Source of the DNA: Rikenellaceae bacterium
GTDB lineage: Bacteria; Bacteroidota; Bacteroidia; Bacteroidales; Rikenellaceae
Length of the DNA stretch: 64,000 nt
NCBI GenBank assembly: GCA_009783565.1
Contig: WRDF01000001.1
Span: forward strand, 124,001 to 188,000
Direction: 5' to 3'
The first letter of the stretch is position 1. Every line of letters starts with the position of its first letter. The notes under the pieces were generated by a model. The model saw only the letters and a program-made list of their open reading frames with translations. It was not told the origin of the DNA and ran no database searches. The position numbers were made by a program, and so were the translations under genes. Positions 1 to 64,000 of the stretch are shown here, one piece after another.

Positions 1-301
1 GTTCCCGACCTCCGTAGACCTCCTCTACGGCCTGCCGGCCCAGCATCGAGAATTTTATTTTGCTCGCGGCGGGGAGGTTCGCCGGAACTCTCAGGTTGAA
101 ATTGCCATTAACGTCGGTGACCGCGCCGTGAGTCGTATTCTCGACCGTTACGATCACCCCAACCAAAGGCTCTGCGTTATCGCCTGTGACCGTGCCTCTG
201 ATGACGGTTATTTGTTGTGCCGGCGTCGATTGTGCAACGGCCGCGAACGAAACCGCCGACAGACAAAGCAACAGGCACAATGATCTTAATATTCGCTGCA
301 T
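1..301 (-). CDS. SusC/RagA-type TonB-dependent receptor, N-terminal fragment
   Basis: Only the first 100 codons are in the window; the rest lies left of position 1. The start is an ATG at 301. A Sec signal peptide (residues 1 to about 23, ending SFAAVAQ) is followed by a carboxypeptidase-regulatory-like beta-sandwich domain with the typical IRGTVTGDNAEPLVGV and TDVNGNFNL motifs. In Bacteroidota this domain precedes the TonB plug and barrel of SusC-family outer-membrane importers, so a SusC-like receptor is the likeliest call. A carboxypeptidase-like surface protein without a barrel cannot be excluded from this fragment. It lies 163 bases downstream of a lipoprotein gene on the same strand and may share its transcript. 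Confidence 0.75.
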   Translation of the reverse strand, partial: MQRILRSLCLLLCLSAVSFAAVAQSTPAQQITVIRGTVTGDNAEPLVGVIVTVENTTHGAVTDVNGNFNLRVPANLPAASKIKFSMLGRQAVEEVYGGRE

Positions 302-370
302 GTGTGAAAACAAGGATTAGTAAAGATTATTTCCATAATTTATGACGCAAGATGAAATTCTCCGCAGAGG

Positions 371-411
371 GTCTGCCGGAGTTTCAGTTTAGCCACCGAA
401 ACCCGACAGAC
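371..411. promoter_or_regulatory. Hairpin between lipoprotein and SusC-like gene
   Basis: The arms 371-385 and 398-411 (GTCTGCCGGAGTTTC and GAAACCCGACAGAC) form an imperfect 14-15 bp stem around a 12-base loop. No T-run follows on either strand, so it is not a classical terminator. It sits in the 163-base gap between the lipoprotein stop and the SusC-like start and could be an intercistronic processing or attenuation structure. That role is inferred from position only. Confidence 0.4.
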
Positions 412-464
412 CTGCGAAAATATCTATGCCTTTATAGATTTAGAAAGATTGCTTTCGCACTTCC

Positions 465-1736
465 TTAGAGAGCCGGATTTACAATAACCTGCGTCTCGAC
501 CCTTACGCGCCACTCCGGACCTGCGGTTTCGACGAGAGTCGTTGAAGTCGGGAGACGGACTATTGTAAACGCAACAGGAGTTCCTACCGGAGCCTCAGGA
601 CTAAATTGCAGACGAACAGAAGTGTTGCCCCAACCGGGGTTACTACCATTCGCACCACCTCCATTTTCCATATATTCACTGTATTCTCCGACGATCAGAG
701 TACCGTCTCTGCCTCCGGATCCGCTCGCAGTACCCCATTCACGTGTAGTGCCGTCTTCAAGCTTAGCCAGTATAAAGGCTGATACACCCCGTGAGGAATT
801 AGTAGTAAACGGCGCGATTCTTTGGAAAAACTGCACACTGACATCGGTGTTGGCTGATACAACCGCTTCATTCAGCACAATACCTACGATCTGCGCTTCG
901 GGGTCTGCCTCGATGACATTGATATAAAGTCTTGCAACACGCGTCGAGGTCTCGGGTTCTGCCTTCGCCTCCACTTCTGTCATCGAATTGTGATAAGCGA
1001 GGATATAACCGCCTGTGCCGGTTTCCGAGCCTGTGCCGCCGAACGTAAAAGGAAATGGAGTCACGTAAGGAGCATTTACAAGCGCCAACATGATGCGCGA
1101 ATTGCCCGACGCATTCAATTCGAGGTCCATAGGCTCGACACTGAATGCACTGCTATTGAAACTGGTCGCGCCGCCCTGATTGGTCAGAACGCGAGTCACC
1201 TTACCATCGATAATCGTATTAAGCGCATTTTCGCGAACCGTGACTACCGGTACTAATGCAGGCTTGTCGGTTTGCACAATAACGATCTCCAACTGCTCCA
1301 CAGACGCGTCGTCTTGCAGAGAAACCCTCAGTCTGCCCTCTCTCACGGCACGCTGGCTGGTGGTATTAGGCGACCCGGCAGGCGCAGCGACCGCATCGGG
1401 GACTCTCACGCCCTCGATCGAGGTCAGCATACTGCCGTTCAGGGAATAGGCCGTCACGGTGGTATAAGGAGTTTCTATATCTGCTCCCTCTCTGTAATCG
1501 GGCTGTCTGGCAATTTGGTAAACCAGCGTCCCCAACGCCCGCGGAGGAGCTATGCGGAACAGGGTGCTCACATCCAGTGTCTCGTTGTACTTAATGTAGA
1601 TCGTGTCGTTGCTGCCGAGAAATTCGATGCTCTCTGCGTCCGGTCTCGGCGCAGGGTCTTTCTTACAGCTGCTGAGTGCAAACGACAGCGTCGTCAATAA
1701 CATTGTCGCGAAAAGTAACGGTTTTCTCATTTTCAT
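465..1736 (-). CDS. Putative surface lipoprotein, unknown function
   Basis: A 423-residue protein starting MKMRK with a lipoprotein signal peptide and lipobox LSSC (Cys at about 24) followed by KKDPAPRPD, a charged +2 region typical of exported Bacteroidota lipoproteins. The rest is rich in beta-prone Thr, Val and Ser stretches and looks like one or two Ig-like sandwiches; I recognise no domain. A second possible start is the internal MRK two codons later. It is followed by a SusC-like gene on the same strand, so it may be an accessory lipoprotein of that importer. Upstream there is a long leader containing a terminator, which suggests conditional expression. Confidence 0.75.
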   Translation of the reverse strand: MKMRKPLLFATMLLTTLSFALSSCKKDPAPRPDAESIEFLGSNDTIYIKYNETLDVSTLFRIAPPRALGTLVYQIARQPDYREGADIETPYTTVTAYSLNGSMLTSIEGVRVPDAVAAPAGSPNTTSQRAVREGRLRVSLQDDASVEQLEIVIVQTDKPALVPVVTVRENALNTIIDGKVTRVLTNQGGATSFNSSAFSVEPMDLELNASGNSRIMLALVNAPYVTPFPFTFGGTGSETGTGGYILAYHNSMTEVEAKAEPETSTRVARLYINVIEADPEAQIVGIVLNEAVVSANTDVSVQFFQRIAPFTTNSSRGVSAFILAKLEDGTTREWGTASGSGGRDGTLIVGEYSEYMENGGGANGSNPGWGNTSVRLQFSPEAPVGTPVAFTIVRLPTSTTLVETAGPEWRVRVETQVIVNPAL

Positions 1737-1754
1737 GATTTTGATTAATTAATT

Positions 1755-1770
1755 GGTTAACTATTTAACC
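1755..1770. promoter_or_regulatory. Palindrome GGTTAA-CTAT-TTAACC upstream of lipoprotein
   Basis: Two 6-base arms around a 4-base spacer lie 19-34 bases upstream of the lipoprotein start at 1736. The position fits an operator or a small 5'-UTR hairpin. No regulator can be assigned. Confidence 0.3.
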
Positions 1771-1874
1771 GCCGACACTTTTTTCGCATCATGAAGCATC
1801 GACGGAAGGATTGTTCGTCAATGCTTTATTTTTCGTGTAATCTTTCGTATTGCTTCTCGCGCAACAACGGCAAT

Positions 1875-1909
1875 AAAAAAGCCGCGCCGGAATATAAATC
1901 CGGTGCGGC
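1875..1909 (-). terminator. Intrinsic terminator on the minus strand in an intergenic leader
   Basis: On the minus strand an 11-bp GC-rich stem (GCCGCACCGGA pairing with TCCGGCGCGGC, one G-T pair) around TTTATAT is followed directly by six T. No coding region of convincing quality ends here. It terminates the transcript from the consensus promoter at 2192-2222 about 140 bases before the lipoprotein start at 1736. Confidence 0.75.
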
Positions 1910-2190
1910 CGAACGGCGCATGTGCGCGCAACTTATTGACTGTCAGGCATTTACCCCCCCCCGTCATTTTTGGACGGACGACGGCCACACAGGCAATCGA
2001 CTGCCTGCGTTCAAATCGCGCCAAAACGGGAATGGGATGATACTCTTTTGTCATCTTTGATTATCGTATTTTTTCAAACATTTCGTCACCATATTCGGAC
2101 AACGGACAAAATGCGGATAACTACTAAAATAAGGCGAAAATTGTGTTAAATCGTAATCGCTTTTCAGTAAAGTGCTTTCTTTTTGTGAGC
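1880..2190 (-). ncRNA. Candidate leader RNA or small RNA of about 310 nt
   Basis: This minus-strand stretch is bounded by a textbook Bacteroidetes promoter (2192-2222) and an intrinsic terminator (1875-1909). The only reading frame inside (78 residues from 2054) runs through the terminator stem, is not family-like and has Arg/Ile-rich low-complexity content, so I treat the transcript as non-coding. It could be an independent sRNA, or the 5' leader of the lipoprotein/SusC genes downstream with a conditional terminator; a possible competing stem (GCCGTTCGGC) overlaps the terminator's 5' arm. I do not recognise 6S, tmRNA, RNase P or SRP RNA signatures. The whole gene-free stretch 1737-2431 holds only this element, the palindrome at 1755 and the leuS promoter. 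Confidence 0.45.
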
Positions 2191-2191
2191 A

Positions 2192-2222
2192 CAAATATAG
2201 CGCTTTTTCATGAGACTCCAAA
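2192..2222 (-). promoter_or_regulatory. Consensus Bacteroidetes promoter (TTTG-N19-TATATTTG), minus strand
   Basis: On the minus strand TTTG (2219-2222), 19 bases, then TATATTTG (2192-2199) match the -33/-7 consensus of the primary sigma factor in Bacteroidetes exactly. It drives the candidate leader RNA that ends at the terminator near 1875. Confidence 0.7.
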
Positions 2223-2394
2223 TTTTTCCGTGAAAATTTAGCATTAAAATTGAAATTAATTATGTTTTCACTAATAAAATGAGTGTATTTTAACATTAAT
2301 AGGGGTGTTGTCGTTATTTTTAACGAAATCTCTGAAAAATGTTAAACTACATTGATACGTGGAGTAAGAACTCGTCAGTAATTAGTTTTTTTCA

Positions 2395-2402
2395 TACCTT
2401 TG
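2395..2402 (+). promoter_or_regulatory. leuS promoter -7 box TACCTTTG
   Basis: TACCTTTG lies 30 bases before the ATG at 2432 and matches TAnnTTTG. It places the transcript start near 2410, which rules out the longer in-frame upstream start at 2339. Confidence 0.6.
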
Positions 2403-2431
2403 CCATTCGACTAAAAATAGAGACTCGTACT

Positions 2432-5188
2432 ATGGAATATAATTTCAGAGAGATAGAGGCCAGGTGGCGTGAGGAGTGGCACAAACGCAAGACGTATCGC
2501 ACAGGAATCGACGCTGCGCGTCCGAAGTTCTACGTTCTTGACATGTTCCCCTATCCGTCGGGAGCGGGACTGCATGTGGGGCATCCGCTGGGCTACATAG
2601 CGTCGGACATTTATGCGCGTTATAAGCGGCTGTGCGGGTTCAACGTGCTGCACCCGATGGGCTACGATGCGTTCGGCTTGCCGGCCGAGCAGTACGCCAT
2701 TCAGACGGGGCAACATCCGGCGGTAACGACGGAGCAAAATATCGCGCGCTATCGCGAACAGTTGAACAAGCTGGGCTTTTCGTACGACCCCGAGCGGGAG
2801 ATAAACACCAGCGATCCGTCGTATTATAAATGGACGCAATGGGCGTTCCTGCGCATGTTCGGCAGTTTTTACTGCCGCCGCGAGAACCGTGCGCGACCGA
2901 TAGAGGAACTCGTGGCCGCGTTCGAACGCAGCGGAACTTCGGAAGTGGACGCGGCGTGTACTGTGCCTCTGGATTTCACGGCGGCGCAGTGGGCCGCGAA
3001 GTCGCCGCACGAAAAAGATGCGGTGCTGCATAACTATCGCCTTGCGTTCCGGGCGGACACGATGGTGAACTGGTGCGAGGCGCTGGGGACGGTGTTGGCG
3101 AACGACGAGGTGGTGAACGGTCTCTCGGAACGTGGCGGCCATCCTGTCATGCAGCGCAAGATGACACAGTGGCAACTGCGCGTGACGGCTTATGCGCAAA
3201 GGCTTTTGGAGGGGTTGGATACGTTGCAGTGGAGCGAATCTTTGAAAGAAATCCAACGCAATTGGATAGGACGCAGCGAAGGCGCGCAGATGTTCTTCGC
3301 GGTCGAGGGTTCTTCTGAGAAATTAGAGATTTTCACCACGCGCCCCGACACGATTTTCGGCGCTGCGTTCATGGTGCTTGCGCCTGAGCATGAGGCGGTT
3401 ATGGCGCTCGCGACACCCGACCGCTTGCGCGCCGTCGAAGAATATATCGCGCAGGCCAAGAAGCGGTCGGAGCGCGAGCGTATGGCCGACGCACGCACGG
3501 TGAGCGGTGTGTTCACGGGCGCGTATGCGCTGAACCCGTTCAACGGCGCGCGTATTCCGATCTGGATAAGCGACTATGTATTAGCGGGTTACGGCACGGG
3601 GGCGATCATGGCCGTACCGGCGCACGACAGCCGCGACTGGGCTTTCGCGCGCCACTTCGACCTGCCGATAGTACCCGTTGTCGAGGGTGCGGACGTGTCA
3701 CAAGCGAGCCACGACGCGAAAGAGGGGCGGATGATAAATTCCGATTTCATCGACGGGTTGGACGTGAAAGATGCCATCTGCGTGATGCTCGACGCCGTCG
3801 AGGAGCGCGGCATCGGTCGGCGAAGGGTGAACTACCGCCTGCGCGACGCGATTTTCAGCCGCCAGAGGTATTGGGGCGAGCCGTTCCCAATATATTATAA
3901 GGACGGAATAGCGATGCCGTTGCGCGACGACCAGCTGCCCCTCACACTGCCGCGCATCGACGATTTCCGCCCCACAGAGCAGGGCGAACCGCCGCTGGCA
4001 CGCGCCAAAGGGTGGCACACGCCTGAGGGCTACCCCTACGAGACCAGCACAATGCCGGGTTTCGCGGGGTCGTCGGCGTATTATTTAAGGTATATGGACC
4101 CGCACAACGACCGTGCACTCGTCGGCCGCGAGGCGGATGAATACTGGCGTGCCGTCGATCTATACGTTGGCGGCATCGAGCACGCCACGGGACACCTTGT
4201 CTACTCGCGTTTCTGGAATAAATTCCTTTACGACATCGGCGCGGTCGTGGAGGCCGAGCCGCTGCGCAAGCTGGTGAATCAGGGAATGATCCAGGGGCGC
4301 TCGTCGTTCGTTTACCGCATCGTGGGGACGAACACGTTCGTCTCGCACGGGCTGCGCGAGGGTTACGAAACCCAGCCGCTGCACGTCGATGTGGGGCTGG
4401 TGCGCAACGATATGCTTGACATAGAAGGTTTCAAGGCATGGCGGCCTGAGTTCGCCGACGCGGAGTTCATACTCGAAGACGGGCGTTACGTGTGCGGATG
4501 GGCGGTGGAGAAGATGAGCAAGTCGATGTTCAACGTCGTGAACCCCGACCGCATTGTCGAAGACTACGGCGCGGACACGCTGCGCATGTACGAAATGTTC
4601 CTCGGGCCGCTCGAACAGAGCAAACCCTGGGACACGAACGGCATCGACGGGGTGCATAAATTTCTGCGCAGGTTTTGGAGGATGGCAGGCAGCATTGGCG
4701 GCGCGCCGATCTCGGACGAGCAACCCACGCCCGCCGAGTTGAAAACACTGCACAAAACGATAAAGAAAGTGCGCGAGGACATCGGGAATTTTTCGTTCAA
4801 CACGGCGGTGAGCGCGTTAATGATCTGTCTGAACGAACTCGGCGACTGCCGCAAGCGCGCCATTCTCGACCCGCTGACGCGACTTTTGCATCCATTCGCA
4901 CCGCACATTACGGAAGAGGTTTGGGCTAAGGCGCTTGGGCACTGCGAGCCGCTTTATGATGCCCGAATGCCGGAATTCGACCCTGCGTATCTGGTCGAAG
5001 CGAGTTTCGAATATCCCGTGTCGGTTAATGGCAAACTGCGTTTCAAGAAAGAGTTGCCATTAGGCATTCCCGTCTCCGAGATCGAGGCGGCGGTACTCGC
5101 AGACGAGAACACCGCACGCTGGCTCGAAGGCCGCGCGCCGAAGAAAATGATAGTCGTACCGGGGAAAATTATAAATATTGTCATATAA
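2432..5188 (+). CDS. leuS: Leucyl-tRNA synthetase
   Basis: Charges tRNA-Leu with leucine in the cytoplasm. The 918-residue protein has the class I signature HVGH at residues 48-51, preceded by PYPSGAGL, and KMSKS at about 694-698, with a CP1 editing domain between them and a C-terminal anticodon-binding region ending in the family-typical [10 protein letters not shown]. Length is normal for Bacteroidota LeuRS. I chose the ATG at 2432 ([12 protein letters not shown]) rather than the in-frame start at 2339, because the -7 box TACCTTTG at 2395 lies between them and homologues begin at this residue. A 37-bp inverted repeat follows 4 bases after the stop. Confidence 0.98.
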
Positions 5189-5192
5189 ATAG

Positions 5193-5278
5193 CAATCGTC
5201 ATTGCGAGCCTAAAAGGCGAAGCAATCCAGAGAAAGGCAGATGGATTGCTTCGCCTTTTAGGCTCGCAATGACGATTG
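5193..5278. repeat. Long perfect inverted repeat, GTCATTGCGAG family (copy 1)
   Basis: The arms 5193-5229 and 5242-5278 are perfect 37-base reverse complements around a 12-base loop. The core CGTCATTGCGAG...GAAGCAATCCA is shared with copies at 14892, 21427, 53609 and 62855. The copy lies between convergent genes leuS and the ROK kinase. Confidence 0.95.
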
Positions 5279-5282
5279 ATGT

Positions 5283-5420
5283 TTAAGATTGCAGCTCGCA
5301 GGCCGCAATGACAAAACGTCCGGCAGGGGCTTTCGCGTCTTTTTGCGAAAGCCGCGGCACGCCGCCGCCCTACGCGGCGGGTCACTACTTCTTCGCTGCG
5401 CTCAGGCTACCCGCCGCCAA
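5283..5420. repeat. Composite GC-rich repeat (CGCCGCCGCCC type, copy 1)
   Basis: After a half GTCATTGCG unit (GGCCGCAATGACAAAA) come a GGCTTTCGC/GCGAAAGCC stem at about 5328-5353 and GGCACGCCGCCGCCCTACGCGGCGGG. The same order of parts recurs at 11757-11862. It lies between the convergent leuS and ROK genes and may form a terminator-like structure for either. Confidence 0.7.
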
Positions 5421-5447
5421 CAGCGTGCCTGAAACCACGTATGCGTG

Positions 5448-6416
5448 TCATCCATTTACCGAATCCCACACGAGCGCCGAAGCCCCCAGAATCGCTGCCC
5501 GGCCCTCGTCGATACCCGACGGCAGCAGTTTCACTTTATCCTTATAGAGGAAAAGCATATTTTCCTCCATATACCGCCGCGTAGGCTCGAATATGAGTTC
5601 GCCTGCGTGCGCCAGTCCACCGAAAAGGAATATCGCCTCAGGAGAAGTTATCGCCACGGCATTTGCCAGCGCGATCCCCAGCATTTCGCCCGTCTCTTCG
5701 AACGCCGCCAGCGCCAACGGATCACCCTCCTCTGCCGCCTCCGAGATCATCTTGGCCGTCAGTTCGCTGAACGGCACACTGCGCAGCACGCTCGGCATAA
5801 TTTCATTGCCTATCAATTCATGCACCGTGCGCCGTATACCCACCGCCGAAGCGTAAGTTTCGAGACACCCGCGCCGTCCGCATCCGCAATCTCGCCCACC
5901 CGGCATGACAATGATATGCCCCAGCTCGCCTGCGAAACTGTCATGCCCATATATCAAACGCCCTCCCGCAACGAAACCGCTGCCCACGCCCGTGCCGAGA
6001 GTCACGAGCATGAAATCGCGCATCCCGCGCGCGCCGCCGTAAACCATCTCGCCTATCGCAGCGGCATTCGCATCGTTGGTAACGACGACCGGAACGCCAG
6101 CAAATCGCGCCTTGATGCGCTCGACGATCGGTATGACCCCACGCCACGGCAAGTTGGCGGCGTTCTCTATCGTGCCGTTATAGTAGTTGGCGCTCGGCGC
6201 ACCGATACCGATGCCCGCAAACTCTGCATCCGTGCCCGCCTCCGCCAGCAGACGCCCGACGGTCGTACAGAGCATATTTATATAATCGTCCAAAACCGGA
6301 TGATCGGTCGTGGACATACAAGCCGTAGCGACGGTACGCCCATCGCGGTCTACAAGCCCTAATGCAGTGTTCGTCCCGCCGATATCTATTCCCGCAGCAA
6401 GTTTTCTCATGGTCAT
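5448..6416 (-). CDS. ROK-family sugar kinase (probable glucokinase)
   Basis: A cytoplasmic kinase phosphorylating a hexose with ATP; glucokinase is the usual role of this subgroup, but N-acetylglucosamine or N-acetylmannosamine kinase cannot be excluded. The 322-residue protein starts MTMRKL and carries the phosphate-1 loop AGIDIGGTNT, the ROK core LTLGTGVGSG, and the zinc motif CGCGRRGCLE following HIIV. I chose 6416; 6410 (MRKL) is equally possible, and the longer in-frame extension to 6452 lacks homology-like sequence. The stop TGA is directly followed by CACGCATACGTG, one of the stop-adjacent repeat sites. Confidence 0.9.
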   Translation of the reverse strand: MTMRKLAAGIDIGGTNTALGLVDRDGRTVATACMSTTDHPVLDDYINMLCTTVGRLLAEAGTDAEFAGIGIGAPSANYYNGTIENAANLPWRGVIPIVERIKARFAGVPVVVTNDANAAAIGEMVYGGARGMRDFMLVTLGTGVGSGFVAGGRLIYGHDSFAGELGHIIVMPGGRDCGCGRRGCLETYASAVGIRRTVHELIGNEIMPSVLRSVPFSELTAKMISEAAEEGDPLALAAFEETGEMLGIALANAVAITSPEAIFLFGGLAHAGELIFEPTRRYMEENMLFLYKDKVKLLPSGIDEGRAAILGASALVWDSVNG

Positions 6417-6481
6417 ATTAAGTTTATATTTAAACAGCCGCAAGATAGGCAAAACTTCGTATATTCATCTTAAATCTCGTC

Positions 6482-7561
6482 TTAAATCTCGCGTATTGAA
6501 AACTCCACGATTACGGGGTTGCAGTCGTGAGTGATCTTCGACATAAGTTCGTCGAGCAGGCGGTCTTTTCCGTAATCTTCGTGAATCAATCTGGCAGGAC
6601 TGACAATCGTAACAAAATAATCTCCGCTAACCGCAGATATGCTACCACTATCTCTGGGCAGATTGCGGGCATCTATCAATGATGCCCTATGAGTTAAAGG
6701 CTCATATACAAAAATATCGTACGTGTGAATATTATTTGTCCAAAGAGTTCCGGCAATAAAATTCTCGCCCTGGAATAACGAATTAAATCCTAATATGTTT
6801 ATATCTGTATGCGGGTCGAAATCAGCCGATCTGACCATGTGTTTACTTTTTATCTTGAAAATCTTTTCAGCCTTTTCACCCGACAGACGATATACGTCGG
6901 GCGACATCCTCTGATTGAAAAGCAGCGTCTCGCTGTAATAAAAACTTTGAGGCTTTACAAGTAACCTTTCTGTCGGATCATCGAACTCTTTTCGGAATGG
7001 TATTATTATATCGACAACCCCGTTGTTTAGTTGTACCAAACCTTCGGCTTTCATATTGCTTAAATAATTAGCTCCCCACATAATGTCTTCATGCCAACAT
7101 ATTTCAATAAGATTACCATCTATTATCTCTATCGAGCTTTCGAATTTGTAATCAGGATAAGCATATTTGTATATATGTGTTGTTTTACCACAAAATACAT
7201 ATATATTCATCTCTTCATCGAGTGTGAAATGGCTGGCAGAAATATATTCGCCCGGACCGCGCCCTTGTTTCGATAAAGAAAAGAGATGCTTTCCGTCGTT
7301 ATCGAATATATGAATAATGTTCGAATCCCAATCGGAAATAAAATACATGCCATTGCGGTACTCGATATTCCGAATGAATCCGAGAAGCACATCGTCTTTG
7401 GTTTCGAGGGGTATATATCTGTTTATCTCGAATTTGAAAAGAGGGTCTTGACTTGCCAAAAGGTCTATGTCTATTGTAAAGGTGTCGTCAGTGGTTTTTG
7501 AGGTACAGCCCGCGAAAACGACGAGGCACCATGCCAAAACTATGTAACCGGTATATCTCAT
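6482..7561 (-). CDS. 6-bladed beta-propeller lipoprotein (cassette A, distal)
   Basis: A 359-residue lipoprotein with signal peptide and lipobox VFAGC (Cys19). After it come repeated YWTD/NHL-like propeller strands, including IFDNDGKHLFSLSKQGRGPGEY. The G-x-G-x-GPxEY signature occurs in all four propellers of this window (8110, 36387, 38167), and the pattern matches the large Bacteroidota family of 6-bladed propeller lipoproteins of unknown role. It is the last gene of a four-gene minus-strand cluster: Cys-rich protein, propeller, Cys-rich protein, propeller. A 20-bp perfect hairpin separates it from the preceding Cys-rich gene. Function is unknown; binding, chaperoning or displaying the Cys-rich partner is an inference from repeated adjacency. 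Confidence 0.85.
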   Translation of the reverse strand: MRYTGYIVLAWCLVVFAGCTSKTTDDTFTIDIDLLASQDPLFKFEINRYIPLETKDDVLLGFIRNIEYRNGMYFISDWDSNIIHIFDNDGKHLFSLSKQGRGPGEYISASHFTLDEEMNIYVFCGKTTHIYKYAYPDYKFESSIEIIDGNLIEICWHEDIMWGANYLSNMKAEGLVQLNNGVVDIIIPFRKEFDDPTERLLVKPQSFYYSETLLFNQRMSPDVYRLSGEKAEKIFKIKSKHMVRSADFDPHTDINILGFNSLFQGENFIAGTLWTNNIHTYDIFVYEPLTHRASLIDARNLPRDSGSISAVSGDYFVTIVSPARLIHEDYGKDRLLDELMSKITHDCNPVIVEFSIREI

Positions 7562-7578
7562 ATTACTTCATTTTTATT

Positions 7579-7627
7579 GAAGATGACTGTTCAAAAAGTT
7601 ATGAATGCTTTTTGAACAGTCATCTTC
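7579..7627 (-). promoter_or_regulatory. 20-bp perfect hairpin between Cys-rich gene and propeller gene (locus A)
   Basis: The arms 7579-7598 and 7608-7627 are perfect 20-base reverse complements around a 9-base loop. The hairpin starts 22 bases after the Cys-rich stop and ends 17 bases before the propeller ATG. No T-run follows on the minus strand, so an attenuator, RNA-processing or translation-control structure is more likely than a plain terminator. A hairpin of unrelated sequence sits at the equivalent place in locus B (38104-38138). Confidence 0.7.
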
Positions 7628-7648
7628 TAATTCATAGCTTAAAGATTT

Positions 7649-8098
7649 TTAGCAAAAATGCGGGTCTTTTAGCCAGTAGTCATAAGCAGTGCAACTGCTG
7701 GTGCCTCCGGACCAACAGTCTTGTTTATACCGCGTTTGGGTAAGTGGCAGACCGCATTTAGAGCAATTTCCAGCTGAGGCCGGGAGTTTTGAGAAATCAT
7801 AGGGTATTACATAATACTTGCCTCCGCCAGCTTCACCGGGCACGCAAGGAGGACCTGACTCCAAACAATCAAACGTACAATTTGGGTCTCCCGGAAAAAC
7901 GCAATATTGCAGCTGCGGACAAAAAAGAAGACCAACGGGACAGCAATCTCGTACCAGAACCCCATCTTCATATTTGAAGAAAGCTTGACAATTCTCAGGG
8001 TCGGGAAAGTAAAGACCATCCATCTTCGCCCGCATGTAGATGTTACCGACAAGCATTACGCAAAACAGACCCGTCAGAGCGCAATTTACCACGAACAA
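7649..8098 (-). CDS. Cys-rich membrane-anchored protein, 5'-truncated copy (cassette A)
   Basis: This copy shares the constant block of the genes at 9290 and 37585 (LTGLFCVMLVGNIYMRAKM, then FPDPENC, a CC pair and CVFPGDPNCTFDC) but lacks their first ~19 residues. The leader is replaced by sequence abutting the stop of the upstream propeller gene. The listed start is a TTG, 12 bases after that stop; a GTG two codons later is the alternative. The variable tail (from about residue 88) carries five Cys and is unlike the other two. A 98-base stretch (7836-7933) is identical to 9537-9634. It may be a partly decayed gene, or be translated by coupling to or frameshifting from the propeller gene. Function is unknown. 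Confidence 0.65.
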   Translation of the reverse strand: MFVVNCALTGLFCVMLVGNIYMRAKMDGLYFPDPENCQAFFKYEDGVLVRDCCPVGLLFCPQLQYCVFPGDPNCTFDCLESGPPCVPGEAGGGKYYVIPYDFSKLPASAGNCSKCGLPLTQTRYKQDCWSGGTSSCTAYDYWLKDPHFC

Positions 8099-8109
8099 AA
8101 CCCTAATTC

Positions 8110-9279
8110 CTATTCCGGCTCTCCCAAGCGAAAAAACAGCAATAGCGGATTGTCATCTTCGGAAATCTCCATATCAAGAATACGCTTTTGTAGTCGAAGC
8201 AACATTGCATTTTCGACATTCTCGCTCTCTGCAAATTCAAGCGCACGACCGGGCAAAACCGAAGTCACAAAGAAATCCTCATGTGTTGTAAAAACACTTC
8301 CCAATACATACAATAATTGAAAGGCAGGCTCATAATCCTCTCCTAATGAAGGAGCACCTAATAGCAATGTCCGTCCCGATGCTTTATGCCGGTAAGCCAT
8401 TCTGGGCAGGAATTTTACTTGAAAATTATAAGATTCCCAAACAGAATTCTCTCTGTATCTTAACAGCATCCCATGGTCATTATTAGAAAAAATGAGCGTC
8501 TGTTGATACACATTCGCAAACATATTGGTCGGCGCACTTCCCCGAAATGCGTCATAGTAATTAGCCGAAACCTGCCACCTGCCGAGATGAACCTGTCTGT
8601 GCGGCATTAGCGAATCGGGTGTAACCCTATATACACGTTGGTTGATAATATCGAGGAAGTTCAAATTATCGCCCTGATATGAAAAATTATTCCAGTCTAT
8701 AGCCTCGATTCCCCGAAAATCGAGCGAGGCATTTCGCAGAACATCGCCCTTCATATTTCTGAACGCAAAGCCTCCCGCACCGTCATGCTCGACAAAAATC
8801 GTGTCGTTCACTAATCCCACGGCATCTGCTTCGCTCTCGAAATAGTATTGGTATACGCCATAAGCATCATACACCAGCATTCGGTCCATCTGACCATCTA
8901 GCAACATAATATGCTCCGGTGTCACGAGAAAACCTCCGATACCGAGATATTCGGCCGGCCCACGCCCCGAACGTCCCACGCGAAAGAGAGGATTGCCGTC
9001 GAGATCATGAACAGTCAGCGTTTTGCTCTTCGAATCATCAAGTATGTATATTCTGTCCTCCGTAATGTGAATATTGGTGATATTCCCCATGAGAAAGTCC
9101 TCTCTGCTCCGTAATGGGATAACAAAAACGCTGTCTACCAAATCGACTAATTCTGCTGTCTGCCTGCCTACGTTTTTATGATCGATGAACACCTCCGTAA
9201 AAAGCGACAGCTCTTTGCTTTGCCTGTTGCAGGCAAAGCAAAGAGAGGCGCAAAGAGCAATGTAAAAGAATCGTATCAT
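8110..9279 (-). CDS. 6-bladed beta-propeller lipoprotein (cassette A, proximal)
   Basis: A 389-residue lipoprotein with signal peptide and lipobox LCFAC (Cys17). The propeller repeats include LDGNPLFRVGRSGRGPAEY, matching the GRxGxGPxEY signature of the other three propellers. The ATG at 9279 (MIRFFYIALC) is preferred over the in-frame start at 9312, which would overlap the upstream gene; from 9279 the gap to the upstream Cys-rich stop is 10 bases, suggesting translational coupling. Downstream the truncated Cys-rich gene begins 11 bases after the stop. Near the 3' end a run of six T in codons Leu-Phe-Phe-Arg opens the reading frame of the downstream gene on a -1 shift. Cell-surface location is inferred. 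Confidence 0.85.
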   Translation of the reverse strand: MIRFFYIALCASLCFACNRQSKELSLFTEVFIDHKNVGRQTAELVDLVDSVFVIPLRSREDFLMGNITNIHITEDRIYILDDSKSKTLTVHDLDGNPLFRVGRSGRGPAEYLGIGGFLVTPEHIMLLDGQMDRMLVYDAYGVYQYYFESEADAVGLVNDTIFVEHDGAGGFAFRNMKGDVLRNASLDFRGIEAIDWNNFSYQGDNLNFLDIINQRVYRVTPDSLMPHRQVHLGRWQVSANYYDAFRGSAPTNMFANVYQQTLIFSNNDHGMLLRYRENSVWESYNFQVKFLPRMAYRHKASGRTLLLGAPSLGEDYEPAFQLLYVLGSVFTTHEDFFVTSVLPGRALEFAESENVENAMLLRLQKRILDMEISEDDNPLLLFFRLGEPE

Positions 9280-9289
9280 TGCTATGGAT

Positions 9290-9841
9290 TTATTGGGGAG
9301 GGAACAGCACAATAGGAGGCATCGTCCTTAGATTTTCGTAGCATGTCTTATTCCTATCCCAAACACAATCATTATGATAGGTTACAAGAACTACATCGCT
9401 GGTTATAGTAAAACCCCCGCTTCCACCGGCTTCAATTATCTCGATCGTGACACCTCCGCTCCCCGATCTTGTAACCGTGTATTTGCCTACGTTTTTATAA
9501 TCTTCATATGTGCCGCCGTTACCATTGCCGGCGGGTCCGGGCACGCAAGGAGGACCTGACTCCAAACAATCAAACGTACAATTTGGGTCTCCCGGAAAAA
9601 CGCAATATTGCAGCTGCGGACAAAAAAGAAGACCCTCATAGCAACACTTTCTCACTTTAACCCCATTTTCGTATTCAAAATAGGCGCCGCAGTTCTCAGG
9701 GTCGGGAAAGTAAAGACCATCCATCTTCGCCTTCATGTAAATATTCCCCGCAAGCATTACGCAGAACAGACCCGTCAAAGCAAGATTAACCTTGTTCAAG
9801 GTCGTTTTCGGTGTCAGCTTTGAAATCAGTGTTTTTATCAC
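9290..9841 (-). CDS. Cys-rich membrane-anchored protein with variable tail (cassette A)
   Basis: A 183-residue protein of no family I recognise. It has a basic N-terminus (KTLISKLTPKTTLNK), one hydrophobic segment at about 18-36, then a constant Cys-rich block with Cys at 51, 66, 67, 74, 80, 88, 92 and 99 (FPDPENC, CC, QYCVFPGDPNCTFDC). The Gly/Thr-rich tail carries two more Cys. The start is GTG in the context CCAAAAAGTGATAAAAAC, shared base for base with the copy at 37585, which supports it. There is no clear signal-peptidase site, so it is either an N-anchored periplasmic protein or is processed otherwise. It is the first gene of the cluster behind a consensus promoter. Confidence 0.75.
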   Translation of the reverse strand: MIKTLISKLTPKTTLNKVNLALTGLFCVMLAGNIYMKAKMDGLYFPDPENCGAYFEYENGVKVRKCCYEGLLFCPQLQYCVFPGDPNCTFDCLESGPPCVPGPAGNGNGGTYEDYKNVGKYTVTRSGSGGVTIEIIEAGGSGGFTITSDVVLVTYHNDCVWDRNKTCYENLRTMPPIVLFPPQ

Positions 9842-9881
9842 TTTTTGGTTTCAAGTTAGTATTGTGTGTAGTGTTCAAAGG

Positions 9882-9914
9882 CAAATATAAGCAGAAAAAT
9901 TAACAAAAACAAAA
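9882..9914 (-). promoter_or_regulatory. Consensus promoter for propeller/Cys-rich locus A
   Basis: On the minus strand TTTTG (9910-9914), 20 bases, then TATATTTG (9882-9889) match the Bacteroidetes primary-sigma consensus. It reads into the GTG at 9841 with a short leader and is divergent from the guaB promoter. Confidence 0.7.
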
Positions 9915-9972
9915 TCACGAACTACGAAAATGTAATTTAGTTGTCGTTATAGCGACTTTCCCAAAATTTTCG

Positions 9973-9980
9973 TACATTTG
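9973..9980 (+). promoter_or_regulatory. guaB promoter -7 box TACATTTG
   Basis: TACATTTG lies 24 bases before the ATG at 10005. It overlaps the upstream in-frame TTG at 9978 and so decides for the start at 10005. Confidence 0.6.
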
Positions 9981-10004
9981 TGCGCAAATTTAAATCCTAC
10001 ACCC

Positions 10005-11477
10005 ATGTCTTTCGTATCAGATAAAGTACAGGGAGAGGGACTTACATTTGACGATGTACTTCTTCTACCCGCATTCTCCGAAGTCCTGCCACGCGAAGTC
10101 GATATCCGTTCAAAATTCTCGCGCAATATCATTCTCAACGCACCCATAGTCTCGGCGGCGATGGATACCGTCACCGAGGCCGAATTGGCAATAGCTATCG
10201 CGCGCGAGGGCGGTATCGGCGTAATACACAAGAACATGTCCATCGAGCGCCAGGCCGCGCAGGTGCGCCGCGTGAAACGCGATGAGAACGGCATGATTTA
10301 CGACCCGATAACGATCGGCAAGGACAACACGGTGTATGACGCGCTGCGGTTGATGAGCGAGAATAAAATCGGGGGAATTCCGGTGGTCGATGACGACCGA
10401 CGGTTGCTGGGCATTGTCACGAACCGTGACCTGCGTTTTCAGACCGACATGCGGCGTCCGATCGACGAGGTGATGACCAAAGAGAGGCTGATAACCACGT
10501 TCGACCCCGACCTGAAAACGGCTGCGGGAATTCTGCTCGAAAACAAGATAGAAAAGCTGCCGGTGGTCGATCAGGACGGGCGGCTGGTGGGCCTGCTGAC
10601 ATATCGCGACATCACGAAGGTGCGCGAGAATCCGAACTCGAACAAGGATGCGAAAGGACGGCTGCGCGTAGCGGCGGCGGTGGGCGTAACGCCCGATACG
10701 ATGGAACGTGTCCGCGCATTGGCGGCGGCGGATGTCGACGCGATAGTGATCGATACGGCGCATGGTCATCACACCAATATGGCACGCATGATAGGTCTGG
10801 TAAAGGCGGAATTCCCGCATTTGGACATCGTTGCGGGCAACGTGGCGACGGGCGAGGGAGCACGGTTTCTGGTCGAGGCGGGTGCGGATGCCGTGAAAGT
10901 GGGTATCGGGCCGGGTTCGATATGCACTACGCGTGTTATTGCGGGGATTGGCGCGCCGCAACTTTCGGCCATTTATGAGGCGGCGAAAGCTATCGCGGGC
11001 AGTGGCGTGCCGGTCATAGCCGACGGCGGAATCCGCTACACGGGCGATATTGTGAAGGCTATCGCGGCGGGGGCGGACTGCATCATGGCGGGGTCGCTGT
11101 TCGCCGGTGTGGAGGAATCGCCGGGCGAGACGATATTATACAACGGGCGGAAATTCAAGTCTTATCGCGGCATGGGGTCGATAGAAGCGATGCAGTCGGG
11201 GTCGAAAGACCGTTATTTCCAGGATATGGAAGACGACATCCGTAAGTTAGTGCCGGAGGGTATAGCAGCGCGTGTGCCTATCAAGGGCGCGCTGCGCGAG
11301 GTGGTCTTTCAGATGATCGGCGGCCTGCGTGCGGGGATGGGGTACTGTGGCGCGCCCGATGTCGCAGCCTTGCGTCGTGCGAAGTTCGTGCGCATAACCG
11401 CTTCGGGGATGCTCGAAAGCCATCCGCACGATGTGGCGATCACTCAGGAAGCACCTAATTACACGCGCTGCGAATAG
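10005..11477 (+). CDS. guaB: Inosine-5'-monophosphate dehydrogenase
   Basis: Oxidises IMP to XMP with NAD+, the committed step of GTP synthesis. The 490-residue protein begins [20 protein letters not shown] and has the (beta/alpha)8 barrel split by two CBS domains (about 95-215), the catalytic loop [11 protein letters not shown] with Cys at about 307, and the flap region after [13 protein letters not shown]. Length is standard. The ATG at 10005 is chosen because a -7 box overlaps the longer in-frame start at 9978. The stop TAG is directly followed by CACACGCGG. It is divergent from the Cys-rich/propeller locus. Confidence 0.98.
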
Positions 11478-11539
11478 CACACGCGGTTTCCACCTTGCCT
11501 GATAACTGTCACAAGTCCGTAATGACCAAAGGATAATGC

Positions 11540-11749
11540 TTGAAGACTAAATTCGATATCGGCGATAAAGTACGCTGGAACTCCGAGGCCGGTATGGTGT
11601 CGGGGACAATAATCAAGATACATGCTTCGGACTTTGACTATAAAGGATATACGCATCATGCCTCTGCGAACGAACCGCAATACGAGATCAAAAGCGACAA
11701 GTCGGATCATATAGCGGCCCATAAAGGCTCGGCACTTATGAAAATATAG
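11540..11749 (+). CDS. DUF2945 (HVA1-type, Tudor-like) small protein
   Basis: A 69-residue protein, KFDIGDKVRWNSEAGMVSGTI followed by DYKGYTHHASANEPQYEIKS and HKGSALMKI, matching the DUF2945/hypervirulence-associated TUDOR family in full length. Its molecular role is unknown. The start is a TTG at 11540 with AAAGGA 7 bases upstream; no ATG or GTG fits. It lies 62 bases after guaB and may be read from the same transcript. A composite repeat follows. Confidence 0.8.
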   Translation: MKTKFDIGDKVRWNSEAGMVSGTIIKIHASDFDYKGYTHHASANEPQYEIKSDKSDHIAAHKGSALMKI

Positions 11750-11756
11750 ATATTTT

Positions 11757-11862
11757 GCGGGTCGAAAGCCGCAATGACAAAAAGATGTGCGGGTTTTCGC
11801 TTACAGCGAAAACCGCGCGTCACGCCGCCGCCCCACGCGGCGGGACACCCGTGTGCCGAGTT
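11757..11862. repeat. Composite GC-rich repeat (CGCCGCCGCCC type, copy 2)
   Basis: The order is a half GTCATTGCG unit (AAAGCCGCAATGACAAAAA), then a GGTTTTCGC/GCGAAAACC stem (11792-11814), then CACGCCGCCGCCCCACGCGGCGGG and CACCCGTGTGC. The parts and their order match 5283-5420. It sits between the convergent DUF2945 and YjbR genes. Confidence 0.75.
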
Positions 11863-11863
11863 C

Positions 11864-12238
11864 TTATAATCCGCCGTCGCGATCCAGATACTCCTGCCGC
11901 TTTGCGCGCGGGAGTTTTTTTATGACTTCGTCCACAGAGTGAGCTATGAGTTCGACTATAAGCGCATCGGGAACGTCGCTTTCGAGATAGACGGCGTTCC
12001 ATAAAAGCGTCGAGGGGAAATGCCCGAACGACACGCCCTCATACCGCTCGCGCAGCTCGATGCTGCGGTCGGGATCGCATTTCATCTCCACGCGCAGCCG
12101 CCCGCTGCGAGGTTCGAGGTCGATATAGGCGAACAATTTACTCATGACCTTGAATGCCAATATGGTGTCGTTGAACGGGAAACTTTCCTCAGCTCCCCGC
12201 ACTGCCAGACAATGTTCACGCAGTTCTTCGATGTTCAT
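11864..12238 (-). CDS. MmcQ/YjbR family protein
   Basis: A 124-residue protein with the family pattern: MNIEELREHCLAVRGAEESFPF at the N-terminus, LAFKVMSKLFAYIDL, the KCDPDRSIELRERY segment and a C-terminal helix with VDEVIKKLPRAKR. The family adopts a CyaY-like, DNA-binding-type fold, and its cellular role is not established. It is a single gene, convergent with DUF2945 and divergent from lysC. Confidence 0.88.
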   Translation of the reverse strand: MNIEELREHCLAVRGAEESFPFNDTILAFKVMSKLFAYIDLEPRSGRLRVEMKCDPDRSIELRERYEGVSFGHFPSTLLWNAVYLESDVPDALIVELIAHSVDEVIKKLPRAKRQEYLDRDGGL

Positions 12239-12349
12239 TATAAAGTTAAAGTTTTGTCTTTATATATCACGAAGATAATGAAAAATGAAAAAATATCTGT
12301 CGCCCAACAGTTTTTTATGTTAATCGATCACGAAAATAAACTTTTTCAC

Positions 12350-12357
12350 TACTTTTG
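12350..12357 (+). promoter_or_regulatory. lysC-lysA promoter -7 box TACTTTTG
   Basis: TACTTTTG matches TAnnTTTG and lies 54 bases before the lysC ATG. No clear -33 element is visible. Confidence 0.5.
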
Positions 12358-12411
12358 CGCGATATTTTACTGCGGTCATTGCCATAAATCACAAAAAGTT
12401 AAAAACCACAC

Positions 12412-13737
12412 ATGGTGACAGTCCTTAAATTTGGCGGCACATCGGTAGGTTCGGCGGCTAACATGCGGCGCGTAGCCGAGATAATAACCGCGCGTAAAGC
12501 CACTGTGACCGTACTTTCGGCAATGTCGGGCACGACGGATGCGCTGATGTCGATCTGTGCTGCGGCACGCCGGGGCGACCAACGCGAGCAGATAGCCGAA
12601 ACCGTTGCCGCTCTTCGTGCAAAATATACCGAGTGCATAAACGATCTGCTCCGCGACAGGCAGGCTGCCATGGAGTTGCTCCACGGCGCGCTCGACAAAA
12701 TCGGCGATGCGGCGGCGTGGTATCGCAGCGAGGTGTCGGAGAAGTTGCTGATCGCTCAGGGTGAGCTGCTCACGTCGGCCATTTTTACGATGCTGCTGCG
12801 CGAGGCGGGACATGACGCAGTGTTGCTCCATGCGCCGGATTTTATGGTGAAAACGGCCGATGGCCGGGTCGATATGCAGGCCATTCAAAAGAAACTGTCG
12901 GCAGCCGTAAATCCGGCCGGCAATACTTTGTATATAACACAGGGCTTCGTTTGCACCGATGCTGCGGGCAACATAGACAACCTCGGGCGCGGGGGCAGTG
13001 ATTACAGTGCAGCGCTTATCGGTGCGGCTCTCGGCGCGGGGTGCGTCGAAATATGGACGGACATAGACGGAATGCATAACAACGATCCGCGTTATGTCAG
13101 CAACACGTTTCCCATACGCCGCATGAGTTTCGACGAGGCGGCCGAACTGGCTTATTTCGGTGCTAAAATCCTCCACCCCGCCGCGATCCAGCCGTGTAAA
13201 GACCGGGGTATTCCGGTGCTGTTGAAAAATACGCTCGACCCGTCGGCGGAGGGTACAACGATATGCGACGTGAAAGAACCCGACGGTGCGACCTTCCATG
13301 CCGTGGCGGCAAAGGACGGCATCACTGTGGTTCGTATCTACTCCACGCGTATGCTGATGGCTTACGGTTTTTTGCGGCAGGTGTTCGAGGTTTTCGAACG
13401 CTACCGCACGCCGATAGATATGATAACCACGTCGGAGGTCGCCGTGTCGCTCACCATCGACGACGAATCGCACATCGCGCAGATAGTGGGAGAGTTGCAG
13501 GAGTTCGGCACGATCGAGGTGGAGCGCGAGAACACGATAGTGTGCGTGGTGGGGAATATGGAGCATTCGACGAGCGGTGTGGCGGCCGATATCCTTGCGA
13601 GCGTGGCGCAGATACCGATAAAGATGATTTCATACGGTGCGAGCCATCAAAGTATGGCGATGCTTATCGCGACGCAGCATAAACGCCCGTTCCTGCAAAA
13701 TCTTAACGACCATTTATTTCCGCTCGCTCATGCTTAG
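12412..13737 (+). CDS. lysC: Aspartate kinase
   Basis: Phosphorylates L-aspartate, the first step towards lysine/diaminopimelate, threonine and methionine. The 441-residue monofunctional enzyme starts VLKFGGTSVGSAANM, has the LVSAMSGTTD-like and FVCTDAAGNIDNLGRGGSDYSA substrate/ATP region, and two C-terminal ACT domains (from about 300) for feedback inhibition. It overlaps lysA by 8 bases (ATGCTTAG), so the two are translationally coupled. The pairing with lysA indicates a role in diaminopimelate and lysine supply. Which amino acid inhibits it cannot be read from the sequence. Confidence 0.96.
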   Translation: MVTVLKFGGTSVGSAANMRRVAEIITARKATVTVLSAMSGTTDALMSICAAARRGDQREQIAETVAALRAKYTECINDLLRDRQAAMELLHGALDKIGDAAAWYRSEVSEKLLIAQGELLTSAIFTMLLREAGHDAVLLHAPDFMVKTADGRVDMQAIQKKLSAAVNPAGNTLYITQGFVCTDAAGNIDNLGRGGSDYSAALIGAALGAGCVEIWTDIDGMHNNDPRYVSNTFPIRRMSFDEAAELAYFGAKILHPAAIQPCKDRGIPVLLKNTLDPSAEGTTICDVKEPDGATFHAVAAKDGITVVRIYSTRMLMAYGFLRQVFEVFERYRTPIDMITTSEVAVSLTIDDESHIAQIVGELQEFGTIEVERENTIVCVVGNMEHSTSGVAADILASVAQIPIKMISYGASHQSMAMLIATQHKRPFLQNLNDHLFPLAHA

Positions 13738-14911
13738 TTCGACGATAAAAGAGAGGCTGGACGGGCTGCGTACGCCGTTCTATCTCTATGATATGGGGTT
13801 GCTGGAACGCACTTTGGAGCAGGTCACCCGCCACTCGTCGCGCTATGGCTATGCGGTTCATTATGCCTTGAAAGCCAATTTTGAGCCGCGTATTTTCGAG
13901 TATGTACGACGCTTCGGGCTGGGCGTGGATTGCGTGAGCGGCAACGAGGTGCGCTATGCCATAGAGAGCGGATTCCCGCCTTCGGGAATAGTCTATGCGG
14001 GAGTGGGTAAGAGCGACGCGGAGATGGAGTACGGTCTGCGGCACGATATTTTTGCGTTCAACTGCGAATCGCGGCAGGAGGTCGGCGTGCTCAACGGGAT
14101 CGCCGCGCGCATGGGTAAGGTGGCCAACGTCGCGCTGCGCATCAACCCCGACGTAGACCCCGAAAGCCATCGCTATATCTCGACCGGTCAGGCCGACAGC
14201 AAATTCGGAATATCATACAGGGAAATCTCGGAACTCACGGCCGAGCTGGGTGAAATGCGTAACGTAAGGGTAAGCGGACTGCATTTCCACATCGGTTCAC
14301 AGATCAGGAACATGGCCGTTTTCGCCAAGCTGTGCCGCCGCGTTAATACGCTCTACGAGTGGTTCGCGGCCGCAGGTTTTAGCCTCGGACACATTAACGT
14401 GGGCGGCGGTCTGGGGGTGAATTACGAAGACCCCGAAACAGAACCCATACCCGATTTTGCGACCTATTTCGGCACGTTCCATAAGAACCTGCGCGTCGGC
14501 GATTGCCGTGTGCATTTCGAACTCGGACGCTCGATCGTCGGCCAGTGCGGCGAACTCGTCTCGCGGGTGCTGTTCACGAAGACTACCGCCGGCGGACGAA
14601 ATGTCGCCATTCTCGATACGAGTATGACCGATCTGGTGCGTCCGGCGCTCTATCAGGCGCGTCATTCGATAGAGAACCTTGACGGCGCAGGGCGTGCGGC
14701 TCGTGAGTATATCATTGCCGGAACGGCATGTGAGACTTCCGACATATTCCGCGACGAGGTGACTTTGCCCGAACTGCGGCGCGGCGACCTCGTGGCTATC
14801 AAAAGCACGGGAGCTTACGGTTCGGTGATGGCTTCGCGCTACAATATGCACGACATCGCCCCCGCCGTTTTCAGCGACACACTTGTTCGTGCGTCATTGC
14901 GAGGGCTGTAA
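13730..14911 (+). CDS. lysA: Diaminopimelate decarboxylase
   Basis: A PLP enzyme making lysine from meso-diaminopimelate. The 393-residue protein has the PLP lysine in YALKAN (Lys48), the HFHIGSQI strand, the glycine loop NVGGGLGVNY, the substrate/PLP Cys motif ACETSDIF and the GAYGSVMASRYN tail. The ATG at 13730 overlaps the lysC stop; a longer in-frame start inside lysC has no homology. The last codons (RASLRGL and the TAA stop) are written by a GTCATTGCGAG repeat beginning at 14892, so the repeat has replaced the native C-terminal end. Confidence 0.96.
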   Translation: MLSSTIKERLDGLRTPFYLYDMGLLERTLEQVTRHSSRYGYAVHYALKANFEPRIFEYVRRFGLGVDCVSGNEVRYAIESGFPPSGIVYAGVGKSDAEMEYGLRHDIFAFNCESRQEVGVLNGIAARMGKVANVALRINPDVDPESHRYISTGQADSKFGISYREISELTAELGEMRNVRVSGLHFHIGSQIRNMAVFAKLCRRVNTLYEWFAAAGFSLGHINVGGGLGVNYEDPETEPIPDFATYFGTFHKNLRVGDCRVHFELGRSIVGQCGELVSRVLFTKTTAGGRNVAILDTSMTDLVRPALYQARHSIENLDGAGRAAREYIIAGTACETSDIFRDEVTLPELRRGDLVAIKSTGAYGSVMASRYNMHDIAPAVFSDTLVRASLRGL

Positions 14912-14973
14912 AGCCCAAAGCAATCCATAAGAAAAATCACTGGATTGCTTCGCCTTTCAGGCTCGCAATGACG
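14892..14973. repeat. GTCATTGCGAG inverted repeat (copy 2), overlapping the lysA 3' end
   Basis: The left arm CGTCATTGCGAGGGCTGTAA... and right arm TGGATTGCTTCGCC...CGCAATGACG are imperfect complements; the outer ends pair and the centres differ, as if arms of two subtypes were combined. The left arm lies inside lysA and supplies its stop codon at 14909-14911. Confidence 0.9.
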
Positions 14974-14979
14974 ATCAGA

Positions 14980-15016
14980 GTGAGATTGCGGGTCAAGCCC
15001 GCAATCTCCAATGACA
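14980..15016. repeat. Partial GCGGGCTTGACCCGC-type repeat
   Basis: AGATTGCGGGTCAAGCCCGCAATCTCCAATGAC follows directly on the previous inverted repeat and matches one arm of the perfect repeat at 40075-40140. Confidence 0.8.
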
Positions 15017-15064
15017 AAAGCGATAAATTCTTCCGTTTCGGCATTCAGAATTAAAAATTTATCT

Positions 15065-15072
15065 TATCTTTG
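15065..15072 (+). promoter_or_regulatory. rpmE2 promoter -7 box TATCTTTG
   Basis: TATCTTTG lies 39 bases upstream of the L31 ATG and matches TAnnTTTG. Confidence 0.55.
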
Positions 15073-15110
15073 CACGCTGTAATTCATACACAAACAAAAA
15101 ACACACACGC

Positions 15111-15377
15111 ATGAAAAAGGGAATCCATCCTGAGAATTATCGTTTGGTCGCATTCAAGGATATGTCGAACGACCATGTGTTTTTGACAAGGTCCGCCGTA
15201 CAGACGAAAGAAACTATCGTAGTGGACGGCGAAACCTATCCCGTGTACAAAATGGAAATCTCCAATACGTCGCACCCGTTCTATACGGGCAAGATGAAAC
15301 TGGTAGACACCGCAGGACGCGTCGATAAGTTTATGAGCCGCTATCAAAAGCATTACGATAAAAAGACCGCCAAGTAA
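15111..15377 (+). CDS. rpmE2: 50S ribosomal protein L31, type B
   Basis: An 88-residue ribosomal protein beginning [20 protein letters not shown] with the family end [20 protein letters not shown]. It lacks the CxxC zinc ligands of type A L31, so it is the zinc-independent type B form, which can replace the zinc form under zinc limitation in other bacteria. It is monocistronic: its own promoter is at 15065 and a strong terminator starts 19 bases after the stop. Confidence 0.95.
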
Positions 15378-15396
15378 CGTTGGCAGCATGACCGAA

Positions 15397-15442
15397 AGCA
15401 GAAGCGGGTTGCACTATATATGCAACCCGCTTCTGCTTTTTA
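15397..15442 (+). terminator. rpmE2 terminator
   Basis: A perfect 17-bp stem (15397-15413 with 15421-15437) around a 7-base loop is followed by TTTTT. It lies just after rpmE2 and before the convergent OmpA-like gene. Confidence 0.92.
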
Positions 15443-15471
15443 ATAATAACCTGATCAAACCATCAAATTTT

Positions 15472-16608
15472 CTATTTATTTTCGTATACCACCTTTATAT
15501 ACGCTGCGTTGCGAAGCTGAGGAAAGAGGTTGTGGAGCATCCACTGATATGCGCGGCCGCCGCCAAGACGCATCAGCTCGCTATGTCGGCCCGTATTGCG
15601 CCCCGAATCCCACGCCGGCGTGTTGTCTATAATGTCTATCACGCGCTCCCCGTCAGGCATTTCCGATTCGGCGACCAGCTGACGCAGTCCTGCCCAATCT
15701 ATACCGCCGTTGTAAATGTTGATACGGTGCGGCGAAATACCGGTGTTCGCGACAAGAAAATCGCGCATCGCCACGGCGCGTTCCCACGCTATACGGTCGT
15801 TCACGGCTGCCGATCCTTCCGGTGAGGCGAACCCCGCAAGCACTATGCGTACGATGCTGCTGTCGTCCGACTCCATGATCGCCCGCACGGCCGAGACCAT
15901 ATCGACCAGATTGCGGTTGTTGTCGGCAAAATAACGTTCGACCGTACGGCTGCCCTGTCGGAAATGCACCGTGAGCGATCCTCGCCGGTTAACGTCGATG
16001 AAACGTTCCACTTCGCCCTGCGCCGCCTGTGTCATGCCGCGACCCATGTCGAGCGGCATGTCGTAATCGAAACGCGTGGCTTCCATCTCGGCGTTCGAGA
16101 CGATGAACGGGAACTGCCGTGCAAGCGTTTCGGCGGTGGAGAGAGGCACTTCGACGATCGTGGTATCGATAGTGTCTTCACCGTATAATATGTTCTCGGC
16201 CAGCAGACCGATGCGCGTTTCGCGAATTTCGCCGCATGTCAGGGTATGTCCGCGCAGCACGAGCCGACCGCCGCGCATCCATTCTTCGTAGGATAGTGAG
16301 GCGGAATAGGCGAACGTCGTGGGCTGCTGCTGTGAGCGGGGAGTGCGTATACGGCGATCGAAGGTGAATTCGGGCAACTCGACGCTCTGGTTGCCGTTTT
16401 CCAGCGCGGGGCGCATCACGAGCATGTCGCCACGCCGCACCGTATTATGGTCGGCCGTTACGTAAAACGTCACGGTCAGCGTGCCGTCCGGCATTCGTAC
16501 GAGGCGTATGTCGCTCGCACTAAGCTCGTTGGCAGCCGCGTGCGTAGCCGCCGTACCGCCGATGAGCAGTGCAAAAATCAACAATCCGCCTGTTATTAAT
16601 CTTTTCAT
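15472..16608 (-). CDS. DUF3868 plus OmpA-like C-terminal domain protein (fimbria-associated)
   Basis: A 378-residue exported protein with a signal peptide (MKRLITGGLLIFALLIGGTAATHAA). The N-terminal half (about 35-190) is a beta-sandwich of the type found beside Bacteroidales fimbrial genes (DUF3868); the C-terminal half has an OmpA-type fold with IVLAGFASPEGS and RAVAMRDFL, where OmpA proteins bind peptidoglycan. The ATG at 16608 with AAGGAAT upstream is preferred over the GTG at 16626, which overlaps the upstream stop. It is last in the sigma-FecR-STN/DUF3575 operon. It probably anchors or spaces fimbrial machinery in the periplasm; this role is inferred from family context. Confidence 0.82.
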   Translation of the reverse strand: MKRLITGGLLIFALLIGGTAATHAAANELSASDIRLVRMPDGTLTVTFYVTADHNTVRRGDMLVMRPALENGNQSVELPEFTFDRRIRTPRSQQQPTTFAYSASLSYEEWMRGGRLVLRGHTLTCGEIRETRIGLLAENILYGEDTIDTTIVEVPLSTAETLARQFPFIVSNAEMEATRFDYDMPLDMGRGMTQAAQGEVERFIDVNRRGSLTVHFRQGSRTVERYFADNNRNLVDMVSAVRAIMESDDSSIVRIVLAGFASPEGSAAVNDRIAWERAVAMRDFLVANTGISPHRINIYNGGIDWAGLRQLVAESEMPDGERVIDIIDNTPAWDSGRNTGRHSELMRLGGGRAYQWMLHNLFPQLRNAAYIKVVYENK

Positions 16609-16625
16609 TATTAAATTCCTTGTCA

Positions 16626-17693
16626 CTATTTAATCACATACACAAGTTTCACTCCCACATTCGTGGGGCCGACGTAGGTTTTACGGAAATTCCCCAACGC
16701 ATCGGCGCAACGGTGACACTCGTATTTGTCATGATGCATGAAAGCCACGCCTGCGCCGACGTTGAACTCCATGCCCCAGCGCGCGTTCCATGCCCAATGA
16801 TAACCCCACGACACGCCGCCGCCCACGGCCCGGCCCGCGTAGCGGTACTCACGCTCAAAGAGCATCGGTATGTTCCGCCCGCCGATGTTGTACTGCCACA
16901 AGAAAGCGTGCGCACCGAAAAAATGACCGTTGAAACGCTCGCACAGCCAGTAGCGGAACTCGGTCCGCCATATCCGGTGCGCAAGTTTGCTGTTGTTTTC
17001 ATCCGTGCCTTCGCGCCGCCAGCCATTATAACCTGCCACGAGGTCGAGCGACGTGCGGTGACCCAATCCGATCTCCAATGAAAGGTTCGGCGCAGCGGCT
17101 GCGACACCGTATAATACGTTGGTTTTAAGCAGGACAGACGGCAGTTCGAGCGAGAATTCAACGCCCGTCGCGCGGATCTCCGTCACCATCGGAATGAAAG
17201 TCCGTGCGGGATAGCTGAACCGTCCGTCGTGAGGCGTTACGTTAACTATCGCATCGCGGCGCACACCGGCCGTGCGCGTATTCATAATATTTGCACGCAC
17301 TTCGTCCTCGAAACCGGCGAAATCGTTTCGCACGACAGGCGGTGCAGCCGGCGCGACCCGAATAACCGCCGGAGCAGCAGGCTCGACCGGCGTGAGAATT
17401 ATGTGACTGCCGCGTATCGTCCATGCGCGGTTAGAACCGGCGAACATCTGGTCGAGCGCCTGGGTGAGCGGCAGCGGATTATCGGAGAGCGTGACCGTAC
17501 GTTCGACGTCGAAGCCCGTGTGATTCACGGCGAACAGATAATTCGTCTGCTCGATGATCGTCGCCATGGCGTCTTTTATCGTGATGTGGCGGGCCGGGAA
17601 CGTGATCTGTTCCGTCGGTCTCTGCGCCTGCATCTCTCCTGTCACGAACGCCGTCAGCACAGCGACGCAAAAAAGTATTTTTTTCAACTGCAT
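16626..17693 (-). CDS. STN domain fused to DUF3575 outer-membrane protein
   Basis: A 355-residue exported protein. After the signal peptide an STN (secretin/TonB short N-terminal) domain spans about 27-100 (ITFPARHITIKDAMATII, then QALDQMF), followed by a Pro/Ala linker. A DUF3575 domain follows from about 185 (LLKTNVLYGVAAAAPNLSLE, LHW/YVIK-type end), a predicted outer-membrane barrel-like fold found in fimbrial loci. STN domains normally sit on TonB-dependent transducers and pass a signal to FecR-type anti-sigma factors. Here the upstream genes are FecR and an ECF sigma factor, yet there is no TonB plug or receptor barrel. The combination suggests surface signalling coupled to fimbrial biogenesis (inference). 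Confidence 0.85.
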   Translation of the reverse strand: MQLKKILFCVAVLTAFVTGEMQAQRPTEQITFPARHITIKDAMATIIEQTNYLFAVNHTGFDVERTVTLSDNPLPLTQALDQMFAGSNRAWTIRGSHIILTPVEPAAPAVIRVAPAAPPVVRNDFAGFEDEVRANIMNTRTAGVRRDAIVNVTPHDGRFSYPARTFIPMVTEIRATGVEFSLELPSVLLKTNVLYGVAAAAPNLSLEIGLGHRTSLDLVAGYNGWRREGTDENNSKLAHRIWRTEFRYWLCERFNGHFFGAHAFLWQYNIGGRNIPMLFEREYRYAGRAVGGGVSWGYHWAWNARWGMEFNVGAGVAFMHHDKYECHRCADALGNFRKTYVGPTNVGVKLVYVIK

Positions 17694-17709
17694 TTGTCTT
17701 CCGAAAAGT

Positions 17710-18786
17710 TTACTCTATGTATAAGGTATCGCCCTCGATGCGATATGAGAATAGACAGCTCGTAGCGCTGAGAATGTCCATCGTCTCGCTCAGAGTCTCG
17801 TCGCCTGAAAGAGAGAACATGTAGCGTTCGTCGCCGAGTTCCTTTCGCGTGTTATTGAGCGTGATGCCGTAGCGCGCCGCGATTTCGTCGAGAATCAGAG
17901 ACAACGGAGCATCGTCAAACGACAGCGCGCCCATCGCCAACGTCCATTGCGGCGGTGTGAGTTCATCGTCCGCGAGTGGACGTACATAGATCTCGCCCGT
18001 TGCAACGTCCAGCACAACAAGATTTCCGGCGGTGATATGGCGCACCTGCGAGCGACGCGTTTCGAGCCTTACTTCGCCGTGATAGAGCACAAGCGTGGCT
18101 AATTCGGCATCGGGATGATCGGCAAGCACGAATGACGTGCCGAGAACCGTGACGCCCAAGTTCGGCGATTCGACACGGAATGCCGCCTCGTCCGTTTCCG
18201 TACTCCGCACGTCGAAAAATGCCCGGCCGCCATGCAGCGTCACCTTGTCGCGCGCCTCGTAGCTCAGTACGCTTCCGGCGTGCAGCGTGACGCTCGAATT
18301 GTCGGGCAACACGTGTTTATGATGCTCGTGTGCCGAAGCCGAAAAAACGGCGAGTTCGGCAGGCGCTTGTGGCGCAGAACCGTTATTGCCTGGCTGCAAC
18401 GCATATCGCACTCCTGCAAATACCAAAAGTACAGCCGCCGCACTTCCGGCCGCTATCACCGTCCAACGCCGCCGGGCATTGCGCCGTCGCAAGCCGACTT
18501 TCTGTTTAAGTTCGGCCTTGTGGCGCTGTGCTTCGCGGAGAAGCAACTCTTCCGCAGTTTCATACCGGTGATTTAATTGTCGCAACAGGCGGTGCACTTC
18601 CTCGTCCGGAGCAGAATCCTCAGTCACGTAGTGGTAGAATGCCTTCTCGACGGCGCGCTCTTTTGCGTCTTGGTCCTCCGGTCCGAGCAACCACGCACGT
18701 AGCTTATTTTCGAGTTCGGCATCTGCGCCGCCCGAAAACAATAAATCGGCTAACAGTGTAGCCTTTTCTTCTGCCGAGAATTTCAT
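17710..18786 (-). CDS. FecR-family anti-sigma factor
   Basis: A 358-residue inner-membrane regulator. It has a cytoplasmic sigma-binding N-terminal region (1 to about 110, with basic QKVGLRRRNARRRW), one membrane segment at about 119-137 (VIAAGSAAAVLLVFAGV), the FecR domain (about 160-255: LPDNSSVTLHAGSVLSY, VLGTSFVL), and a C-terminal STN-like DUF4974 domain (SFDDAPLSLILDEIAARYGI). It holds the ECF sigma factor encoded 205 bases upstream inactive until signalled by an STN-bearing outer-membrane protein, here most simply the next gene. Confidence 0.92.
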   Translation of the reverse strand: MKFSAEEKATLLADLLFSGGADAELENKLRAWLLGPEDQDAKERAVEKAFYHYVTEDSAPDEEVHRLLRQLNHRYETAEELLLREAQRHKAELKQKVGLRRRNARRRWTVIAAGSAAAVLLVFAGVRYALQPGNNGSAPQAPAELAVFSASAHEHHKHVLPDNSSVTLHAGSVLSYEARDKVTLHGGRAFFDVRSTETDEAAFRVESPNLGVTVLGTSFVLADHPDAELATLVLYHGEVRLETRRSQVRHITAGNLVVLDVATGEIYVRPLADDELTPPQWTLAMGALSFDDAPLSLILDEIAARYGITLNNTRKELGDERYMFSLSGDETLSETMDILSATSCLFSYRIEGDTLYIE

Positions 18787-18930
18787 TTTTCTATTTTTAC
18801 ACTCTACGTATATATAATACTCGGAACTGCCGTCGAATTGACAGCCGTACTATAACAAAATGCGATACCGGGTCGCAGAACTTGAAAAAGGGAAAGGGAC
18901 GACAATCAAGGAAAGCCCGCAATGACAATT

Positions 18931-18952
18931 ATTTTCCGGCAAGCCGGAAAAT
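18931..18952. repeat. Short inverted repeat (CCGGCAGGC/CACGCGTG family remnant)
   Basis: ATTTTCCGGC-AA-GCCGGAAAAT is a perfect 10-bp inverted repeat followed by ACGCATGTGTGC, resembling the repeat units at 40141 and 54866. The 205-base gap between the sigma and FecR genes also contains a GCCCGCAATGACA half unit at about 18914-18926. Nothing else is visible there. Confidence 0.7.
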
Positions 18953-18991
18953 ACGCATGTGTGCAATAGTTTCGGAAAAAATATTCGTGTG

Positions 18992-19534
18992 TCACGACAA
19001 AAGTCTGTTCTTGATGTTCTTACGTGCACGCGAGAGGTGTTGTGCGGCGTTGTCGGTCGTAATGCCCATCTCGCGGGCTATCTCTTCGTTAGACAAACCG
19101 TCGAAATAGAGCTGAAACACCCGGCTGCGGATTTCGGGCATACGTTCGATGGCGGCCTGAACCAATGTCTTGACCTCTTGTTCTTCGAGGCGTGCGATCG
19201 GATTCTCGCTTGTGTGCAGGCGGTCGTACATATCTTCGACAGTTTTCTCGTGAAACCGTCGTTTTTCGTATATATGTCTCAGCGCACTGTTGCGCGCGAT
19301 GGTATAGAGATATTGCTTGATATTTTTGTCGGGATCGATCTGTACACGCCGTTCCCACACCCTTGCGAAAATCATCTGCGTGAGTTCGGTCGCTTCCTCC
19401 GACGAACCTGTCAGTTTGGAGAGAAAAAGCCTTATAGGCTTGAAGAAATTAAGATACACTTGCTCGAAAGCATCATGATCGCCATCTCTTAACTTCCTCA
19501 GAGTCAATGCGTCTATAACGTTATTTTTTCCCAT
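18992..19534 (-). CDS. RNA polymerase ECF sigma factor
   Basis: A 180-residue ECF sigma factor of the Bacteroidota FecI-like group. Region 2 is at about 10-75 (DHDAFEQVYLNFFKPI, QMIFARVWERR) and region 4 at about 115-170 (RSRVFQLYFDGLSNEEIAREMGI). The ATG at 19534 (MGKNN) is chosen over an in-frame start at 19600, because the -7 box TATCTTTG at 19564 lies between them. It is first in the module with FecR, STN-DUF3575 and DUF3868/OmpA. The TGA stop is directly followed by CACACGAAT, as at several other genes here. Confidence 0.93.
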   Translation of the reverse strand: MGKNNVIDALTLRKLRDGDHDAFEQVYLNFFKPIRLFLSKLTGSSEEATELTQMIFARVWERRVQIDPDKNIKQYLYTIARNSALRHIYEKRRFHEKTVEDMYDRLHTSENPIARLEEQEVKTLVQAAIERMPEIRSRVFQLYFDGLSNEEIAREMGITTDNAAQHLSRARKNIKNRLLS

Positions 19535-19563
19535 AACAAGCGTATTTATGCAAATCGGATATG

Positions 19564-19571
19564 CAAAGATA
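19564..19571 (-). promoter_or_regulatory. Sigma-factor operon -7 box TATCTTTG
   Basis: On the minus strand TATCTTTG sits 30 bases before the ATG at 19534, with TTG about 18 bases further upstream. It is consistent with the primary-sigma consensus. Confidence 0.55.
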
Positions 19572-19651
19572 TATAAAATATCATAAAAACAATCATTCAA
19601 ATATCAAAAAACGACAACGACCTCATGCAAAACGCGTGAAAATTATAAAAA

Positions 19652-19682
19652 TTGCGAAACCTCAAAAAAATTTATACATTTG
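19652..19682 (+). promoter_or_regulatory. GH20 promoter (TTG-N20-TACATTTG)
   Basis: TTG at 19652-19654, 20 bases, then TACATTTG at 19675-19682 fit the Bacteroidetes consensus. The gene starts 50 bases downstream. Confidence 0.65.
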
Positions 19683-19731
19683 TGGTTTGAGTTAGCGTTA
19701 TAGAAAAAACATTAAACAATAAAAAGAATAA

Positions 19732-21402
19732 ATGAGTATGAAGAGATTGATCGTAATGTTGTGTGCCGCAGCGTTTTGCTGTAATATTTGCGCCACTCGC
19801 GCTGCTGATAACACGCGCCTGGTCCCGCGTCCCGCATCGATGGAAGCGACGGGCGGAACATGGGTGGTCGATAGTCCGTTGACCATAGTCTATCAGGAAG
19901 AAGACCTGCGTAGAACGGCTGAAATTTTTGCCGCCGATATCGAAAAAATATTAGGCTACAAGCCGGCGTTGCAGCGAACCGCACCGGCGACTAACCGCAC
20001 GATAACACTCTCGACTGGAGACACCCGCGACGGATTCACCAATGACGAGGAGTACATTCTCACGGTCGCGCCGAACGGTGTAACGCTGAAAGGTGCAACG
20101 AGTGCAGGAGTCTGGTTCGGTCTTCAAACACTGCGGCAGCTGCTTGCGGGCAATGCACAGTGGACGACCCGCAACGGTGTCGTAATGGCGACGTTCGCAG
20201 TTCCGACGATGACCGTGCACGACAAGCCGTCGTTCGGCTGGCGCGGCGCGATGCTCGACGTTGCCCGCCATTTCGCCGATAAGGAGGATGTCAAAAGGTT
20301 TCTCGATATGATGGCTATGCACAAGCTCAATACGTTCCATTGGCACTTGGTGGAAGATCAGGGCTGGCGCATAGAGATCAAGAGCCGCCCGGAGCTGATG
20401 GCCAAAGCGTCGGTGCGCACCGGGACGCTCATAGGACATGGTGGGCGGCCGCCGTTCGTCTATGACGACATTCCATACGCGGGAGGTTATACACAGGACG
20501 ACATCCGCGAAGTGGTGGCATACGCTGCCGAGCGCCATATCACTATCATACCTGAGATTGAAATGCCCGGCCACGTGAAGGCTGTGCTGTACGCTTATCC
20601 CGAATTGGGTTGCACGGGAGGTCCGTATGAGGTGTGGCGTCGCTGGGGAGTGACTCCGGAAGTTTTTTGCGCCGGTAACGACGAGGTGTTTGCGCTGCTG
20701 GAAGACGTACTGACCGAAGTACTCGAACTTTTCCCGTCGAAGATCATACACATCGGCGGTGACGAGTGTCCGAAAGACCGCTGGAAAGAATGCGAAAAAT
20801 GTCAGGCGCGCATTAAGGCCGAAGGTCTGGCGAACGAGTATGAACTTCAAAGTTACTTTATCCGCCGTATGGAGAAATGGCTGAACGAGCGCGGTCGTAT
20901 TATCATCGGCTGGGACGAAATACTCGAAGGCGGCCTTGCGCCCAACGCGATGGTGATGTCGTGGCGTGGTCACGCTGGCGGCGTAGCGGCGGCTTCGAAG
21001 GGTCACTATGTCGTGATGGCGCCGAACACACACGTCTATCTCGACTACTATCAGTCGCGCCCCGTCGAGAATGAACCTCCCGGAATCGGCGGATTCCTGC
21101 CGTTGGAGAAGGTATATCAACTCGACCCGTATAATGAACTAACGCCCGAACAGCAAAAATATGTCGTCGGTGTGCAGGGCAACCTTTGGCGCGAATACAT
21201 GAAGACGATGTGCCACACGTACTACATGGCTCTGCCGCGTCTGGCGGCGATTGCCGAGGTGGGATGGTCGCACCACCACCATGCGAAGGACTTCGAGGAT
21301 TTCGTCGATCGTCTTTCGATCATGCGCCTGATGTACGAAATCTACGGCTTCAACTACGCCCGCCATATCTGGGAAGGTGGCGGAAGACTGCCGAGGGAGT
21401 AG
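19732..21402 (+). CDS. Beta-N-acetylhexosaminidase, glycoside hydrolase family 20
   Basis: A secreted enzyme releasing terminal GlcNAc/GalNAc from glycans such as mucin or chitobiose. The 556-residue protein has a signal peptide ending CATRAAD, a GH20b lead domain (about 28-155) and the GH20 barrel from about 160 (SFGWRGAMLDVARHF, LNTFHWHLVEDQGWR). The catalytic Asp-Glu pair sits in HIGGDECPKDRWKEC (D344, E345), and the conserved WDEILEGGLAP and VQGNLWREY follow. The ATG at 19732 or 19738 may be used. It is a single gene with its own promoter and lies next to the sigma/FecR module only divergently. Confidence 0.96.
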   Translation: MSMKRLIVMLCAAAFCCNICATRAADNTRLVPRPASMEATGGTWVVDSPLTIVYQEEDLRRTAEIFAADIEKILGYKPALQRTAPATNRTITLSTGDTRDGFTNDEEYILTVAPNGVTLKGATSAGVWFGLQTLRQLLAGNAQWTTRNGVVMATFAVPTMTVHDKPSFGWRGAMLDVARHFADKEDVKRFLDMMAMHKLNTFHWHLVEDQGWRIEIKSRPELMAKASVRTGTLIGHGGRPPFVYDDIPYAGGYTQDDIREVVAYAAERHITIIPEIEMPGHVKAVLYAYPELGCTGGPYEVWRRWGVTPEVFCAGNDEVFALLEDVLTEVLELFPSKIIHIGGDECPKDRWKECEKCQARIKAEGLANEYELQSYFIRRMEKWLNERGRIIIGWDEILEGGLAPNAMVMSWRGHAGGVAAASKGHYVVMAPNTHVYLDYYQSRPVENEPPGIGGFLPLEKVYQLDPYNELTPEQQKYVVGVQGNLWREYMKTMCHTYYMALPRLAAIAEVGWSHHHHAKDFEDFVDRLSIMRLMYEIYGFNYARHIWEGGGRLPRE

Positions 21403-21426
21403 ATAAGTTTCAATTATACACACGTG

Positions 21427-21511
21427 CGTCATTGCGAGCCTGAAAGGCGAAGCAATCCAGACTTTTTCGAGAGACTGGATTGCTTCGGGCTATACAGCCC
21501 TCGCAATGACG
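21427..21511. repeat. GTCATTGCGAG inverted repeat (copy 3)
   Basis: The left arm CGTCATTGCGAGCCTGAAAGGCGAAGCAATCCA pairs with TGGATTGCTTCGGGC...GCCCTCGCAATGACG. The outer bases match perfectly, while the inner GCCTGAAAGGC and GGGCTATACAGCCC are different subtypes. It lies between GH20 and the UbiD gene, ending about 20 bases before the UbiD start. Confidence 0.92.
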
Positions 21512-21532
21512 TTTTTTGAGTTCAAAACTTAA

Positions 21533-23356
21533 ATGAAAGATTTTATCTCTGAACTGGAACGGCAGGGCGAACTGGTGCGCGTGAGTGCGGCGGTCGATCC
21601 GGTGCTGGAAATCGCCGAGATAGCCGACCGCGAGGCTAAGCGGCCGGGAGGAGGGCGTGCGCTGTTGTTCGAGAATACGGGGACGGAATTTCCCGTGATA
21701 GTCAATGCATTAGGTTCACAGAGACGCATTGCGTTGGCGCTCGGTGCAACGCCCGATGAGATTGCGGCGCGTATCGACACGCTTTTCGGCAAGGTGCTTG
21801 CGCCGAAATACGGTCTGGGTGAAAAACTGCGGATGCTGCCCATGTTGGGCGAGATGGCCCGCTGGTTTCCGAAAATCTCCAAGAAAAAAGGCGAGTGCCA
21901 GCAGGTCGTATTGCGCGGCGAGGAGGCGCGGCTGAGCCTGCTTCCCGTGCTGAAATGCTGGCCGCATGATGGCGGACGGTTCGTGACGCTGCCGATGGTG
22001 AATACAACAGACCCCGACACAGGCATGCGCAACGTGGGCATGTACCGGATGCAGATCACCGGCGAGCGCACGACGGGTATGCATTGGCACGTGCACAAGA
22101 CAGGCGAGCGGCACTATCGCGCGTGGGCGCGGCACGGCGGGCGAATGCCCGTGAGCGTATGTCTCGGCGGTGATCCGGTTTACACCTATGCTGCCACCGC
22201 TCCGATGCCCGACAATATGGACGAATATCTGCTGGCGGGATTTTTGCGCCGTCGGGCGGTGAGGCTTGTGAAATGTCTGACGAATGATATTTACGTTCCT
22301 GCGGACTGCGATTTTGTGATAGAAGGGTATGTAGACCCCGCCGAACCGAAATTCACGGAAGGGCCTTTCGGCGATCACACGGGGTTCTATTCGCTTGAAG
22401 ATCAATATCCTACGTTCCACGTGACGGCTATAACGCATCGGCGCGGGGCGGTATGGCCGGCGACGGTGGTTGGTGTGCCGCCACAGGAGGATTTTTATAT
22501 TGGACAGGCCACCGAGCGTATCTTTCTTGCGCCGATGCGTTTTGCGCTGCAACCCGAAGTCGTCGATTTACTGATGCCTGCGGCGGGTACGATACACAAT
22601 CTCGCGCTTATTTCTATCGACTGCGCTTACGCGGGCCAGGCGTTCAAGGTCGCATCGTCGATATGGGGCGCGGGGCAGATGATGTTCAATAAGATATTGC
22701 TGGTGACATCTGCGGCGGACGGCTTGCGTGACATGCGGACGGTGGCGCGGCTGATGCGCAACGCCGACCTTCGTGAGGACGCGATGTGGGCGCGCGGGGT
22801 TCTCGACATACTCGACCACGCTACGGCTACGCCCGGCGCAGGCGGTAAATTTGCGCTCGATCTCACGGTGGGGCGTGCGGATAAGCAGCCTTTTGCACCC
22901 GATGTTTTGACACCACCTTGCTGGGCAGAGTCTATCGATACGTCGATGGCGGCAGAGTGGGGTGCGGTGGTTTTGCATGTCGCGCCTGAGGCTGTGTGTG
23001 ATGCGGTCGAATGGTTGGCAGACAGCGGTTTGCGAGATGTGAATTTCCTTGTGCTGGCCGACCCGGCGACACGTGGGTTGACGCCCGAAGAATTGCTGTG
23101 GTTTGTGCTGGCTGCTGTCGATCCCGCGCGCGACATGCGTATGCACGGCTCGACGCTGGTCATAGACGCGCGCACGAAAGCGCCATATCGGGACGGTTAT
23201 CCGACGCGCGTGCCGAATGTGGTTGTCAGCGATGCGGCTACCCGCGCGCTCGTAGACAGCCGTTGGCCGGAGTACGGATTGGGCGACCATATCGCCTCGC
23301 CCTCAGAACGTTATGCCGCTCTTGTATACGGCGATGGGGCGGAAATAAAAATATAA
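21533..23356 (+). CDS. UbiD-family decarboxylase (probable menaquinone pathway)
   Basis: A 607-residue UbiD-type (de)carboxylase dependent on prenylated FMN. The family core is visible: VGMYRMQI, HWHVHKTGERHYR, and the FTEGPFGDHTGFY motif carrying the conserved E/D residues, then RMAP-like region ending near WPEYGLGD. Long UbiD forms of about 600 residues in Bacteroidota are generally assigned to decarboxylation in menaquinone biosynthesis, which fits an anaerobe. The substrate is not provable from sequence. A flavin prenyltransferase (UbiX) is not in the window. The gene converges on the tandem-thioredoxin gene across a shared terminator. Confidence 0.9.
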   Translation: MKDFISELERQGELVRVSAAVDPVLEIAEIADREAKRPGGGRALLFENTGTEFPVIVNALGSQRRIALALGATPDEIAARIDTLFGKVLAPKYGLGEKLRMLPMLGEMARWFPKISKKKGECQQVVLRGEEARLSLLPVLKCWPHDGGRFVTLPMVNTTDPDTGMRNVGMYRMQITGERTTGMHWHVHKTGERHYRAWARHGGRMPVSVCLGGDPVYTYAATAPMPDNMDEYLLAGFLRRRAVRLVKCLTNDIYVPADCDFVIEGYVDPAEPKFTEGPFGDHTGFYSLEDQYPTFHVTAITHRRGAVWPATVVGVPPQEDFYIGQATERIFLAPMRFALQPEVVDLLMPAAGTIHNLALISIDCAYAGQAFKVASSIWGAGQMMFNKILLVTSAADGLRDMRTVARLMRNADLREDAMWARGVLDILDHATATPGAGGKFALDLTVGRADKQPFAPDVLTPPCWAESIDTSMAAEWGAVVLHVAPEAVCDAVEWLADSGLRDVNFLVLADPATRGLTPEELLWFVLAAVDPARDMRMHGSTLVIDARTKAPYRDGYPTRVPNVVVSDAATRALVDSRWPEYGLGDHIASPSERYAALVYGDGAEIKI

Positions 23357-23358
23357 AA

Positions 23359-23390
23359 ACGAACCCCGTGCTCGGTAGCGCGGGGTTCGT
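23359..23390. terminator. Bidirectional terminator between UbiD gene and thioredoxin-like gene
   Basis: The arms 23359-23368 and 23381-23390 (ACGAACCCCG/CGGGGTTCGT) form a 10-bp stem. The minus strand continues with TTTTATATTTTT and the plus strand with a weaker CATTTTA. It serves convergent transcripts. Confidence 0.85.
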
Positions 23391-23410
23391 GCATTTTACA
23401 GACCTTTGGT

Positions 23411-24559
23411 TTACAGCCCTTCAAGGTCTTCGAGCAGAGCTATGATATCGGGGTTCGACGGGCGCACGCGCATGTCGTCATCCACGATCTTGCCCTCCTT
23501 GTCGAGCAGTATGAAGCGCGGAATGCCGTTCAGGCGGTAGAAACTCAGGAAATCGTTCATTTCGGGGCCGCACCATAGTTGCACGCCGCCCATACCGCGC
23601 TCGCGCACCATCCGTTGCCACGCTTCTTTATCTTGGTCTCTGGATATGGCTACGAACGTAATATTGCGTCCGTCGAACCTTTCTTTCAGCACTTTAAGGT
23701 GCGGGATTTCCCGCAAACACGGGCCGCACCATGTCGCCCAGATGTCGATCAGCACATAGTTGCCGCGCAGGTCGGCGAGCGAAACCTGCCCGCCGTCTAT
23801 GCTCTCGAAAGTGAACCCGGCTGACTGCATTCCGCGAATATCTTTCTTCGGCATCCCCCGCTGTGTGTATTCGAGCGTCTGCTCGGGGGTGAACCGCCCC
23901 TCGATCACGCCGTCCATAATCTCGTATATATCGGGATTCGACGGGCGCACTGTCGATGGATTGATCACGCGTCCATCGGGGCCGATAAGAATGAAACGCG
24001 GGATACCCCTGATCTGAAATTGGTCGGCAAAATCGGACGACTCGCCGGCCCAGAGTTGCACGCCGCCAAGCTCCCGCTCGCGCACCATTTTCTCCCACAC
24101 CTCGCGGTCGCGGTCGAGCGAAATGGAGACGAACACGATGTCGCGCCCGGCCATTTGCTCGGCCAACCGTTCGAGGTGCGGTATCTCCTGTATGCATGGC
24201 CCGCACCACGTCGCCCATGCGTCGATGTAGATGTATTTGCCCGCGAAGTCGGCGAACGAGACCTCGCGTCCGTCGAGGCCTTCGAAAGTAAATGAGGCGG
24301 CCATCGCCGAGCCGCTATCCAACCCTTGTCTGAACCCCATTTCGGCTAGTTGCTCGGGCGTAGCGCCTGCGACAATGGTTCTCCACACGGTGTCTCCACT
24401 CGGAAGGATGAGCGCCTGTCGTGTGACGTTATCTTCGACGGACACGGTAACGATATTGAGTTGCGGCTCTGGCTCTGTTTGAACTTGCGCTTGCCTTTGC
24501 GTGGCGCATCCGACCGCGAGGCAACAGATGAATATCGGAAGAAAAGATTTAATTTTCAT
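23411..24559 (-). CDS. Lipoprotein with two tandem TlpA-like thioredoxin domains
   Basis: A 382-residue protein with a lipobox (LAVGC; mature Cys18 from the ATG at 24559; an in-frame start at 24589 is less likely). Two similar halves follow, each with FTFE-DG-VS-AD-GKY/NY, the redox motif WATWCGPC, EIPHL, GGVQLW, GIPRFIL and RPSNPDI. The halves are clearly an internal duplication. Both CGPC motifs are intact, so each could act as a disulfide reductase/oxidoreductase at the periplasmic or outer-membrane face. It is last in the SusC/SusD operon, suggesting a link with import or folding of disulfide-containing or cytochrome-like substrates (inference). Confidence 0.9.
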   Translation of the reverse strand: MKIKSFLPIFICCLAVGCATQRQAQVQTEPEPQLNIVTVSVEDNVTRQALILPSGDTVWRTIVAGATPEQLAEMGFRQGLDSGSAMAASFTFEGLDGREVSFADFAGKYIYIDAWATWCGPCIQEIPHLERLAEQMAGRDIVFVSISLDRDREVWEKMVRERELGGVQLWAGESSDFADQFQIRGIPRFILIGPDGRVINPSTVRPSNPDIYEIMDGVIEGRFTPEQTLEYTQRGMPKKDIRGMQSAGFTFESIDGGQVSLADLRGNYVLIDIWATWCGPCLREIPHLKVLKERFDGRNITFVAISRDQDKEAWQRMVRERGMGGVQLWCGPEMNDFLSFYRLNGIPRFILLDKEGKIVDDDMRVRPSNPDIIALLEDLEGL

Positions 24560-24584
24560 AGTGTAAAGGTAATTTTTCAAAACT

Positions 24585-24622
24585 GTCATTCCTGTCGTTC
24601 CGTCAGGAGCGACAGGAATGAC
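24585..24622. repeat. 13-bp inverted repeat GTCATTCCTGTCG
   Basis: The arms 24585-24597 and 24610-24622 are perfect complements, GTCATTCCTGTCG and CGACAGGAATGAC. They lie between the BACON lipoprotein stop and the thioredoxin lipoprotein start on the minus strand. No T-run follows. The ends GTCATT/AATGAC resemble those of the GTCATTGCGAG elements. Confidence 0.8.
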
Positions 24623-24634
24623 AAACTGTTAATA

Positions 24635-25648
24635 TTAGAATGCATATATCGCGCGCACGCGTCTCAAATTAGGCGCACCGTCCCAAGCCGCTTTGGCTAT
24701 CGAGGTGTTCTGCGTAAAGGAGGCGGTGAAATTAAACGCGCAGGTATAAGCATTGGTGCTGCCGACCTCCGATGATGTCCAATATACCGGTGCGATGGTC
24801 GAGCCAACATCGGTTATAGCAACGCCTCCCAGTCCGGTGATTATGGCGTTGTATCGCGCTCTTGCCGCAGCATCGAGCGGGAAGTTGCCCGTAGCGCCGA
24901 CATGAGTCCGAATGAGGTTGTTGATCGTATTCAGCATCATCATCATCGCTCCCGGGGCGGGTGTATCAGGGCTGAATCCCAGCGCGCCGTCATTAATGAA
25001 TGCCGTCATTTGCATGAACTCCCAGAACGACGGAATGTACCATCCGCCATTGATGTCGCCGCTATTGAGGCCGTGTACCCACGCGAATGCGGGGTATCTG
25101 GTCGCAAAATCGGAACTGCTACCATGCGCTTCGATTATCGCGCGTGTGTTCGCCTTGCCGTCCACCACACTTCTTGCCCCCGGATTTTCCTCATTCGCCG
25201 GACCCCAGCCTACCGACACCTCATCGAGAGATATGGCCAAGCCGTGCTTACCGCCATCCGTCAGCATATATATAACCCCCATGGGATTCTCCGCATTGGG
25301 ATACGGTTCGCCGACTTCGCGCAGGCTGCCCTCCTGCGTGATGGTGATCCGCTCGAAGCGCTCTTTGGCCGAAATGAAGATCCGTGTCGTGCGCGGTGTG
25401 CGGCGCGAGTTGCTGAAAGCGCTGATGGCGACATTACCCTGCTCGTCGCGCTCGATGTTGAGCCAGTCGGCGTCGGAGTCGATGCGCCATATGGCATTGC
25501 TGCTTTGCACGGCGATCACCTGCGGGTTGCCTGTCGCGTCGAGCACTACATCGTTCGTGGAGACGCTCAACATCGTGCCTTTGTCGTCCTTGCACGCCCA
25601 CGCTGAAAGCAGGGCGAGCGATATGATAGCAAAAAATATCTTTTTCAT
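24635..25648 (-). CDS. BACON-domain lipoprotein with DUF1566-like C-terminus
   Basis: A 337-residue lipoprotein (lipobox LSAWAC, Cys19). Residues about 30-112 form a BACON-like Ig fold (AIWRIDSDADWLNIERDEQGNVAIS, TRIFISAKERFERITITQEG), common in Bacteroidota surface glycan- or mucin-associated proteins. The C-terminal half (about 115-337) resembles DUF1566/Fibrobacter-type modules (GGWYIPSFWEF, YWTSSEVGSTNAY). It lies 4 bases downstream of the pseudo-metallopeptidase gene, so it is co-translated in the SusC/SusD operon. It is probably a surface binding component; the ligand is unknown. Confidence 0.85.
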   Translation of the reverse strand: MKKIFFAIISLALLSAWACKDDKGTMLSVSTNDVVLDATGNPQVIAVQSSNAIWRIDSDADWLNIERDEQGNVAISAFSNSRRTPRTTRIFISAKERFERITITQEGSLREVGEPYPNAENPMGVIYMLTDGGKHGLAISLDEVSVGWGPANEENPGARSVVDGKANTRAIIEAHGSSSDFATRYPAFAWVHGLNSGDINGGWYIPSFWEFMQMTAFINDGALGFSPDTPAPGAMMMMLNTINNLIRTHVGATGNFPLDAAARARYNAIITGLGGVAITDVGSTIAPVYWTSSEVGSTNAYTCAFNFTASFTQNTSIAKAAWDGAPNLRRVRAIYAF

Positions 25649-25652
25649 AAGG

Positions 25653-26714
25653 CTATTGATTGTCGGTTTTAATCTGCTCTATCAGTTGCTTGATAAGTTG
25701 AAATTTTTCGAGCAACAGGAAATAGTAAGGGTTAGTATCGGGCTTTTCGTATATCGCTGCGAATTCGGCTTCGGTGTAGTTGAAAGCTGCAATAAAGAAC
25801 GAAGTGGCGTCTTCCTCCTCCGATGGAGGAGTCCATGTGGTGAATATTCCCGACCCGGCGGGGTTTTCCCAAACATAGGTAGTAACTAACGAGTTGGTAA
25901 GGAAACCGTATTGATTCCAATGCGCCCGCCAGTTCGGGTTCAGGATTTGGTTCGCCGGAATTGGCGGGACGGCATTCGGATCGCCCGGCGCCCCCGACTG
26001 AAAAAGGAGTCTGTTGAGTTGGCTGGGACGGTAGATGCTTTGGCTTGGGCCGGAGGCAATGAAAGGAGGCCACTGCAACTCCGAAACTTGGAAAAATTCG
26101 TTCATCTGCACCTCATAATTAGTCATCGCATACTCATACCACATCGTGCCGAGTACCTCGTTCGCGTATGCGGTCATCTGCGCCGGTGTCATGCCGTCCA
26201 GTTGCCCCACTTTACTTATTATCGTACTCCGAAGTCCCACATGGATCACTAATTCACGCTCTACGGGCGTAAGTCCGGACATTACCGTAGTCGTCAGCCT
26301 GTCCACGAGCAGGATGTTGCGCGGACGGCTGCCGGGGATAAGGCCGGAAATTATGCGGTCTCTGATAATCCCGACAGCTGTATGGATCGCCGTGCGGTTC
26401 GTAGAAAGTTCATAATTGCCCACGCCGAACCCCGTTACATAGTAGAACGGATCGAGCATTTCGTAATGCACTATCGGGTCGCCGTAGCCGTCGATGCCGC
26501 GCTCCTGTCTGCCTATCGTATCGTTGTAGAAAACCGAAATGCCGTAGTCGCGGTATATTTCATAGCGCAGCTGATCGGTCGGATCGCTGCTCGGCGAGAG
26601 GGCGAACCAGTCTATGTCCTGCCCGCTGGGCGAAAGTCGCCCGTTGTCGTCGTTGCTGCACGCCGCGACGAACAGGGCAGCGGCGAACAGTGCGATATAT
26701 TGTTTTATTTTCAT
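25653..26714 (-). CDS. SusC/D-associated metallopeptidase-like lipoprotein lacking HExxH
   Basis: A 353-residue lipoprotein (lipobox FVAAC, Cys19). Operon position, length and the flow of conserved segments (RYEIYRDYGISVFYND, RNILLVDRL, NPNWRAHW, the EDATSFFIAAF region) suggest the 'substrate import-associated zinc metallohydrolase' family that follows SusC/SusD. At the place where that family carries HExxH this protein reads YEYAM (residues 193-197, bases 26124-26138): the Glu is kept and both metal-binding His are gone. If the family call is right it is a pseudoenzyme, perhaps a binding protein. The alignment is from memory and would need checking. Confidence 0.65.
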   Translation of the reverse strand: MKIKQYIALFAAALFVAACSNDDNGRLSPSGQDIDWFALSPSSDPTDQLRYEIYRDYGISVFYNDTIGRQERGIDGYGDPIVHYEMLDPFYYVTGFGVGNYELSTNRTAIHTAVGIIRDRIISGLIPGSRPRNILLVDRLTTTVMSGLTPVERELVIHVGLRSTIISKVGQLDGMTPAQMTAYANEVLGTMWYEYAMTNYEVQMNEFFQVSELQWPPFIASGPSQSIYRPSQLNRLLFQSGAPGDPNAVPPIPANQILNPNWRAHWNQYGFLTNSLVTTYVWENPAGSGIFTTWTPPSEEEDATSFFIAAFNYTEAEFAAIYEKPDTNPYYFLLLEKFQLIKQLIEQIKTDNQ

Positions 26715-26735
26715 TGTTTTTTGCTTTAAGGATTA

Positions 26736-28166
26736 CTAAAACGGTACGACTTCTTTGCGTTCTCTCGCGGGGTTCGGCATAAGCACGCCGGCGTTGATCT
26801 CCATTTCGTGCTCGGGGATCGGCAGCACCCAGAATGCCGAGTCTTCGTCGAAGGGTCCGAGCACGAGATTCCCCATAGGCGACATCGCATCGAAGTAGAC
26901 GTGTCTGACCTCTTTCTGATACGGCCACTTGGAGCTTACCGCATAGCGTCGCAGGTCGAACCAGCGATGGCCCTCGAAACAGAGTTCGCGCCGACGCTCG
27001 TCGCGGATGAAATTCACCAATGCCTCGCCCGTGAGCGTGATCGTTTCGTTATAGGATGTTATCCTTTGCTCGCGCAATGCCTGCACGTCGGCGATGGCTG
27101 CCGGATATTGTCCGAGCATTGCCAGCGCTTCGGCGCGGTTCAGATAGACTTCCGGCAGACGGAACATGAAGAAATCGGAACAGCGGTTAGTAACGTTGCT
27201 GCTCTTTTTCGCTATGCGTGAGTTGCCTACCAGTACGCGGAAAAACAGATTGAGACGCCTGTCTGCGCTCTCGTACATCGCCACAAGTTCGGGACTGCGC
27301 AGAAACTCGTTATTGCCCATAACTACGAAATCTCCGGACGAGGATAAAACGAGCATCGCGCCGTTTGTGAATATCGTCTCCGAAGAGTTATATCCGATCG
27401 CGTCGCTGCCGTTGGGCATGGCGGTGAAGTCTGCCAGTTGGAATCCGCCGCCCAGCAGAATCGTGTCGCACTGACGCACGGCCTGCTCCCAATTACCCAT
27501 ATAGAGGTGTACGCGTCCGAGCAGGTGGCGTGCGGCCATCTCGCTGGCGCGATACCTGCTCGTTTGCTGCACTCCGCGCAGGTAGCCGATTGCATCGGTA
27601 AGGTCTGTAACGATCTGATTGTAACACTCCTGCATGGTGTTGCGCGCGAAACGGCGTGCCTCGATCTCAGGCGTGAGTTTCAACGGTACACCCATCGCGG
27701 TTGCCGCCGTCCGGGCATCATAAGGCATCGCATAAAGATTGGTCAGCCACCAGTAGTAAGCGCCGCGCAGGAAGAGCGTTTCGCCCTTCACCTGTGCATA
27801 ACCGGCCTCGTCGGTGAAGCGGTCTATTTCGCCCATGATGGCGTTCATTATGCTGATGCGCTCATAGAGGATCGTCCACGTGTTCCGCGTCTCGATATAT
27901 GGTTCCCACTGGAAGAAATCGATACTCGGAGGTCTTGACTGAGAAGCTACATAGGTGACGTCGTCGTCCATTACGTGTATCCACGCCCCGATATCCGTAC
28001 CGGTGGTTGCCGGCATATATCCGCGCCCCAGCAGCAGTTCGCGCAAATCATCGACGTTATTTACGAAAGACTGGTCGTTGGGATATTTGCTCAGAAAATC
28101 GCCGCATGATGTGGTCATAGTGATTATGACCGCCGCTGATAATATTATATGTGTGATCTTTCTCAT
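26736..28166 (-). CDS. SusD/RagB-family nutrient-binding lipoprotein
   Basis: A 476-residue surface lipoprotein (lipobox TMTTSC, Cys21, then GDFLSKYPND). The SusD fold is shown by TPR-like helices with ETLFLRGAYYWWLTNLYAMPYD, MAARHLLGRVHLYMGNWEQA and LPEVYLNRAEALAMLGQY, and the C-terminal FIRDERRRELCFEGHRWFDLRRY, a hallmark of the family. It forms the lid of the SusC importer encoded 2 bases upstream. The substrate is unknown; accessory genes with peptidase-like and thioredoxin features point to protein- or peptide-derived material rather than a simple glycan (inference). Confidence 0.96.
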   Translation of the reverse strand: MRKITHIILSAAVIITMTTSCGDFLSKYPNDQSFVNNVDDLRELLLGRGYMPATTGTDIGAWIHVMDDDVTYVASQSRPPSIDFFQWEPYIETRNTWTILYERISIMNAIMGEIDRFTDEAGYAQVKGETLFLRGAYYWWLTNLYAMPYDARTAATAMGVPLKLTPEIEARRFARNTMQECYNQIVTDLTDAIGYLRGVQQTSRYRASEMAARHLLGRVHLYMGNWEQAVRQCDTILLGGGFQLADFTAMPNGSDAIGYNSSETIFTNGAMLVLSSSGDFVVMGNNEFLRSPELVAMYESADRRLNLFFRVLVGNSRIAKKSSNVTNRCSDFFMFRLPEVYLNRAEALAMLGQYPAAIADVQALREQRITSYNETITLTGEALVNFIRDERRRELCFEGHRWFDLRRYAVSSKWPYQKEVRHVYFDAMSPMGNLVLGPFDEDSAFWVLPIPEHEMEINAGVLMPNPARERKEVVPF

Positions 28167-28168
28167 CG

Positions 28169-31100
28169 TTAGAACGAAATATTAAGGTTGAACGAGTAGG
28201 TAGGCCGTAGCGACAGGTTTATGGTCGGAGCAGAGCCGCTCTGCGTCGCCGGGTCTTGACCCCGCAGGCTGCGGTCGGCCACTGTCAGAAGGTTCGTTCC
28301 CGAAAGACCCACATAGATCGACCGCAGGCCGAGCCGCTGGGCAAACTTGTCCGGAACGTTGTAACGCACCGTCATCGCCTGAATTTTCAGGAAATTGCCG
28401 CTCACCACCCGAAGGTCGGAGTTGTCGTACATATCCCAGAGAGTGTTGGCAAAGGCGATCGGCTCACCGTTCGCGTTGGTCATGTTGCGCCACCATGCAT
28501 AGCTGGAAACATCCTGGAAATCTGCACCTGAGATAACGCCAGGAATGTTCGTGTGCCTCTCGTCGCCCGGTTGCCGCCAGCGGTCGAGAAATTCGCGGCG
28601 CACGTTGGCCGACGGCAGCGGAGCCAATGTGTTGTTGGCGGGATTCGCCGTGGAATATAGACGTAGCAGGCGAATCTTCGACCCGATACTGTAAGAGGTA
28701 TTTATCGCCACCGAAAAGCGGTTGAACGCCACCGAGTGCTGGATGCCGCCCTGCAACGTCGGAACGCGTGTTCCGGAATATACCATCACGTCGGCGAAAA
28801 CGTCGGTAGCCTCCATGTTCTGGTATCTGTCCCAAAGGTCGATGCGCTGGTTGTTCACCCAGACATAGCGGTCCGAGCCGTAGAATACCGGCGCGCCGTT
28901 CAGCGGGCTGAGATTCTGGTACTGGTAGGAGTAGAACGAATTCATAGGGCGTCCCTGTATCTCGATCGTGCCGTTGAGATAGTTCTGGTAGGTCACGATG
29001 TTGGTCAGCGTTCTGTCCTGGCGCGCTCCGGCGACGTTGTTGGTCACACGGCCGAAATTGGTGTTCATCGACCAGCGCACGCCGTTCGGGTTATGCCAGC
29101 GGTTGTCGATAAGCGTGATCCGCAGGCCGATCTCCACTCCCTGATTTTCGAGCCGGCCGGCGTTCACCACCCAGTTGCTCTTGCCGTTGATCGACGAGAT
29201 GCTCGTGGTCAGGAATGCGTCGTTCGTCTTTTTATAGAAGTATGACACCGTACCCGCCAGACGATTGCGGAAAAGCGAGAAATCGAGCGTCGTGTTGTAA
29301 CTCTGCGTCTTCTCCCATCTCAGATTGGGGTTCGCAAAGGCATAAATGGTCGATACGTACTCTCCGAAGTCATTGTTTATACCCTCGCGCTGCAATATCA
29401 GCTGCGAAGATATGTTTTCGAGCATGTTGCCCTGATAGCCGAACGAACCGCGCAGCGAAAGTTCGTCTATCCACTGCACGCCGCGCAGGATATCTTCCTT
29501 GATATGCCAGCGTCCCGCAATAGACCATACGGGCGACAGACGGTCGTTGGCGCGCGCCCCGAAGCGGTTGCTCTGGTCGAAACGTGCGTTGGCGTTGAGT
29601 GTATAAACACCCCGGTATGTGTAGGATGCCGTCGCATAGCCTGAGACGCGGTTGGTCAGTTGGTCTTGCCAGACACCCAGCGCGTTGGAGTCTGTCAGCT
29701 GCCACTGTGCAAAAACGGGGTAATCTTCGGCATTGACAGCCGCCATCTTGCGGCCGCGCTCTTTAAGATATCCACGGAACGTGCGGTTCACGCCGAAATA
29801 TTGCGCCGAAGTGATCTCGCTGCCCGCCGCAGCGGTGAAAAAATGATCGCGCCCCTCGTCGAGGAATTTATTGAAATCGATCTGTGCACGGGCCGTGTAG
29901 GCTTTGAGTTCGGTGTTTTGGTATATCATTTCACCACCGAACGGCATCAGACTATAATCCATGCCTCGATTCGCCGCCGGCAACCGGAGTCGCGCAGCAT
30001 AGAACGACTGCTCGCCGTGCCAGTTCTCCTGCGTTGTGTTCGCGGTCGAATATGAACCCGTGACGGAGGCCCTCAGCGAGGAAGATATTCTGTAATCCAG
30101 CACCGCCGTAGCCTTCGCTCCTGCCGAACGCACGTTGAACGACGAATTGTTCATCTCGTTTATGATGCTGAAATCGTGAAAAACATTATTGTGCACCTGA
30201 CGCGGGTAGAACCACAGCGAGCCGTCTTCGTTGTAGGCCGGCAGCGCGCGCGTGGTCTCGTAGGCATAGCGCACCACGTCCACGTCGGTCGGCGTGTAAC
30301 GGCGGTCGCCCGCGTTGGCGTTCATGTTGAAGCGCAGACTCCAACGGTTGTAGTTGGCAACCAGGTTGAGCGTCGCGGTGTAGAGTTTGTTCACCTCGCC
30401 ACGAATTACGCCCTTCGTGTCGTCCATACCTGCCGAGGTGTAGTAGCGCAGATTATTAGTACCGCCCGACAGGCTCACCGTGTGCTTGGTCGAGAGCGTG
30501 TTCTGGGTCAGAAGACCGAACCAGTCGGTGTTTATGGACTCATAGTATCCGGCCCGGCGTTGCATCTCGTCGAACGAAATGCGCCCCGTCCAATAGTCCA
30601 TCATCGCGCCCTCGTAGCCAAGCCAGTGTTCGACCCTGGGGTATTGCACCCGTTTTTCGAGCAGCTCGCGCGAAAAATCGACACGCTCGCGCGAGTTCAT
30701 CATATTGACGCTCGCGTCGGAGTAGTGCGGTCGGCTCGTGAACGTTCCGGAGAACGAATACGATACCTGCGGCGGGCCCTGCCGTCCCTGTTTCGTGGTG
30801 ATGACGATCACACCGTTGGCGGCGCGTGCACCGTAGAGCGCCGTTGCCGATGCGTCTTTCAGTATGGCGACGGACTCTATATCGTCGGGATTGATGCCGC
30901 TGATCGCGTTGCCCACGAGGTTCACGAAATCGAGGTCGTTGATTTGTTCCGGACTGATGTTCACGGGCGATTCCTGAACGATGCCGTCGATAACCCACAC
31001 CGGTTCTTGCGACCCTAACACCGTCGATGTTCCGCGAATGCGCAGACGCGGTGCAGCGCCCGCCTGCCCTGAGTTCTGCATGAAGATCATACCCGGCACA

Positions 31101-31888
31101 TGGCCTTCGAGCATAACGTCGATCGTCTGTAACCCCGATATATTGATATCTTCGCCTTGAAGCACCTGTACCGCGCTCGCCGTTTCGCGCAGGTCGAGGT
31201 TCTGATAGCCCGTTCGGACAATGACTTCCTCGACCTGTGTCGCCGATTGGCGCATCGCCACGTCGATCTGCGTCTGCCCGGTGAACGTCACTTCCTGCGC
31301 CTCCATGCCCAGATAGGAGAAAATGAGTACCGCGCCTTCCGGTGCGGTTAAGATCAACCGGTAATTACCGGCGGCATCGGTCACCGTGCCGATCGGCCGT
31401 CCCTTGACCGAAATCGTTGCACCCGGCAGCGGATTCCCGCTCCGGTCGGTAACCTTTCCGGTTATTTGCACCGTCTGCGCCTGAGGCTGTTGCGGCTGTT
31501 GCTGCGCTCGCGAGGGAGTGGTCGCCGCAATGACGATCACGCCGTCGCGTACCGTATAGGTCAGTCCCGTGCCGCGCAACGAAGCCACGATGGCCTCCTC
31601 GACGCTCGCCCCGTCGACCGCGACATTCACGCGTCCGGCGCGGTCGAGGTCCTCCTGATTATAGAGGAACGTGAACGACGTCTGTTGCTCGATGGCCCAC
31701 AGCACGTCTTTCAAATAAGTGTCGCGCAGTTGCAGGGTCACCTGCTGGCGCACAGCTACCTGAGAGAAGCTCTCGGCATGTACCGTCGCAGCTCCCAGAA
31801 AAATTAAAAGCAGTGTAAACTTCGACATAAGCCACACTTTTACGAATCTGTCCCGCATTCGGGAGTAAGAGTCACGTTTTTTTTTCAT
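28169..31888 (-). CDS. SusC/RagA TonB-linked outer-membrane importer with STN domain
   Basis: A 1239-residue outer-membrane transporter. It has a signal peptide (about 1-38), an STN signalling domain (about 45-125; VTLQLRDTYLKDVLWAIEQQ), a carboxypeptidase-regulatory-like domain (about 135-215; ITGKVTDRSGNPLPGATISV), then the TonB plug (about 220-340, with VDGIVQESPVNISPEQI) and a large beta-barrel ending NLNISF. The STN domain predicts transduction to the FecR protein encoded 117 bases upstream. With SusD it forms the uptake pair of this operon. The basic N-terminus before the hydrophobic core is long but typical for STN-containing SusC proteins. Confidence 0.97.
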   Translation of the reverse strand: MKKKRDSYSRMRDRFVKVWLMSKFTLLLIFLGAATVHAESFSQVAVRQQVTLQLRDTYLKDVLWAIEQQTSFTFLYNQEDLDRAGRVNVAVDGASVEEAIVASLRGTGLTYTVRDGVIVIAATTPSRAQQQPQQPQAQTVQITGKVTDRSGNPLPGATISVKGRPIGTVTDAAGNYRLILTAPEGAVLIFSYLGMEAQEVTFTGQTQIDVAMRQSATQVEEVIVRTGYQNLDLRETASAVQVLQGEDINISGLQTIDVMLEGHVPGMIFMQNSGQAGAAPRLRIRGTSTVLGSQEPVWVIDGIVQESPVNISPEQINDLDFVNLVGNAISGINPDDIESVAILKDASATALYGARAANGVIVITTKQGRQGPPQVSYSFSGTFTSRPHYSDASVNMMNSRERVDFSRELLEKRVQYPRVEHWLGYEGAMMDYWTGRISFDEMQRRAGYYESINTDWFGLLTQNTLSTKHTVSLSGGTNNLRYYTSAGMDDTKGVIRGEVNKLYTATLNLVANYNRWSLRFNMNANAGDRRYTPTDVDVVRYAYETTRALPAYNEDGSLWFYPRQVHNNVFHDFSIINEMNNSSFNVRSAGAKATAVLDYRISSSLRASVTGSYSTANTTQENWHGEQSFYAARLRLPAANRGMDYSLMPFGGEMIYQNTELKAYTARAQIDFNKFLDEGRDHFFTAAAGSEITSAQYFGVNRTFRGYLKERGRKMAAVNAEDYPVFAQWQLTDSNALGVWQDQLTNRVSGYATASYTYRGVYTLNANARFDQSNRFGARANDRLSPVWSIAGRWHIKEDILRGVQWIDELSLRGSFGYQGNMLENISSQLILQREGINNDFGEYVSTIYAFANPNLRWEKTQSYNTTLDFSLFRNRLAGTVSYFYKKTNDAFLTTSISSINGKSNWVVNAGRLENQGVEIGLRITLIDNRWHNPNGVRWSMNTNFGRVTNNVAGARQDRTLTNIVTYQNYLNGTIEIQGRPMNSFYSYQYQNLSPLNGAPVFYGSDRYVWVNNQRIDLWDRYQNMEATDVFADVMVYSGTRVPTLQGGIQHSVAFNRFSVAINTSYSIGSKIRLLRLYSTANPANNTLAPLPSANVRREFLDRWRQPGDERHTNIPGVISGADFQDVSSYAWWRNMTNANGEPIAFANTLWDMYDNSDLRVVSGNFLKIQAMTVRYNVPDKFAQRLGLRSIYVGLSGTNLLTVADRSLRGQDPATQSGSAPTINLSLRPTYSFNLNISF

Positions 31889-32005
31889 AAATTTGTTCGT
31901 TGAATTTTACTTTTGGTTTAGGGGTATGTTCGACATTCACCGGGCGAGGATGTGTCAGCATCTTTCGCCCTTTTTTATTCGGTTAGCAGTGAGGGATGAC
32001 AATTT

Positions 32006-33145
32006 TTATTTAGCGCTCCTTATTCTGAGGTTTTCTCCGTTGCGTTCTATTGCGACGCGGCCGTTCTCGCGGAAGAGGCCGATCAGCGGGTCGAGCGATT
32101 CGTGACGCTCGATATTGAAACCGAAGCGAAGTTCGCGCGCAGCCGCGTCCTCGAACTCGACCTGCACGCCATACTGCCGCTCGATTGTCCGCATTATGTC
32201 TTCCAGCCGTTCGTCGCGGAATCGCAATTTACCGTCTTTCCACGCCGTGCTGTAACTTACGTCCACCGCCGCGACCGTGAACCGTCCATTGGCGGTGTCA
32301 TAGGTCAGCTGCTGTCCCGTCGTGAGCGCGGCCATGCCTTCGATCATCACCGATCCTTTGACGAGCGTGGTGTGCGAGAGCGGGTCGCCGGAGTACGACG
32401 TGACGTTGAACTCCGTTCCGAGCACCCTCACGTCATAATTGGAAGTATGGACGATGAACGGTCTATCGGCATCGGGCGATACTTCGAAGTACGCCTCGCC
32501 GTCGAGTTCCACGCGACGGATATCTTCCTTGAAAGGCACGGGATAGCGCAGCACGGTCATCGAATTGAGATAAACGACCGTTCCGTCGCCGAGCGACAAA
32601 CGAAATGTTCCGCCGCTCGCGACCTCTATTGTGTGATAGGCGGGTTCGCTATTGTTCGCGGTTTCCGGTAACACGAACGTGTTCTCGCCGTAGACCATCG
32701 TTCCGTCCGCAGCTAAAATAGCCGCTCCGTCGCGTCCCGCAAGCTCTATGCGGCTGCCGTCCGGCAATATGACATGCACGAGCGCGGCCTCTTCGGTCGG
32801 CTGCCCGTGATCCGTGAACAGAAAGAGTGCCGCGATACCCAGCGGCAGCAGAATGCCCGCAGCATACTTGCCGATGCGTGCCAGCATCTTTCGGCGGCGG
32901 CTCTCGTGGCGTTTCGCGACGACGCCCGCCCATCCGCTCAGGATGTCGAACTCCGAGAGCTCGGCGCGTTTGCGCAGGCGGTTCTGCTCGTCGGTTATTT
33001 TTTCGTAAAGTTGCGCGTTGTCAGACGATTCTGCGAGCCATTGTGAAAGCTGCCGTTGCTCGTCGTCCGTGAGCGTGCCGGCCATCGCCGCCGCGATGAT
33101 CCGCGATATTTCGAAATAATCGTTCATGTCATTATGGTTGTTCAT
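32006..33145 (-). CDS. FecR-family anti-sigma factor (SusC/D locus)
   Basis: A 379-residue inner-membrane anti-sigma factor. The N-terminal sigma-binding region has TLTDDEQRQLSQWLAES, one membrane segment lies at about 91-108 (YAAGILLPLGIAALFLF), and the FecR domain spans about 125-265 (VILPDGSRIELAG, VYLNSMTVLRYPVPF, VLGTEFNV). A DUF4974 C-terminal domain follows (FRDERLEDIMRTIERQYGV). The start is 33145, or an internal ATG at 33127. It is divergent from the ECF sigma gene at 33227 and lies upstream of the STN-bearing SusC, so the three form a trans-envelope signalling chain. Confidence 0.94.
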   Translation of the reverse strand: MNNHNDMNDYFEISRIIAAAMAGTLTDDEQRQLSQWLAESSDNAQLYEKITDEQNRLRKRAELSEFDILSGWAGVVAKRHESRRRKMLARIGKYAAGILLPLGIAALFLFTDHGQPTEEAALVHVILPDGSRIELAGRDGAAILAADGTMVYGENTFVLPETANNSEPAYHTIEVASGGTFRLSLGDGTVVYLNSMTVLRYPVPFKEDIRRVELDGEAYFEVSPDADRPFIVHTSNYDVRVLGTEFNVTSYSGDPLSHTTLVKGSVMIEGMAALTTGQQLTYDTANGRFTVAAVDVSYSTAWKDGKLRFRDERLEDIMRTIERQYGVQVEFEDAAARELRFGFNIERHESLDPLIGLFRENGRVAIERNGENLRIRSAK

Positions 33146-33226
33146 ACATTACTATAACACAAAAAACTATTTTATGGGGTATGATTTATAAATTTTTCTC
33201 TATTTTTAGCGTTTGATTAGACACAC

Positions 33227-33754
33227 ATGAAACCGCGCACGACAGAAGCCGAGCAGGCCGTGAAAGAACTTTTCGACAAGTTCTATCAGGCTCTGTGCGC
33301 ATTCGCCGCGTCATATGTTGGCGACCGCGCGGCGGCGGCGGACATCGTGCAGGAAAGTTTTGTGAAGTTCTGGGAGCGGCAGACCGATTTCGACAACACG
33401 TTCAAGAGTAAGGCGTTCCTTTATCTCATTGTCCGTAATCGCTGTCTGAATGCCTTGCGCGACAGGGGCGGTGCGCGGCACGTCGATCTGTCGCTGGCCG
33501 AGTCGGAGGATTTCTTCCGCAACACGCTGATCGAAGACGAAACCTACCGCATTTTTTATGATGCCGTCGATCGCCTTTCGCCCGCCGAGAGGCGGGTCAT
33601 AGATCTGTCATTGGAAGGGCTGCGCAATGCCGAAATCGCCGCACGGCTGGGTATCGCCGAGAGTACGGTACACTCGACCAAGAAACTGGCCTACAAGCGG
33701 TTGCGCGAATCGTTGAGAGATTACTACTATCTGGTATCGATTTTCTTGCCGTGA
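33227..33754 (+). CDS. RNA polymerase ECF sigma factor (SusC/D locus)
   Basis: A 175-residue ECF sigma factor. Region 2 includes VGDRAAAADIVQESFVKFWER and region 4 LSPAERRVIDLSLEGLRNAEIAARLGI with VHSTKKLAYKRLRE. It is transcribed away from its probable anti-sigma partner at 32006-33145; the 81-base gap between them must hold both promoters (a TATTTTTA box at about 33202-33209 is the best plus-strand candidate). It presumably activates the SusC/SusD operon when the STN domain of SusC signals through FecR. Confidence 0.93.
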   Translation: MKPRTTEAEQAVKELFDKFYQALCAFAASYVGDRAAAADIVQESFVKFWERQTDFDNTFKSKAFLYLIVRNRCLNALRDRGGARHVDLSLAESEDFFRNTLIEDETYRIFYDAVDRLSPAERRVIDLSLEGLRNAEIAARLGIAESTVHSTKKLAYKRLRESLRDYYYLVSIFLP

Positions 33755-33787
33755 TACACGGCAGGCGGGGGAAATAGTTTCGATAGC

Positions 33788-33840
33788 TTTTCAATATCTT
33801 TTACAAATGCGACCCTACGCCACCGGCGGCGTAGGGTCGC
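33788..33840. repeat. Inverted repeat GCGACCCTACGCC with TTTACAAATGCGAC flank
   Basis: The arms 33809-33821 and 33828-33840 are perfect 13-base complements. The leading stretch TTCAATATCTTTTACAAATGCGAC (33790-33813, partly shown) recurs with few changes at about 35188-35212 at the U32 5' end, so it belongs to a second dispersed repeat. It may act as terminator between the convergent sigma and U32 genes, though there is no T-run. Confidence 0.7.
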
Positions 33841-33897
33841 TACTCGCGATGCTCATGCACCCTACGCTGGCTGCGTGTCGCAAGTGTTTTCACGTTA

Positions 33898-35139
33898 TCA
33901 TTGCGCCGTTACGATCTTATATAATTTATCTCCGCGCCTCACCAACGGCATTTTCACGGAGCATAATCCGCCCTGAGGCGCAACCTCTGCCGGTCGTTCA
34001 GAGACAAAAACCTCGTCTGCGCTTCCTCCCAGCACGCCGGTCGTCGGGCCGAGCACAAGTATCTCGCTGCCGCGTTCCAGCGGCGATGCCTCGACCGCGA
34101 TTTCCGCCACGCCGATGCGCTTGAAATAGTTGGTCACCTTGCCTACGTACACTTTCGTCCTGGTAGCCGACGAGCCGTAACGCTTGCTCAGTTCCACCAC
34201 CGGCGCACCTAAATAATATCCGTCCCAGAACCCGCGATTGAACACTTCGGCAAGCCGCGCCGTCCATCCGGCCGCGCGCTCCGGCGAAAATTCGCCCGCG
34301 ACGACGGCATGAACAGCCTCGTCATAACACTCTACCGTGCGTCGCACATATTCGGCCGAGCGCGCCCTGCCCTCGATCTTCATCACGCGCACACCGGCCG
34401 CGAGCATTCGATCGAGAAACCCGATGGTACACAGGTCTTTGGGCGAAAGCAGGTAGTGGCTTTCGGCAGCTATTTCGTCGCCCGTTTCGCGGTCGCGCAA
34501 CAGCCATGAGCGGCGGCACAACTGACGGCACGCCCCGCGATTCGCCGAGTGTCCGCTGTCATGCAGGCTCAGGTAGCACCGCCCCGAAACCGCCATGCAC
34601 AGCGCTCCGTGCACGAACATCTCGATGCGCACCGGCTCGCCGTGCGGGCCGCAAATTTTCTCGCGAACTATACCATCATGTATCGTCTGCACTTGTTCCA
34701 GTGTCAGTTCGCGCGCCAGCACCATCACGTCGGCCCACTGTGCGTAGAACTTAACCGTCTCGAAATTGGAGATATTAAGCTGCGTCGAGAGGTGCACCTC
34801 CACCCCCGTGCTGTGGGCATAGAGCATCGCCGCCTGATCCGACACGATGACCGCATCGACGCCTTCCGCGCGGGCTCGGTCGATAAGCGTGCGCATCTGC
34901 TCCATCTCGTCGTCATAGATCACGGTATTCACCGTAAGGCGCGTTTTAACTTTCGCCGCGCGCGCAACGGCGACGATTTCTAACAAGTTGTCGGCCGTGA
35001 ACGCCGCCGCCGATCCGGCACGCATATTAAGCTGTCCCACGCCGAAATACACGGCATCGGCACGCGCCGCCACCGCCGCCCGCAACGACTCCCACGACCC
35101 GACGGGAGCGAGTATCTCTATGTCTTTTCGTGAAAACAC
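33898..35139 (-). CDS. U32-family (YegQ/TrhP-like) protein
   Basis: A protein of the peptidase U32 family, whose characterised members act with iron-sulfur chemistry in RNA hydroxylation (TrhP for tRNA, RlhA for 23S rRNA) rather than proteolysis. The core motifs are IEILAPVGSWESLRAAV, DAVYFGVGQLNMRAGSA, FVHGALCMAVSGRCYLS, the Cys cluster NRGACRQLCRRSW and LSPKDLCTIGFL with MKIEGRARSAEYV. I chose the GTG at 35139 (413 residues). A longer in-frame GTG start at 35202 would add 21 residues translated from two repeat fragments, including HPAGNKTRER. The gene lies 17-80 bases after the prenyl synthase on the same strand. Confidence 0.85.
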   Translation of the reverse strand: MFSRKDIEILAPVGSWESLRAAVAARADAVYFGVGQLNMRAGSAAAFTADNLLEIVAVARAAKVKTRLTVNTVIYDDEMEQMRTLIDRARAEGVDAVIVSDQAAMLYAHSTGVEVHLSTQLNISNFETVKFYAQWADVMVLARELTLEQVQTIHDGIVREKICGPHGEPVRIEMFVHGALCMAVSGRCYLSLHDSGHSANRGACRQLCRRSWLLRDRETGDEIAAESHYLLSPKDLCTIGFLDRMLAAGVRVMKIEGRARSAEYVRRTVECYDEAVHAVVAGEFSPERAAGWTARLAEVFNRGFWDGYYLGAPVVELSKRYGSSATRTKVYVGKVTNYFKRIGVAEIAVEASPLERGSEILVLGPTTGVLGGSADEVFVSERPAEVAPQGGLCSVKMPLVRRGDKLYKIVTAQ

Positions 35140-35212
35140 ACGCTCGCGTGTTTTATTGCCTGCCGGATGATAACAGCTTGCTATTTTTTCAATGTCTTTC
35201 ACAAATGCGACG
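35140..35212. repeat. CCGGCAGGC/CACGCG repeat and TTTACAAATGCGAC-like flank at the U32 5' end
   Basis: AAAACACACGCTCGCGTGTTTTATTGCC... is the same unit as at 40143 and 60447, here overlapping the U32 start. It is followed by TTCAATGTCTTTCACAAATG, the flank also seen at 33790. The prenyl synthase stop TAG is directly followed by CACACGCGT within this block. Confidence 0.8.
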
Positions 35213-35218
35213 CGTGTG

Positions 35219-36199
35219 CTATTTATTCCGATTCCTCAGCGCCGCTAACAGATTTTTGAGCGGTGCGGTTTTGTCCGTGACGGCAGCAACTGACAACGAT
35301 TCTATCGCTGCGCCGGCTTTGTCCAGGTGCGACCCGATCGCCGCCAGCGTTACCTCCGGAATGTCCAGCGAATCATATATCGTGCGGATGCGCCCGATGC
35401 GCTGGTCAAGCGAGTGTGACGTATCGCGGAGTGTGGCCATCATTGCGCGCCGCGTCGCATCTCCGGCCTCGCGCAGGGCGCTTATCAGCAGGAATGTCTT
35501 CTTGTTCTCGGCCACATCGCCGCCTATTTTTTTGCCTAACATCTGCTCCGTGCCGTAAATGTCGAGATAATCGTCCTGCAACTGATAGGCGAAGCCGAGC
35601 TGCTGTCCGAAGCGGTACAGAGCGTCTGCATCGGCATCGGAAGCTCCCCCCGCCAGCGCGCCTATCCTGGCTGCTCCGGCGAACAGCGCAGCGGTTTTCA
35701 GCCGTATCATCTCCATGTACTCGTCGAGCGTCACATCTTCTTGCGCCTCAAAGTCCATGTCGTATTGCTGTCCCTCGCACACCTCTATCGCAAGACGGTT
35801 GAACTCGTGCAGGATGGCCGGCAACAGTGTGGCAGGCATCTTTTCGAGTAACCCGTAGGAACATATCATCATCGCGTCGCCCGACAGCAGCGCCGTATTG
35901 TGATCCCACTTGCGATGTACCGTCGGCATTCCGCGCCGCACGTCGGCGTTGTCCATAATATCGTCGTGCAGCAGCGTGAACGTGTGGAACATCTCCACCG
36001 CCGCGGCGCACGGCAACACCCGCTGCACATCGTCGGCAAAAATATTGTACGCCATCGCCACGATGGCCGGTCGTAGCCGTTTGCCCCCGCCCCTGAGCGA
36101 GTATTTTATCGGAGCATATAGTTTTTCGGGTGCGGCGGGGAATTCCACCGACGAGATATAATTTTCGACCAACGTATCGATACTTTCTTTTGAGAGCAT
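35219..36199 (-). CDS. Polyprenyl diphosphate synthase (farnesyl/geranylgeranyl type)
   Basis: Condenses isopentenyl diphosphate with allylic diphosphates to make precursors of quinone side chains and undecaprenyl carriers. The 326-residue trans-prenyltransferase carries GGGKRLRP, the first Asp-rich motif LLHDDIMDNADVRRG, the second motif FQ-type QLQDDYLDIYG, and GKKIGGDVAENKKT. Chain length cannot be fixed; the residues before the first Asp motif (MFHTFT) are bulky, favouring short products. A TATCTTTG box at 36274-36281 on the minus strand lies 75 bases upstream. The stop TAG is directly followed by CACACGCGT. Confidence 0.93.
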   Translation of the reverse strand: MLSKESIDTLVENYISSVEFPAAPEKLYAPIKYSLRGGGKRLRPAIVAMAYNIFADDVQRVLPCAAAVEMFHTFTLLHDDIMDNADVRRGMPTVHRKWDHNTALLSGDAMMICSYGLLEKMPATLLPAILHEFNRLAIEVCEGQQYDMDFEAQEDVTLDEYMEMIRLKTAALFAGAARIGALAGGASDADADALYRFGQQLGFAYQLQDDYLDIYGTEQMLGKKIGGDVAENKKTFLLISALREAGDATRRAMMATLRDTSHSLDQRIGRIRTIYDSLDIPEVTLAAIGSHLDKAGAAIESLSVAAVTDKTAPLKNLLAALRNRNK

Positions 36200-36231
36200 T
36201 ATCGTCAGATTTTTGAAGGTTCTTCTCGCAC

Positions 36232-36281
36232 AAAGGTGCCTCGCGGCACACGCATAAATAACTTTTACAAAGACAAAGATA
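36232..36281 (-). promoter_or_regulatory. Prenyl synthase promoter box and ACAAAGGTGCCTCGCGGCAC repeat
   Basis: TATCTTTG on the minus strand (36274-36281) fits the -7 consensus. Adjacent sequence ACAAAGGTGCCTCGCGGCAC (36231-36250) has a close relative at 61094-61113, also just downstream of a TATCTTTG box and upstream of a minus-strand gene, so promoter regions share a dispersed element. Confidence 0.5.
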
Positions 36282-36386
36282 CGGAATTCTTCCGATGAGG
36301 TATGTCGTAGAACCGGAGATTTTGTCTATCTTGCGGCTGCGCATCGAGATAATGCTGTATAGTAATCTGGTTTAAGAGACTGCCTT

Positions 36387-37538
36387 ATGTTAACGAAAAA
36401 TAAAACGGCCTGCTCTCTCCTTTTTGTAATATCTTTTCTCGTTTGTTTTGTTCAGTGTCGGAAAAGTGAACAAAATCTGTATGTTTCGGAGATTATTTAT
36501 CCACTGGAACAGACACGATTGATTTCTGATTTCAAACCGTACATTGAGAGTATTATTGTTATCCCGATTCAGGAAAGCGACCAGTCATTAATGTCTTACA
36601 TTTCAAAAGCGTTGCTTGACAATGACGGAAATATCTATATCCTTGATAAGGGAAGGATTATTGCTTTGAAACCGGACGGCACGTTTTTGCGCCGAATTGG
36701 TCGCATAGGACAAGGTCCCAGAGAATATCTCAATATCGAAGATATTGCCATTTCGGATGATGGAGAGTACCTTATGGTATTGCAAAGTTTAGCAGGGAAT
36801 ATACTCCTTTATGGCATAAAGGATACGACCCTTTATAAGGAGATCGCGGTTCCATTAATAGCGCCTTTTGATGCATTAGCTCCGGCAAGAGAAGGCGCTT
36901 GGCTTTATGCTGCATTTCCGGCATCCCAAAGCGATTATGGCAAACTTGAACCAATGATTACCCGGATTGATAATAACGCGAATATTATTGAACAGCATTT
37001 GCCAAGGAAAGATTTCACCATGTCAATAGGAAATATCACACAGGTCAGCCATAATAATTATCTGCTGAAGCCGCAAAGCAGCGAGCATATAGTATATCGT
37101 TTAATGCCCGATTCGATGTCAGCCTGCTATAAAATTGACTTCGGCAGAAAAAATATTCCACCGAATTGGGAAAAAGACCTGAGGGATGTCCAGTCTTATA
37201 TGCACTCCCCTTATTTTAAGTCTCCGATGTTTTTTCAGGAGACAGACAGCCTGCTCTATTTTAAGGCCGCCGGCCCCCAGGCGCAGGGATATAATTTTCT
37301 GTACTTGCGAGGAAAGGGGAAGGGAATTCATTGGGTGGACAATTACAGTAATTTCTTGGCTGATTTTATAGCTTCCGATGCCGACTACTTTTATGTAGTG
37401 ATCCCTCCGCTTCAACTGGTTGAGGACATGGATGATCTTTGTCCGTTGTCAAAATATTTGACGTATAAAACAGGAGTAGATCGTGATCCAAACAATAATA
37501 ATCCCGTGATCGTTAAAATTAAGTTTAATATTCCGTGA
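36387..37538 (+). CDS. 6-bladed beta-propeller lipoprotein (locus B, first)
   Basis: A 383-residue lipoprotein (lipobox CFVQC, Cys24). Propeller strands include ILDKGRIIALKPDGTFLRRI followed by GRIGQGPREYLNIEDI, the signature shared by all four propellers here. The gene is visibly AT-richer than its housekeeping neighbours. It is first in a three-gene cluster: propeller, Cys-rich protein, propeller. Its role is unknown; the family is widespread in Bacteroidota but uncharacterised. No clear promoter box was found in the 187 bases upstream, which hold a dispersed repeat and the divergent prenyl synthase promoter. Confidence 0.86.
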   Translation: MLTKNKTACSLLFVISFLVCFVQCRKSEQNLYVSEIIYPLEQTRLISDFKPYIESIIVIPIQESDQSLMSYISKALLDNDGNIYILDKGRIIALKPDGTFLRRIGRIGQGPREYLNIEDIAISDDGEYLMVLQSLAGNILLYGIKDTTLYKEIAVPLIAPFDALAPAREGAWLYAAFPASQSDYGKLEPMITRIDNNANIIEQHLPRKDFTMSIGNITQVSHNNYLLKPQSSEHIVYRLMPDSMSACYKIDFGRKNIPPNWEKDLRDVQSYMHSPYFKSPMFFQETDSLLYFKAAGPQAQGYNFLYLRGKGKGIHWVDNYSNFLADFIASDADYFYVVIPPLQLVEDMDDLCPLSKYLTYKTGVDRDPNNNNPVIVKIKFNIP

Positions 37539-37584
37539 ATAGAAATATAGACGAGAGACTGCTATCTATTGCTAAAACCAAAAA

Positions 37585-38064
37585 GTGATAAAAACACTGA
37601 TTTCAAAGCTGACACCGAAAACGACCCTGAACAAGGTTAATCTTGCTCTGACGGGTCTGTTCTGCGTAATGCTGGTCGGTAACATCTACATGCGGGCGAA
37701 GATGTATGGTATTTTCTATCCCGATCCTGAGAACTGTGGTGCATTTTTTAAGTACGAGGGTGAGGTTCTGGTAAGAGATTGCTGCCCCGTGGGTCTTGTT
37801 TTTTGCGAGGAGTTACAGTATTGCGTTTTCCCCGGAGACCCCAACTGTACATTTGATTGTGTGACTGCCGGCTCTTGCGAACCCGGTCAAGTTGACGATG
37901 ACAAGGTGAAAAAAAAGCTTATCTCAAACGGTCGCGAATGTTTTATTGTGATTCAAGAAGGAGACGGATGGAAGTTCATCCCAGGACATCTTTTTGAGTG
38001 TGTATTAGATCCCGGCGGTCAGATCTACTGCGTACATTCTTGTTTTGAAAAATATCAAGTATAG
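37585..38064 (+). CDS. Cys-rich membrane-anchored protein with variable tail (locus B)
   Basis: A 159-residue protein with the constant block of the gene at 9290: basic N-terminus, hydrophobic segment at about 18-36 (NLALTGLFCVMLVGNIYM), then Cys at 51, 66, 67, 74, 80, 88, 92 and 98. The tail from about 102 (with VKKKLISNGRECFIVI, LFECVL, YCVHSC) has four further Cys and no similarity to the other tails. The GTG start and the bases around it (CCAAAAAGTGATAAAAAC) are identical to the copy at 9841 although the loci are 28 kb apart and inverted. It lies 46 bases after the first propeller. I recognise no family; substrate, toxin, signal or adhesive roles are all open. Confidence 0.75.
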   Translation: MIKTLISKLTPKTTLNKVNLALTGLFCVMLVGNIYMRAKMYGIFYPDPENCGAFFKYEGEVLVRDCCPVGLVFCEELQYCVFPGDPNCTFDCVTAGSCEPGQVDDDKVKKKLISNGRECFIVIQEGDGWKFIPGHLFECVLDPGGQIYCVHSCFEKYQV

Positions 38065-38103
38065 TCAGGCTTTATTCACACAAAATTGAAGAACATGAGA
38101 AGC

Positions 38104-38138
38104 GTTACTCCTAACGTCTTTCAGACGTTAGGAGTAAC
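38104..38138 (+). promoter_or_regulatory. 16-bp perfect hairpin between Cys-rich gene and propeller gene (locus B)
   Basis: The arms 38104-38119 and 38123-38138 (GTTACTCCTAACGTCT and its complement) form a perfect 16-bp stem with a 3-base loop, 39 bases after the Cys-rich stop and 28 bases before the propeller ATG. Only a weak T-rich tail follows. Position matches the hairpin at 7579-7627, sequence does not. Confidence 0.72.
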
Positions 38139-38166
38139 ATATTTAAACCTTTTAGAATAAAAGACC

Positions 38167-39285
38167 ATGCTAAGAATTATCGTTTGTTTGTCTGTGGCGG
38201 CATTGATATTTTCCGGTTGCCGCTCAAAAGTGCCCGTTTACTATGGTGATGCCGAAGTTATCGAGATACCGAAAACAGTCACCGAATCGATTTTCGACGT
38301 CGTCGATAATTATCGCTATATCCCTCTTAATGTTGGGGGTAATTTGGCTGCTGCGATAGGAGGCATTGATAAGGTCAGAGTATTTCGTGACAAAATATAT
38401 GTGATGGATAACATTACCACACATAAACTTCTGATATTTGACAAGGACGGGACTTTCTTAAAAAACGTCGGCAGAAAAGGAAGAGGACCTCAGGAATATG
38501 TGGAACTGACGACATTCGAAATAGACTATCACAGAGAAGAAATACTGATAAGAGACAATACCAGTGAAAAAGTTCTCGTCTTCGGTCTTGATGGAGAGTA
38601 CAAACGTACTTTGGACTGCTCGATATGGGGTGGAGGCATTGCTGTTCTGCCTAATGGGAATATCGTACGTGGAATTGAAGGATTTCGTACTAATGATAAA
38701 AAGTTCGGAAATTATAAACTGATCATTCTCGACAGTGATAATAACATCCTTGAAAGGCATTGCGCCACTGAGGTGCGATTCCCATCTTTGTCACAGACCT
38801 TTTTGAATCCGGGCTTTGACGGAACTGTCACCTTTGCTCCTCAGATGATGAATGAGGTATACAGGATTTCGGAGGGTGGCGTAGAGCATATATATATCAT
38901 CAATTTCACTGATATGCTCGACATAAAAGAGATACCCGACCTTAATAATCCTGATAATCTTATGGATTTCTTTCAGAGTCCGCTCGCACAAAAAATGAGG
39001 TTTGTAGGTAATCATGCCGATTCAGAAGATTATTTCTGCTTCACGTATGAACACAATAGTCGACGCTATACTGTCTATTATGATAAGAAGACGGGCTTAT
39101 CAACGGTTAGCGACGATAGGTTGTGTGGACAGAATCTGACATTCGACGAAGAGGGCAATGTCTGGGGTTCGATAATGGAAACCAGTTTATTTTTTGCTAA
39201 TGCCGAATGCGAAAAAGTCGCCGAGCTTCGGGAGGCAATTCAAAAATCAGGAAATCCGATACTGGTGACCTACACCTTGAAATAA
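38167..39285 (+). CDS. 6-bladed beta-propeller lipoprotein (locus B, second)
   Basis: A 372-residue lipoprotein (lipobox LIFSGC, Cys18). Propeller repeats include LLIFDKDGTFLKNVGRKGRGPQEY and VLVFGLDGEYKRTL, matching the other three. It is the last gene of locus B, separated from the Cys-rich gene by a 16-bp hairpin. Like its relatives it probably sits in the outer membrane or faces the periplasm. Binding of the neighbouring Cys-rich protein is inferred only from the repeated pairing. Confidence 0.86.
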   Translation: MLRIIVCLSVAALIFSGCRSKVPVYYGDAEVIEIPKTVTESIFDVVDNYRYIPLNVGGNLAAAIGGIDKVRVFRDKIYVMDNITTHKLLIFDKDGTFLKNVGRKGRGPQEYVELTTFEIDYHREEILIRDNTSEKVLVFGLDGEYKRTLDCSIWGGGIAVLPNGNIVRGIEGFRTNDKKFGNYKLIILDSDNNILERHCATEVRFPSLSQTFLNPGFDGTVTFAPQMMNEVYRISEGGVEHIYIINFTDMLDIKEIPDLNNPDNLMDFFQSPLAQKMRFVGNHADSEDYFCFTYEHNSRRYTVYYDKKTGLSTVSDDRLCGQNLTFDEEGNVWGSIMETSLFFANAECEKVAELREAIQKSGNPILVTYTLK

Positions 39286-39298
39286 GCGTAAGCAACCC

Positions 39299-40042
39299 CT
39301 AAATAAAAGTAACATTAGTTTTCCCTTCGGCGACAGGCGAATCGAGCCGCAGTTCGCCGTCAGATAATATGGTGAACGTACCGCCCTCGACGGGATAAAC
39401 ACCCGGTGGCGGGAGGAGTTTCACCCGGTCATCGAGTAAAAACCGCCCGTCGCCCTCCGCCCGCCCCATAAGAAAATAACGATAGCCGAGATATTTTGCG
39501 GCAGCGGCCACATTGCCCGCGCTAATCATATTTCGTATAACGGTCGAGCTGACTTTCTCCGCACCACTCACGTCGTGGCGCGGCATCGTGCAGATGCAAA
39601 AATCCAATTCCTCTGCCATTCGGGCGAGCGACTGCGGATCGCCACCTTTCGCCCGTCCCAGATGATGATTGTACCCCGCCACCAAAGTTCGCATCCCCAT
39701 GCGTCCCAACAAGTAACGCTCCACGAATTCGCGCGCCGAGAGACGGCTCAGCTCTATGGTGAACGGCGCGACGACAAGGTTCTGTACCCCCGCACGTTCG
39801 AGAAGCATCGCCTTTTCGTCGAGCGTCGTGAGAAGGCGCACTTTATCCGCTCCGTCCGAAAGCACCTCTCGCGGATGGGGCGCAAATGTTATCACCACGC
39901 TTTCGCCTTTGTGTTCGCGCGCGATTTGCACCGCCTGCCGCAGCAGTGTGCTATGTCCCGCGTGCACACCGTCATATGACCCGACCGTCACGACAGCGTT
40001 CTCGAAACGCGGCAGATCGTCGAAACCGTGGAAAATTTTCAT
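39299..40042 (-). CDS. FAD synthetase (FMN adenylyltransferase) without riboflavin-kinase domain
   Basis: A 247-residue protein with the nucleotidyltransferase half of RibF: AVVTVGSYDGVHAGHSTLLR (ATP-binding loop), ITFAPHPREVL, VAGYNHHLGRAKGGD and KVSSTVIRNMISAGNV. It would transfer AMP to FMN to make FAD. The usual C-terminal riboflavin kinase domain, with its GxPTAN motif, is missing; after about 185 there are only a short GYRYFLMGRAEGDGR and GVYPVEGG remnant. Bifunctional RibF is about 310 residues, so this is either a lineage-specific single-function form or a paralogue. A full-length ribF elsewhere is likely needed for FMN. Confidence 0.82.
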   Translation of the reverse strand: MKIFHGFDDLPRFENAVVTVGSYDGVHAGHSTLLRQAVQIAREHKGESVVITFAPHPREVLSDGADKVRLLTTLDEKAMLLERAGVQNLVVAPFTIELSRLSAREFVERYLLGRMGMRTLVAGYNHHLGRAKGGDPQSLARMAEELDFCICTMPRHDVSGAEKVSSTVIRNMISAGNVAAAAKYLGYRYFLMGRAEGDGRFLLDDRVKLLPPPGVYPVEGGTFTILSDGELRLDSPVAEGKTNVTFI

Positions 40043-40074
40043 ATCTGAATAATTGCACTTAGGGGTCTGTTCGC

Positions 40075-40200
40075 TGTCATTGCGGGCTTGACCCGCAATC
40101 TTGCATCCGTTTGAGATTGCGGGTCAAGCCCGCAATGACATTCATCCGGCAGGCAATAAAATACGCGCGTGCGGCAGGCTGGAAAGCACACGCGTGTGTT
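40075..40200. repeat. Perfect GCGGGCTTGACCCGC inverted repeat joined to a CCGGCAGGC/CACGCGTG unit
   Basis: The arms 40075-40101 and 40114-40140 are perfect 27-base complements (TGTCATTGCGGGCTTGACCC... form). They run straight into TTCATCCGGCAGGCAATAAA, ACGCGCGTGCGG and CACACGCGTGTG, which ends at the rex stop codon. It shows the two repeat families fused end to end. Confidence 0.92.
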
Positions 40201-40837
40201 ACACCTCACTGTCTTTCACAAAATACGCGAGTTTTTCGAGGAGCGTCGTGATGTCGTAGTTCTCGACCGCGATTCCCAGCGGAAAGTTCAGCGGCTTCGA
40301 CGTGAAGTTGAGCACGCCTTTGATGCCGGCGTTGATAATCGGCAGGCGGTAATCGGCCGCCGCCTCGCTCGGCACGGCGATGATCACAAGATTCAACTCC
40401 ATCTCATCCACCTCATGCTCGAAATCGTCGGCGGCATAGACCGGCACGCCGAAATATTCGCGCCCGATCTTCTGAGGGTCGTTGTCGAACGCCGCCGTTA
40501 TACGCAACTTCAACCCCTTGTCATTGAAATATTTAGTGATCGCCTGCCCCAGATGTCCCATACCGATAACAGCGATGTTCAACGGTTCGGGGCTGTCGAG
40601 AATGTTGCCAATGAAATCTATGAGTTCCTTCACGTCGTAGCCTTTCTTGGCGTCGCTCGTGAAACCTATCAGCATCAGGTCGCGGCGCACCTGCACGGCC
40701 GTGATGCCGTGCATTCCGGCCAGCACGTGTGAAAAGACGTGAGTGATGCCCTGCTCATAACAACTGAGCAGCGTGCGGCGATACTCGCTCAGGCGTTCAA
40801 CGGTTTTCTCTGGGATGTTGCTTGGAATCGCTGCCAT
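40199..40837 (-). CDS. rex: Redox-sensing transcriptional repressor Rex
   Basis: A DNA-binding repressor that senses the NADH/NAD+ ratio and controls fermentation and respiration genes. The 212-residue protein has an N-terminal winged helix (ERLSEYRRTLLSCYEQG, ITAVQVRRDLMLIG), the Rossmann motif NIAVIGMGHLGQAI, AAFDNDPQKIGREYFGVPVY and the C-terminal swapped helix GVLNFTSKPLNFP...LEKLAYFVK. Length is normal. The TAA stop is directly followed by CACACGCGTGTG. It lies downstream of the TonB receptor gene on the same strand, 40 bases after its stop, and may be partly co-transcribed. Confidence 0.96.
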   Translation of the reverse strand: MAAIPSNIPEKTVERLSEYRRTLLSCYEQGITHVFSHVLAGMHGITAVQVRRDLMLIGFTSDAKKGYDVKELIDFIGNILDSPEPLNIAVIGMGHLGQAITKYFNDKGLKLRITAAFDNDPQKIGREYFGVPVYAADDFEHEVDEMELNLVIIAVPSEAAADYRLPIINAGIKGVLNFTSKPLNFPLGIAVENYDITTLLEKLAYFVKDSEV

Positions 40838-40877
40838 TTATTATATTATCAGGTAAGACACAAAAAATGCGTTTCGA

Positions 40878-43196
40878 TCAGAAATTCCATTTGAGCCGCA
40901 TTCCCAAAGTGGTCGGAAGTCCCGGAACGAACGTGGGAACGCCGAACATCGAGCCCGTATTGCCGGCGCTTATGATATACCTCTCGTCCGTGACATTGTT
41001 GCAGAAGAACGAAACATTGAGCGCAGGTTTCCGGAATCTGAAAGCAAGGTTAAGGTTCAGCAAGCCATAGGCGTCCTGCGTCAGCTCCGGGTTATTATCG
41101 TCCTCGAACCAGATTTTGCTTTTGTAGCTGTACGTGGGCGTGAATATCATGCCGATATTGCGGGTCAGCCTGGCCTTGGCGTTCAGCCCGAGAGCGAAAC
41201 TGTGGTCGGGCGTGAGGCGGAAGCGGTTGCCTGCAAAAACCGAATTGGCGGGGTTATCGTCAAATCGGGCGTGAATATAGGCATAGTTTCCGAACACGTC
41301 CAACCACCGGCATACCGTTGCATTCAGGGTCAGTTCGGCGCCATACGATTTGGCCTTGCCCGCATCGATAATTCTGTAAACCATATTGTCGAAAGTGGCC
41401 GCCTGGAAATTATTATAAAGGAAGTAAAATAGTCCTACGTCAAACCACAGCCGTCCTTTTTTAAGATATTTGAACCCGACCTCGAAATTATCTACTCTTT
41501 CTGCATTCATCTCCTCGATATTGCCCTCTGCATCGGGTTGCAGAACATTGGGGCGGCGGCCTTTGGAGTAGCCTCCGAACAGTGTGGCATGCTCGCCGAT
41601 CAGATATTTCAGATTTGCGCGCCATACGGTCGAAAAATAGGTCTTTTTATCCTCGCCGAAAGTCGGGGCGAAAAGGAAATTGGGATTCTGAGGGTCGTAA
41701 GTTCCCGTAGTCATTATTTGCGTTAACATTCCGAGTGTCGAAGGGGCGCTGCCTTCCACCGGGTCGACCCGGTCGACCACCGTAAGACGCTCCCATGTGC
41801 CGCGCAATCCTGCCGTAAGTACGAGTCTATCAGTAAGATCGTAGCTCATATCGGCAAAAATATCGTATGCGCTGTTCACCGCCGAGGTGGTTTTCATCTC
41901 TTTGCGCTCACCCAATGGAGGCATAGGCATGGAAGGCATCCCCATACCTGCCAATATGCCGGAGAACATTTCATCATACATCTGGTTGGGCTGTCCGTTC
42001 GGCAAGATCATAGCATCTCCCATTCCCGGTTGGAACATATCCATCAGCAGCCACACCAGATACTGTTCGTTAGGGTTAAAACCATATTCCTGTCTGACAT
42101 CCTCGCGCCAATAGCTCGCTCCGGTAAAACCGTTGAAACGATTTCGCGAAAAATTATAGCGCAACTCCTGCGAGAACTGGTTCGCCTTGATATATTCCGT
42201 CATGTCTATTGCGGGGGCTGCGGTGCCGTCGCCGTCCCAGTGCGAATCGCCTTTGTTGTCGTGGAACGATGTAAGCGAGGTCAAATAACTGTTGTTGCTG
42301 AAATAATAGTTCATGTCGAGCATCGTACCCAGCAGTTTGCGTTTGTTGAAAAACTCTTTGCCCGGGTCGAGCGAGGCTTCCATGCTGAAAATATCCTTCA
42401 CTCCTTTGGTGTTGGGAAAACGCTTGCTCATAAATGGCGTACCGTTGTCGCGGTCGTCCTGATAATCGATCACGAGATCGAGCCTGAAATTGGTCATCGG
42501 AAGATAGCGAAGCGAGAAGCGCAGATCGGTAGAATTAATGTCGCCGAGGTCTTTGCCGCCCGACAGGTTCGTGACATATCCGTCCCGATAGGTGTAGCTT
42601 CCTCCCGTGCGGATCATAAGTTTATTGTCTATCACGGGGACATTTATTACCCCTTCGATCTCTTTCATGCCATAGTTACCGATGCCGGCGCCGACATACC
42701 CTCCGAACTCGGAAATCGGCCTGCGGGTTATGAAATTAATGCCGCCTATCTGCGATCCACGCCCGAAAAGCGTTCCCTGCGGGCCTTTTACTACCTCGAC
42801 GCGCTCCATGTCGAAGAGATTGCTTTTTGCCATCGATGCGCGGCTTATCGGAGCGTTGTTGAAATATGTCGATACGCGGGGCTGCGCCGTGGGGCTGACC
42901 TCATCGCTCGTAAGTCCGCGTATCACGAAAGTCGGGCGGATCGGCGTCTGAACGCGGATATTCAATCCGGGAACAAAGTTCGACAATTCGGGCAGGGTAA
43001 CGGTGTTCGTAATTTCGAGAAACTCACGGTTGATCGAACTCATAGTAATAGGCACACCGAGCATCCTCTCTTCGCGGCCCTGAGCGGTAACGACAACTTC
43101 TTCGATGTCAAGCGCCCTTTCCAGTTCTTGTGCCTGTGCCCGTGCGGCCAACGATATGCCCGCCACTGCAAACAGTGATAATAATACTATTTTCAT
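40878..43196 (-). CDS. TonB-dependent outer-membrane receptor
   Basis: A 772-residue receptor without STN or regulatory-like domain. It has a signal peptide to about residue 22, a TonB-box-like IEEVVVTAQGREERM, the plug (about 45-150; VPITMSSINREFLEI, RVEVVKGPQGTLFGRGSQIGG) and a 22-strand barrel ending RLKWNF. Such VVTAQ/RGLTSDE receptors resemble siderophore, vitamin and hydrophobic-substrate receptors of proteobacterial type. A Met/Pro-rich loop at about 385-425 (LLMDMFQPGMGDAMILP, MGMPSMPMPP) stands out and could bind metal, for instance copper. The substrate is not determinable. It is followed by rex. Confidence 0.93.
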   Translation of the reverse strand: MKIVLLSLFAVAGISLAARAQAQELERALDIEEVVVTAQGREERMLGVPITMSSINREFLEITNTVTLPELSNFVPGLNIRVQTPIRPTFVIRGLTSDEVSPTAQPRVSTYFNNAPISRASMAKSNLFDMERVEVVKGPQGTLFGRGSQIGGINFITRRPISEFGGYVGAGIGNYGMKEIEGVINVPVIDNKLMIRTGGSYTYRDGYVTNLSGGKDLGDINSTDLRFSLRYLPMTNFRLDLVIDYQDDRDNGTPFMSKRFPNTKGVKDIFSMEASLDPGKEFFNKRKLLGTMLDMNYYFSNNSYLTSLTSFHDNKGDSHWDGDGTAAPAIDMTEYIKANQFSQELRYNFSRNRFNGFTGASYWREDVRQEYGFNPNEQYLVWLLMDMFQPGMGDAMILPNGQPNQMYDEMFSGILAGMGMPSMPMPPLGERKEMKTTSAVNSAYDIFADMSYDLTDRLVLTAGLRGTWERLTVVDRVDPVEGSAPSTLGMLTQIMTTGTYDPQNPNFLFAPTFGEDKKTYFSTVWRANLKYLIGEHATLFGGYSKGRRPNVLQPDAEGNIEEMNAERVDNFEVGFKYLKKGRLWFDVGLFYFLYNNFQAATFDNMVYRIIDAGKAKSYGAELTLNATVCRWLDVFGNYAYIHARFDDNPANSVFAGNRFRLTPDHSFALGLNAKARLTRNIGMIFTPTYSYKSKIWFEDDNNPELTQDAYGLLNLNLAFRFRKPALNVSFFCNNVTDERYIISAGNTGSMFGVPTFVPGLPTTLGMRLKWNF

Positions 43197-43240
43197 TCTC
43201 GTGGTTTTAATTTGGGTCAGGACAACTTTAAGATTTTGTT

Positions 43241-43248
43241 TATCTTTG
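43241..43248 (+). promoter_or_regulatory. Promoter -7 box TATCTTTG for HAD gene
   Basis: TATCTTTG lies 41 bases before the ATG at 43290 and downstream of the longer in-frame start at 43212, so it fixes the shorter start. Confidence 0.6.
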
Positions 43249-43289
43249 CAGGGTCTGTTCGCACAAATTTACACAAAGATATAAAAATC

Positions 43290-43958
43290 ATGATAAAAGC
43301 TGTGATTTTCGATATGGACGGCGTTATTGTCGATAACCGTGATGCGCACGTCGAGGCTTTCCGGCTGTTGGCGGAGCGACACCGCGTGAGAATGCCGGAT
43401 GGCAGTCTGGACTGGATGTACGGACGCGGCAACGACACCATAATTCCGCAACTGTTTCCTGCGAGTATGGTCGCAGAGATCGGCACGGCGTGCTTAGGGC
43501 GCGAGAAAGAGGCCATTTACCGCGATATTTATGCCGACCGCATACGTCCCGTGCACGGGCTGGTAACGCTTCTGTGTGAACTGCGACGGCATGGTGTGCT
43601 GTGCGCCGTGGGGTCGTCCGCGCCGAAGGTCAATGTCGATTATGTGCTCGAAAAGTGTACGCTGGAAGATTATTTTCACGCTGTGGTGACCGGCGATATG
43701 GTCGAGCGGCGCAAACCCGCGCCCGATATTTTCCTGCTGGCCGCCGAGCTGTTGGGTGCGTTGCCGCAGGAGTGTCTGGTTTTCGAGGATTCGGAGTCGG
43801 GCCTGCGCGCCGCCCATACTGCGTGTATGCATTCCGCAGCGCTCTCCACCACGCTATCTGCCGCCCGTCTCGCCGAGTTCTATAACGGCCCCGTGATTCC
43901 CGATTTTTCGCATGTCGATTACGAGTGGGTAATGGCGACGGGCACAGGCGGATGCTGA
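43290..43958 (+). CDS. HAD-superfamily phosphatase (beta-phosphoglucomutase-like)
   Basis: A 222-residue haloacid dehalogenase-type hydrolase. Motif I is AVIFDMDGVIVDN (nucleophile Asp9), motif II falls in LCAVGSSAPKVN, motif III is KPAPDIFLLAAELLG and motif IV VFEDSESGL. The cap inserted after motif I and the overall length fit the beta-phosphoglucomutase/phosphoglycolate phosphatase group. The substrate is unknown. The start MIKAVIFDMDG is chosen because the promoter box at 43241 lies upstream of it and inside the longer frame. It is a single gene. Confidence 0.9.
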   Translation: MIKAVIFDMDGVIVDNRDAHVEAFRLLAERHRVRMPDGSLDWMYGRGNDTIIPQLFPASMVAEIGTACLGREKEAIYRDIYADRIRPVHGLVTLLCELRRHGVLCAVGSSAPKVNVDYVLEKCTLEDYFHAVVTGDMVERRKPAPDIFLLAAELLGALPQECLVFEDSESGLRAAHTACMHSAALSTTLSAARLAEFYNGPVIPDFSHVDYEWVMATGTGGC

Positions 43959-43999
43959 AAATTTTTCACGAAAAGCCTACCGGCGAAAGATTAAAATCC

Positions 44000-44007
44000 T
44001 ATCTTTG
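44000..44007 (+). promoter_or_regulatory. yajC promoter -7 box TATCTTTG
   Basis: TATCTTTG is 27 bases before the yajC ATG and fits the Bacteroidetes consensus. Confidence 0.55.
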
Positions 44008-44033
44008 CGAAAATAATTCTTAAAAAACCTGAA

Positions 44034-44351
44034 ATGACACAGTTGGTAATAATGTTACAAGAAGGCGGAGCTGCCGGCGGCGGCAGTTACAGCTTTCTGC
44101 TGATGATGCTCCTGATCTTCGTGGTGATGTGGTTCTTCATGATCCGCCCGCAGCAGAAACGTCAGAAAGAAATGAATGCCTTCCGCAACCACCTCCATAA
44201 GGGAATGAAGATCATCACCGCAGGCGGAATCTACGGCACGATCACCGAAGTCGCCGAGCGCTATGTGATGGTGGAAATCGACAAGAATGTCGAGATTCGC
44301 GTCGATAAGATGTCGATCATGAAAGACCATAGCGATCTGCCGTCGAGGTAG
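44034..44351 (+). CDS. yajC: Preprotein translocase accessory subunit YajC
   Basis: A 105-residue inner-membrane protein with one transmembrane helix (about 20-37, FLLMMLLIFVVMWFFMI) followed by the family signature RPQQKRQKEM and KGMKIITAGGIYGTITEV. It associates with SecDF and the Sec channel. Unlike in many bacteria secDF is not next to it. The TAG stop is directly followed by CACGCGTGC and a repeat block. Confidence 0.95.
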   Translation: MTQLVIMLQEGGAAGGGSYSFLLMMLLIFVVMWFFMIRPQQKRQKEMNAFRNHLHKGMKIITAGGIYGTITEVAERYVMVEIDKNVEIRVDKMSIMKDHSDLPSR

Positions 44352-44427
44352 CACGCGTGCGTGTTTTTTCGGCCTGCCGGTTGCTTTATGTCATTGCGGG
44401 CTTGACCCGTAATCCCGCGCCGCAATG
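44352..44427. repeat. CACGCGTG/CGGCCTGCCG unit joined to a GTCATTGCGGGC unit
   Basis: Right after the yajC stop come CACGCGTGCGTGTTTTTTCGG, GCCTGCCGG and then GTCATTGCGGGCTTGACCCG...CGCAATGAC. The same two units are fused in the opposite order at 40075-40200. Confidence 0.85.
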
Positions 44428-44446
44428 ACGTAAGAAATATGTAGCC

Positions 44447-45739
44447 ATGCCCAAACGGATCGTCCTGCTGCATGTAGCGATACTGTCGGTGATTACATTA
44501 CCGCACACGTATGTCGCTGAGGCTCAATCTGTTGAAGCGCCGGCAAGAAAGGTGATCCACAGTCTCGGCATCGAGGTGCGTTCCGGTTTTGTTATTCCGC
44601 GCCGCGAACTGCCGATGGCGAATTATGAACTCTGGAAGCCCGGCGGCGGCGTATTTTCCGCTCATTTGCGTTACTCTTTCCGTTTTTGTCCGCACTCCGT
44701 TGCCGGACGTATCTGGAACGACACCTATCAGGGCATCGGCGTGGGGCGGTATGAGTTTTTTGGACGGGCACGGGGGCTGCGGGGGGTAGAATACAATTTT
44801 CAGCAGACGAGCGCAAGAGGCGGAATTTTAGGCACGCCCCTTGCGCTTTATCTGTTTCAGGGCGCGCGGCTGGCGAGTTTCACGTCACGCCTGACGCTCG
44901 GATATGAATGGAATTTCGGGGTTTCAGGTCCATGGCGGCCTTATGACTCTGAAAACAATCCGACGCAATGGGCTGTCGGTTCGCGCGTGAATGCCCTGAT
45001 AAGCGCGGGTCTGCACCTGGATTACAGCCTATCGCCGCGCATGTCGCTCATCGCGGGCGCAACGGTGACGCACTTCTCGAACGGCAACACCGCGTTGCCG
45101 AATGCCGGACTTAATCTCACAGGTGGACGAATCGGGTTGGTCTACGATTTCATCGATGCAGGACGCAGGTGCGTCGATGCGGAGACATGGCGCGAGACGC
45201 AAATGCCCGATTTCGTGCGTCATATGAGCTATGACATCGTGGTTTTCGGTTCGCAGCGAAAGAGGGTCGCGGATGCGGGTGAAAAAGGCGCGGGCGAAAA
45301 AATACAGTTGCCCGGCTTGTATAACGTGTTGGGAATCAGCTTTATGCCGATGTATAACCTTAGTCGCATCGTTCGCATCGGCGGCGCGCTCGACGGTTTC
45401 TACGACAGCAGCGCGAACATTCGTATCGCCGACGACCGCCCCGTCGCAGAGCAACGACATGCGCCTCCATCCAATCTGTCACTCGACCGTCCGCCAGTGG
45501 CAAAACAACTTGCCTTGGGTATCTCGGCTCGCGCCGAATTTGCGATGCCGTTCTTCACCGTCGGGCTTGGTCTGGGCACGAATATGCTGCACGGCGGCGG
45601 CGACATGGAGTCTGTGTATCAAATGCTTACGCTTAAAATCGCACTCGGCGGCAACGTTTTCGCCCACGTCGGTTACAGCCTTCACAACTTCCGCGACCCG
45701 AATTTCCTGATGCTCGGTCTCGGCATCCGGATAAATTGA
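44447..45739 (+). CDS. PagL-like outer-membrane protein (putative lipid A deacylase / acyloxyacyl hydrolase)
   Basis: A 430-residue exported protein (signal peptide ending VAEAQS) predicted to form an outer-membrane barrel. The PagL-type motif THFSNG...PNAG is present, with the His (209) and Ser (211) of the catalytic site of 3-O-deacylases. At the place of the third PagL residue (Glu) there is Asn (223). It is about twice as long as PagL and has an extra C-terminal segment (about 245-430) that also looks barrel-like. It converges with a paralogue 14 bases away. Lipid A remodelling is inferred from the family. Confidence 0.78.
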   Translation: MPKRIVLLHVAILSVITLPHTYVAEAQSVEAPARKVIHSLGIEVRSGFVIPRRELPMANYELWKPGGGVFSAHLRYSFRFCPHSVAGRIWNDTYQGIGVGRYEFFGRARGLRGVEYNFQQTSARGGILGTPLALYLFQGARLASFTSRLTLGYEWNFGVSGPWRPYDSENNPTQWAVGSRVNALISAGLHLDYSLSPRMSLIAGATVTHFSNGNTALPNAGLNLTGGRIGLVYDFIDAGRRCVDAETWRETQMPDFVRHMSYDIVVFGSQRKRVADAGEKGAGEKIQLPGLYNVLGISFMPMYNLSRIVRIGGALDGFYDSSANIRIADDRPVAEQRHAPPSNLSLDRPPVAKQLALGISARAEFAMPFFTVGLGLGTNMLHGGGDMESVYQMLTLKIALGGNVFAHVGYSLHNFRDPNFLMLGLGIRIN

Positions 45740-45753
45740 CACGCGCGCGTGCC

Positions 45754-46908
45754 TCATCGTATTCTATATCCGAGCGCCAATTCGATATAGTCGGCTCTTG
45801 CCAGATGGGCTTTAAGTCCCAGATGAACGTTTATATGCGAGGTTATGGCATAGCGCAATGCCAGACGTTGATAGATATTTCTGACCTCAGACCTTTTATA
45901 TATATAAGTCCCCGCCTGAAAGTTCGCGGACAGACTTCCGAATATCATCTCATAACCGGCGGTAGCGCCTAATTTTACTGTTTGCAAGCGGTTGATGTCC
46001 TCTCCGGCATGTTGCAGCATTACATATTCGGAGGGGTCGTAAAGCAAGTCGAGAGTGCCGCCGAACCGGGTATATGCACTATGCCTGCGCGAAGCCTCCA
46101 AAGAAAGCCCCGATGCTACATATTTGACTCCCTCGGTGATCGGTATCTCTTTAATCCCGCCCGACGCGTAAAGACGATAATTCCACCTTTTGTCCAAACG
46201 TCCGGTCATTGCTGACGTTTTCAGCGGCCGGGCAGCCCCGAAAGCATAGCCGACACCGACATTGCCGGTAATTATATTGACTCCGGCATTGGGCCGGCGA
46301 AAAGCTCCGTTCGAGAAGTGCGTCAGGGCCGCGCCCGCGAAAGCCGAAACGTCGTTCGTCAGCCGCACATCGGCTTTGACCTGCATGCTCAGCAGTGCAT
46401 TGAAATGGGTGCTGAGAGCTATGTTCTCGTAATTGGTCTCGCGATCGAATACTCTTTCGATATATGCGACCCCTGCTCCCACCCTTATCGAAAAATTAAT
46501 CCATCTTTCGTTGTCACGCAAAAAGAAATTCATAAACGGATAGACGCCGTACGCTTTCCCGAGATGAACGGGACTCCCGAAGTCCAACATCATAAACGAA
46601 GCTCCGTATTCCGGAAAGTTGAAGAACGAGTGCCAACCCTTCTCTCCCCGCGCACGCTTGGCCAAAGACAACTCGGCAATAAAAGGGCGATATTTGATCA
46701 GCGCGCCCATCTCCTGCCTGTGCTCTAATATAAAGCCGGCGTGTATACTCGTTGTCGCACGCCAGCCCGGAAAATTATTCTGTGCCGCCTCACGGTCGGT
46801 TACACCGGCATAACACACGTAACTCACGGCTGATAATACAACGACAAGCAATACCGGATTTTTAAGCCGCCATGTATTTTTCAGAATATTTTTCAGAATT
46901 TTCCCCAC
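45754..46908 (-). CDS. PagL-like outer-membrane protein, second copy
   Basis: A 384-residue paralogue of the convergent gene: a hydrophobic export segment (about 18-35), then a barrel with THFSNG...RRPNAGVN (His197, Ser199, Asn at the third site), a GASFMMLDFGSPVHLGKAYG region and a C-terminal extension ending LALGYRIR. The start is a GTG at 46908. It lies 101 bases after carB on the same strand but beyond a strong terminator, so it should have its own promoter; none is obvious. The stop is followed after two bases by CACGCGCGTG. Confidence 0.75.
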   Translation of the reverse strand: MGKILKNILKNTWRLKNPVLLVVVLSAVSYVCYAGVTDREAAQNNFPGWRATTSIHAGFILEHRQEMGALIKYRPFIAELSLAKRARGEKGWHSFFNFPEYGASFMMLDFGSPVHLGKAYGVYPFMNFFLRDNERWINFSIRVGAGVAYIERVFDRETNYENIALSTHFNALLSMQVKADVRLTNDVSAFAGAALTHFSNGAFRRPNAGVNIITGNVGVGYAFGAARPLKTSAMTGRLDKRWNYRLYASGGIKEIPITEGVKYVASGLSLEASRRHSAYTRFGGTLDLLYDPSEYVMLQHAGEDINRLQTVKLGATAGYEMIFGSLSANFQAGTYIYKRSEVRNIYQRLALRYAITSHINVHLGLKAHLARADYIELALGYRIR

Positions 46909-46956
46909 GTAAAAAACTGTTATGTGTCATTCGGAAAATTACGGCAAAAATTTTGC

Positions 46957-46988
46957 CAAAAATCCTCCCCTGTAAGCAGGGGAGGATT
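46957..46988 (-). terminator. carB terminator
   Basis: On the minus strand a perfect 12-bp stem (AATCCTCCCCTG with loop CTTA) is followed by a TTTTT tract. It lies 22 bases after the carB stop. Confidence 0.9.
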
Positions 46989-47009
46989 CACGATCAGAAT
47001 GTATTCACA

Positions 47010-50000
47010 CTAATATTCGTTCCAGCTTTTTATCTGAATCTCTTCGGGCTTTATACGGCAGAATGCATGGACGAAAGCGCTTGCGAGACGCGCGTTAGTG
47101 ATCAGCGGAACATTGAAATCCACAGCGCTGCGGCGTATCGTATAGTCATTGTAAAGCTCCGACTCCGAGAGGTTCTTGGGGATATTTATCACCAGATCGA
47201 TCTTCTTCTCGCGAATATAATCGAGCGTATTCGGCTGTTTGTTCGTATCGGGCCAGTGCAGCACTTCGGCGTGCACGCCATTATTTTCGAGATAAGCGGC
47301 CGTTCCTTTGGTAGCGTAAAGGTTGTAGCCGCGCTGCTGCAACATGCGCGCCGACGAGAGCATCTCGGTTTTCGAGCGCGCATCGCCCGTCGATAACAGT
47401 ATGTTTTTCTGCGGGATACGATACCCCACCGAGAGCATCGCTTTAAGTATCGCCTCGTAATAATCTTCACCTATGCAGCCCACCTCGCCTGTCGACGACA
47501 TCTCGACACCCAGCACGGGGTCGGCCTTTTGCAGGCGCGAGAACGAGAACTGCGGCGCTTTGATGCCCACATAATCGAGGTCGAACGACGATTTATGCGG
47601 GATTTCGGGTTCGAGACCGAGCATTGCCTTCGTAGCGATCTCTATAAAGTTGACTTTCAGCACCTTCGAAACGAACGGAAAACTGCGCGACGCCCGCAGG
47701 TTACATTCGATGACCTTGATGTCGTTATCCTTGGCCATCAGCTGCATATTGAACGGCCCCGTGATGTTCAGTCCTTCGGCCACTTTGCGGGCGATCTTCT
47801 TTATCCGGCGCATCGTTTCGACGTACATTTTCTGTGGCGGAAAGACTATCGTCGCGTCGCCCGAATGCACGCCGGCGAACTCCACGTGTTCAGAAATAGC
47901 ATAGACCAACACTTCACCGTCGCGCGCCACCGCGTCTATCTCGATCTCCTTGGCGTTCTCGATGAACTCCGTCACCACCACCGGATGCTGCTTCGACACG
48001 TCGGTCGCCAGCGTGAGAAAACCTTCCAGCTCCCCGCGGTTCGACACCACGTTCATCGCCGCACCCGACAGCACATACGACGGGCGGATCAGCACAGGGA
48101 AGCCCACCTCGTCCACGAACCGGTAGATATCGTCGAGCGACGTGAGTTCTTTCCAGCGCGGCTGGTCGATGCCCAGTTGGTCGAGCATCTGCGAGAATTT
48201 ATGGCGGTCTTCGGCGCGGTCGATATCGGCCGCCTGCGTCCCCAGAATAGGCACGCCCGCGCCGTCGAGCCGCAGGGCCAGATTGTTGGGTATCTGCCCG
48301 CCCATCGAGACCACGACACCGCGCGGCACTTCGAGGTCGGCGATGTCGAGTACGCGTTCCAGCGTCAGCTCGTCGAAATAGAGCCTGTCGCTTTCGTCAT
48401 AATCGGTCGAAACGGTCTCCGGGTTGTAGTTTACCATTATCGAACGCAGACCGCTTTTGTGTATCGTCTGCGCAGCATTCACCGAGCACCAGTCGAATTC
48501 GACCGAGCTTCCGATGCGGTAGGCCCCCGACCCCAAGACCACGACCGAGCGGTCGTCATGCACGAAATCGACATCGTGCGCGGTGGCGTTGTAAGTCATA
48601 TACAGATAATTGCTCTCGGCCGGATATTCCGCCGCCAGTGTATCTATCTGCTTCACGAACGGCGTCACTCCGCGCGCTTTGCGGTGGATGCGCACGTGCA
48701 TCGCCTCCGCGTTCATCTCCGCGCCGCACGGGTTCATAACCTTGCGCGCGATCTGGAAATCCGAAAACCCGCGCTGCTTGGCTTCAATCAGCAGAGCATC
48801 GGGCACTTCCTCTATCTTGTCATACCCTTCCAGCTGCTTCGACAGCCGCATGATACCGTCGAGTTTATAGAGAAACCACTTGTCGATCTTCGTCAGCCCG
48901 TAAATGCGGTCGACCGTATATCCGCAATGCAATGCATTGGCTATCACGAAGATACGGTTATCCGTCGGACGCGACAACGCTTCGTCGAAATCCGGCACTT
49001 CGAGGTCTTTGTTCGCCACGAAACCGTGCATCCCCTGCCCCACCATGCGCAATCCTTTCTGCAATGCCTCCTCGAACGTGCGCCCGATGGACATTATCTC
49101 GCCGACCGACTTCATGCTCGACCCAAGTTCGCGCGACACGCCCTTGAATTTTCCCAGGTCCCAGCGCGGGATTTTGCACACTATATAGTCCAGCGCGGGT
49201 TCGAACATAGCGCTCGTCGATTTGGTGACCGCATTTTTCAACTCGTGCAGTCCGTAGCCAAGCCCGAGTTTCGCCGCCACGAACGCCAGCGGATATCCTG
49301 TCGCCTTCGATGCCAGCGCCGACGAACGCGACAGGCGCGCATTCACCTCTATGACGCGGTAATCCTCCGATTCGGGGTCGAGCGCATACTGCACGTTACA
49401 TTCGCCGACGATACCTATATGACGCGCTATTTTTATCGCCAGCCGGCGCAGTTTATGGAACTCGTTGTTCGAAAGCGTCTGCGACGGCGCGACCACGATG
49501 CTTTCGCCCGTGTGGATACCCAGCGGGTCGAAATTCTCCATGTTGCACACCGTGATGCAGTTGTCGTACCGGTCGCGAACCACCTCGTATTCAATCTCTT
49601 TCCACCCGCGCAACGATTTTTCGACCAGGATCTGTGGCGAATAGTTGAACGCCTTGGTAGCCAGCACATCCAGTTCCTCCTCGTTGTCGCAGAACCCCGA
49701 CCCCAGCCCGCCGAGCGTGAAAGCCGCACGAACAATGATCGGGTAGCCCAACTCACGCGCCACGCGCTTGGCATCGGCGACCGTCGTCACGGCTTCGCTC
49801 TGAATCGTTTTTACATCTATCTGCGCGAGCTTTGCGTTGAATTTCTCCCGGTCCTCCGTGTTGATGATCGCCTGCACGGGCGTTCCCAGCACGCGCAGGT
49901 CATATTTTTCGAGCACGCCGTTCTCGAATAGCTTCACACCGCAGTTCAGCGCCGTCTGCCCCCCGAACGCCAGCATGATGCCCTGAGGCCGTTCTTTTTT

Positions 50001-50231
50001 TATCACCTCCTCGACGAACTCAGGCGTGACGGGCAGGAAATACACTTTGTCCGCGATGTTCTCCGACGTCTGTATCGTCGCGATATTAGGATTTATCAGC
50101 ACCGTCTCGATGCCTTCTTCTTTGAGCGCTTTAAGCGCCTGCGACCCCGAGTAGTCGAACTCGCCCGCCTCGCCGATCTTCAACGCCCCCGAACCGAGCA
50201 ACAATATTTTCTTTATATCTTTTTCCATCAT
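47010..50231 (-). CDS. carB: Carbamoyl-phosphate synthase large subunit
   Basis: Makes carbamoyl phosphate from bicarbonate, ammonia (from CarA) and two ATP for pyrimidines and arginine. The 1073-residue protein has two homologous ATP-grasp halves: KKILLLGSGALKIGEAGEFDYSGSQALKAL at the start and VVVLGSGAYRIGSSVEFDWC near 555. Each half is followed by LRxDGxxxLGT and NxRxSRS motifs, and a C-terminal MGS-type allosteric domain (from about 935) follows. Length is standard. It lies 16 bases after carA and ends in a strong terminator. Confidence 0.98.
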   Translation of the reverse strand: MMEKDIKKILLLGSGALKIGEAGEFDYSGSQALKALKEEGIETVLINPNIATIQTSENIADKVYFLPVTPEFVEEVIKKERPQGIMLAFGGQTALNCGVKLFENGVLEKYDLRVLGTPVQAIINTEDREKFNAKLAQIDVKTIQSEAVTTVADAKRVARELGYPIIVRAAFTLGGLGSGFCDNEEELDVLATKAFNYSPQILVEKSLRGWKEIEYEVVRDRYDNCITVCNMENFDPLGIHTGESIVVAPSQTLSNNEFHKLRRLAIKIARHIGIVGECNVQYALDPESEDYRVIEVNARLSRSSALASKATGYPLAFVAAKLGLGYGLHELKNAVTKSTSAMFEPALDYIVCKIPRWDLGKFKGVSRELGSSMKSVGEIMSIGRTFEEALQKGLRMVGQGMHGFVANKDLEVPDFDEALSRPTDNRIFVIANALHCGYTVDRIYGLTKIDKWFLYKLDGIMRLSKQLEGYDKIEEVPDALLIEAKQRGFSDFQIARKVMNPCGAEMNAEAMHVRIHRKARGVTPFVKQIDTLAAEYPAESNYLYMTYNATAHDVDFVHDDRSVVVLGSGAYRIGSSVEFDWCSVNAAQTIHKSGLRSIMVNYNPETVSTDYDESDRLYFDELTLERVLDIADLEVPRGVVVSMGGQIPNNLALRLDGAGVPILGTQAADIDRAEDRHKFSQMLDQLGIDQPRWKELTSLDDIYRFVDEVGFPVLIRPSYVLSGAAMNVVSNRGELEGFLTLATDVSKQHPVVVTEFIENAKEIEIDAVARDGEVLVYAISEHVEFAGVHSGDATIVFPPQKMYVETMRRIKKIARKVAEGLNITGPFNMQLMAKDNDIKVIECNLRASRSFPFVSKVLKVNFIEIATKAMLGLEPEIPHKSSFDLDYVGIKAPQFSFSRLQKADPVLGVEMSSTGEVGCIGEDYYEAILKAMLSVGYRIPQKNILLSTGDARSKTEMLSSARMLQQRGYNLYATKGTAAYLENNGVHAEVLHWPDTNKQPNTLDYIREKKIDLVINIPKNLSESELYNDYTIRRSAVDFNVPLITNARLASAFVHAFCRIKPEEIQIKSWNEY

Positions 50232-50247
50232 GTCTGTTTTTTAGCGG

Positions 50248-51336
50248 CTATTTAGAAGCAATGACCATATCCATAAACTCGTCGAAAAGGAACTCCGTAT
50301 CGACCGGCCCGCTCGCCGATTCGGGGTGGAACTGCACCGCGAAAAACGGTTTGGTGCGATGACGAATCCCTTCGCTCGTGCCGTCGTTCAGATTCACGAA
50401 ATAGTTTTCCCACTCCGGCCCGAGCGTCGCCGGATCGACCGCATAACCGTGGTTCTGCGACGTGATGAACGCTCTGTCCGTGCCACACAACAACACCGAC
50501 TGGTTATGCCCGCGATGCCCGTACCTTAATTTATAGGTCTCCGCTCCCACCGCAAGGCCCAGCAGTTGATTGCCCATGCAGATCCCGAAGATCGGCTTTC
50601 CGATCTCCATCGCCTTGCGTATATTATCGACCGTCGCGAAAGGCAAACGTGGATTACCGGGCCCATTGCTGAGCACTGCACCGTCGTAATCCATCCGCGT
50701 AAAATCGTAATCCCACGGCACGAGCGTCACCGTAGCGTCGCGCCTCAACAAATGACGAATAATATTGTTCTTGCATCCGCAATCGACCACCACGATCTTA
50801 TGCCGTCCGTTACCGAACGTCACAGGCTCTGCGACACTCACCGCCGCCACGAGATTCTCCGTATTCGGATTTTCGAACCCCAAAGGCGTCGGTTCGCCCT
50901 CGACCGTGATTTTGCCCAGCATAGACCCATGGTCGCGCAGCAGTTTAGTGATCGCGCGCGTATCGACGCCGTAAATTCCGGGCACGCCCTGCTCTTTGAG
51001 CCATTGATCGAGGCTTCGCGCAGAGTTCCAATGGCTGTGCTCATCCGAATAATCGGCAACAACGAGCGCACGCACATGCACCCTGTCGGATTCGAAATGT
51101 TTCGACAGACCGTCTTCGCGTTCGTCGTCCGGCACACCGTAGCTGCCTACGATCGGATAGGTCATCACGAGGATCTGGCCGCTGTACGACGGATCGGTGA
51201 GGCTTTCGGGGTATCCCGTCATGGCGGTGCTGAATACCACTTCTCCGTTTGCCGGAGTGGATGCACCAAAAGAAAAACCTTGGAATTGCGACCCGTCTTC
51301 AAGAATGAGGGTGGCTCGTTTTTTTGTGATAGGCAT
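50248..51336 (-). CDS. carA: Carbamoyl-phosphate synthase small (glutaminase) subunit
   Basis: Hydrolyses glutamine and feeds ammonia to CarB. The 362-residue protein starts MPITKKRATLILEDGSQFQG; an in-frame upstream start at 51369 would add a hydrophobic stretch not usual for CarA. Family motifs are FSTAMTGYPESLTDPSYSGQ, the class I amidotransferase nucleophile in GICMGNQLLGLA and the His-Glu pair in QFHPESASGP. It precedes carB by 16 bases. A TATCTTTG box on the minus strand at 51419-51426 is the likely promoter. Confidence 0.96.
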   Translation of the reverse strand: MPITKKRATLILEDGSQFQGFSFGASTPANGEVVFSTAMTGYPESLTDPSYSGQILVMTYPIVGSYGVPDDEREDGLSKHFESDRVHVRALVVADYSDEHSHWNSARSLDQWLKEQGVPGIYGVDTRAITKLLRDHGSMLGKITVEGEPTPLGFENPNTENLVAAVSVAEPVTFGNGRHKIVVVDCGCKNNIIRHLLRRDATVTLVPWDYDFTRMDYDGAVLSNGPGNPRLPFATVDNIRKAMEIGKPIFGICMGNQLLGLAVGAETYKLRYGHRGHNQSVLLCGTDRAFITSQNHGYAVDPATLGPEWENYFVNLNDGTSEGIRHRTKPFFAVQFHPESASGPVDTEFLFDEFMDMVIASK

Positions 51337-51418
51337 GCTCAGAAAAAGTATTATCACTGTCCGGTTCATTCGTATCCTGTCCGGTTCGTTCGGACAGCAG
51401 ACAGCCTTTTCTGAAACG

Positions 51419-51426
51419 CAAAGATA
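51419..51426 (-). promoter_or_regulatory. carAB promoter -7 box TATCTTTG
   Basis: On the minus strand TATCTTTG sits 83 bases before the carA start at 51336, giving a leader of about 75 bases. Confidence 0.5.
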
Positions 51427-51830
51427 AAAATAATTTTCGGAAATTCAGCAACTATTGTGACCGGTCGTTTGAATTAATTTACATAAAACATTTCCGGACT
51501 GTCAGAAATTCCTGAAAAGATGATATTGATTGTACGACAATAATGTCGTAAATAATTAAGACAATGGATAGTACAAAGTCTTTGCATTACCGTTTTTTTT
51601 GCCGATTGTGATATATCTTAATCAAAAACACTATATTTGTAAAATTTTACAGCATGCATTAACGCCGCTGTAAACAATGATTTTTTGTTACCCATTTCGC
51701 ATGGGCAACTGTCTTAATATTAAGCAATTAACATTTGGCACAATGAAAAACGAAAAATGGCACATCTTTTGTTTTTCCGAGATATAGAAACGGTAACCGT
51801 TGCGAAATCATAATTAACGAGTTTTAGAAA
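51427..51830 (+). promoter_or_regulatory. AT-rich intergenic region with fimbrial operon promoter TATATTTG
   Basis: This 404-base gap holds no credible gene. The best signal is TATATTTG at 51632-51639 with TTG 23 bases upstream, slightly long spacing. It would give the fimbrial operon a leader of about 185 bases. A palindrome-like TACGACAATAATGTCGTA lies at about 51533-51550. GCCGATTGTG and CGGTAACCG stretches are also present but not assigned. Confidence 0.5.
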
Positions 51831-52541
51831 TTGAAAAAAATAGACTTTTTCCGCAAGCAATTAACGCTTATTTCACTGCTGGCGATCGTGTGCTTCAAAG
51901 CAGCGGGGCAATCTGTGCCCGCACCGCCGGATGCTGTTGGCGTCGCACTCCCCGCGAGCGCACATACTCCCTGGCTGCATGTCGATGCCCTGCAACCCGG
52001 ACCGAAACCGCTGGCGCTGAACCCCAAGTGGCAGATGGCATTAAAGACCAATTTGCTTTTTTGGGCTGTGGGCGCGCCTAATTTAGGTGTGGAAATTCCT
52101 ATCGGGCAAAGATTATCGGTGGCAGTCGACGGGGCTTATGCCTACTGGCGGATAAATAACCTGTATGCATTGCAGACGATTCAGGGCGGCATCGAGGGTC
52201 GATACTGGTTCTGCCCAGCGGCCGGATTTGCGACAGGATGGAACATCGGGGTATACGGCATGTATTGCAGCCGCTACGATGTGCAATGGAAGAACGGCTG
52301 GCAGGGCGACGGATTCTGGTCAGCGGGCCTCAGCGGGGGATATTCCGCCCCCATCTCGCGCAGGCTGAATATGGAGTTCGGCTTGGCTGCCGGGTACTTC
52401 TTCACACCCGAGGCGAGGCACTACAGCAGGCCTCAACAGGGGCATTTGATATGGGAGGAGACGCGCCGCAATATGGGGCGTTTCTCGCTCACTAAGGTTA
52501 AGGTGAGTCTTCACTGGTTACTCGAAGGAGGTTCGAAATGA
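51831..52541 (+). CDS. DUF3575 fimbria-associated outer-membrane protein
   Basis: A 236-residue exported protein (signal peptide ending FKAAGQS) with a DUF3575 domain from about 65: WQMALKTNLLFWAVGAPNLGVE, GRYWF, WQGDGFWSAGLSGGYS and the end TKVKVSLHWLL. DUF3575 proteins accompany fimbrillin operons in Bacteroidales and are predicted outer-membrane barrels. The start is a TTG; no ATG fits the signal peptide. It is the first gene of the fimbrial operon and overlaps the next gene by 4 bases (ATGA). It lacks the STN domain seen in its relative at 16626. Confidence 0.85.
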   Translation: MKKIDFFRKQLTLISLLAIVCFKAAGQSVPAPPDAVGVALPASAHTPWLHVDALQPGPKPLALNPKWQMALKTNLLFWAVGAPNLGVEIPIGQRLSVAVDGAYAYWRINNLYALQTIQGGIEGRYWFCPAAGFATGWNIGVYGMYCSRYDVQWKNGWQGDGFWSAGLSGGYSAPISRRLNMEFGLAAGYFFTPEARHYSRPQQGHLIWEETRRNMGRFSLTKVKVSLHWLLEGGSK

Positions 52542-53602
52542 GAAATATACTTATAATATTTTTAGCGGCCGTTGCGCTTGCGGGTTGCGACAAGCAGCGC
52601 GACCTGTACGGTATCTCGTCGCCGTTGTTGGAGATCGAGGGCGACTGGCGGTTTTCGCTGGGCATTGCAGAGATGCGCGACGCTACGGCGATGCTTTATA
52701 AGGACGACGGCACGTCGGGCAAATGGCTTTTTCGCGAGCCTAACGTAGTTCGACCGAAAGTCAGTCGCGGGGAATATGACGTGCTGGTTTTCAACGGGTT
52801 GATGTTCAGCGAGCAGGAGACCAATCTCGACGCTGTTTTTTTCAGGAACACCGACAAGGCCGAAACTTTCGAGGCCGTGGCAATGCCGGGCACTCCCAAC
52901 TCGCGCCTTGTGCGCTCGGAAGGCGAGTACATAGCGAGCAACGACATGGAAGTATTCACTTCGGCCGACGGCATGATCTCGGTCGAAGGCGAGCGGGTAT
53001 TCTACATTATATACCGTAACGGGGAAAGGGTCAGTACGAATGGAGGAGATCACGTCGAGGACGAACTGTATCTCACTCCTCTGGCGCGCTCATACTGGTG
53101 TCAGATTATCGTGCACCTGACCAATCCGAGCAATGCGCTGAGCGCAGCGGGATCGTTTCGCGGCTTCGCGGGGTCGGCATTCGCGTTTTCCGGCTTGCCG
53201 TCGCATTTCGATGTGACGCACCAGTTGAGGCTTAACGACCTGCAAATCACAAAAGCCGGTACGCGGGGAGACCCTGACGACGAGGAAGAAGGGACGGTGC
53301 GCACGCCGTGGTTCGTAACGTTCGGGCCGCCGTTGGACGTGCCTGCCCGTCGTTACACGTTCGACCTCACGGTATGGTTGCGCGACGGACAGACGATGAG
53401 CAAGGAATTCGAAGTGTCGCGTGAAGAAATCGAGCGAATCATAGAGCGCATAACGGAATACCGCAACGGCGAGATGACCACGCCGCCCGTCATTGTCCTC
53501 GAATTCTGCATGGAGTTGCCCGAAAACCTATCGGGCGGTTCTATCTCGGTCGATGACTGGGGCGACGACGAACTGATAACCGTTCCGATTAGAAGACCTT
53601 AG
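52538..53602 (+). CDS. DUF5119 (FimB/Mfa2-like) fimbrial anchor lipoprotein
   Basis: A 354-residue lipoprotein (lipobox VALAGC, Cys17, then DKQRDLYG). Two-domain layout: DWRFSLGIAEMRDATAMLYKDDGTSG, the FRNTDKAETFEAVAMPG segment, and a second half with YWCQIIVHLTNPSNALSAAG and FTFDLTV-like strands. It matches the DUF5119/FimB-Mfa2 class that sits beside DUF3575 proteins and anchors or caps fimbriae. The start overlaps the upstream stop, so the two are translationally coupled. A repeat (53609) follows the stop. Confidence 0.82.
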   Translation: MRNILIIFLAAVALAGCDKQRDLYGISSPLLEIEGDWRFSLGIAEMRDATAMLYKDDGTSGKWLFREPNVVRPKVSRGEYDVLVFNGLMFSEQETNLDAVFFRNTDKAETFEAVAMPGTPNSRLVRSEGEYIASNDMEVFTSADGMISVEGERVFYIIYRNGERVSTNGGDHVEDELYLTPLARSYWCQIIVHLTNPSNALSAAGSFRGFAGSAFAFSGLPSHFDVTHQLRLNDLQITKAGTRGDPDDEEEGTVRTPWFVTFGPPLDVPARRYTFDLTVWLRDGQTMSKEFEVSREEIERIIERITEYRNGEMTTPPVIVLEFCMELPENLSGGSISVDDWGDDELITVPIRRP

Positions 53603-53608
53603 ATGCGC

Positions 53609-53699
53609 GACGTTGCGAGGGCTGTAAGCCCGAAGCAATCCAGAACGAAAAACAAGATAAGGCACTGGATTGCTTCGCCTTTCAGGCTCGCAATTACGT
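53609..53699. repeat. GTCATTGCGAG inverted repeat (copy 4, degenerate)
   Basis: Left arm CGACGTTGCGAGGGCTGTAAGCCCGAAGCAATCCA and right arm TGGATTGCTTCGCCTTTCAGGC...CGCAATTACG show the family core with mutations at the outer ends. It lies between the DUF5119 and the first fimbrillin gene. Confidence 0.88.
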
Positions 53700-53716
53700 A
53701 ACATAACAGACAATTA

Positions 53717-53758
53717 TGAAACACACGCGTGTGTTTCATATACCCCGTACGGGGTATA
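53717..53758. promoter_or_regulatory. Two abutting perfect palindromes upstream of the first fimbrillin
   Basis: A 22-base palindrome centred on CACACGCGTGTG (53717-53738) is followed without a gap by a 20-base palindrome TATACCCCGTACGGGGTATA (53739-53758). They end 41 bases before the fimbrillin ATG, where a promoter or operator would be expected. The first is related to the dispersed CACGCGTG repeats, the second is unique in this window. Confidence 0.6.
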
Positions 53759-53799
53759 AAACAACGAATTTTTAACAACTTTAATAAAAACCAAACACC

Positions 53800-54819
53800 A
53801 TGAAAAAAGTACTTTTGGGGTTCGCGGCTTTATCCCTGCTGGCAACGCTGGCAATAAGCTGCAAAAATGAAACTGTTGAAAAACGGACGGACAACCAGAT
53901 CTCGTTCTTCTCTGCCGTCGGTAAGCAAACTGTCGGAACAAGAGCTGCCGAGTGGACTAACGCATCGTGGGTGGCAGGGAACACTTTCCCCGTTCGCGCA
54001 TTTGTTACGGCATCGGGAGCGGCATGGACGACCCCGCAATTCACTCTATCGTTCGACGGTGCGGCATGGACTTACACGGAAGGCGGCGGTGCGATCATGC
54101 AGCCCGGTTATTCTCTCGACTATTATGCTTACTTCCCGATCGCTAACGTTACAGGATTTACAAAACTCGCTTATCCGAATACTGCGACCTTTAACTATAC
54201 GGTGCAGGCGGTTGCCAGCCAGGAAGACCTGATCGCAGCGTCCAGGTCGACAACTCTTCCCGAAGTCGATTTGAATTTCGGACACGTTCTCTCGCAGGTG
54301 AACTTTGCCGTTCTCGGTATTCCGCACGTACAGATCACTGTCAGCAATATCTCCGTAAATGGTGTATCCAATGCAGGTGTATTTACCTACGGATCTCCTT
54401 CAAGCTGGGGCACTCTGACCGGTTCGGCAACATACGCTTATACACCGGTGACAACCACAACATTTACGGGTATGCCTATCGTGAACGAAACCGGTATTAA
54501 ATATCTTGGCAACGGCGGCTCGCAGTTTGGCTATAACAATGCCCTGATGTTGATGCCTCAGACATTCCCCACCGATGGAACGGGTGGTAATTTCACTTTC
54601 GATTACGCGATAACGGATATGATCGGCGGTGCGATAGCGTCGAACACGGGCGAAACGGTATATTTCGGCGAGCTCGGTGTAAATTGGGGATTAGGCCTGC
54701 GTTACGTCTATGTGATCGATTTCACGACATTGCTCGAAAGTCAGCCCATTACGTTTACGGTCCAAGTCGATAGCTGGACTAACAGCGGTAATATCGATGT
54801 TGTAGTACCGGAGCCGTAA
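53800..54819 (+). CDS. Fimbrillin-family lipoprotein (Mfa-like), probable shaft or tip subunit
   Basis: A 339-residue lipoprotein (lipobox LAISC, Cys21). The N-terminal beta-sandwich contains NQISFFSAVGKQTVGTRA, the Tyr-rich YSLDYYAYFP and the family signature EVDLNFGHVLSQVNF at about 148. A second sandwich ends NIDVVVPEP, which may act as a donor strand. After lipidation such subunits are cut by Arg-gingipain-like proteases and polymerise by strand exchange; an Arg at GTRA (about 49) is a candidate site. It is separated from DUF5119 by a repeat and two palindromes, so it may be separately promoted. Confidence 0.85.
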   Translation: MKKVLLGFAALSLLATLAISCKNETVEKRTDNQISFFSAVGKQTVGTRAAEWTNASWVAGNTFPVRAFVTASGAAWTTPQFTLSFDGAAWTYTEGGGAIMQPGYSLDYYAYFPIANVTGFTKLAYPNTATFNYTVQAVASQEDLIAASRSTTLPEVDLNFGHVLSQVNFAVLGIPHVQITVSNISVNGVSNAGVFTYGSPSSWGTLTGSATYAYTPVTTTTFTGMPIVNETGIKYLGNGGSQFGYNNALMLMPQTFPTDGTGGNFTFDYAITDMIGGAIASNTGETVYFGELGVNWGLGLRYVYVIDFTTLLESQPITFTVQVDSWTNSGNIDVVVPEP

Positions 54820-54834
54820 TCCATACTGAATTTT

Positions 54835-54903
54835 GGTCTGCGGGGCCTGACCGCCCCGCAGGTCGCACACACGTGTGTGTTTTCCGGCCTGCCGGATGAC
54901 ATA
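54835..54903. repeat. Hairpin and CACACGTGTG/CCGGCCTGCCGG repeat unit after fimbrillin 1
   Basis: A 9-bp stem CTGCGGGGC/GCCCCGCAG (54838-54861) is followed by the palindrome CACACACGTGTGTG (54866-54879) and TCCGGCCTGCCGGA (54883-54896), then TGACAT. The last two are the CACGCGTG/CCGGCAGGC family. There is no T-run after the first stem. Confidence 0.75.
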
Positions 54904-54948
54904 ATATAAAACACACGCGCAGAGCATAGCGACAAATTATATAGACCG

Positions 54949-55926
54949 ATGAGAATACGAAACATAATACTGCTGTTGCTTGCCGCCGCCCTCTTCGCAG
55001 GGTGCGGGGAGGAGTTGATCGAAACGAGAAACGCAAACATCATCGAATTCTCGCCGTTCCGCTCCACTTCGTTCACGCGCGGCATTGCAGTGAATAACCC
55101 TGCCGATATAGCAGCGCAGGGCGGTTTCAAGGTCTGGGGTTACCGTCACACCGGAACATGGTTGGGCAGTGGCGTCACGCTGTTCGACGGCACGACCGTA
55201 ACAAGCACGGACGGCGGCGTGACATGGAGCTACGGCACACCTGTTCACTGGCCGATGAACGAACTCGTCTCATTCTTCGGCTACGCTCCGGCGAGCGCTG
55301 CGGGAGTCGTCACTGTACCGATCGGAACTCCTCCTCAACTGATCTGTGAAGTAGCTGTCGATCCGGCGGCTCAGATAGACCTGCTCATTGCCGTGCCGCA
55401 ACTCGACCGGCACGGATACATACCGGTGGAGATGAACTTCCGGCATGTGCTGTCACGTGTCACGTTTTCGGCGCGCAAAGCCGCAGGGGTCACGGCGGAG
55501 ATACGGATCTCGAAGATCGAACTCCGCAACCTTTATCGCTTCGGTACGACAGATTTTATGACTCACGTTTGGACGCCTACCGGAGTTAGTTCGAATTTTG
55601 TGCTGACCACCGCCGCGGGGTTATTGGAAAACACGGCATTGACGACTTCAAGCCAGATGCTCTCGACCACGGCGGGAACAATGTTCATGATGCCGCAGAC
55701 GCTGGTGTCACGGCCCGGAGGCTCGCCACCCGATGCCGAGCTTTGGGTGACTTTCACCGCGCACGGTTATGAGTTCGAGTACATGGTATCGACGTTCCCG
55801 TCGGCAGCGTGGCAATCGGGAGTGTCATATAACTATGAATTGCTGCTGGATGGCTTCACGGTAGTGGCGATCATACGCGGCGAGTTGGAAAACCCCATCA
55901 CGGGACCCGGTTGGGGAAGTTATTAG
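54949..55926 (+). CDS. Fimbrillin-family lipoprotein (second)
   Basis: A 325-residue lipoprotein (lipobox LFAGC, Cys19). It has IIEFSPFRSTSFTRGIA (candidate Arg cleavage site), GTPVHWPMNELVSFFGYAP, the signature VEMNFRHVLSRVTFSARK at about 160 and the FMMPQTL segment. This is the Mfa-like/fimbrillin fold. It is followed by the glycine-rich fimbrillin after 21 bases, so the two are co-transcribed. It is probably a minor or tip-proximal fimbrial subunit. Confidence 0.85.
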   Translation: MRIRNIILLLLAAALFAGCGEELIETRNANIIEFSPFRSTSFTRGIAVNNPADIAAQGGFKVWGYRHTGTWLGSGVTLFDGTTVTSTDGGVTWSYGTPVHWPMNELVSFFGYAPASAAGVVTVPIGTPPQLICEVAVDPAAQIDLLIAVPQLDRHGYIPVEMNFRHVLSRVTFSARKAAGVTAEIRISKIELRNLYRFGTTDFMTHVWTPTGVSSNFVLTTAAGLLENTALTTSSQMLSTTAGTMFMMPQTLVSRPGGSPPDAELWVTFTAHGYEFEYMVSTFPSAAWQSGVSYNYELLLDGFTVVAIIRGELENPITGPGWGSY

Positions 55927-55947
55927 ATTATCATTAACGGGATAATT

Positions 55948-57753
55948 ATGAAAGTCAAAGACTGTATCAAGATATTCGCGATCGCCTTCGCCGTCACTTC
56001 ATGCGGTTGGGACACGGCCGACGATTGCGTGCCCAAGAAGGGCGGCAATGTCGAGGGTTATTCGTTCACCATCGCAGCAAGCCACGAGGGCGGTGATGAT
56101 GCTACGCGCGCGTTCTTCAACACGACCAACGGTATTTATTATTGGACTGTCGGCGATGCGGTGGGACTTTTTGCCACCAACACCGGAACAAATACGTTGG
56201 TTTTCAACAATCTGCGAATGGTCGGCGATAACACGACAATGGTCACGAGCACGACGTTCACCGGCACGGTCACCCAACCGCAGATCGACGCCATGCCTTC
56301 GACCGGCAGCTACGATTATTATACATATTTCCCGTACACGGCAAGTCCCGGCGGCACGTTCCCGAACATTCAGTTCACGATCCCTTCGGCAATCACCGTG
56401 CAGCCGAATATTTTCAACCCGTTATATGCTCCGATGGTAGCGCAGGCGAAGACGAACCAGTCGCCGATTCTCTACCTCGACGGCAGCCAGAACGATCCGA
56501 GTATCGTATTTCTGAATTTCGAATACCGACACCTGTTATCTTATGCGGCGATCGAATTGGATGTAAACTTACAGGCGGAGCAGGTGACCTCGATAACTAT
56601 AATCAACAACAACGGGACTGCGATATGGGGCGTTTATGGCCATAATATGTCTACCGGCGTCAGCTCAGGCTATTCTTCGGGAGGCAATACCCTCACCGTC
56701 AATATTGCGGGCGGCCTTACCGTAGGAAACGGAAACATTATCTACATCCCGATGCCTCCGGTCAATATGACCGGACAGACGTTTAACATTCAGTTCAATA
56801 CCGCATCTGCGAACAATCGTTATCTTGCCAGGAACATTCCGGGTGCGAACTTTTTAAGAGGGCAGATCCATAAGCTGGATATCTCCAACAATGCCGAATA
56901 CCGCACTCCGACGAGCTTTACGATAACCAAAGCGGGATATTATTTCATCGAAGCGTGGGGAGGAGACGGCGGTAGCGGTTATAGTTACCCGGGTATATCC
57001 GGCGGAGCAGGCGGAGTATCTCAGAGAGTGGCGGGACTTTACTATTTATCTGTCGGTGACATGATTTATTTACATGTCGGCATGGTAGGCACAAGTGGCA
57101 CTACAACCGGACGCGGCGGAACACGACCGGCAGGCGGGACAAACGGCGGTTCGAACGGGACCGGAGGTCTGGGAGGTCTCGGCGGCAATCCCGGCGGCAA
57201 TCCCGGCGGTGCGGGAGGCGCAGGAGGCGCAGGGACTTTCTTCTACGTAGGCACCACAGCTGCATTTCCCGCTAATCTCCGCCTTGTTTCGGGCGGCGGC
57301 GGCGGTGGCGGCGGTGCTACCAATTCAACGCTTGATGCCGGCGGCACTTCGAACCCCGGCGGTAACGGCGGTGCCGGAGGTACTGCTAATAACAACGGCG
57401 CTAACGGCATTCCCGCCGGCGGTGCAAGTAGCGGCGGCGGCGGCGCGCCTACCCCAGTGCCTGCTAATGGTAACGGCGGTGGCGGTGGCGAAGGTGAGAA
57501 TGGCACCGGAGCGATATTTTATTATGCCGGCGGTGGTGGCGGCGGCGGTGGTGGCGGCGGTTACATTAACCCCGGCGCCGGTGGTCGTGGCGGGGGACGC
57601 AGCGGCGGCTTTAATGCTGCGAGCGGTGGTAATGGCGGTAACGGCGGAGCAAGTTATTTAACAGGGACGGCAGGAAATCCCGGCTATACGCTGCCGACCA
57701 CTTCGCGGGTCAACGGCCCCAACGGATATGTGCGTATTACCTATTTCAGATAG
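55948..57753 (+). CDS. Fimbrillin-like lipoprotein fused to a glycine-rich (ALK-type) C-terminal domain
   Basis: A 601-residue lipoprotein (lipobox VTSC, Cys19). Residues about 35-310 are fimbrillin-like (FLNFEYRHLLSYAAIEL, NIIYIPMPPVNMTG, RGQIHKLDI). From about 322 a glycine-rich domain begins with TITKAGYYFIEAWGGDGG, continues with LYYLSVGDMIYLHVG and long GG/GGN/GGA tracts, LRLVSGGGGGGGG, and ends GPNGYVRITYFR. This order matches the glycine-rich domain family typified by ALK/LTK receptors and by phage tail-fibre adhesins built of polyglycine-II helices. As the last gene of the fimbrial operon it is best read as the tip adhesin. Receptor is unknown. Confidence 0.82.
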   Translation: MKVKDCIKIFAIAFAVTSCGWDTADDCVPKKGGNVEGYSFTIAASHEGGDDATRAFFNTTNGIYYWTVGDAVGLFATNTGTNTLVFNNLRMVGDNTTMVTSTTFTGTVTQPQIDAMPSTGSYDYYTYFPYTASPGGTFPNIQFTIPSAITVQPNIFNPLYAPMVAQAKTNQSPILYLDGSQNDPSIVFLNFEYRHLLSYAAIELDVNLQAEQVTSITIINNNGTAIWGVYGHNMSTGVSSGYSSGGNTLTVNIAGGLTVGNGNIIYIPMPPVNMTGQTFNIQFNTASANNRYLARNIPGANFLRGQIHKLDISNNAEYRTPTSFTITKAGYYFIEAWGGDGGSGYSYPGISGGAGGVSQRVAGLYYLSVGDMIYLHVGMVGTSGTTTGRGGTRPAGGTNGGSNGTGGLGGLGGNPGGNPGGAGGAGGAGTFFYVGTTAAFPANLRLVSGGGGGGGGATNSTLDAGGTSNPGGNGGAGGTANNNGANGIPAGGASSGGGGAPTPVPANGNGGGGGEGENGTGAIFYYAGGGGGGGGGGGYINPGAGGRGGGRSGGFNAASGGNGGNGGASYLTGTAGNPGYTLPTTSRVNGPNGYVRITYFR

Positions 57754-57775
57754 CCTTATATATAAGCGCCAACTA

Positions 57776-57813
57776 AAAATGTCATCCTAAATACAGGATG
57801 ACATTTTGTTTTG
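57776..57813 (+). terminator. Fimbrial operon terminator
   Basis: A perfect 13-bp stem AAAATGTCATCCT/AGGATGACATTTT (57776-57788, 57795-57807) with loop AAATAC is followed by GTTTTG. It lies 22 bases after the glycine-rich gene and ends the operon. Confidence 0.88.
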
Positions 57814-57876
57814 TACATACCTAAAATGCCCGCAAAAACCGTTATCTTCGCAAGCGGAATATAATTTCATACGATT

Positions 57877-60432
57877 ATGCGTAGGATTAACTATTTTATT
57901 GCGGCGGCGCTTATGTGCGGCGCGAGTGCGACAATCACCAATGCACAGCCCAGCCGTGAGAGCAGCACTCTGAGCGGCTATCACCTTATTTCGAGCGGAC
58001 TCGGCGGCGAAAAAGTTACCGGCGTTCAGACCCTGCGGACGATCCCGCGTCCTGTGGGCGCGCCGAAAAATGTAACCGGTGTTCCGCATCTCGACATATA
58101 CCATGACGGCTGGATCGATTTCAACAAAAACGGGCGCATGGACGTTTTCGAAGACCCGTCACAGCCCGTAGAACGGCGCGTAGCCGACCTGTTGTCGCAG
58201 ATGACCGTAAATGAGAAGACGATGCAATTAGTGACGCTTTACGGCTATTCACGCGTGCTGTTAGATTCGCTGCCCACGCCGCAGTGGCATAACGAGATAT
58301 GGAAGGACGGTATCGGCAACATCGACGAGCACCTTAACGGTGTCGGTGGCCGCAATCGGCGCAATTCGATGCACCTGCTCTATCCGTTCAGCAATTCGGC
58401 GCGGGCGCGCAACGAGGTGCAGCAATGGTTCGTCGAGCAGACGCGTTTAGGTATCCCCGTCGATATGACGAACGAAGGGCTTCACGGACTGACCCACACC
58501 AAAGCCACGCCGTTGCCTGCTCCGATAAGCATCGGCAGCACGTGGAATCGCGCGCTGATCTACGAAGCGGGGCGTATCGCCGGACGCGAGGCGCGTGCGC
58601 TGGGTTATACGAACGTCTATGCGCCGATCCTCGACATTGCGCGCGATCCGCGCTGGGGACGGGTGGTGGAATGCTACGGCGAAGACCCGTTCCATATCGC
58701 AGAATTGGGCATAGCGATGGTTGGCGGCATCCAGTCGGAGGGCGTTGCCTCGACGCTGAAACATTATGCGGTTTACAGCATTCCTAAGGGCGGGCGCGAC
58801 GGTTATGCGCGCACCGACTCGCACGTTGCTCCGCGCGAGATGCACGAGATGCACATGTATCCGTTCCGCCGCGTGATCGAAGAATCGCGGCCGCTGGGCG
58901 TGATGTCGAGCTACAACGATTGGGACGGCATTCCGGTGACGGCAAGCTATTATTTTCTGACCGAACTGCTGCGCGATACCTATGGTTTCGACGGTTATGT
59001 GGTAAGCGACAGCGATGCCGTGGAGTTCGTTACGACGAAGCACCGCGTGGCGGGGGATTACGACGAGGCGGCGGCTCAGGTGCTGGAAGCGGGGCTCAAC
59101 ATACGCACTACGTTCACGCATCCGGCCGTATTTGTCGATGCCGTGCGTCGCGGGATAGAGTCGGGGCGCATCCCGATGAAGGTTATAGACAAACGCGTGG
59201 CGGAGGTGCTGGCGGTGAAGTTCCGTCTGGGGCTGTTCGACATGCCATACGTGGACGCCCCGGATGCTGCCGACCACATAGTGGGCGCGGATAAGAACGT
59301 CGATTTCATCGACCGGATGCACTACGAATCACTGGTGCTGCTGAAAAACGAGGGCGGACTGCTGCCGTTGGATAAAACGCGGCTGCGGCGCGTGCTGGTC
59401 ACCGGGCCGATGGCCGACGAAGATAACTTTATGGAGAGCCGCTACGGCCCCAATATGCTCGATAAGGTGACGGTGCTGCAAGGTCTGCGCGACTATCTGG
59501 GCGACGACGTGGAGATTATTTTCGCAAAGGGCTGCGATGCGCGCGATGCGAACTTTCCCCAAAGCGAACTCTTCCCCCACCCCTATACCGCCGAAGAGCG
59601 CGCTATGATGGACGAGGCCGTGCGCCTGGCGCACGGTTGCGACGTGATAATCGCCGTGATGGGCGAAGATGTGACGCTCGTCGGCGAAAGTCTCTCCCGC
59701 ACCAGCCTCGATTTGCCGGGACGTCAGAACGACCTGCTCTATGCGCTCCATGAAACGGGCGTGCCGATCGTGCTGGTGCTCATAAACGGCCGTCCGCTTA
59801 CCATAAATTGGGCCGAGCGCTATATCCCCGCGATTCTCGAAGCGTGGTGGCCCAGCTCGCGCGGCGGCGTTGTCGTCGCAGGCACGCTGTTCGGCGAATA
59901 CAACCCCGGCGGCAAGCTACCCGTAACGTTTCCCAAGAGTGTCGGACAGGTTCAGCAGAGCTTCCCGTTCAAACCCGCCTCGCACGCCGGACAGCCGCAT
60001 TGGGGGGCTGTCAATGCCGGCGGCGTAACGCGCGTAGTGGGTTCTCTGTGGCCGTTCGGACACGGGCTGAGCTACACGACTTTCGAGTATTCGGATTTAG
60101 AGGTTATACCACGTAGGCAGGGACCCGACGGCGAGTGGCGGGTTCGATGCGCCGTCACTAACACGGGTAAGCGCGCGGGCGATGAAGTGGTACAACTATA
60201 CGTGCGCGACCCGGTGAGTTCGGTAATCGTCTACGATTCCGTCCTGCGCGGTTTCGAGCGCGTGCCGCTGCAACCGGGCGAGACACGTGTCGTGGAGTTC
60301 GTCTTAAAGCCCACCGACCTCTCTCTACTCGACCACAACATGCAGCGCGTTGTCGAGCCGGGCGAATTTGAGATAATGATCGGCAGTTCGAGCGAGGATA
60401 TCCGTCTCAGCACGACGATCGAGGTAATATGA
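57877..60432 (+). CDS. Glycoside hydrolase family 3 (beta-glucosidase/xylosidase type)
   Basis: An 851-residue exported glycosidase (signal peptide ending TNAQ). A Ca-binding EF-hand-like DFNKNGRMDVFEDP precedes the GH3 N-terminal barrel (about 90-420), with GTDMTNEGLHG-type active-site region, KHYAVYSIPKGGRDGY and the nucleophile Asp in VVSDSDAVEF (about 378). The alpha/beta sandwich follows (GPMADEDNFMESRYGP), then a fibronectin III-like C-terminal domain (GDEVVQLYVRDPVSSV). Length and EF-hand resemble periplasmic Bacteroides GH3 enzymes. The bond cleaved cannot be told. A TATCTTCG box at about 57848-57855 may be its promoter. Confidence 0.94.
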   Translation: MRRINYFIAAALMCGASATITNAQPSRESSTLSGYHLISSGLGGEKVTGVQTLRTIPRPVGAPKNVTGVPHLDIYHDGWIDFNKNGRMDVFEDPSQPVERRVADLLSQMTVNEKTMQLVTLYGYSRVLLDSLPTPQWHNEIWKDGIGNIDEHLNGVGGRNRRNSMHLLYPFSNSARARNEVQQWFVEQTRLGIPVDMTNEGLHGLTHTKATPLPAPISIGSTWNRALIYEAGRIAGREARALGYTNVYAPILDIARDPRWGRVVECYGEDPFHIAELGIAMVGGIQSEGVASTLKHYAVYSIPKGGRDGYARTDSHVAPREMHEMHMYPFRRVIEESRPLGVMSSYNDWDGIPVTASYYFLTELLRDTYGFDGYVVSDSDAVEFVTTKHRVAGDYDEAAAQVLEAGLNIRTTFTHPAVFVDAVRRGIESGRIPMKVIDKRVAEVLAVKFRLGLFDMPYVDAPDAADHIVGADKNVDFIDRMHYESLVLLKNEGGLLPLDKTRLRRVLVTGPMADEDNFMESRYGPNMLDKVTVLQGLRDYLGDDVEIIFAKGCDARDANFPQSELFPHPYTAEERAMMDEAVRLAHGCDVIIAVMGEDVTLVGESLSRTSLDLPGRQNDLLYALHETGVPIVLVLINGRPLTINWAERYIPAILEAWWPSSRGGVVVAGTLFGEYNPGGKLPVTFPKSVGQVQQSFPFKPASHAGQPHWGAVNAGGVTRVVGSLWPFGHGLSYTTFEYSDLEVIPRRQGPDGEWRVRCAVTNTGKRAGDEVVQLYVRDPVSSVIVYDSVLRGFERVPLQPGETRVVEFVLKPTDLSLLDHNMQRVVEPGEFEIMIGSSSEDIRLSTTIEVI

Positions 60433-60443
60433 TTTCTGAGGAA

Positions 60444-60482
60444 TTGTCATCCGGCAGGCAATAAAACACGCACGCGTGCGCG
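60444..60482. repeat. CCGGCAGGC/CACGCGTG repeat unit overlapping the HAD 3' end
   Basis: TGTCATCCGGCAGGCAATAA followed by AACACGCACGCGTGCG is the same unit as at 35140 and 40143. On the minus strand it encodes the last 11 residues and the TGA stop of the HAD gene. Confidence 0.85.
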
Positions 60483-61073
60483 AAAGTCCTCTTCGGGTTG
60501 GGTGAGGAGCGTGTGGAATCCGAGGCGGGCGGCAGTGTCGATATTGGCCGGCCCGTCGTCGATGAAGAGGCTTTCGGCAGGCGCGATTTCGCCCTCGTTC
60601 ATCATACGCAGAAATATTTCTTCATCGGGTTTCACCAACCCCATCTCGTATGACAGGAATGCACGGTCGAAATAATCGTCGAACGCAAAGCCCGTCAATC
60701 TCTCGAAGCACGTGCGACGGATGTACGGCATCATAATGGCGTTGGTGTTGCTCAGCAGATATATGCGAAACCGCTGTCGCAGGTCGAGCAGCATCTGCAA
60801 TTTATACACCGGCAGTCCGACGATAAAACTGTTCAGCGCGGCAGCTATATCGCTGTCTTTCAGGGCAGCTCGCCCCGTCTCGCGGCGGACATATTCATAA
60901 AAACCTTCGGGCGTTATCGTCCCCGCTTCGAGTTCTCCGAACACTCCGCTGCTGCCGTAAATGCCGATCATCGCGTCGGCCTGCGGAAAACCTATGTCGG
61001 TAAACGCCTCCACACACCTCCGACGGTCGAGATCGACCAGCACGCCGCCCATATCGAAAATAATGTTCTTCAT
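60447..61073 (-). CDS. HAD-superfamily phosphatase (YihX-like)
   Basis: A 208-residue HAD hydrolase: motif I IIFDMGGVLVDLDRRR (nucleophile Asp6), the LLSNTNAIMMPYI motif II, a Lys in GLVKPDEEIFLRMM and FIDDGPANIDTAARLG. The DMGGVLV form and SNTN motif fit the YihX-like sugar-phosphatase group (alpha-glucose-1-phosphatase in E. coli). The ATG at 61073 is used; the in-frame extension to 61172 runs back through the TATCTTTG box at 61137. The C-terminal RARVRVLLPAG and stop are written in a dispersed repeat unit, so the native end was replaced. Confidence 0.9.
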   Translation of the reverse strand: MKNIIFDMGGVLVDLDRRRCVEAFTDIGFPQADAMIGIYGSSGVFGELEAGTITPEGFYEYVRRETGRAALKDSDIAAALNSFIVGLPVYKLQMLLDLRQRFRIYLLSNTNAIMMPYIRRTCFERLTGFAFDDYFDRAFLSYEMGLVKPDEEIFLRMMNEGEIAPAESLFIDDGPANIDTAARLGFHTLLTQPEEDFRARVRVLLPAG

Positions 61074-61093
61074 ATTTCTTACTCCATTTTGTA

Positions 61094-61144
61094 ACAAAAG
61101 TGCCTCGCGACACTCGCGTGAATCACTTTGCTTAGGCAAAGATA
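61094..61144 (-). promoter_or_regulatory. HAD gene promoter box and TGCCTCGCGACAC repeat
   Basis: TATCTTTG on the minus strand (61137-61144) is 64 bases before the ATG at 61073. Between them lies ACAAAAGTGCCTCGCGACAC, a near copy of the element at 36231-36250, plus the stem CTTTGCTTAGGCAAAG (61127-61142) overlapping the box. Confidence 0.5.
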
Positions 61145-61179
61145 GTGAAAAGCCCCGCCGTACTTCACGCAAAAAATGA

Positions 61180-61187
61180 TACCTTTG
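61180..61187 (+). promoter_or_regulatory. S41 protease promoter -7 box TACCTTTG
   Basis: TACCTTTG matches TAnnTTTG and lies 39 bases before the ATG at 61227. Confidence 0.55.
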
Positions 61188-61226
61188 TGTTTATTATGAT
61201 AATCGACCACATAATCGACGCGCACG

Positions 61227-62846
61227 ATGAATAAAAACACATTTCGCAGCATATTTTTCACCTTGTTGTTCGCAGCGGCCGGTTTGCTCGGCGTTCTGCT
61301 GGGGTCTTATTTCGCCCGTCCCACATCGCCGGGTCTGAGGCTCATCACGCGCACAGGTATACCCGCCGGCCCTGAGGGCAAGGTGACCCAACTGTTGCAG
61401 ATGATCCGCAGCTCGTATATCGATCCGGTCGATTTCGATTCGATCGCCGAGCAGCTGATGCCCGCGATCATGGAGCATCTCGACCCGCATTCGATTTACA
61501 TTCCGGCGCAACGCTACGACGCGATGAACGAGGCGCTATTGGGTGGCTTCGGCGGCATCGGCATAAAATTCAACATGATAACCGACACGGCGCTCGTGCT
61601 GAATGTGATTTCCGGCGGCCCCAGCGAGCGGGCGGGAGTACAGTCAGGCGACCGTATCCTTGCCGTAGACAGCATCCCGATAGTGCGAATGCACCAGGAC
61701 GAGGTAATGCGGCTGTTGCGCGGAGAGCAGGGGTCGAAAGTCGAATTGTCGCTGCTGCGACCGGTTACGGCAGAGCGTTTCCCGCTAACGATTACGCGCG
61801 GTCAGGTGCCGGTACACAGTGTCACGGCGGCGTTCGAGATAGAGCCGGGCGTGGCGTTCATCCGTTTAGACCAATTCTCGCGCACGTCGTACCCCGAGAT
61901 TACATCGGCGCTCGGTGCGATGCGCTCTGAGGGTGTCGACCGGGTGATCTTCGACCTGCGCGGCAACCAGGGCGGCTATCTCGATCAGGCGATAATGATT
62001 GCCAACGCTTTTCTGCCCGAAAACACGATGATCGTCTATACGGAAGACCGTGACGGGCATCGCGTAGAGCAGTTCAGCGACGGGCGCGGACAGTTTCAGG
62101 ATATGCAGGTAGTGGTTCTGATAGACGAAGGAAGTGCGTCATCGAGCGAAATTCTGGCCGGAGCGATTCAGGATAACGACCGTGGACTTATCATCGGCCG
62201 CCGCTCATTCGGCAAGGGATTGGTGCAGGAGCAGGTACAATTTGCCGACGGTTCGGCCGTGAGGCTCACCATAGCGCGTTATTTCACGCCCACCGGACGC
62301 TCGATCCAGAAACCGTATACCGGCGGTACGGACGACTATTATATGGAACTGTTCGAGCGATATATGCACCATGAATATTTTGTGGCCGACAGCATCCGTT
62401 TTGCCGACAGCCTGCGGTTCACAACTCCGGGCGGGCGGACGGTCTTCGGCGGCGGGGGTATAATGCCCGACATTTTCGTGCCCTACGACACGACCTACGT
62501 CAATAGTTTTTTCGTCTCCGTACTCGCACCGCCTGCCAACGTACTTTATCGCTTTGCGCTGCGCTATGCCGACGAGCATCGCACGCGGATAAATGCCGTG
62601 CGTTCGGTCGCCGCGCTTAACGAGCTTTTGGATGCCGACACGGGATTATTAGACCGCTTTCTCGTTTTTGCGGCGAGCGGCGGTATCCGCCCGACCCGCG
62701 AGGAGTTGGAGCAATCGCGGGAGATGCTGCTGGCGAGGTTGCGGGCACAGATCGGGCAATTTACGCCGCTGGACGATGTAGGGTATTACTCAAATATTTT
62801 CCGCGCCGACAACACCGTCGCCCGCGCGTTGGAAGCGTTGCGGTAG
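61227..62846 (+). CDS. S41-family C-terminal processing protease
   Basis: A 539-residue membrane-anchored periplasmic protease (hydrophobic segment about 9-29). A PDZ domain lies at about 105-190 (GFGGIGIKF, VISGGPSERAGVQSGDRIL), followed by the S41 catalytic core with IFDLRGNQGGYLDQA, the Ser in EGSASSSEI (302-309) and the Lys in RRSFGKGLVQ (Lys330). CtpA/Prc-type enzymes trim or degrade periplasmic and exported proteins from their C-termini. The TAG stop is directly followed by CACGCTCGCGTCATTGCGAG, a repeat. Confidence 0.95.
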   Translation: MNKNTFRSIFFTLLFAAAGLLGVLLGSYFARPTSPGLRLITRTGIPAGPEGKVTQLLQMIRSSYIDPVDFDSIAEQLMPAIMEHLDPHSIYIPAQRYDAMNEALLGGFGGIGIKFNMITDTALVLNVISGGPSERAGVQSGDRILAVDSIPIVRMHQDEVMRLLRGEQGSKVELSLLRPVTAERFPLTITRGQVPVHSVTAAFEIEPGVAFIRLDQFSRTSYPEITSALGAMRSEGVDRVIFDLRGNQGGYLDQAIMIANAFLPENTMIVYTEDRDGHRVEQFSDGRGQFQDMQVVVLIDEGSASSSEILAGAIQDNDRGLIIGRRSFGKGLVQEQVQFADGSAVRLTIARYFTPTGRSIQKPYTGGTDDYYMELFERYMHHEYFVADSIRFADSLRFTTPGGRTVFGGGGIMPDIFVPYDTTYVNSFFVSVLAPPANVLYRFALRYADEHRTRINAVRSVAALNELLDADTGLLDRFLVFAASGGIRPTREELEQSREMLLARLRAQIGQFTPLDDVGYYSNIFRADNTVARALEALR

Positions 62847-62854
62847 CACGCTCG

Positions 62855-62940
62855 CGTCATTGCGAGGGCCGTATAGCCCGAAGCAATCCAACCGAAATAA
62901 ACTGTGGATTGCTTCGGGCTATACGGCCCTCGCAATGACG
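62855..62940. repeat. Perfect 36-bp GTCATTGCGAG inverted repeat (copy 5)
   Basis: The arms 62855-62890 and 62905-62940 are perfect 36-base complements (CGTCATTGCGAGGGCCGTAT... form) with a 14-base loop. It lies between the convergent S41 and methyltransferase genes. Confidence 0.95.
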
Positions 62941-62991
62941 ATTAATCCGAGATTGCGGCTAGGAGGTCTTTAATTCGTGATTTTTAATTGG

Positions 62992-63906
62992 CTACCGGAC
63001 CATCCTGTAATAAACCCCTAACGGCAGGTTTTTCCCCGCACGGTCGGTGAAGTACAGTTCGCCGAATCGTTCGTCGCGCGCGATGCCGAACATCTGGCGC
63101 ACCGCTGTCTGCGCAATAAGCGGCGAAAGACCCATCGAGTAGAGATTCAGAACAAGGAACGAATCGACAGGCGAGAGCAGCGCGGCGCACAGTTCCAGCA
63201 TCTCGCCGATCTGCTGTTCCAGCACCCACCGCTCACCGTCGGGACCGCGTCCGTATGCCGGCGGGTCGAGGATTATTCCGTCGTAGATTTTGCCACGCCG
63301 TGCTTCACGCCGCACGAATTTCAATGCATCGTCTACGATCCATCGCGCACCGTCGAGACCGCTGCGCTCCATATTCTCACGCGCCCAACCTACGACCTGC
63401 TTTACCGAATCGACGTGCGTCACCTGCGCTCCGGCGGCGAGTGCGGCCAACGTCGCGCCACCTGTATAGGCAAATAGATTAAGTATCTGCGGCTTACGCC
63501 TCGTGCCCGCCATGTACGCCGTCATCTCACGGCAGCGGTCATAGATGAAATCCCAATTTGCGGCCTGCTCAGGGAACACGCCCACGTGCTTGAACGCCGT
63601 CAGCCCCAGTCGCATCTGTAATGCCATCTCCTTATAACGATAGCCTATCCACCACTGTCCGGGCATGTTCGGCGCAAGCGTCCATTCGCCGCGCTCGCCA
63701 TCGCCCGACCCGCGCGATTCACGTCTGAAAACCGCCGTCGCACCGCGCTCCCACTCCTCCTCAGGAAGGGTCTTGCGCCACACGGCCTGCGGCTCGGGAC
63801 GACGCGTCACCCACCGCCCCCAGCGCTCCAATTTCTCGTGATCGCCACAGTCTATAAGCTCATAATCATCCCATCCACAGGGAGTTAGCGCATCGAATTC
63901 TGTCAT
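62992..63906 (-). CDS. Class I SAM-dependent rRNA methyltransferase (RlmI/RlmL-like)
   Basis: A 304-residue methyltransferase. The Rossmann motif I is ILNLFAYTGGATLAALAAGAQVTHVDS, the catalytic-type LDPPAYGRGPDGERW follows, and SLVNLYS-type late strands end GVYYRMVR. The arrangement fits the RlmI-like family that methylates 23S rRNA cytosine, though the PUA domain of RlmI is absent. I place the start at 63906 (MTEFDALTPCGW), where the ATG overlaps the upstream gene's stop as ATGA; a longer frame to 63939 exists but would overlap that gene by 36 bases. Confidence 0.9.
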   Translation of the reverse strand: MTEFDALTPCGWDDYELIDCGDHEKLERWGRWVTRRPEPQAVWRKTLPEEEWERGATAVFRRESRGSGDGERGEWTLAPNMPGQWWIGYRYKEMALQMRLGLTAFKHVGVFPEQAANWDFIYDRCREMTAYMAGTRRKPQILNLFAYTGGATLAALAAGAQVTHVDSVKQVVGWARENMERSGLDGARWIVDDALKFVRREARRGKIYDGIILDPPAYGRGPDGERWVLEQQIGEMLELCAALLSPVDSFLVLNLYSMGLSPLIAQTAVRQMFGIARDERFGELYFTDRAGKNLPLGVYYRMVR

Positions 63907-64000
63907 TTCGTATGTTCTTTTATAAGTCTCATCCGACATGCCGCGCAGTCGAATTCGAGACGGTAGACCATTCGCCCGCGATGTAGAAAAAGGTCGCCGT
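63903..64000 (-). CDS. C-terminal end of a probable U32-family (RlhA-like) protein
   Basis: Only the last 31 codons are inside the window. They read GDLFLHRGRMVYRLEFDCAA then CRMRLIKEHTK and a TGA that overlaps the methyltransferase ATG. The pattern RLEFDCxxCxM resembles the end of long U32-family proteins (RlhA/YdcP type), recalled rather than searched. If right, an RNA hydroxylase and an RNA methyltransferase are translationally coupled here. Confidence 0.45.
   Translation of the reverse strand, partial: GDLFLHRGRMVYRLEFDCAACRMRLIKEHTK

Follow-up and report, generated by a model that had tools for sequence, protein, structure and literature searches.

Peritrophin-A-type heads on small cysteine-rich proteins paired with propeller lipoproteins in a Rikenellaceae genome

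The window analysed here, a 64,000 nt stretch of DNA from an uncultured gut-type Rikenellaceae bacterium, contains four ORFs for propeller lipoproteins of the Pfam family DUF5128 (PF17170), interleaved with three ORFs for small proteins that have a common head and divergent tails. At the first locus, on the minus strand, a small secreted protein (9290..9841), comprised of a leader and head (residues 1-92) followed by a cysteine-containing tail (residues 93-183), precedes its partner, a six-bladed propeller lipoprotein (8110..9312); these two ORFs overlap by approximately 22 nt, a later ATG being the likelier start of the propeller gene. Next on the same strand are a second small secreted protein with a shortened leader and a cysteine-containing tail (7649..8098) and its propeller partner (6482..7561), separated by a 20 bp perfect hairpin (7579..7627; MFE -30.2, z -7.0). 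The second locus, on the plus strand, is fronted by a propeller gene (36387..37538) with no head gene directly upstream, and continues with a third small secreted protein having a head and a cysteine-containing tail (37585..38064), a 16 bp perfect hairpin (38104..38138; MFE -34.4, z -5.0) and the partner propeller (38167..39285). All four propellers possess a lipobox-like cysteine, match PF17170 above the gathering score (E 3e-23 to 5e-36) and carry variants of a GRxGxGPxEY-like signature (KQGRGPGEY, GRSGRGPAEY, GRIGQGPREY and GRKGRGPQEY). Both the alternation of the two gene types and this signature had been described in a first-pass annotation of the window, and each was borne out. An NCBIfam search with the window proteins returned no informative match, and AlphaFold models built from alignments of window relatives only were of insufficient quality for fold comparison, with pLDDT values of 42 for a window head protein and 44 for a propeller.

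The three small proteins are nearly identical up to residue ~92 and dissimilar beyond it, as had been claimed, save that the 7649..8098 copy lacks the first ~16 residues of the leader. At the DNA level, the 9290 and 7649 copies have approximately 100 identical bases in common, ending near the border between head and tail, and the 9290 and 37585 copies match from ~14 bp 5' of the start codon across the head, after which similarity is lost.

Judged by profile and motif comparison, the head is a leader joined to a chitin-binding domain of the peritrophin-A type (CBM_14, PF01607), whose family has a known function. Such a match had been named in the annotation itself as a refuting outcome, and its candidate new system with an unknown head is consequently not supported. 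Within the window, the matches span residues 41-88 of the 9290 copy (9578..9721, minus strand; E 8.5e-5, 23.0 bits against a cutoff of 22.1), residues 27-74 of the 7649 copy (7877..8020, minus strand; E 6.8e-7, 29.8 bits) and residues 44-88 of the 37585 copy (37714..37848, plus strand; 21.4 bits as a protein and 24.5 bits in a genome search, cutoff 22.1). Two of the three therefore reach the PF01607 gathering score as proteins, and most copies elsewhere in the genome lie well above it, with E values as low as 5.6e-13. A profile of 24 heads matched PDB chains containing CBM14 domains, including those of a polyphenol-binding protein (3e-13), chitinase (1e-11) and chitotriosidase (1e-7), with weaker matches to tachycitin (7e-7) and Avr4 (1e-3). 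The exact peritrophin-A cysteine spacing (e.g. CX15CX5CX9CX12CX7C; PMC7663561) is found in 11 of 28 copies, none of them in the window, and in none of a background of 176 other short ORFs with at least six cysteines. Cysteines 1 and 3 are jointly present or jointly absent in all 28 copies (phi 1.00), cysteines 4 and 5 are invariant, and C2-C6 displays no clear co-variation; as far as covariation can indicate, this agrees with the C1-C3 and C4-C5 disulfides of Avr4 (PMC6128652). CPxGL and C-x-aromatic motifs are likewise common to these heads and to peritrophins, tachycitin, the chitotriosidase ChBD and fungal Avr4. Unlike such proteins, the copies described here are bacterial, have a bacterial leader and an NVEALA-type tail fused on, and are only predicted to bind; furthermore, one class of head is missing the C1-C3 pair. 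The window heads belong to this class, in which V also replaces the D following C5, and their binding of glycans could, on this sequence evidence, be altered.

Searches combined with the reading of contig stretches identified approximately 28 small head-bearing genes genome-wide, far above chance. The repeated pairing noted in the window extends to all of those with tails: 25 of 25 lead to a same-strand propeller, 21 directly and four via a further head gene. The other partner propellers are DUF5128 or TolB_like, a few falling below the TolB_like cutoff or having no Pfam match. The head itself turned up in no other genome among 268 searched in the family, with the exception of two stray CBM_14 proteins in one of them, and scans of genome-contig and viral-contig collections with the head alignment produced pattern matches but no relatives. 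A leader-like match in G1030 lies inside an unrelated lipoprotein and was judged to be due to chance.

The tails, by sequence similarity, resemble the mature portion of cysteine-rich peptides of the NVEALA type (PF14055), as could be shown for four or five of the 25. When scores were compared with those of shuffles holding cysteine positions fixed, the L067 tail matched an NVEALA peptide of a sister species, L133 (score 114, z 14.6), the L062_2500 tail matched NVEALA peptide L305 (z 6.6), and those of L053_9381 and L068_6696 matched NVEALA peptides with z of 6.0 and 5.7, respectively. For both L067 and L062_2500, the top match of the downstream propeller among 75 was the partner of the matched NVEALA peptide; for L068_6696, that partner ranked third among 75. 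In the relatives, the same tail and propeller carry an ordinary NVEALA leader in the units traced. The tails had been described as unrelated to one another, which is true among most copies, although several are homologous to the mature NVEALA peptides of other species. None of the three window tails has an individual NVEALA match, shuffles equalling or exceeding the observed score in 9, 18 and 105 of 200 cases; no NVEALA match was found in the Rikenellaceae genome even at E<=10, nor any NVEALA motif in the 28 head proteins.

NVEALA peptides and propeller lipoproteins of the DUF5128 or TolB_like families form a widespread Bacteroidales gene pair, recurrent in gut Bacteroidota, that is already catalogued yet unstudied: 80 of 90 NVEALA genes collected from relatives adjoin a propeller gene, and no paper naming these peptides and their propeller lipoproteins came up in the literature collection searched. 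The tail and propeller portion of the supposed new system is thus this catalogued pair, having the same gene order, a leader peptide, a cysteine-rich tail and a propeller lipoprotein downstream, with an intergenic hairpin common to many and homologous tail and propeller in several units. The distinction is that the NVEALA propeptide segment is missing from every copy here, with the CBM_14 head in its place. What the window contains is not categorically new; it is a known pair in a striking form peculiar to this lineage. Since the same pairs of genes occur in related bacteria with no CBM_14 domain, that pair seems, from these comparisons, to have gained a new front end, probably for sugar binding.

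Divergence estimates indicate that the head has been homogenised by recombination; in the L063 triplet, head dS is 0.14-0.18, against 0.75-1.1 in the neighbouring propellers. Across close pairs, tail dN/dS is ~0.5-1.3 on short alignments, and that of the propellers ~0.15-0.27 in those pairs where both could be estimated. The tails do evolve rapidly, but relaxed constraint also accounts for their higher dN/dS, and the diversifying selection suggested in the annotation is not demonstrated. Inheritance of tail and propeller together is supported in the traceable cases by their shared relationships. As these tails go with the propeller and not with the head, the head appears to have moved onto old tail and propeller pairs, rather than new tails onto the head. 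Co-variation between tails and propellers was weak overall across NVEALA pairs (rho 0.06, with 12 of 300 permutations at least as high as observed) and none was detected among the pairs of this genome.

The reading preferred here, with a probability of roughly 45% when taken as a whole, is that each unit is a two-gene operon encoding a small exported cysteine-rich protein, then a six-bladed propeller lipoprotein, descended from an NVEALA-type peptide with its own propeller. On this reading a leader and CBM_14 head has taken the place of the NVEALA leader genome-wide, spreading over ~28 units by recombination. The comparisons show the identity of the modules, the homogenisation of the head, its absence from relatives and, for a few units, the orthology of tail and propeller with NVEALA pairs; a replacement origin for all 28 is an extrapolation. 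The small protein would be exported by the Sec pathway and disulfide-bonded outside the cytoplasm, its tail docking it on the cognate propeller and its constant head binding chitin or a GlcNAc-rich glycan. The family might then serve as adhesins at the cell surface or as tags that target carbohydrates, docking being specific to each pair, so that the tail would be the address and the head the function; as no GH18 chitinase is detectable in the genome, attachment is likelier than digestion. The anatomy and evolutionary history can be put forward with considerable confidence, and the docking and adhesion function tentatively. More speculative, and doubtful, is a dockerin-like surface display in which dozens of pair-specific couplings of tail and propeller present one chitin-binding head, an animal-type CBM_14 having swept through a peptide gene family in one bacterial lineage, possibly from a eukaryotic host.

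An unlikely, though the best surviving, alternative is that these are antagonistic or signalling peptides, resembling bacteriocins or pheromones, with the propeller as immunity protein or receptor and CBM_14 as an extra domain whose targeting would enrich them on a chitinous surface. Exported peptides that are small, rich in cysteine and quick to evolve, each with its cognate lipoprotein, would suit this role, and two associations point the same way: the sole DUF5128 propeller of G003, from the same genus, sits in a GG-Bacteroidales radical-SAM peptide cluster (TIGR04148, TIGR04150), and a CBM_14 protein in G005 adjoins a radical SAM/SPASM enzyme and a C39-peptidase exporter. However, unlike in G003, no radical SAM maturase was recognised in the flanks read beside the units of the Rikenellaceae genome, nor any other maturase or C39 exporter, and approximately 28 constant heads are a poor fit to independent toxins. 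Quite improbable is that the head is a mere disulfide-stabilised scaffold or spacer, spread by gene conversion without selection for a sugar binding it has lost. The class to which the window copies belong is in keeping with such decay, in that its C1-C3 pair and the Asp that follows C5 have disappeared and other cysteine pairs have arisen, but the aromatic two positions past C5, which has been associated with binding for chitotriosidase and Avr4 (PMC4844120, PMC6128652), is by inspection of the alignment retained in ~25 of 28 copies, head dN/dS of ~0.2 in several close pairs indicates constraint, and a CBM_14-like segment is also present in three unrelated lipoproteins of the same genome. Very unlikely is the surface-variation or antigenic-diversity system, an idea already raised in the annotation, exchanging or diversifying tails on constant heads by recombination, which would explain the sharp border of identity and a tail dN (~0.3-0.9) well over that of the head in most close pairs, but neither the fidelity of traceable tails to their propellers nor a tail dN/dS not clearly above 1.

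Replacement of the NVEALA leader by a CBM_14 head, as preferred above, would represent a natural domain swap, and the exchange of the leader segment while tail and propeller were kept together suggests a functional unit made up of these two, with a front part that can be swapped. It provides one half of the pair with a testable predicted function, glycan binding, and a clear case of recombination carrying a single domain through ~28 loci in a bacterium with a small genome, as well as an unusual instance of a chitin-binding family, found mainly in animals, expanding in a bacterium. Of 393 genomes in the order, three others have a lone CBM_14-like gene, in one of them with stops, as does one other of 395 in the phylum; given these few Bacteroidota, a bacterial source for the head is as possible as an animal one.

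Intergenic RNA hairpins would separate the two genes of a unit wherever the gap is long enough. In direct pairs whose genes lie 60 nt or more apart, a stem of at least 11 bp is nearly always present (8 of 9 at 65-103 nt); among NVEALA pairs, 11 of the 24 whose gap reaches 45 nt have a stem of at least 10 bp.

The seven genes outlined in the first-pass annotation were all found at the positions it reported, and the four large ones (6482-7561 and 8110-9312 on the minus strand, 36387-37538 and 38167-39285 on the plus strand) encode lipoproteins matching the six-bladed propeller family DUF5128 (PF17170) in Pfam, with E values of 3e-23 to 5e-36. The constant head and variable tail ascribed to the small proteins were borne out by alignment, the products of 9290-9841(-), 7649-8098(-) and 37585-38064(+) being nearly identical in the head, which extends to approximately residue 92, and dissimilar in the Cys-rich tail. 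The borders of these modules are sharp in the DNA: the genes at 9290 and 37585 are similar from ~14 bp 5' of the start codon to the end of the head, after which similarity is lost, and a run of ~100 identical bases common to 9290 and 7649 ends near the head/tail border.

Beyond its leader, the head was identified through Pfam as CBM_14 (PF01607), the peritrophin-A chitin-binding domain. The window copies match modestly because two Cys are absent from them; the best of the other copies in the same genome (GCA_009783565.1) reaches 50 bits (E 6e-13), and a profile of 24 heads matched solved CBM14 structures, both animal and fungal, in a PDB search. The exact Cys spacing published for peritrophin-A (PMC7663561) was found in 11 head copies; a background of 176 other short ORFs rich in Cys yielded no instance. 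The head is under constraint. When 28 copies are compared, gain or loss of Cys 1 always coincides with that of Cys 3 (phi 1.00) and Cys 4 and Cys 5 are invariant, a pattern that reproduces the Avr4 disulfides (PMC6128652). Co-variation was also seen in two other Cys pairs (phi 0.93 and 0.85). About 25 of the 28, as counted by eye in the alignment, retain the aromatic residue two positions past Cys 5 that in chitotriosidase (PMC4844120) and Avr4 has been connected with the binding of chitin.

These 28 small head-bearing genes, plus one probable fragment at a contig end, were found in an assembly of 2.03 Mb in 22 contigs that is 92% complete. All 25 with tails of at least 29 residues lead to a propeller lipoprotein, with another head gene intervening in four cases and none in the other 21; the three lacking a real tail, two of them at contig ends, are followed by no recognised propeller. 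The partners belong to DUF5128 or TolB_like, a few falling below Pfam cutoffs or having no Pfam hit. Several contigs terminate at CBM_14 loci (C2 end, C6 start, C7 start, C11 end, C17 start and C19 end), as expected of assembly-breaking repeats, which suggests that near-identical copies broke the assembly and that the true number probably exceeds 28. At L059:8681-12657(-) and L061:1442-3836(-), a head gene directly adjoins a string of genes for exported proteins and lipoproteins that resembles a fimbria-type operon; a weak match to OmpA was noted for one.

In one triplet of units (L063), dS is 0.14-0.18 in the heads compared with 0.75-1.1 in the neighbouring propellers, and in the L061/L062 pair 0.09 compared with 0.34. 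Likewise, leader codon identity among unlinked copies (0.51) is above that predicted from codon usage (0.34), and together these values indicate that the head has been spread or homogenised by recombination. Outside this genome CBM_14 is a rare singleton. In 268 genomes of the family, the head profile otherwise matched only a pair of CBM_14 proteins in G005 and a sequence in G1030 that was judged a chance hit, and it gave no match in six other genomes of the genus. A genome of another Bacteroidales family (G292) encodes a lone 107-aa exported protein (L124:3652-3975(+)) with a partial, C-terminal CBM_14-like motif, CDWPDNRCSC.

The origin of the units is indicated by NVEALA (PF14055), a family of Cys-rich peptides present in 25 of 200 family and 16 of 295 order genomes. 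A propeller gene lies within 1.5 kb downstream on the same strand of 80 of 90 NVEALA genes drawn from Rikenellaceae and other Bacteroidales. In G061, of the same genus, the Cys-rich part of an NVEALA protein preceding a propeller matches the tail of head gene L067 (score 114, z 14.6, against shuffles with Cys positions fixed, as for all tail z scores), and the two propellers are a clear mutual match (score 811, best of 75). Similarly, L062_2500 matches the NVEALA pair L305 in tail (z 6.6) and propeller (best of 75), and the tails of L068_6696 (z 5.7; propeller rank 3) and L053_9381 (z 6.0) match NVEALA peptides. Tail and propeller have thus been co-inherited in a few units and, as NVEALA itself has no match in this genome even at E 10, the unit appears to be an NVEALA-propeller pair with its front part replaced. 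The three window tails did not reach significance against NVEALA peptides, and are assigned to this type on the basis of gene order and the common head. The proposed "candidate new system" is partly supported: the pairing is real and unusual but not categorically new, the domain being a known one and the units a variant form of a gene pair that is likewise known, though unstudied. A literature search, with subscription journals mostly outside its coverage, found no paper naming NVEALA, DUF5128 or DUF4934, and none combining peritrophin, Rikenellaceae and chitin-binding.

A perfect hairpin of 11-22 bp, different in sequence in each pair, separates small gene from propeller in nearly all direct pairs with a gap of at least 60 nt, the exception being L061 (gap 63). 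Stems of at least 10 bp occur in 11 of 24 NVEALA pairs with gaps of at least 45 nt, shuffled maxima being mostly 7-9 bp. Through attenuation or mRNA stabilisation, such hairpins might cause the peptide to be made in excess over the propeller. The small protein would be exported and form disulfides, its tail possibly docking on the propeller and its head binding sugar; no GH18 chitinase was detected in the genome, making binding without digestion the simplest reading.

Alternatively, the peptide may be an antagonist and the lipoprotein its immunity protein, and a peptide natural product is kept in contention by radical-SAM peptide clusters of two relatives that include propeller or CBM_14 proteins. 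In G003, of the same genus, a GG-Bacteroidales cluster (L120:4819-8751(-); TIGR04148, TIGR04150) houses that genome's only DUF5128 propeller and a small Cys-rich ORF. On contig C378 of G005 (L121/L307), the gene of a CBM_14 protein whose tail is Cys-rich is closely followed by those of a radical SAM/SPASM enzyme and a C39-peptidase ABC exporter and by an HlyD-like gene; this protein is possibly the precursor of a peptide that is modified and exported. Competing readings would have the head as a mere scaffold, or the units as agents of surface variation.

A second protein family of the Rikenellaceae genome has acquired CBM_14 as well: on contig C2, three lipoproteins that are paralogues of one another and about 300-360 aa long (L055:5360-6436(-), L056:6199-7293(-) and L057:5557-6471(-)) contain CBM_14-like segments ending CTCDWP, CACDWP and CYCDWP respectively, each followed by a glycine-rich hydrophobic C-terminus.

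Follow-up and report, generated by a model that had tools for sequence, protein, structure and literature searches.

The four genes at 15472-19534 of the window (the whole 64,000-nucleotide stretch of Rikenellaceae DNA analysed) probably form a FecI/FecR-type signalling module in which a plug-less DUF3575 barrel bearing an STN domain replaces the TonB-dependent transducer and reports the state of fimbrial assembly. The genes form one minus-strand series with every frame intact, encoding in order an ECF sigma factor, a FecR-type regulator, an STN-DUF3575 fusion and a DUF3868/OmpA-like protein (Table 1). Gene order, domain content and predicted fold show a module in which a DUF3575 barrel carries an N-terminal STN domain on a predicted disordered tether of about 78 residues. 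The first-pass annotation had described the same series, which intact frames, Pfam matches and structure confirm, with the correction that STN and DUF3868 fall below Pfam thresholds.

Accounts of FecR cell-surface signalling have it begin at TonB-dependent receptors, with a ligand that shifts the plug. A plug-less eight-stranded transducer must work another way, which makes the module a natural test of STN-FecR requirements. Mfa1/FimA-type fimbriae are common in gut and oral Bacteroidales, and if the proposal is true they have a dedicated assembly-linked regulator; none was found in the literature searched.

Table 1. Genes and domains of the module (positions in the window).
Feature	Position	Strand	Evidence
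ECF sigma factor, FecI-like, 180 aa	18992..19534	-	Pfam Sigma70_r4_2 2e-15, Sigma70_r2 9.5e-11
FecR-type sigma regulator, 358 aa	17710..18786	-	Pfam FecR 4.2e-11, FecR_C 9.4e-11
STN-DUF3575 fusion, 355 aa, proposed outer-membrane transducer	16626..17693	-	Pfam DUF3575 1.1e-49 (residues 186-354), STN 1.9e-6 (52-102)
Predicted STN signalling domain, fusion residues 28-105	17379..17612	-	pLDDT ~95; PupA fold match; receptor-STN HMM 4.8e-14
Predicted flexible linker, fusion residues 106-183	17145..17378	-	pLDDT mostly <60; 138-155 and 158-181 <50
Predicted DUF3575 eight-stranded beta-barrel, fusion residues 184-355, no plug	16629..17144	-	AlphaFold strands, barrel Z 12-13
DUF3868-like N-terminal beta domain and OmpA-like C-terminal domain, 378 aa	15472..16608	-	Pfam OmpA 2.4e-5; iterated search

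Components of the module

Pfam scores the STN domain of the fusion at 28.0 bits, marginally below its cut-off of 28.4. The domain is also found by an HMM of receptor STN domains (receptor-only, trained on 23 STN domains taken from long receptor frames; Table 1). The AlphaFold model has a mean pLDDT of 81.7 over the whole fusion, and its STN part matches the PupA NTSD (2a02) at Z 8.2 and 2.8 A over 80/82 residues (VIA-align). The first-pass annotation had made its reading depend on an N-terminus that folds as STN, and the predicted fold does match this signalling domain. Judged by predicted structure, the assignment of the N-terminus as STN is firm although it lies below the Pfam cut-off. A Foldseek search with the fusion model returned nothing at E <=0.001 (best 5.5e-3), so the fold claims rest on the VIA-align Z scores.

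The barrel model has eight strands between residues 187 and 354, with pLDDT mostly >90, and is matched by the OprF, OmpA and OmpW barrels. Pfam detected no plug or TonB receptor domain in the fusion, and the model shows eight strands only. A C-terminal lysine was rejected as a hallmark of STN fusions, as it also ends 93/166 STN-less DUF3575 proteins.

The FecR protein has a cytoplasmic N-terminus and one hydrophobic stretch at about residues 110-129, by reading of the sequence, followed by periplasmic FecR and STN-like FecR_C domains (Pfam); its PDB match is a putative anti-sigma factor (4m0n, 5e-9). Among the genes sampled, FecR and sigma genes of DUF3575 modules group together, apart from most receptor-linked ones, and the sigma factor nearest to that of the window belongs to the fimbrial module of genome G408 (39%). 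The 205-nt gap between the sigma and FecR genes contains a 10-pair hairpin; the gap folds no better than shuffled sequence (z -0.32), and terminator-like sites were not above chance (7 found, 5.6 expected).

Pfam DUF3868 did not match the last protein of the series even at E up to 1. Its relationship to DUF3868 emerged from an iterated search (2e-22, within the survey ORF set), and alignment family A10 joins it with a relative, L059, that matches Pfam DUF3868 at 4.2e-8. The Pfam OmpA match is slightly below cut-off, and the OmpA-like domain aligns with 3td3 at Z 11. Across the 41 rows of A10, Ser 262 is invariant and Arg 277 retained; Ser 262 stands in place of the peptidoglycan-contact Asp of OmpA.

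Association of STN with FecR and sigma factors

STN was present in 20/196 unique DUF3575 proteins. FecR lies directly upstream of 18/20 of these fusions and a sigma gene of 19/20 (within 3 kb upstream), whereas FecR occurs within 3 kb of 1/99 STN-less proteins with >=2.5 kb of upstream sequence, and this sole case (L317 8695) adjoins an STN fusion. A Fisher test of the association gave 4e-18, on rows that are not independent; a phylogenetically corrected pair test had only three pairs on starred branches, too few to be informative (p 0.25). When labels were assigned by the receptor-only HMM, 17 proteins qualified at E <=7e-6, 15 of them with FecR, and all STN-less N-terminal extensions scored 0.038 or worse. 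STN-DUF3575 with FecR and sigma is thus a conserved module, beyond chance, and the search for this architecture and its ECF/FecR linkage that the first-pass annotation had suggested came out in its favour. The counts are lower bounds, the best few candidates per genome having been scored (five in one survey round), and natural frequencies cannot be read from them because only top candidates were scored and long-frame loci were fetched on purpose.

Profile comparison was rejected as a way of assigning the N-termini of L063, L065, L071 and L305/L317 to STN, since A6 against A5 gave E 9e-4 at a probability of only 23%. The receptor-only HMM gave 6.8e-6 for L071, 3.1e-4 for L065, 7.5e-4 for L305 and just 1.6 for L063, so the last is called STN from alignment and context alone. 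Three of the 20 rows (L063, L065, L305/L317) depend on the STN2 seed, which was drawn from a neighbour of a FecR gene. Leaving these rows out gives 17 fusions, including two without FecR (L179 and L196).

These two Odoribacteraceae modules keep sigma and STN-DUF3575, with a micro-ORF of 55-65 aa at the place of FecR; their STN may therefore pair with a different protein. STN domains also occur in secretins (the N0 domain), and profile A6 weakly matches PilQ chains (0.02-0.6). The STN of the fusions could then be structural, as N0 is in secretins, docking DUF3868/OmpA or another assembly protein, with FecR and sigma only setting expression. We regard this as very unlikely: among solved structures, the nearest STN sequences come from the signalling domains of receptors (PupA 4.8e-4, ferripyoverdine receptor 5.3e-4), and DUF3868 accompanies STN-less DUF3575 too, whereas STN tracks FecR.

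Fimbrial context and probable target

Of the 17 STN fusions with enough downstream sequence, 15 have fimbrillin-type genes no more than 4.5 kb away, which upholds the earlier view that the class is fimbria-linked. In G408 the operon runs sigma, FecR, STN-DUF3575, DUF3868/OmpA, mfa1-type and Mfa2-type, and in Dysgonomonas mossii DSM 22836 (L151), where the operon is complete, the surroundings of the fusion match Fimbrillin_C, P_gingi_FimA and Mfa2 of Pfam. The window's own genome has a paralogous locus (L012, contig C4) with sigma, FecR and STN-OmpA-DUF3575, then six same-strand lipoprotein-like genes, of which Pfam confirms the first two as DUF5119 and Mfa_like_1 fimbrillin.

The window module is one of the two exceptions, with no fimbrillin or anchor gene within 4.5 kb. 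The other is L065, where sigma-FecR-STN-DUF3575 has flanks of >7 kb on each side and no fimbrial gene within 4.5 kb. As the core thus exists without adjoining fimbriae, its input could be different: the barrel would bind a surface ligand (glycan, neighbouring cell or envelope stress) and fimbrial genes would be output only. This is rather unlikely, as STN-less DUF3575 is itself a common fimbrial-operon protein (fimbrillin-type genes near 92/112 assessable), which argues that the barrel is fimbrial machinery and not a separate receptor. The lack of adjoining fimbrillins could also mean that the window copy is a relic: after loss of its fimbrial genes, what is left would have ceased to regulate a fimbria. 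A same-genus copy (L103) does have frameshifts in FecR and DUF3868 and no adjoining sigma gene. Such decay is distinctly unlikely for the window, whose four genes are intact with conserved domains; intact DUF3575-DUF3868 pairs without adjoining fimbrillins also occur on contigs C14 and C6 of the same genome.

If the module reports on fimbriae as proposed, the absence of adjoining fimbrial genes implies that it would act on an operon elsewhere. The operon at 51831-57753, named as a possible target in the first-pass annotation, is not favoured. It is of the DUF5119/Mfa_like_1 class, which in the survey accompanies OmpA-DUF3575 proteins, and its DUF3575 protein is the weakest match to the window barrel among the genome's six others (E 5e-7, 31%). 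The nearest DUF3575 (48%, 3e-61) and OmpA-like (42%) proteins are on contig C8, in an operon of the Mfa1/Mfa2 class that is the usual company of DUF3868-bearing modules. By sequence relationship, the C8 operon most plausibly fits as target better than 51831-57753. Promoter evidence linked the sigma factor to no fimbrial operon: 14 regions upstream of module sigma genes were extracted and, after removal of one near-copy, the 13 left were compared; 4+4-base dyads were common to at most six sequences (a T-run), against 4-5 when shuffled, and were rejected as a guide to the target.

Proposed mechanism and comparison with known systems

The STN domains of PupB and FoxA dock on PupR and FoxR. By analogy, the STN of the fusion would bind FecR in the periplasm, at its STN-like C-terminal domain, and the barrel and its DUF3868/OmpA partner would be part of the fimbrial outer-membrane assembly. 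The assembly state (subunits in transit, a finished or a blocked fimbria) would alter the STN-FecR contact. Processing or release of FecR would follow, and the sigma factor would then transcribe its own operon, including fimbrial genes where these follow. The window sigma factor would act on DUF3868/OmpA and a distant fimbrial operon, most plausibly that of Mfa1/Mfa2 type on C8. That related switches lie in fimbria operons suggests that such cells may monitor how their fimbriae stand.

The module shares with Fec-type signalling (FecA/FecR/FecI, PupB/PupR/PupI, FoxA/FoxR/FoxI) an ECF sigma factor, a single-pass FecR and an STN-bearing outer-membrane protein, encoded by adjacent genes, and the window encodes its own sigma factor and a FecR with an STN-like C-terminus. 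Unlike those systems, its predicted outer-membrane partner is not a TonB-dependent receptor with plug and large barrel, and the transducer is linked with fimbrial genes, not with nutrient import. In Bacteroidota, SusC-type TonB-dependent transducers also go with sigma/FecR; they are found in the same genome with the same FecR and sigma families, but these receptors have about 1100-1250 aa against the 355 of the fusion. The earlier suggestion that the barrel replaces the TonB receptor holds in that it occupies the place that the receptor has beside the genome's other sigma/FecR pairs. Mfa1/FimA-type operons provide the other half of the likeness: relatives carry DUF3575, DUF3868/OmpA, Fimbrillin_C and Mfa2 in one series, and DUF3868/OmpA does adjoin DUF3575 in the window. 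The module differs from them in the STN on the barrel, the sigma/FecR pair in front and the lack of fimbrillins beside the window copy.

The Dma anti-sigma factor is described as one polypeptide comprising anti-sigma, helix, tether and barrel. Sigma control in Bacteroidota here too dispenses with a TonB receptor and relies on a barrel in the outer membrane, held by a disordered tether (PMC13088901). In the window, by contrast, the anti-sigma factor and barrel are separate proteins (Table 1) that would meet through STN domains.

Origin of the STN barrels

Bacteroidales may well have repeatedly made the fimbrial DUF3575 barrel a TonB-independent transducer by adding STN and setting it behind a FecR/ECF-sigma pair, so that transcription would respond to the state of the fimbrial outer-membrane assembly; this would derive a pilus-assembly checkpoint from the parts of nutrient-uptake signalling. 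A single clade of STN-bearing barrels was rejected (AU p 0.00079), so the joining of STN to DUF3575 probably happened more than once. The barrel tree sampled 14/30 OmpA-type and 45 plain rows; the careful tree left out two long rows (L213 5530 and L074), and plain barrels of the window's own genome were also absent. Of 395 genomes in a phylum sample, six had a match at 1e-40, every one within the same order, and only the window's genome had the STN part. The closest relative of the window barrel in the tree is that of G408, with 98% SH-aLRT support.

Layout of the putative signalling module

All four genes of the minus-strand series named in the first-pass annotation are present, and FecR, the STN-DUF3575 fusion and the OmpA-like gene are read as a single unit because the gaps between them are 16 bp and 17 bp, respectively; the sigma-FecR gap is 205 bp. 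Downstream lies a short ORF on the opposite strand, presumably encoding ribosomal protein L31, and upstream a divergently oriented gene which we take to encode a hexosaminidase. Five copies (at most one mismatch) of a 31-base repeat occur in the window against a chance expectation of none (5197-5274, 14943-14973, 21427-21457 and 53668-53698), either side of the module and also within the fimbrial series at 51831-57753. An ordinary sigma/FecR/TonB-dependent receptor set at 28169-33754, with a 1239-aa receptor frame containing STN, provides a handy comparison inside the window.

Features of the module and fusion, and STN fusions from the named-genome scan (L-numbers are DUF3575 loci)
Feature	Position	Strand	Basis or confidence
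Sigma, FecR, STN-DUF3575, DUF3868/OmpA-like, in that order	15472-19534	minus	
Signal peptide	N-terminus of fusion		AlphaFold2 model
STN domain	residues 28-105 of fusion		pLDDT about 95
Tether	residues 106-183 of fusion		low confidence in model
Eight strands	residues 187 to 354 of fusion		pLDDT mostly above 90
Dysgonomonas mossii DSM 22836 (L151); two Alistipes (L164, L175)			named-genome scan
Two Odoribacteraceae (L179, L196); Mediterranea (L181)			named-genome scan
Bacteroidia bacterium (L182); Rikenellaceae bacterium (L188)			named-genome scan

Structure of the fusion and comparison with known systems

The fusion was modelled with AlphaFold2 on alignment A7 (54 sequences; mean pLDDT 81.7). 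The N-terminal region had been proposed to fold as STN, and in the model residues 25-107 match the PupA periplasmic signalling domain (VIA-align, Z 8.2, 2.8 A, 80 of 82 residues), while residues 184-355 match the OprF, OmpA and OmpW barrels (Z 12-13); Foldseek alone returned no match for the model at E 0.001. When nine fused STN domains were combined into a profile, its best matches were PupA (4.8e-4) and a ferripyoverdine receptor (5.3e-4), with PilQ next, weakly. The window's STN domain scores 4.8e-14 with an HMM built from 23 receptor-frame STN domains, which places 17 fused domains at 7e-6 or better versus 0.038 or worse for 34 other long DUF3575 N-terminal extensions; three L063/L065/L317-type members are borderline or missed.

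Sigma factor, FecR and STN are components of Fec-type signalling, but the transducer here does not have the features of a TonB receptor and is modelled with eight strands and no plug, in line with the original suggestion that a barrel replaces the receptor. In Dma proteins a Bacteroidota outer-membrane barrel is coupled to a sigma factor through a tether (PMC13088901), in a single chain rather than in separate proteins. DUF3575 and DUF3868 appear as names in expression lists (PMC10434189), and no description of an STN-DUF3575/FecR/ECF architecture with fimbriae or Mfa was found in search listings of literature lying mostly outside subscription journals and bioRxiv.

Association with FecR, sigma factors and fimbrillins

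Eight of the 80 DUF3575 loci in the named genomes are STN fusions, and further loci came from samples of the order (393 genomes) and family (120 genomes). The pooled set holds 196 unique DUF3575 ORFs, 20 of them with STN. The predicted linkage to ECF/FecR extends across these genomes: 18/20 fusions have a same-strand FecR gene no more than 300 bp upstream, and 19/20 a sigma gene within 3 kb upstream (divergent in L182), whereas FecR is within 3 kb of one of the 99 STN-less ORFs (of 176) having at least 2.5 kb upstream. That ORF (L317, 8695) directly follows an STN fusion; a further one of the 176, L149, is a weak and partial match lying in a divergent frame of 605 aa. The Fisher value for the association (4e-18) is descriptive only, the rows being related and partly picked by frame length.

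Fimbrillin-type genes occur within 4.5 kb of 15/20 fusions and of 92/112 assessable STN-less ORFs. Sequence stops 87, 777 and 1301 bp downstream of L071, L164 and L179, leaving 17 assessable fusions, of which L065 and the window's lack such a neighbour. The proposed fimbrial link thus holds for the class (15/17), but not by proximity for the window's own module.

The window's own genome (2.03 Mb, 22 contigs) encodes seven DUF3575 proteins and has 24 FecR_C matches, three within long receptor frames; 21 FecR genes were seen, and two directly precede a DUF3575 fusion, in the window and on contig C4. On C4, sigma and FecR are followed by a single STN-OmpA-DUF3575 protein and six same-strand lipoprotein-like genes, the first two being DUF5119 and Mfa_like_1 (Pfam). 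This one chain contains the parts that the window splits over two proteins, and so connects the OmpA-like protein with the signalling barrel. A DUF3575-DUF3868/OmpA pair by itself is not proof of a fimbria, since the genome has two (L008, 888-2965; L010, 2076-3836) with no fimbrillin-type gene found beside either. Residues 259-277 of the window's OmpA-like protein (15472-16608) carry the motif G-x-A-S-P-E-G, with Ser invariant and Arg kept. OmpA has a peptidoglycan-binding Asp at the position of this Ser, and cell-wall binding in the family may be different or absent.

Evolution

The STN label requires 6 changes on the barrel tree (3 forced by starred branches) versus 17.9 in shuffles, counts which do not distinguish gains from losses, and the AU test rejects a grouping of all STN barrels in one clade (p 0.00079). 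A phylogenetically corrected pair test gave p 0.25, on 3 pairs only. In the quick tree the window barrel pairs with that of relative G408 (98% SH-aLRT), the C4-type barrel groups among OmpA-DUF3575 barrels, and the Dysgonomonas pair, the L065/L071 pair, L063 and L317 fall outside a main clade of 13. Module FecR genes cluster (4 changes versus a shuffled mean of 11.7, 0/500 shuffles; 13 rows from modules, 36 linked to receptors and 3 without a label), as do module sigma genes (4 versus 17.4, quick tree, 21/59 rows module), with long branches flagged in both.

Proposed mechanism

STN domains interact with one another and the anti-sigma C-terminal subdomain is STN-like (PMC11637429); the STN domain of the fusion would bind this STN-like C-terminus of FecR. 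In cell-surface signalling the receptor plug and TonB box transmit the signal (review PMC9249621). An eight-stranded barrel has no plug, so the signal would have to arise where the barrel or its tether touches further components of the assembly, or depend on whether the barrel has reached the membrane. Fimbrial assembly would be the simplest input, as STN-less DUF3575 is an ordinary companion of these fimbriae. Gene order suggests that in relatives the output is the operon itself, and that of the window module would be located elsewhere in the genome. Judged by similarity of barrel and OmpA-like partner, our best guess is the Mfa1/Mfa2-class operon on contig C8, and the operon at 51831-57753, the target first suggested, is the poorest candidate.

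Variant layouts among relatives

In L317 (7469-9294) a plain DUF3575 gene comes directly after the fusion, and then DUF3868/OmpA and genes of fimbrillin type, so that a signalling and a structural version of one barrel adjoin. L316 (8429-16630) has the same parts in another layout, its sigma and fimbrial operons diverging from a common intergenic region. The Odoribacteraceae loci L179 (about 2052-2249) and L196 (about 2723-2890) have no FecR; in its place a micro-ORF, conserved and some 55-65 residues long, lies between sigma and STN-DUF3575; read by eye, it has no evident membrane segment and is perhaps a bare anti-sigma domain. In L103 (6171-9784, same genus) FecR and DUF3868 are both broken up into overlapping frames, and the locus has no neighbouring sigma gene, reflecting either decay or an assembly error. 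A block around ACCGTGCGT, found ahead of the sigma genes of L151 (6883-7300) and L059 (5247-5664), is kept between Dysgonomonas mossii and relative G133 within otherwise diverged DNA, and is a possible sigma-dependent promoter.
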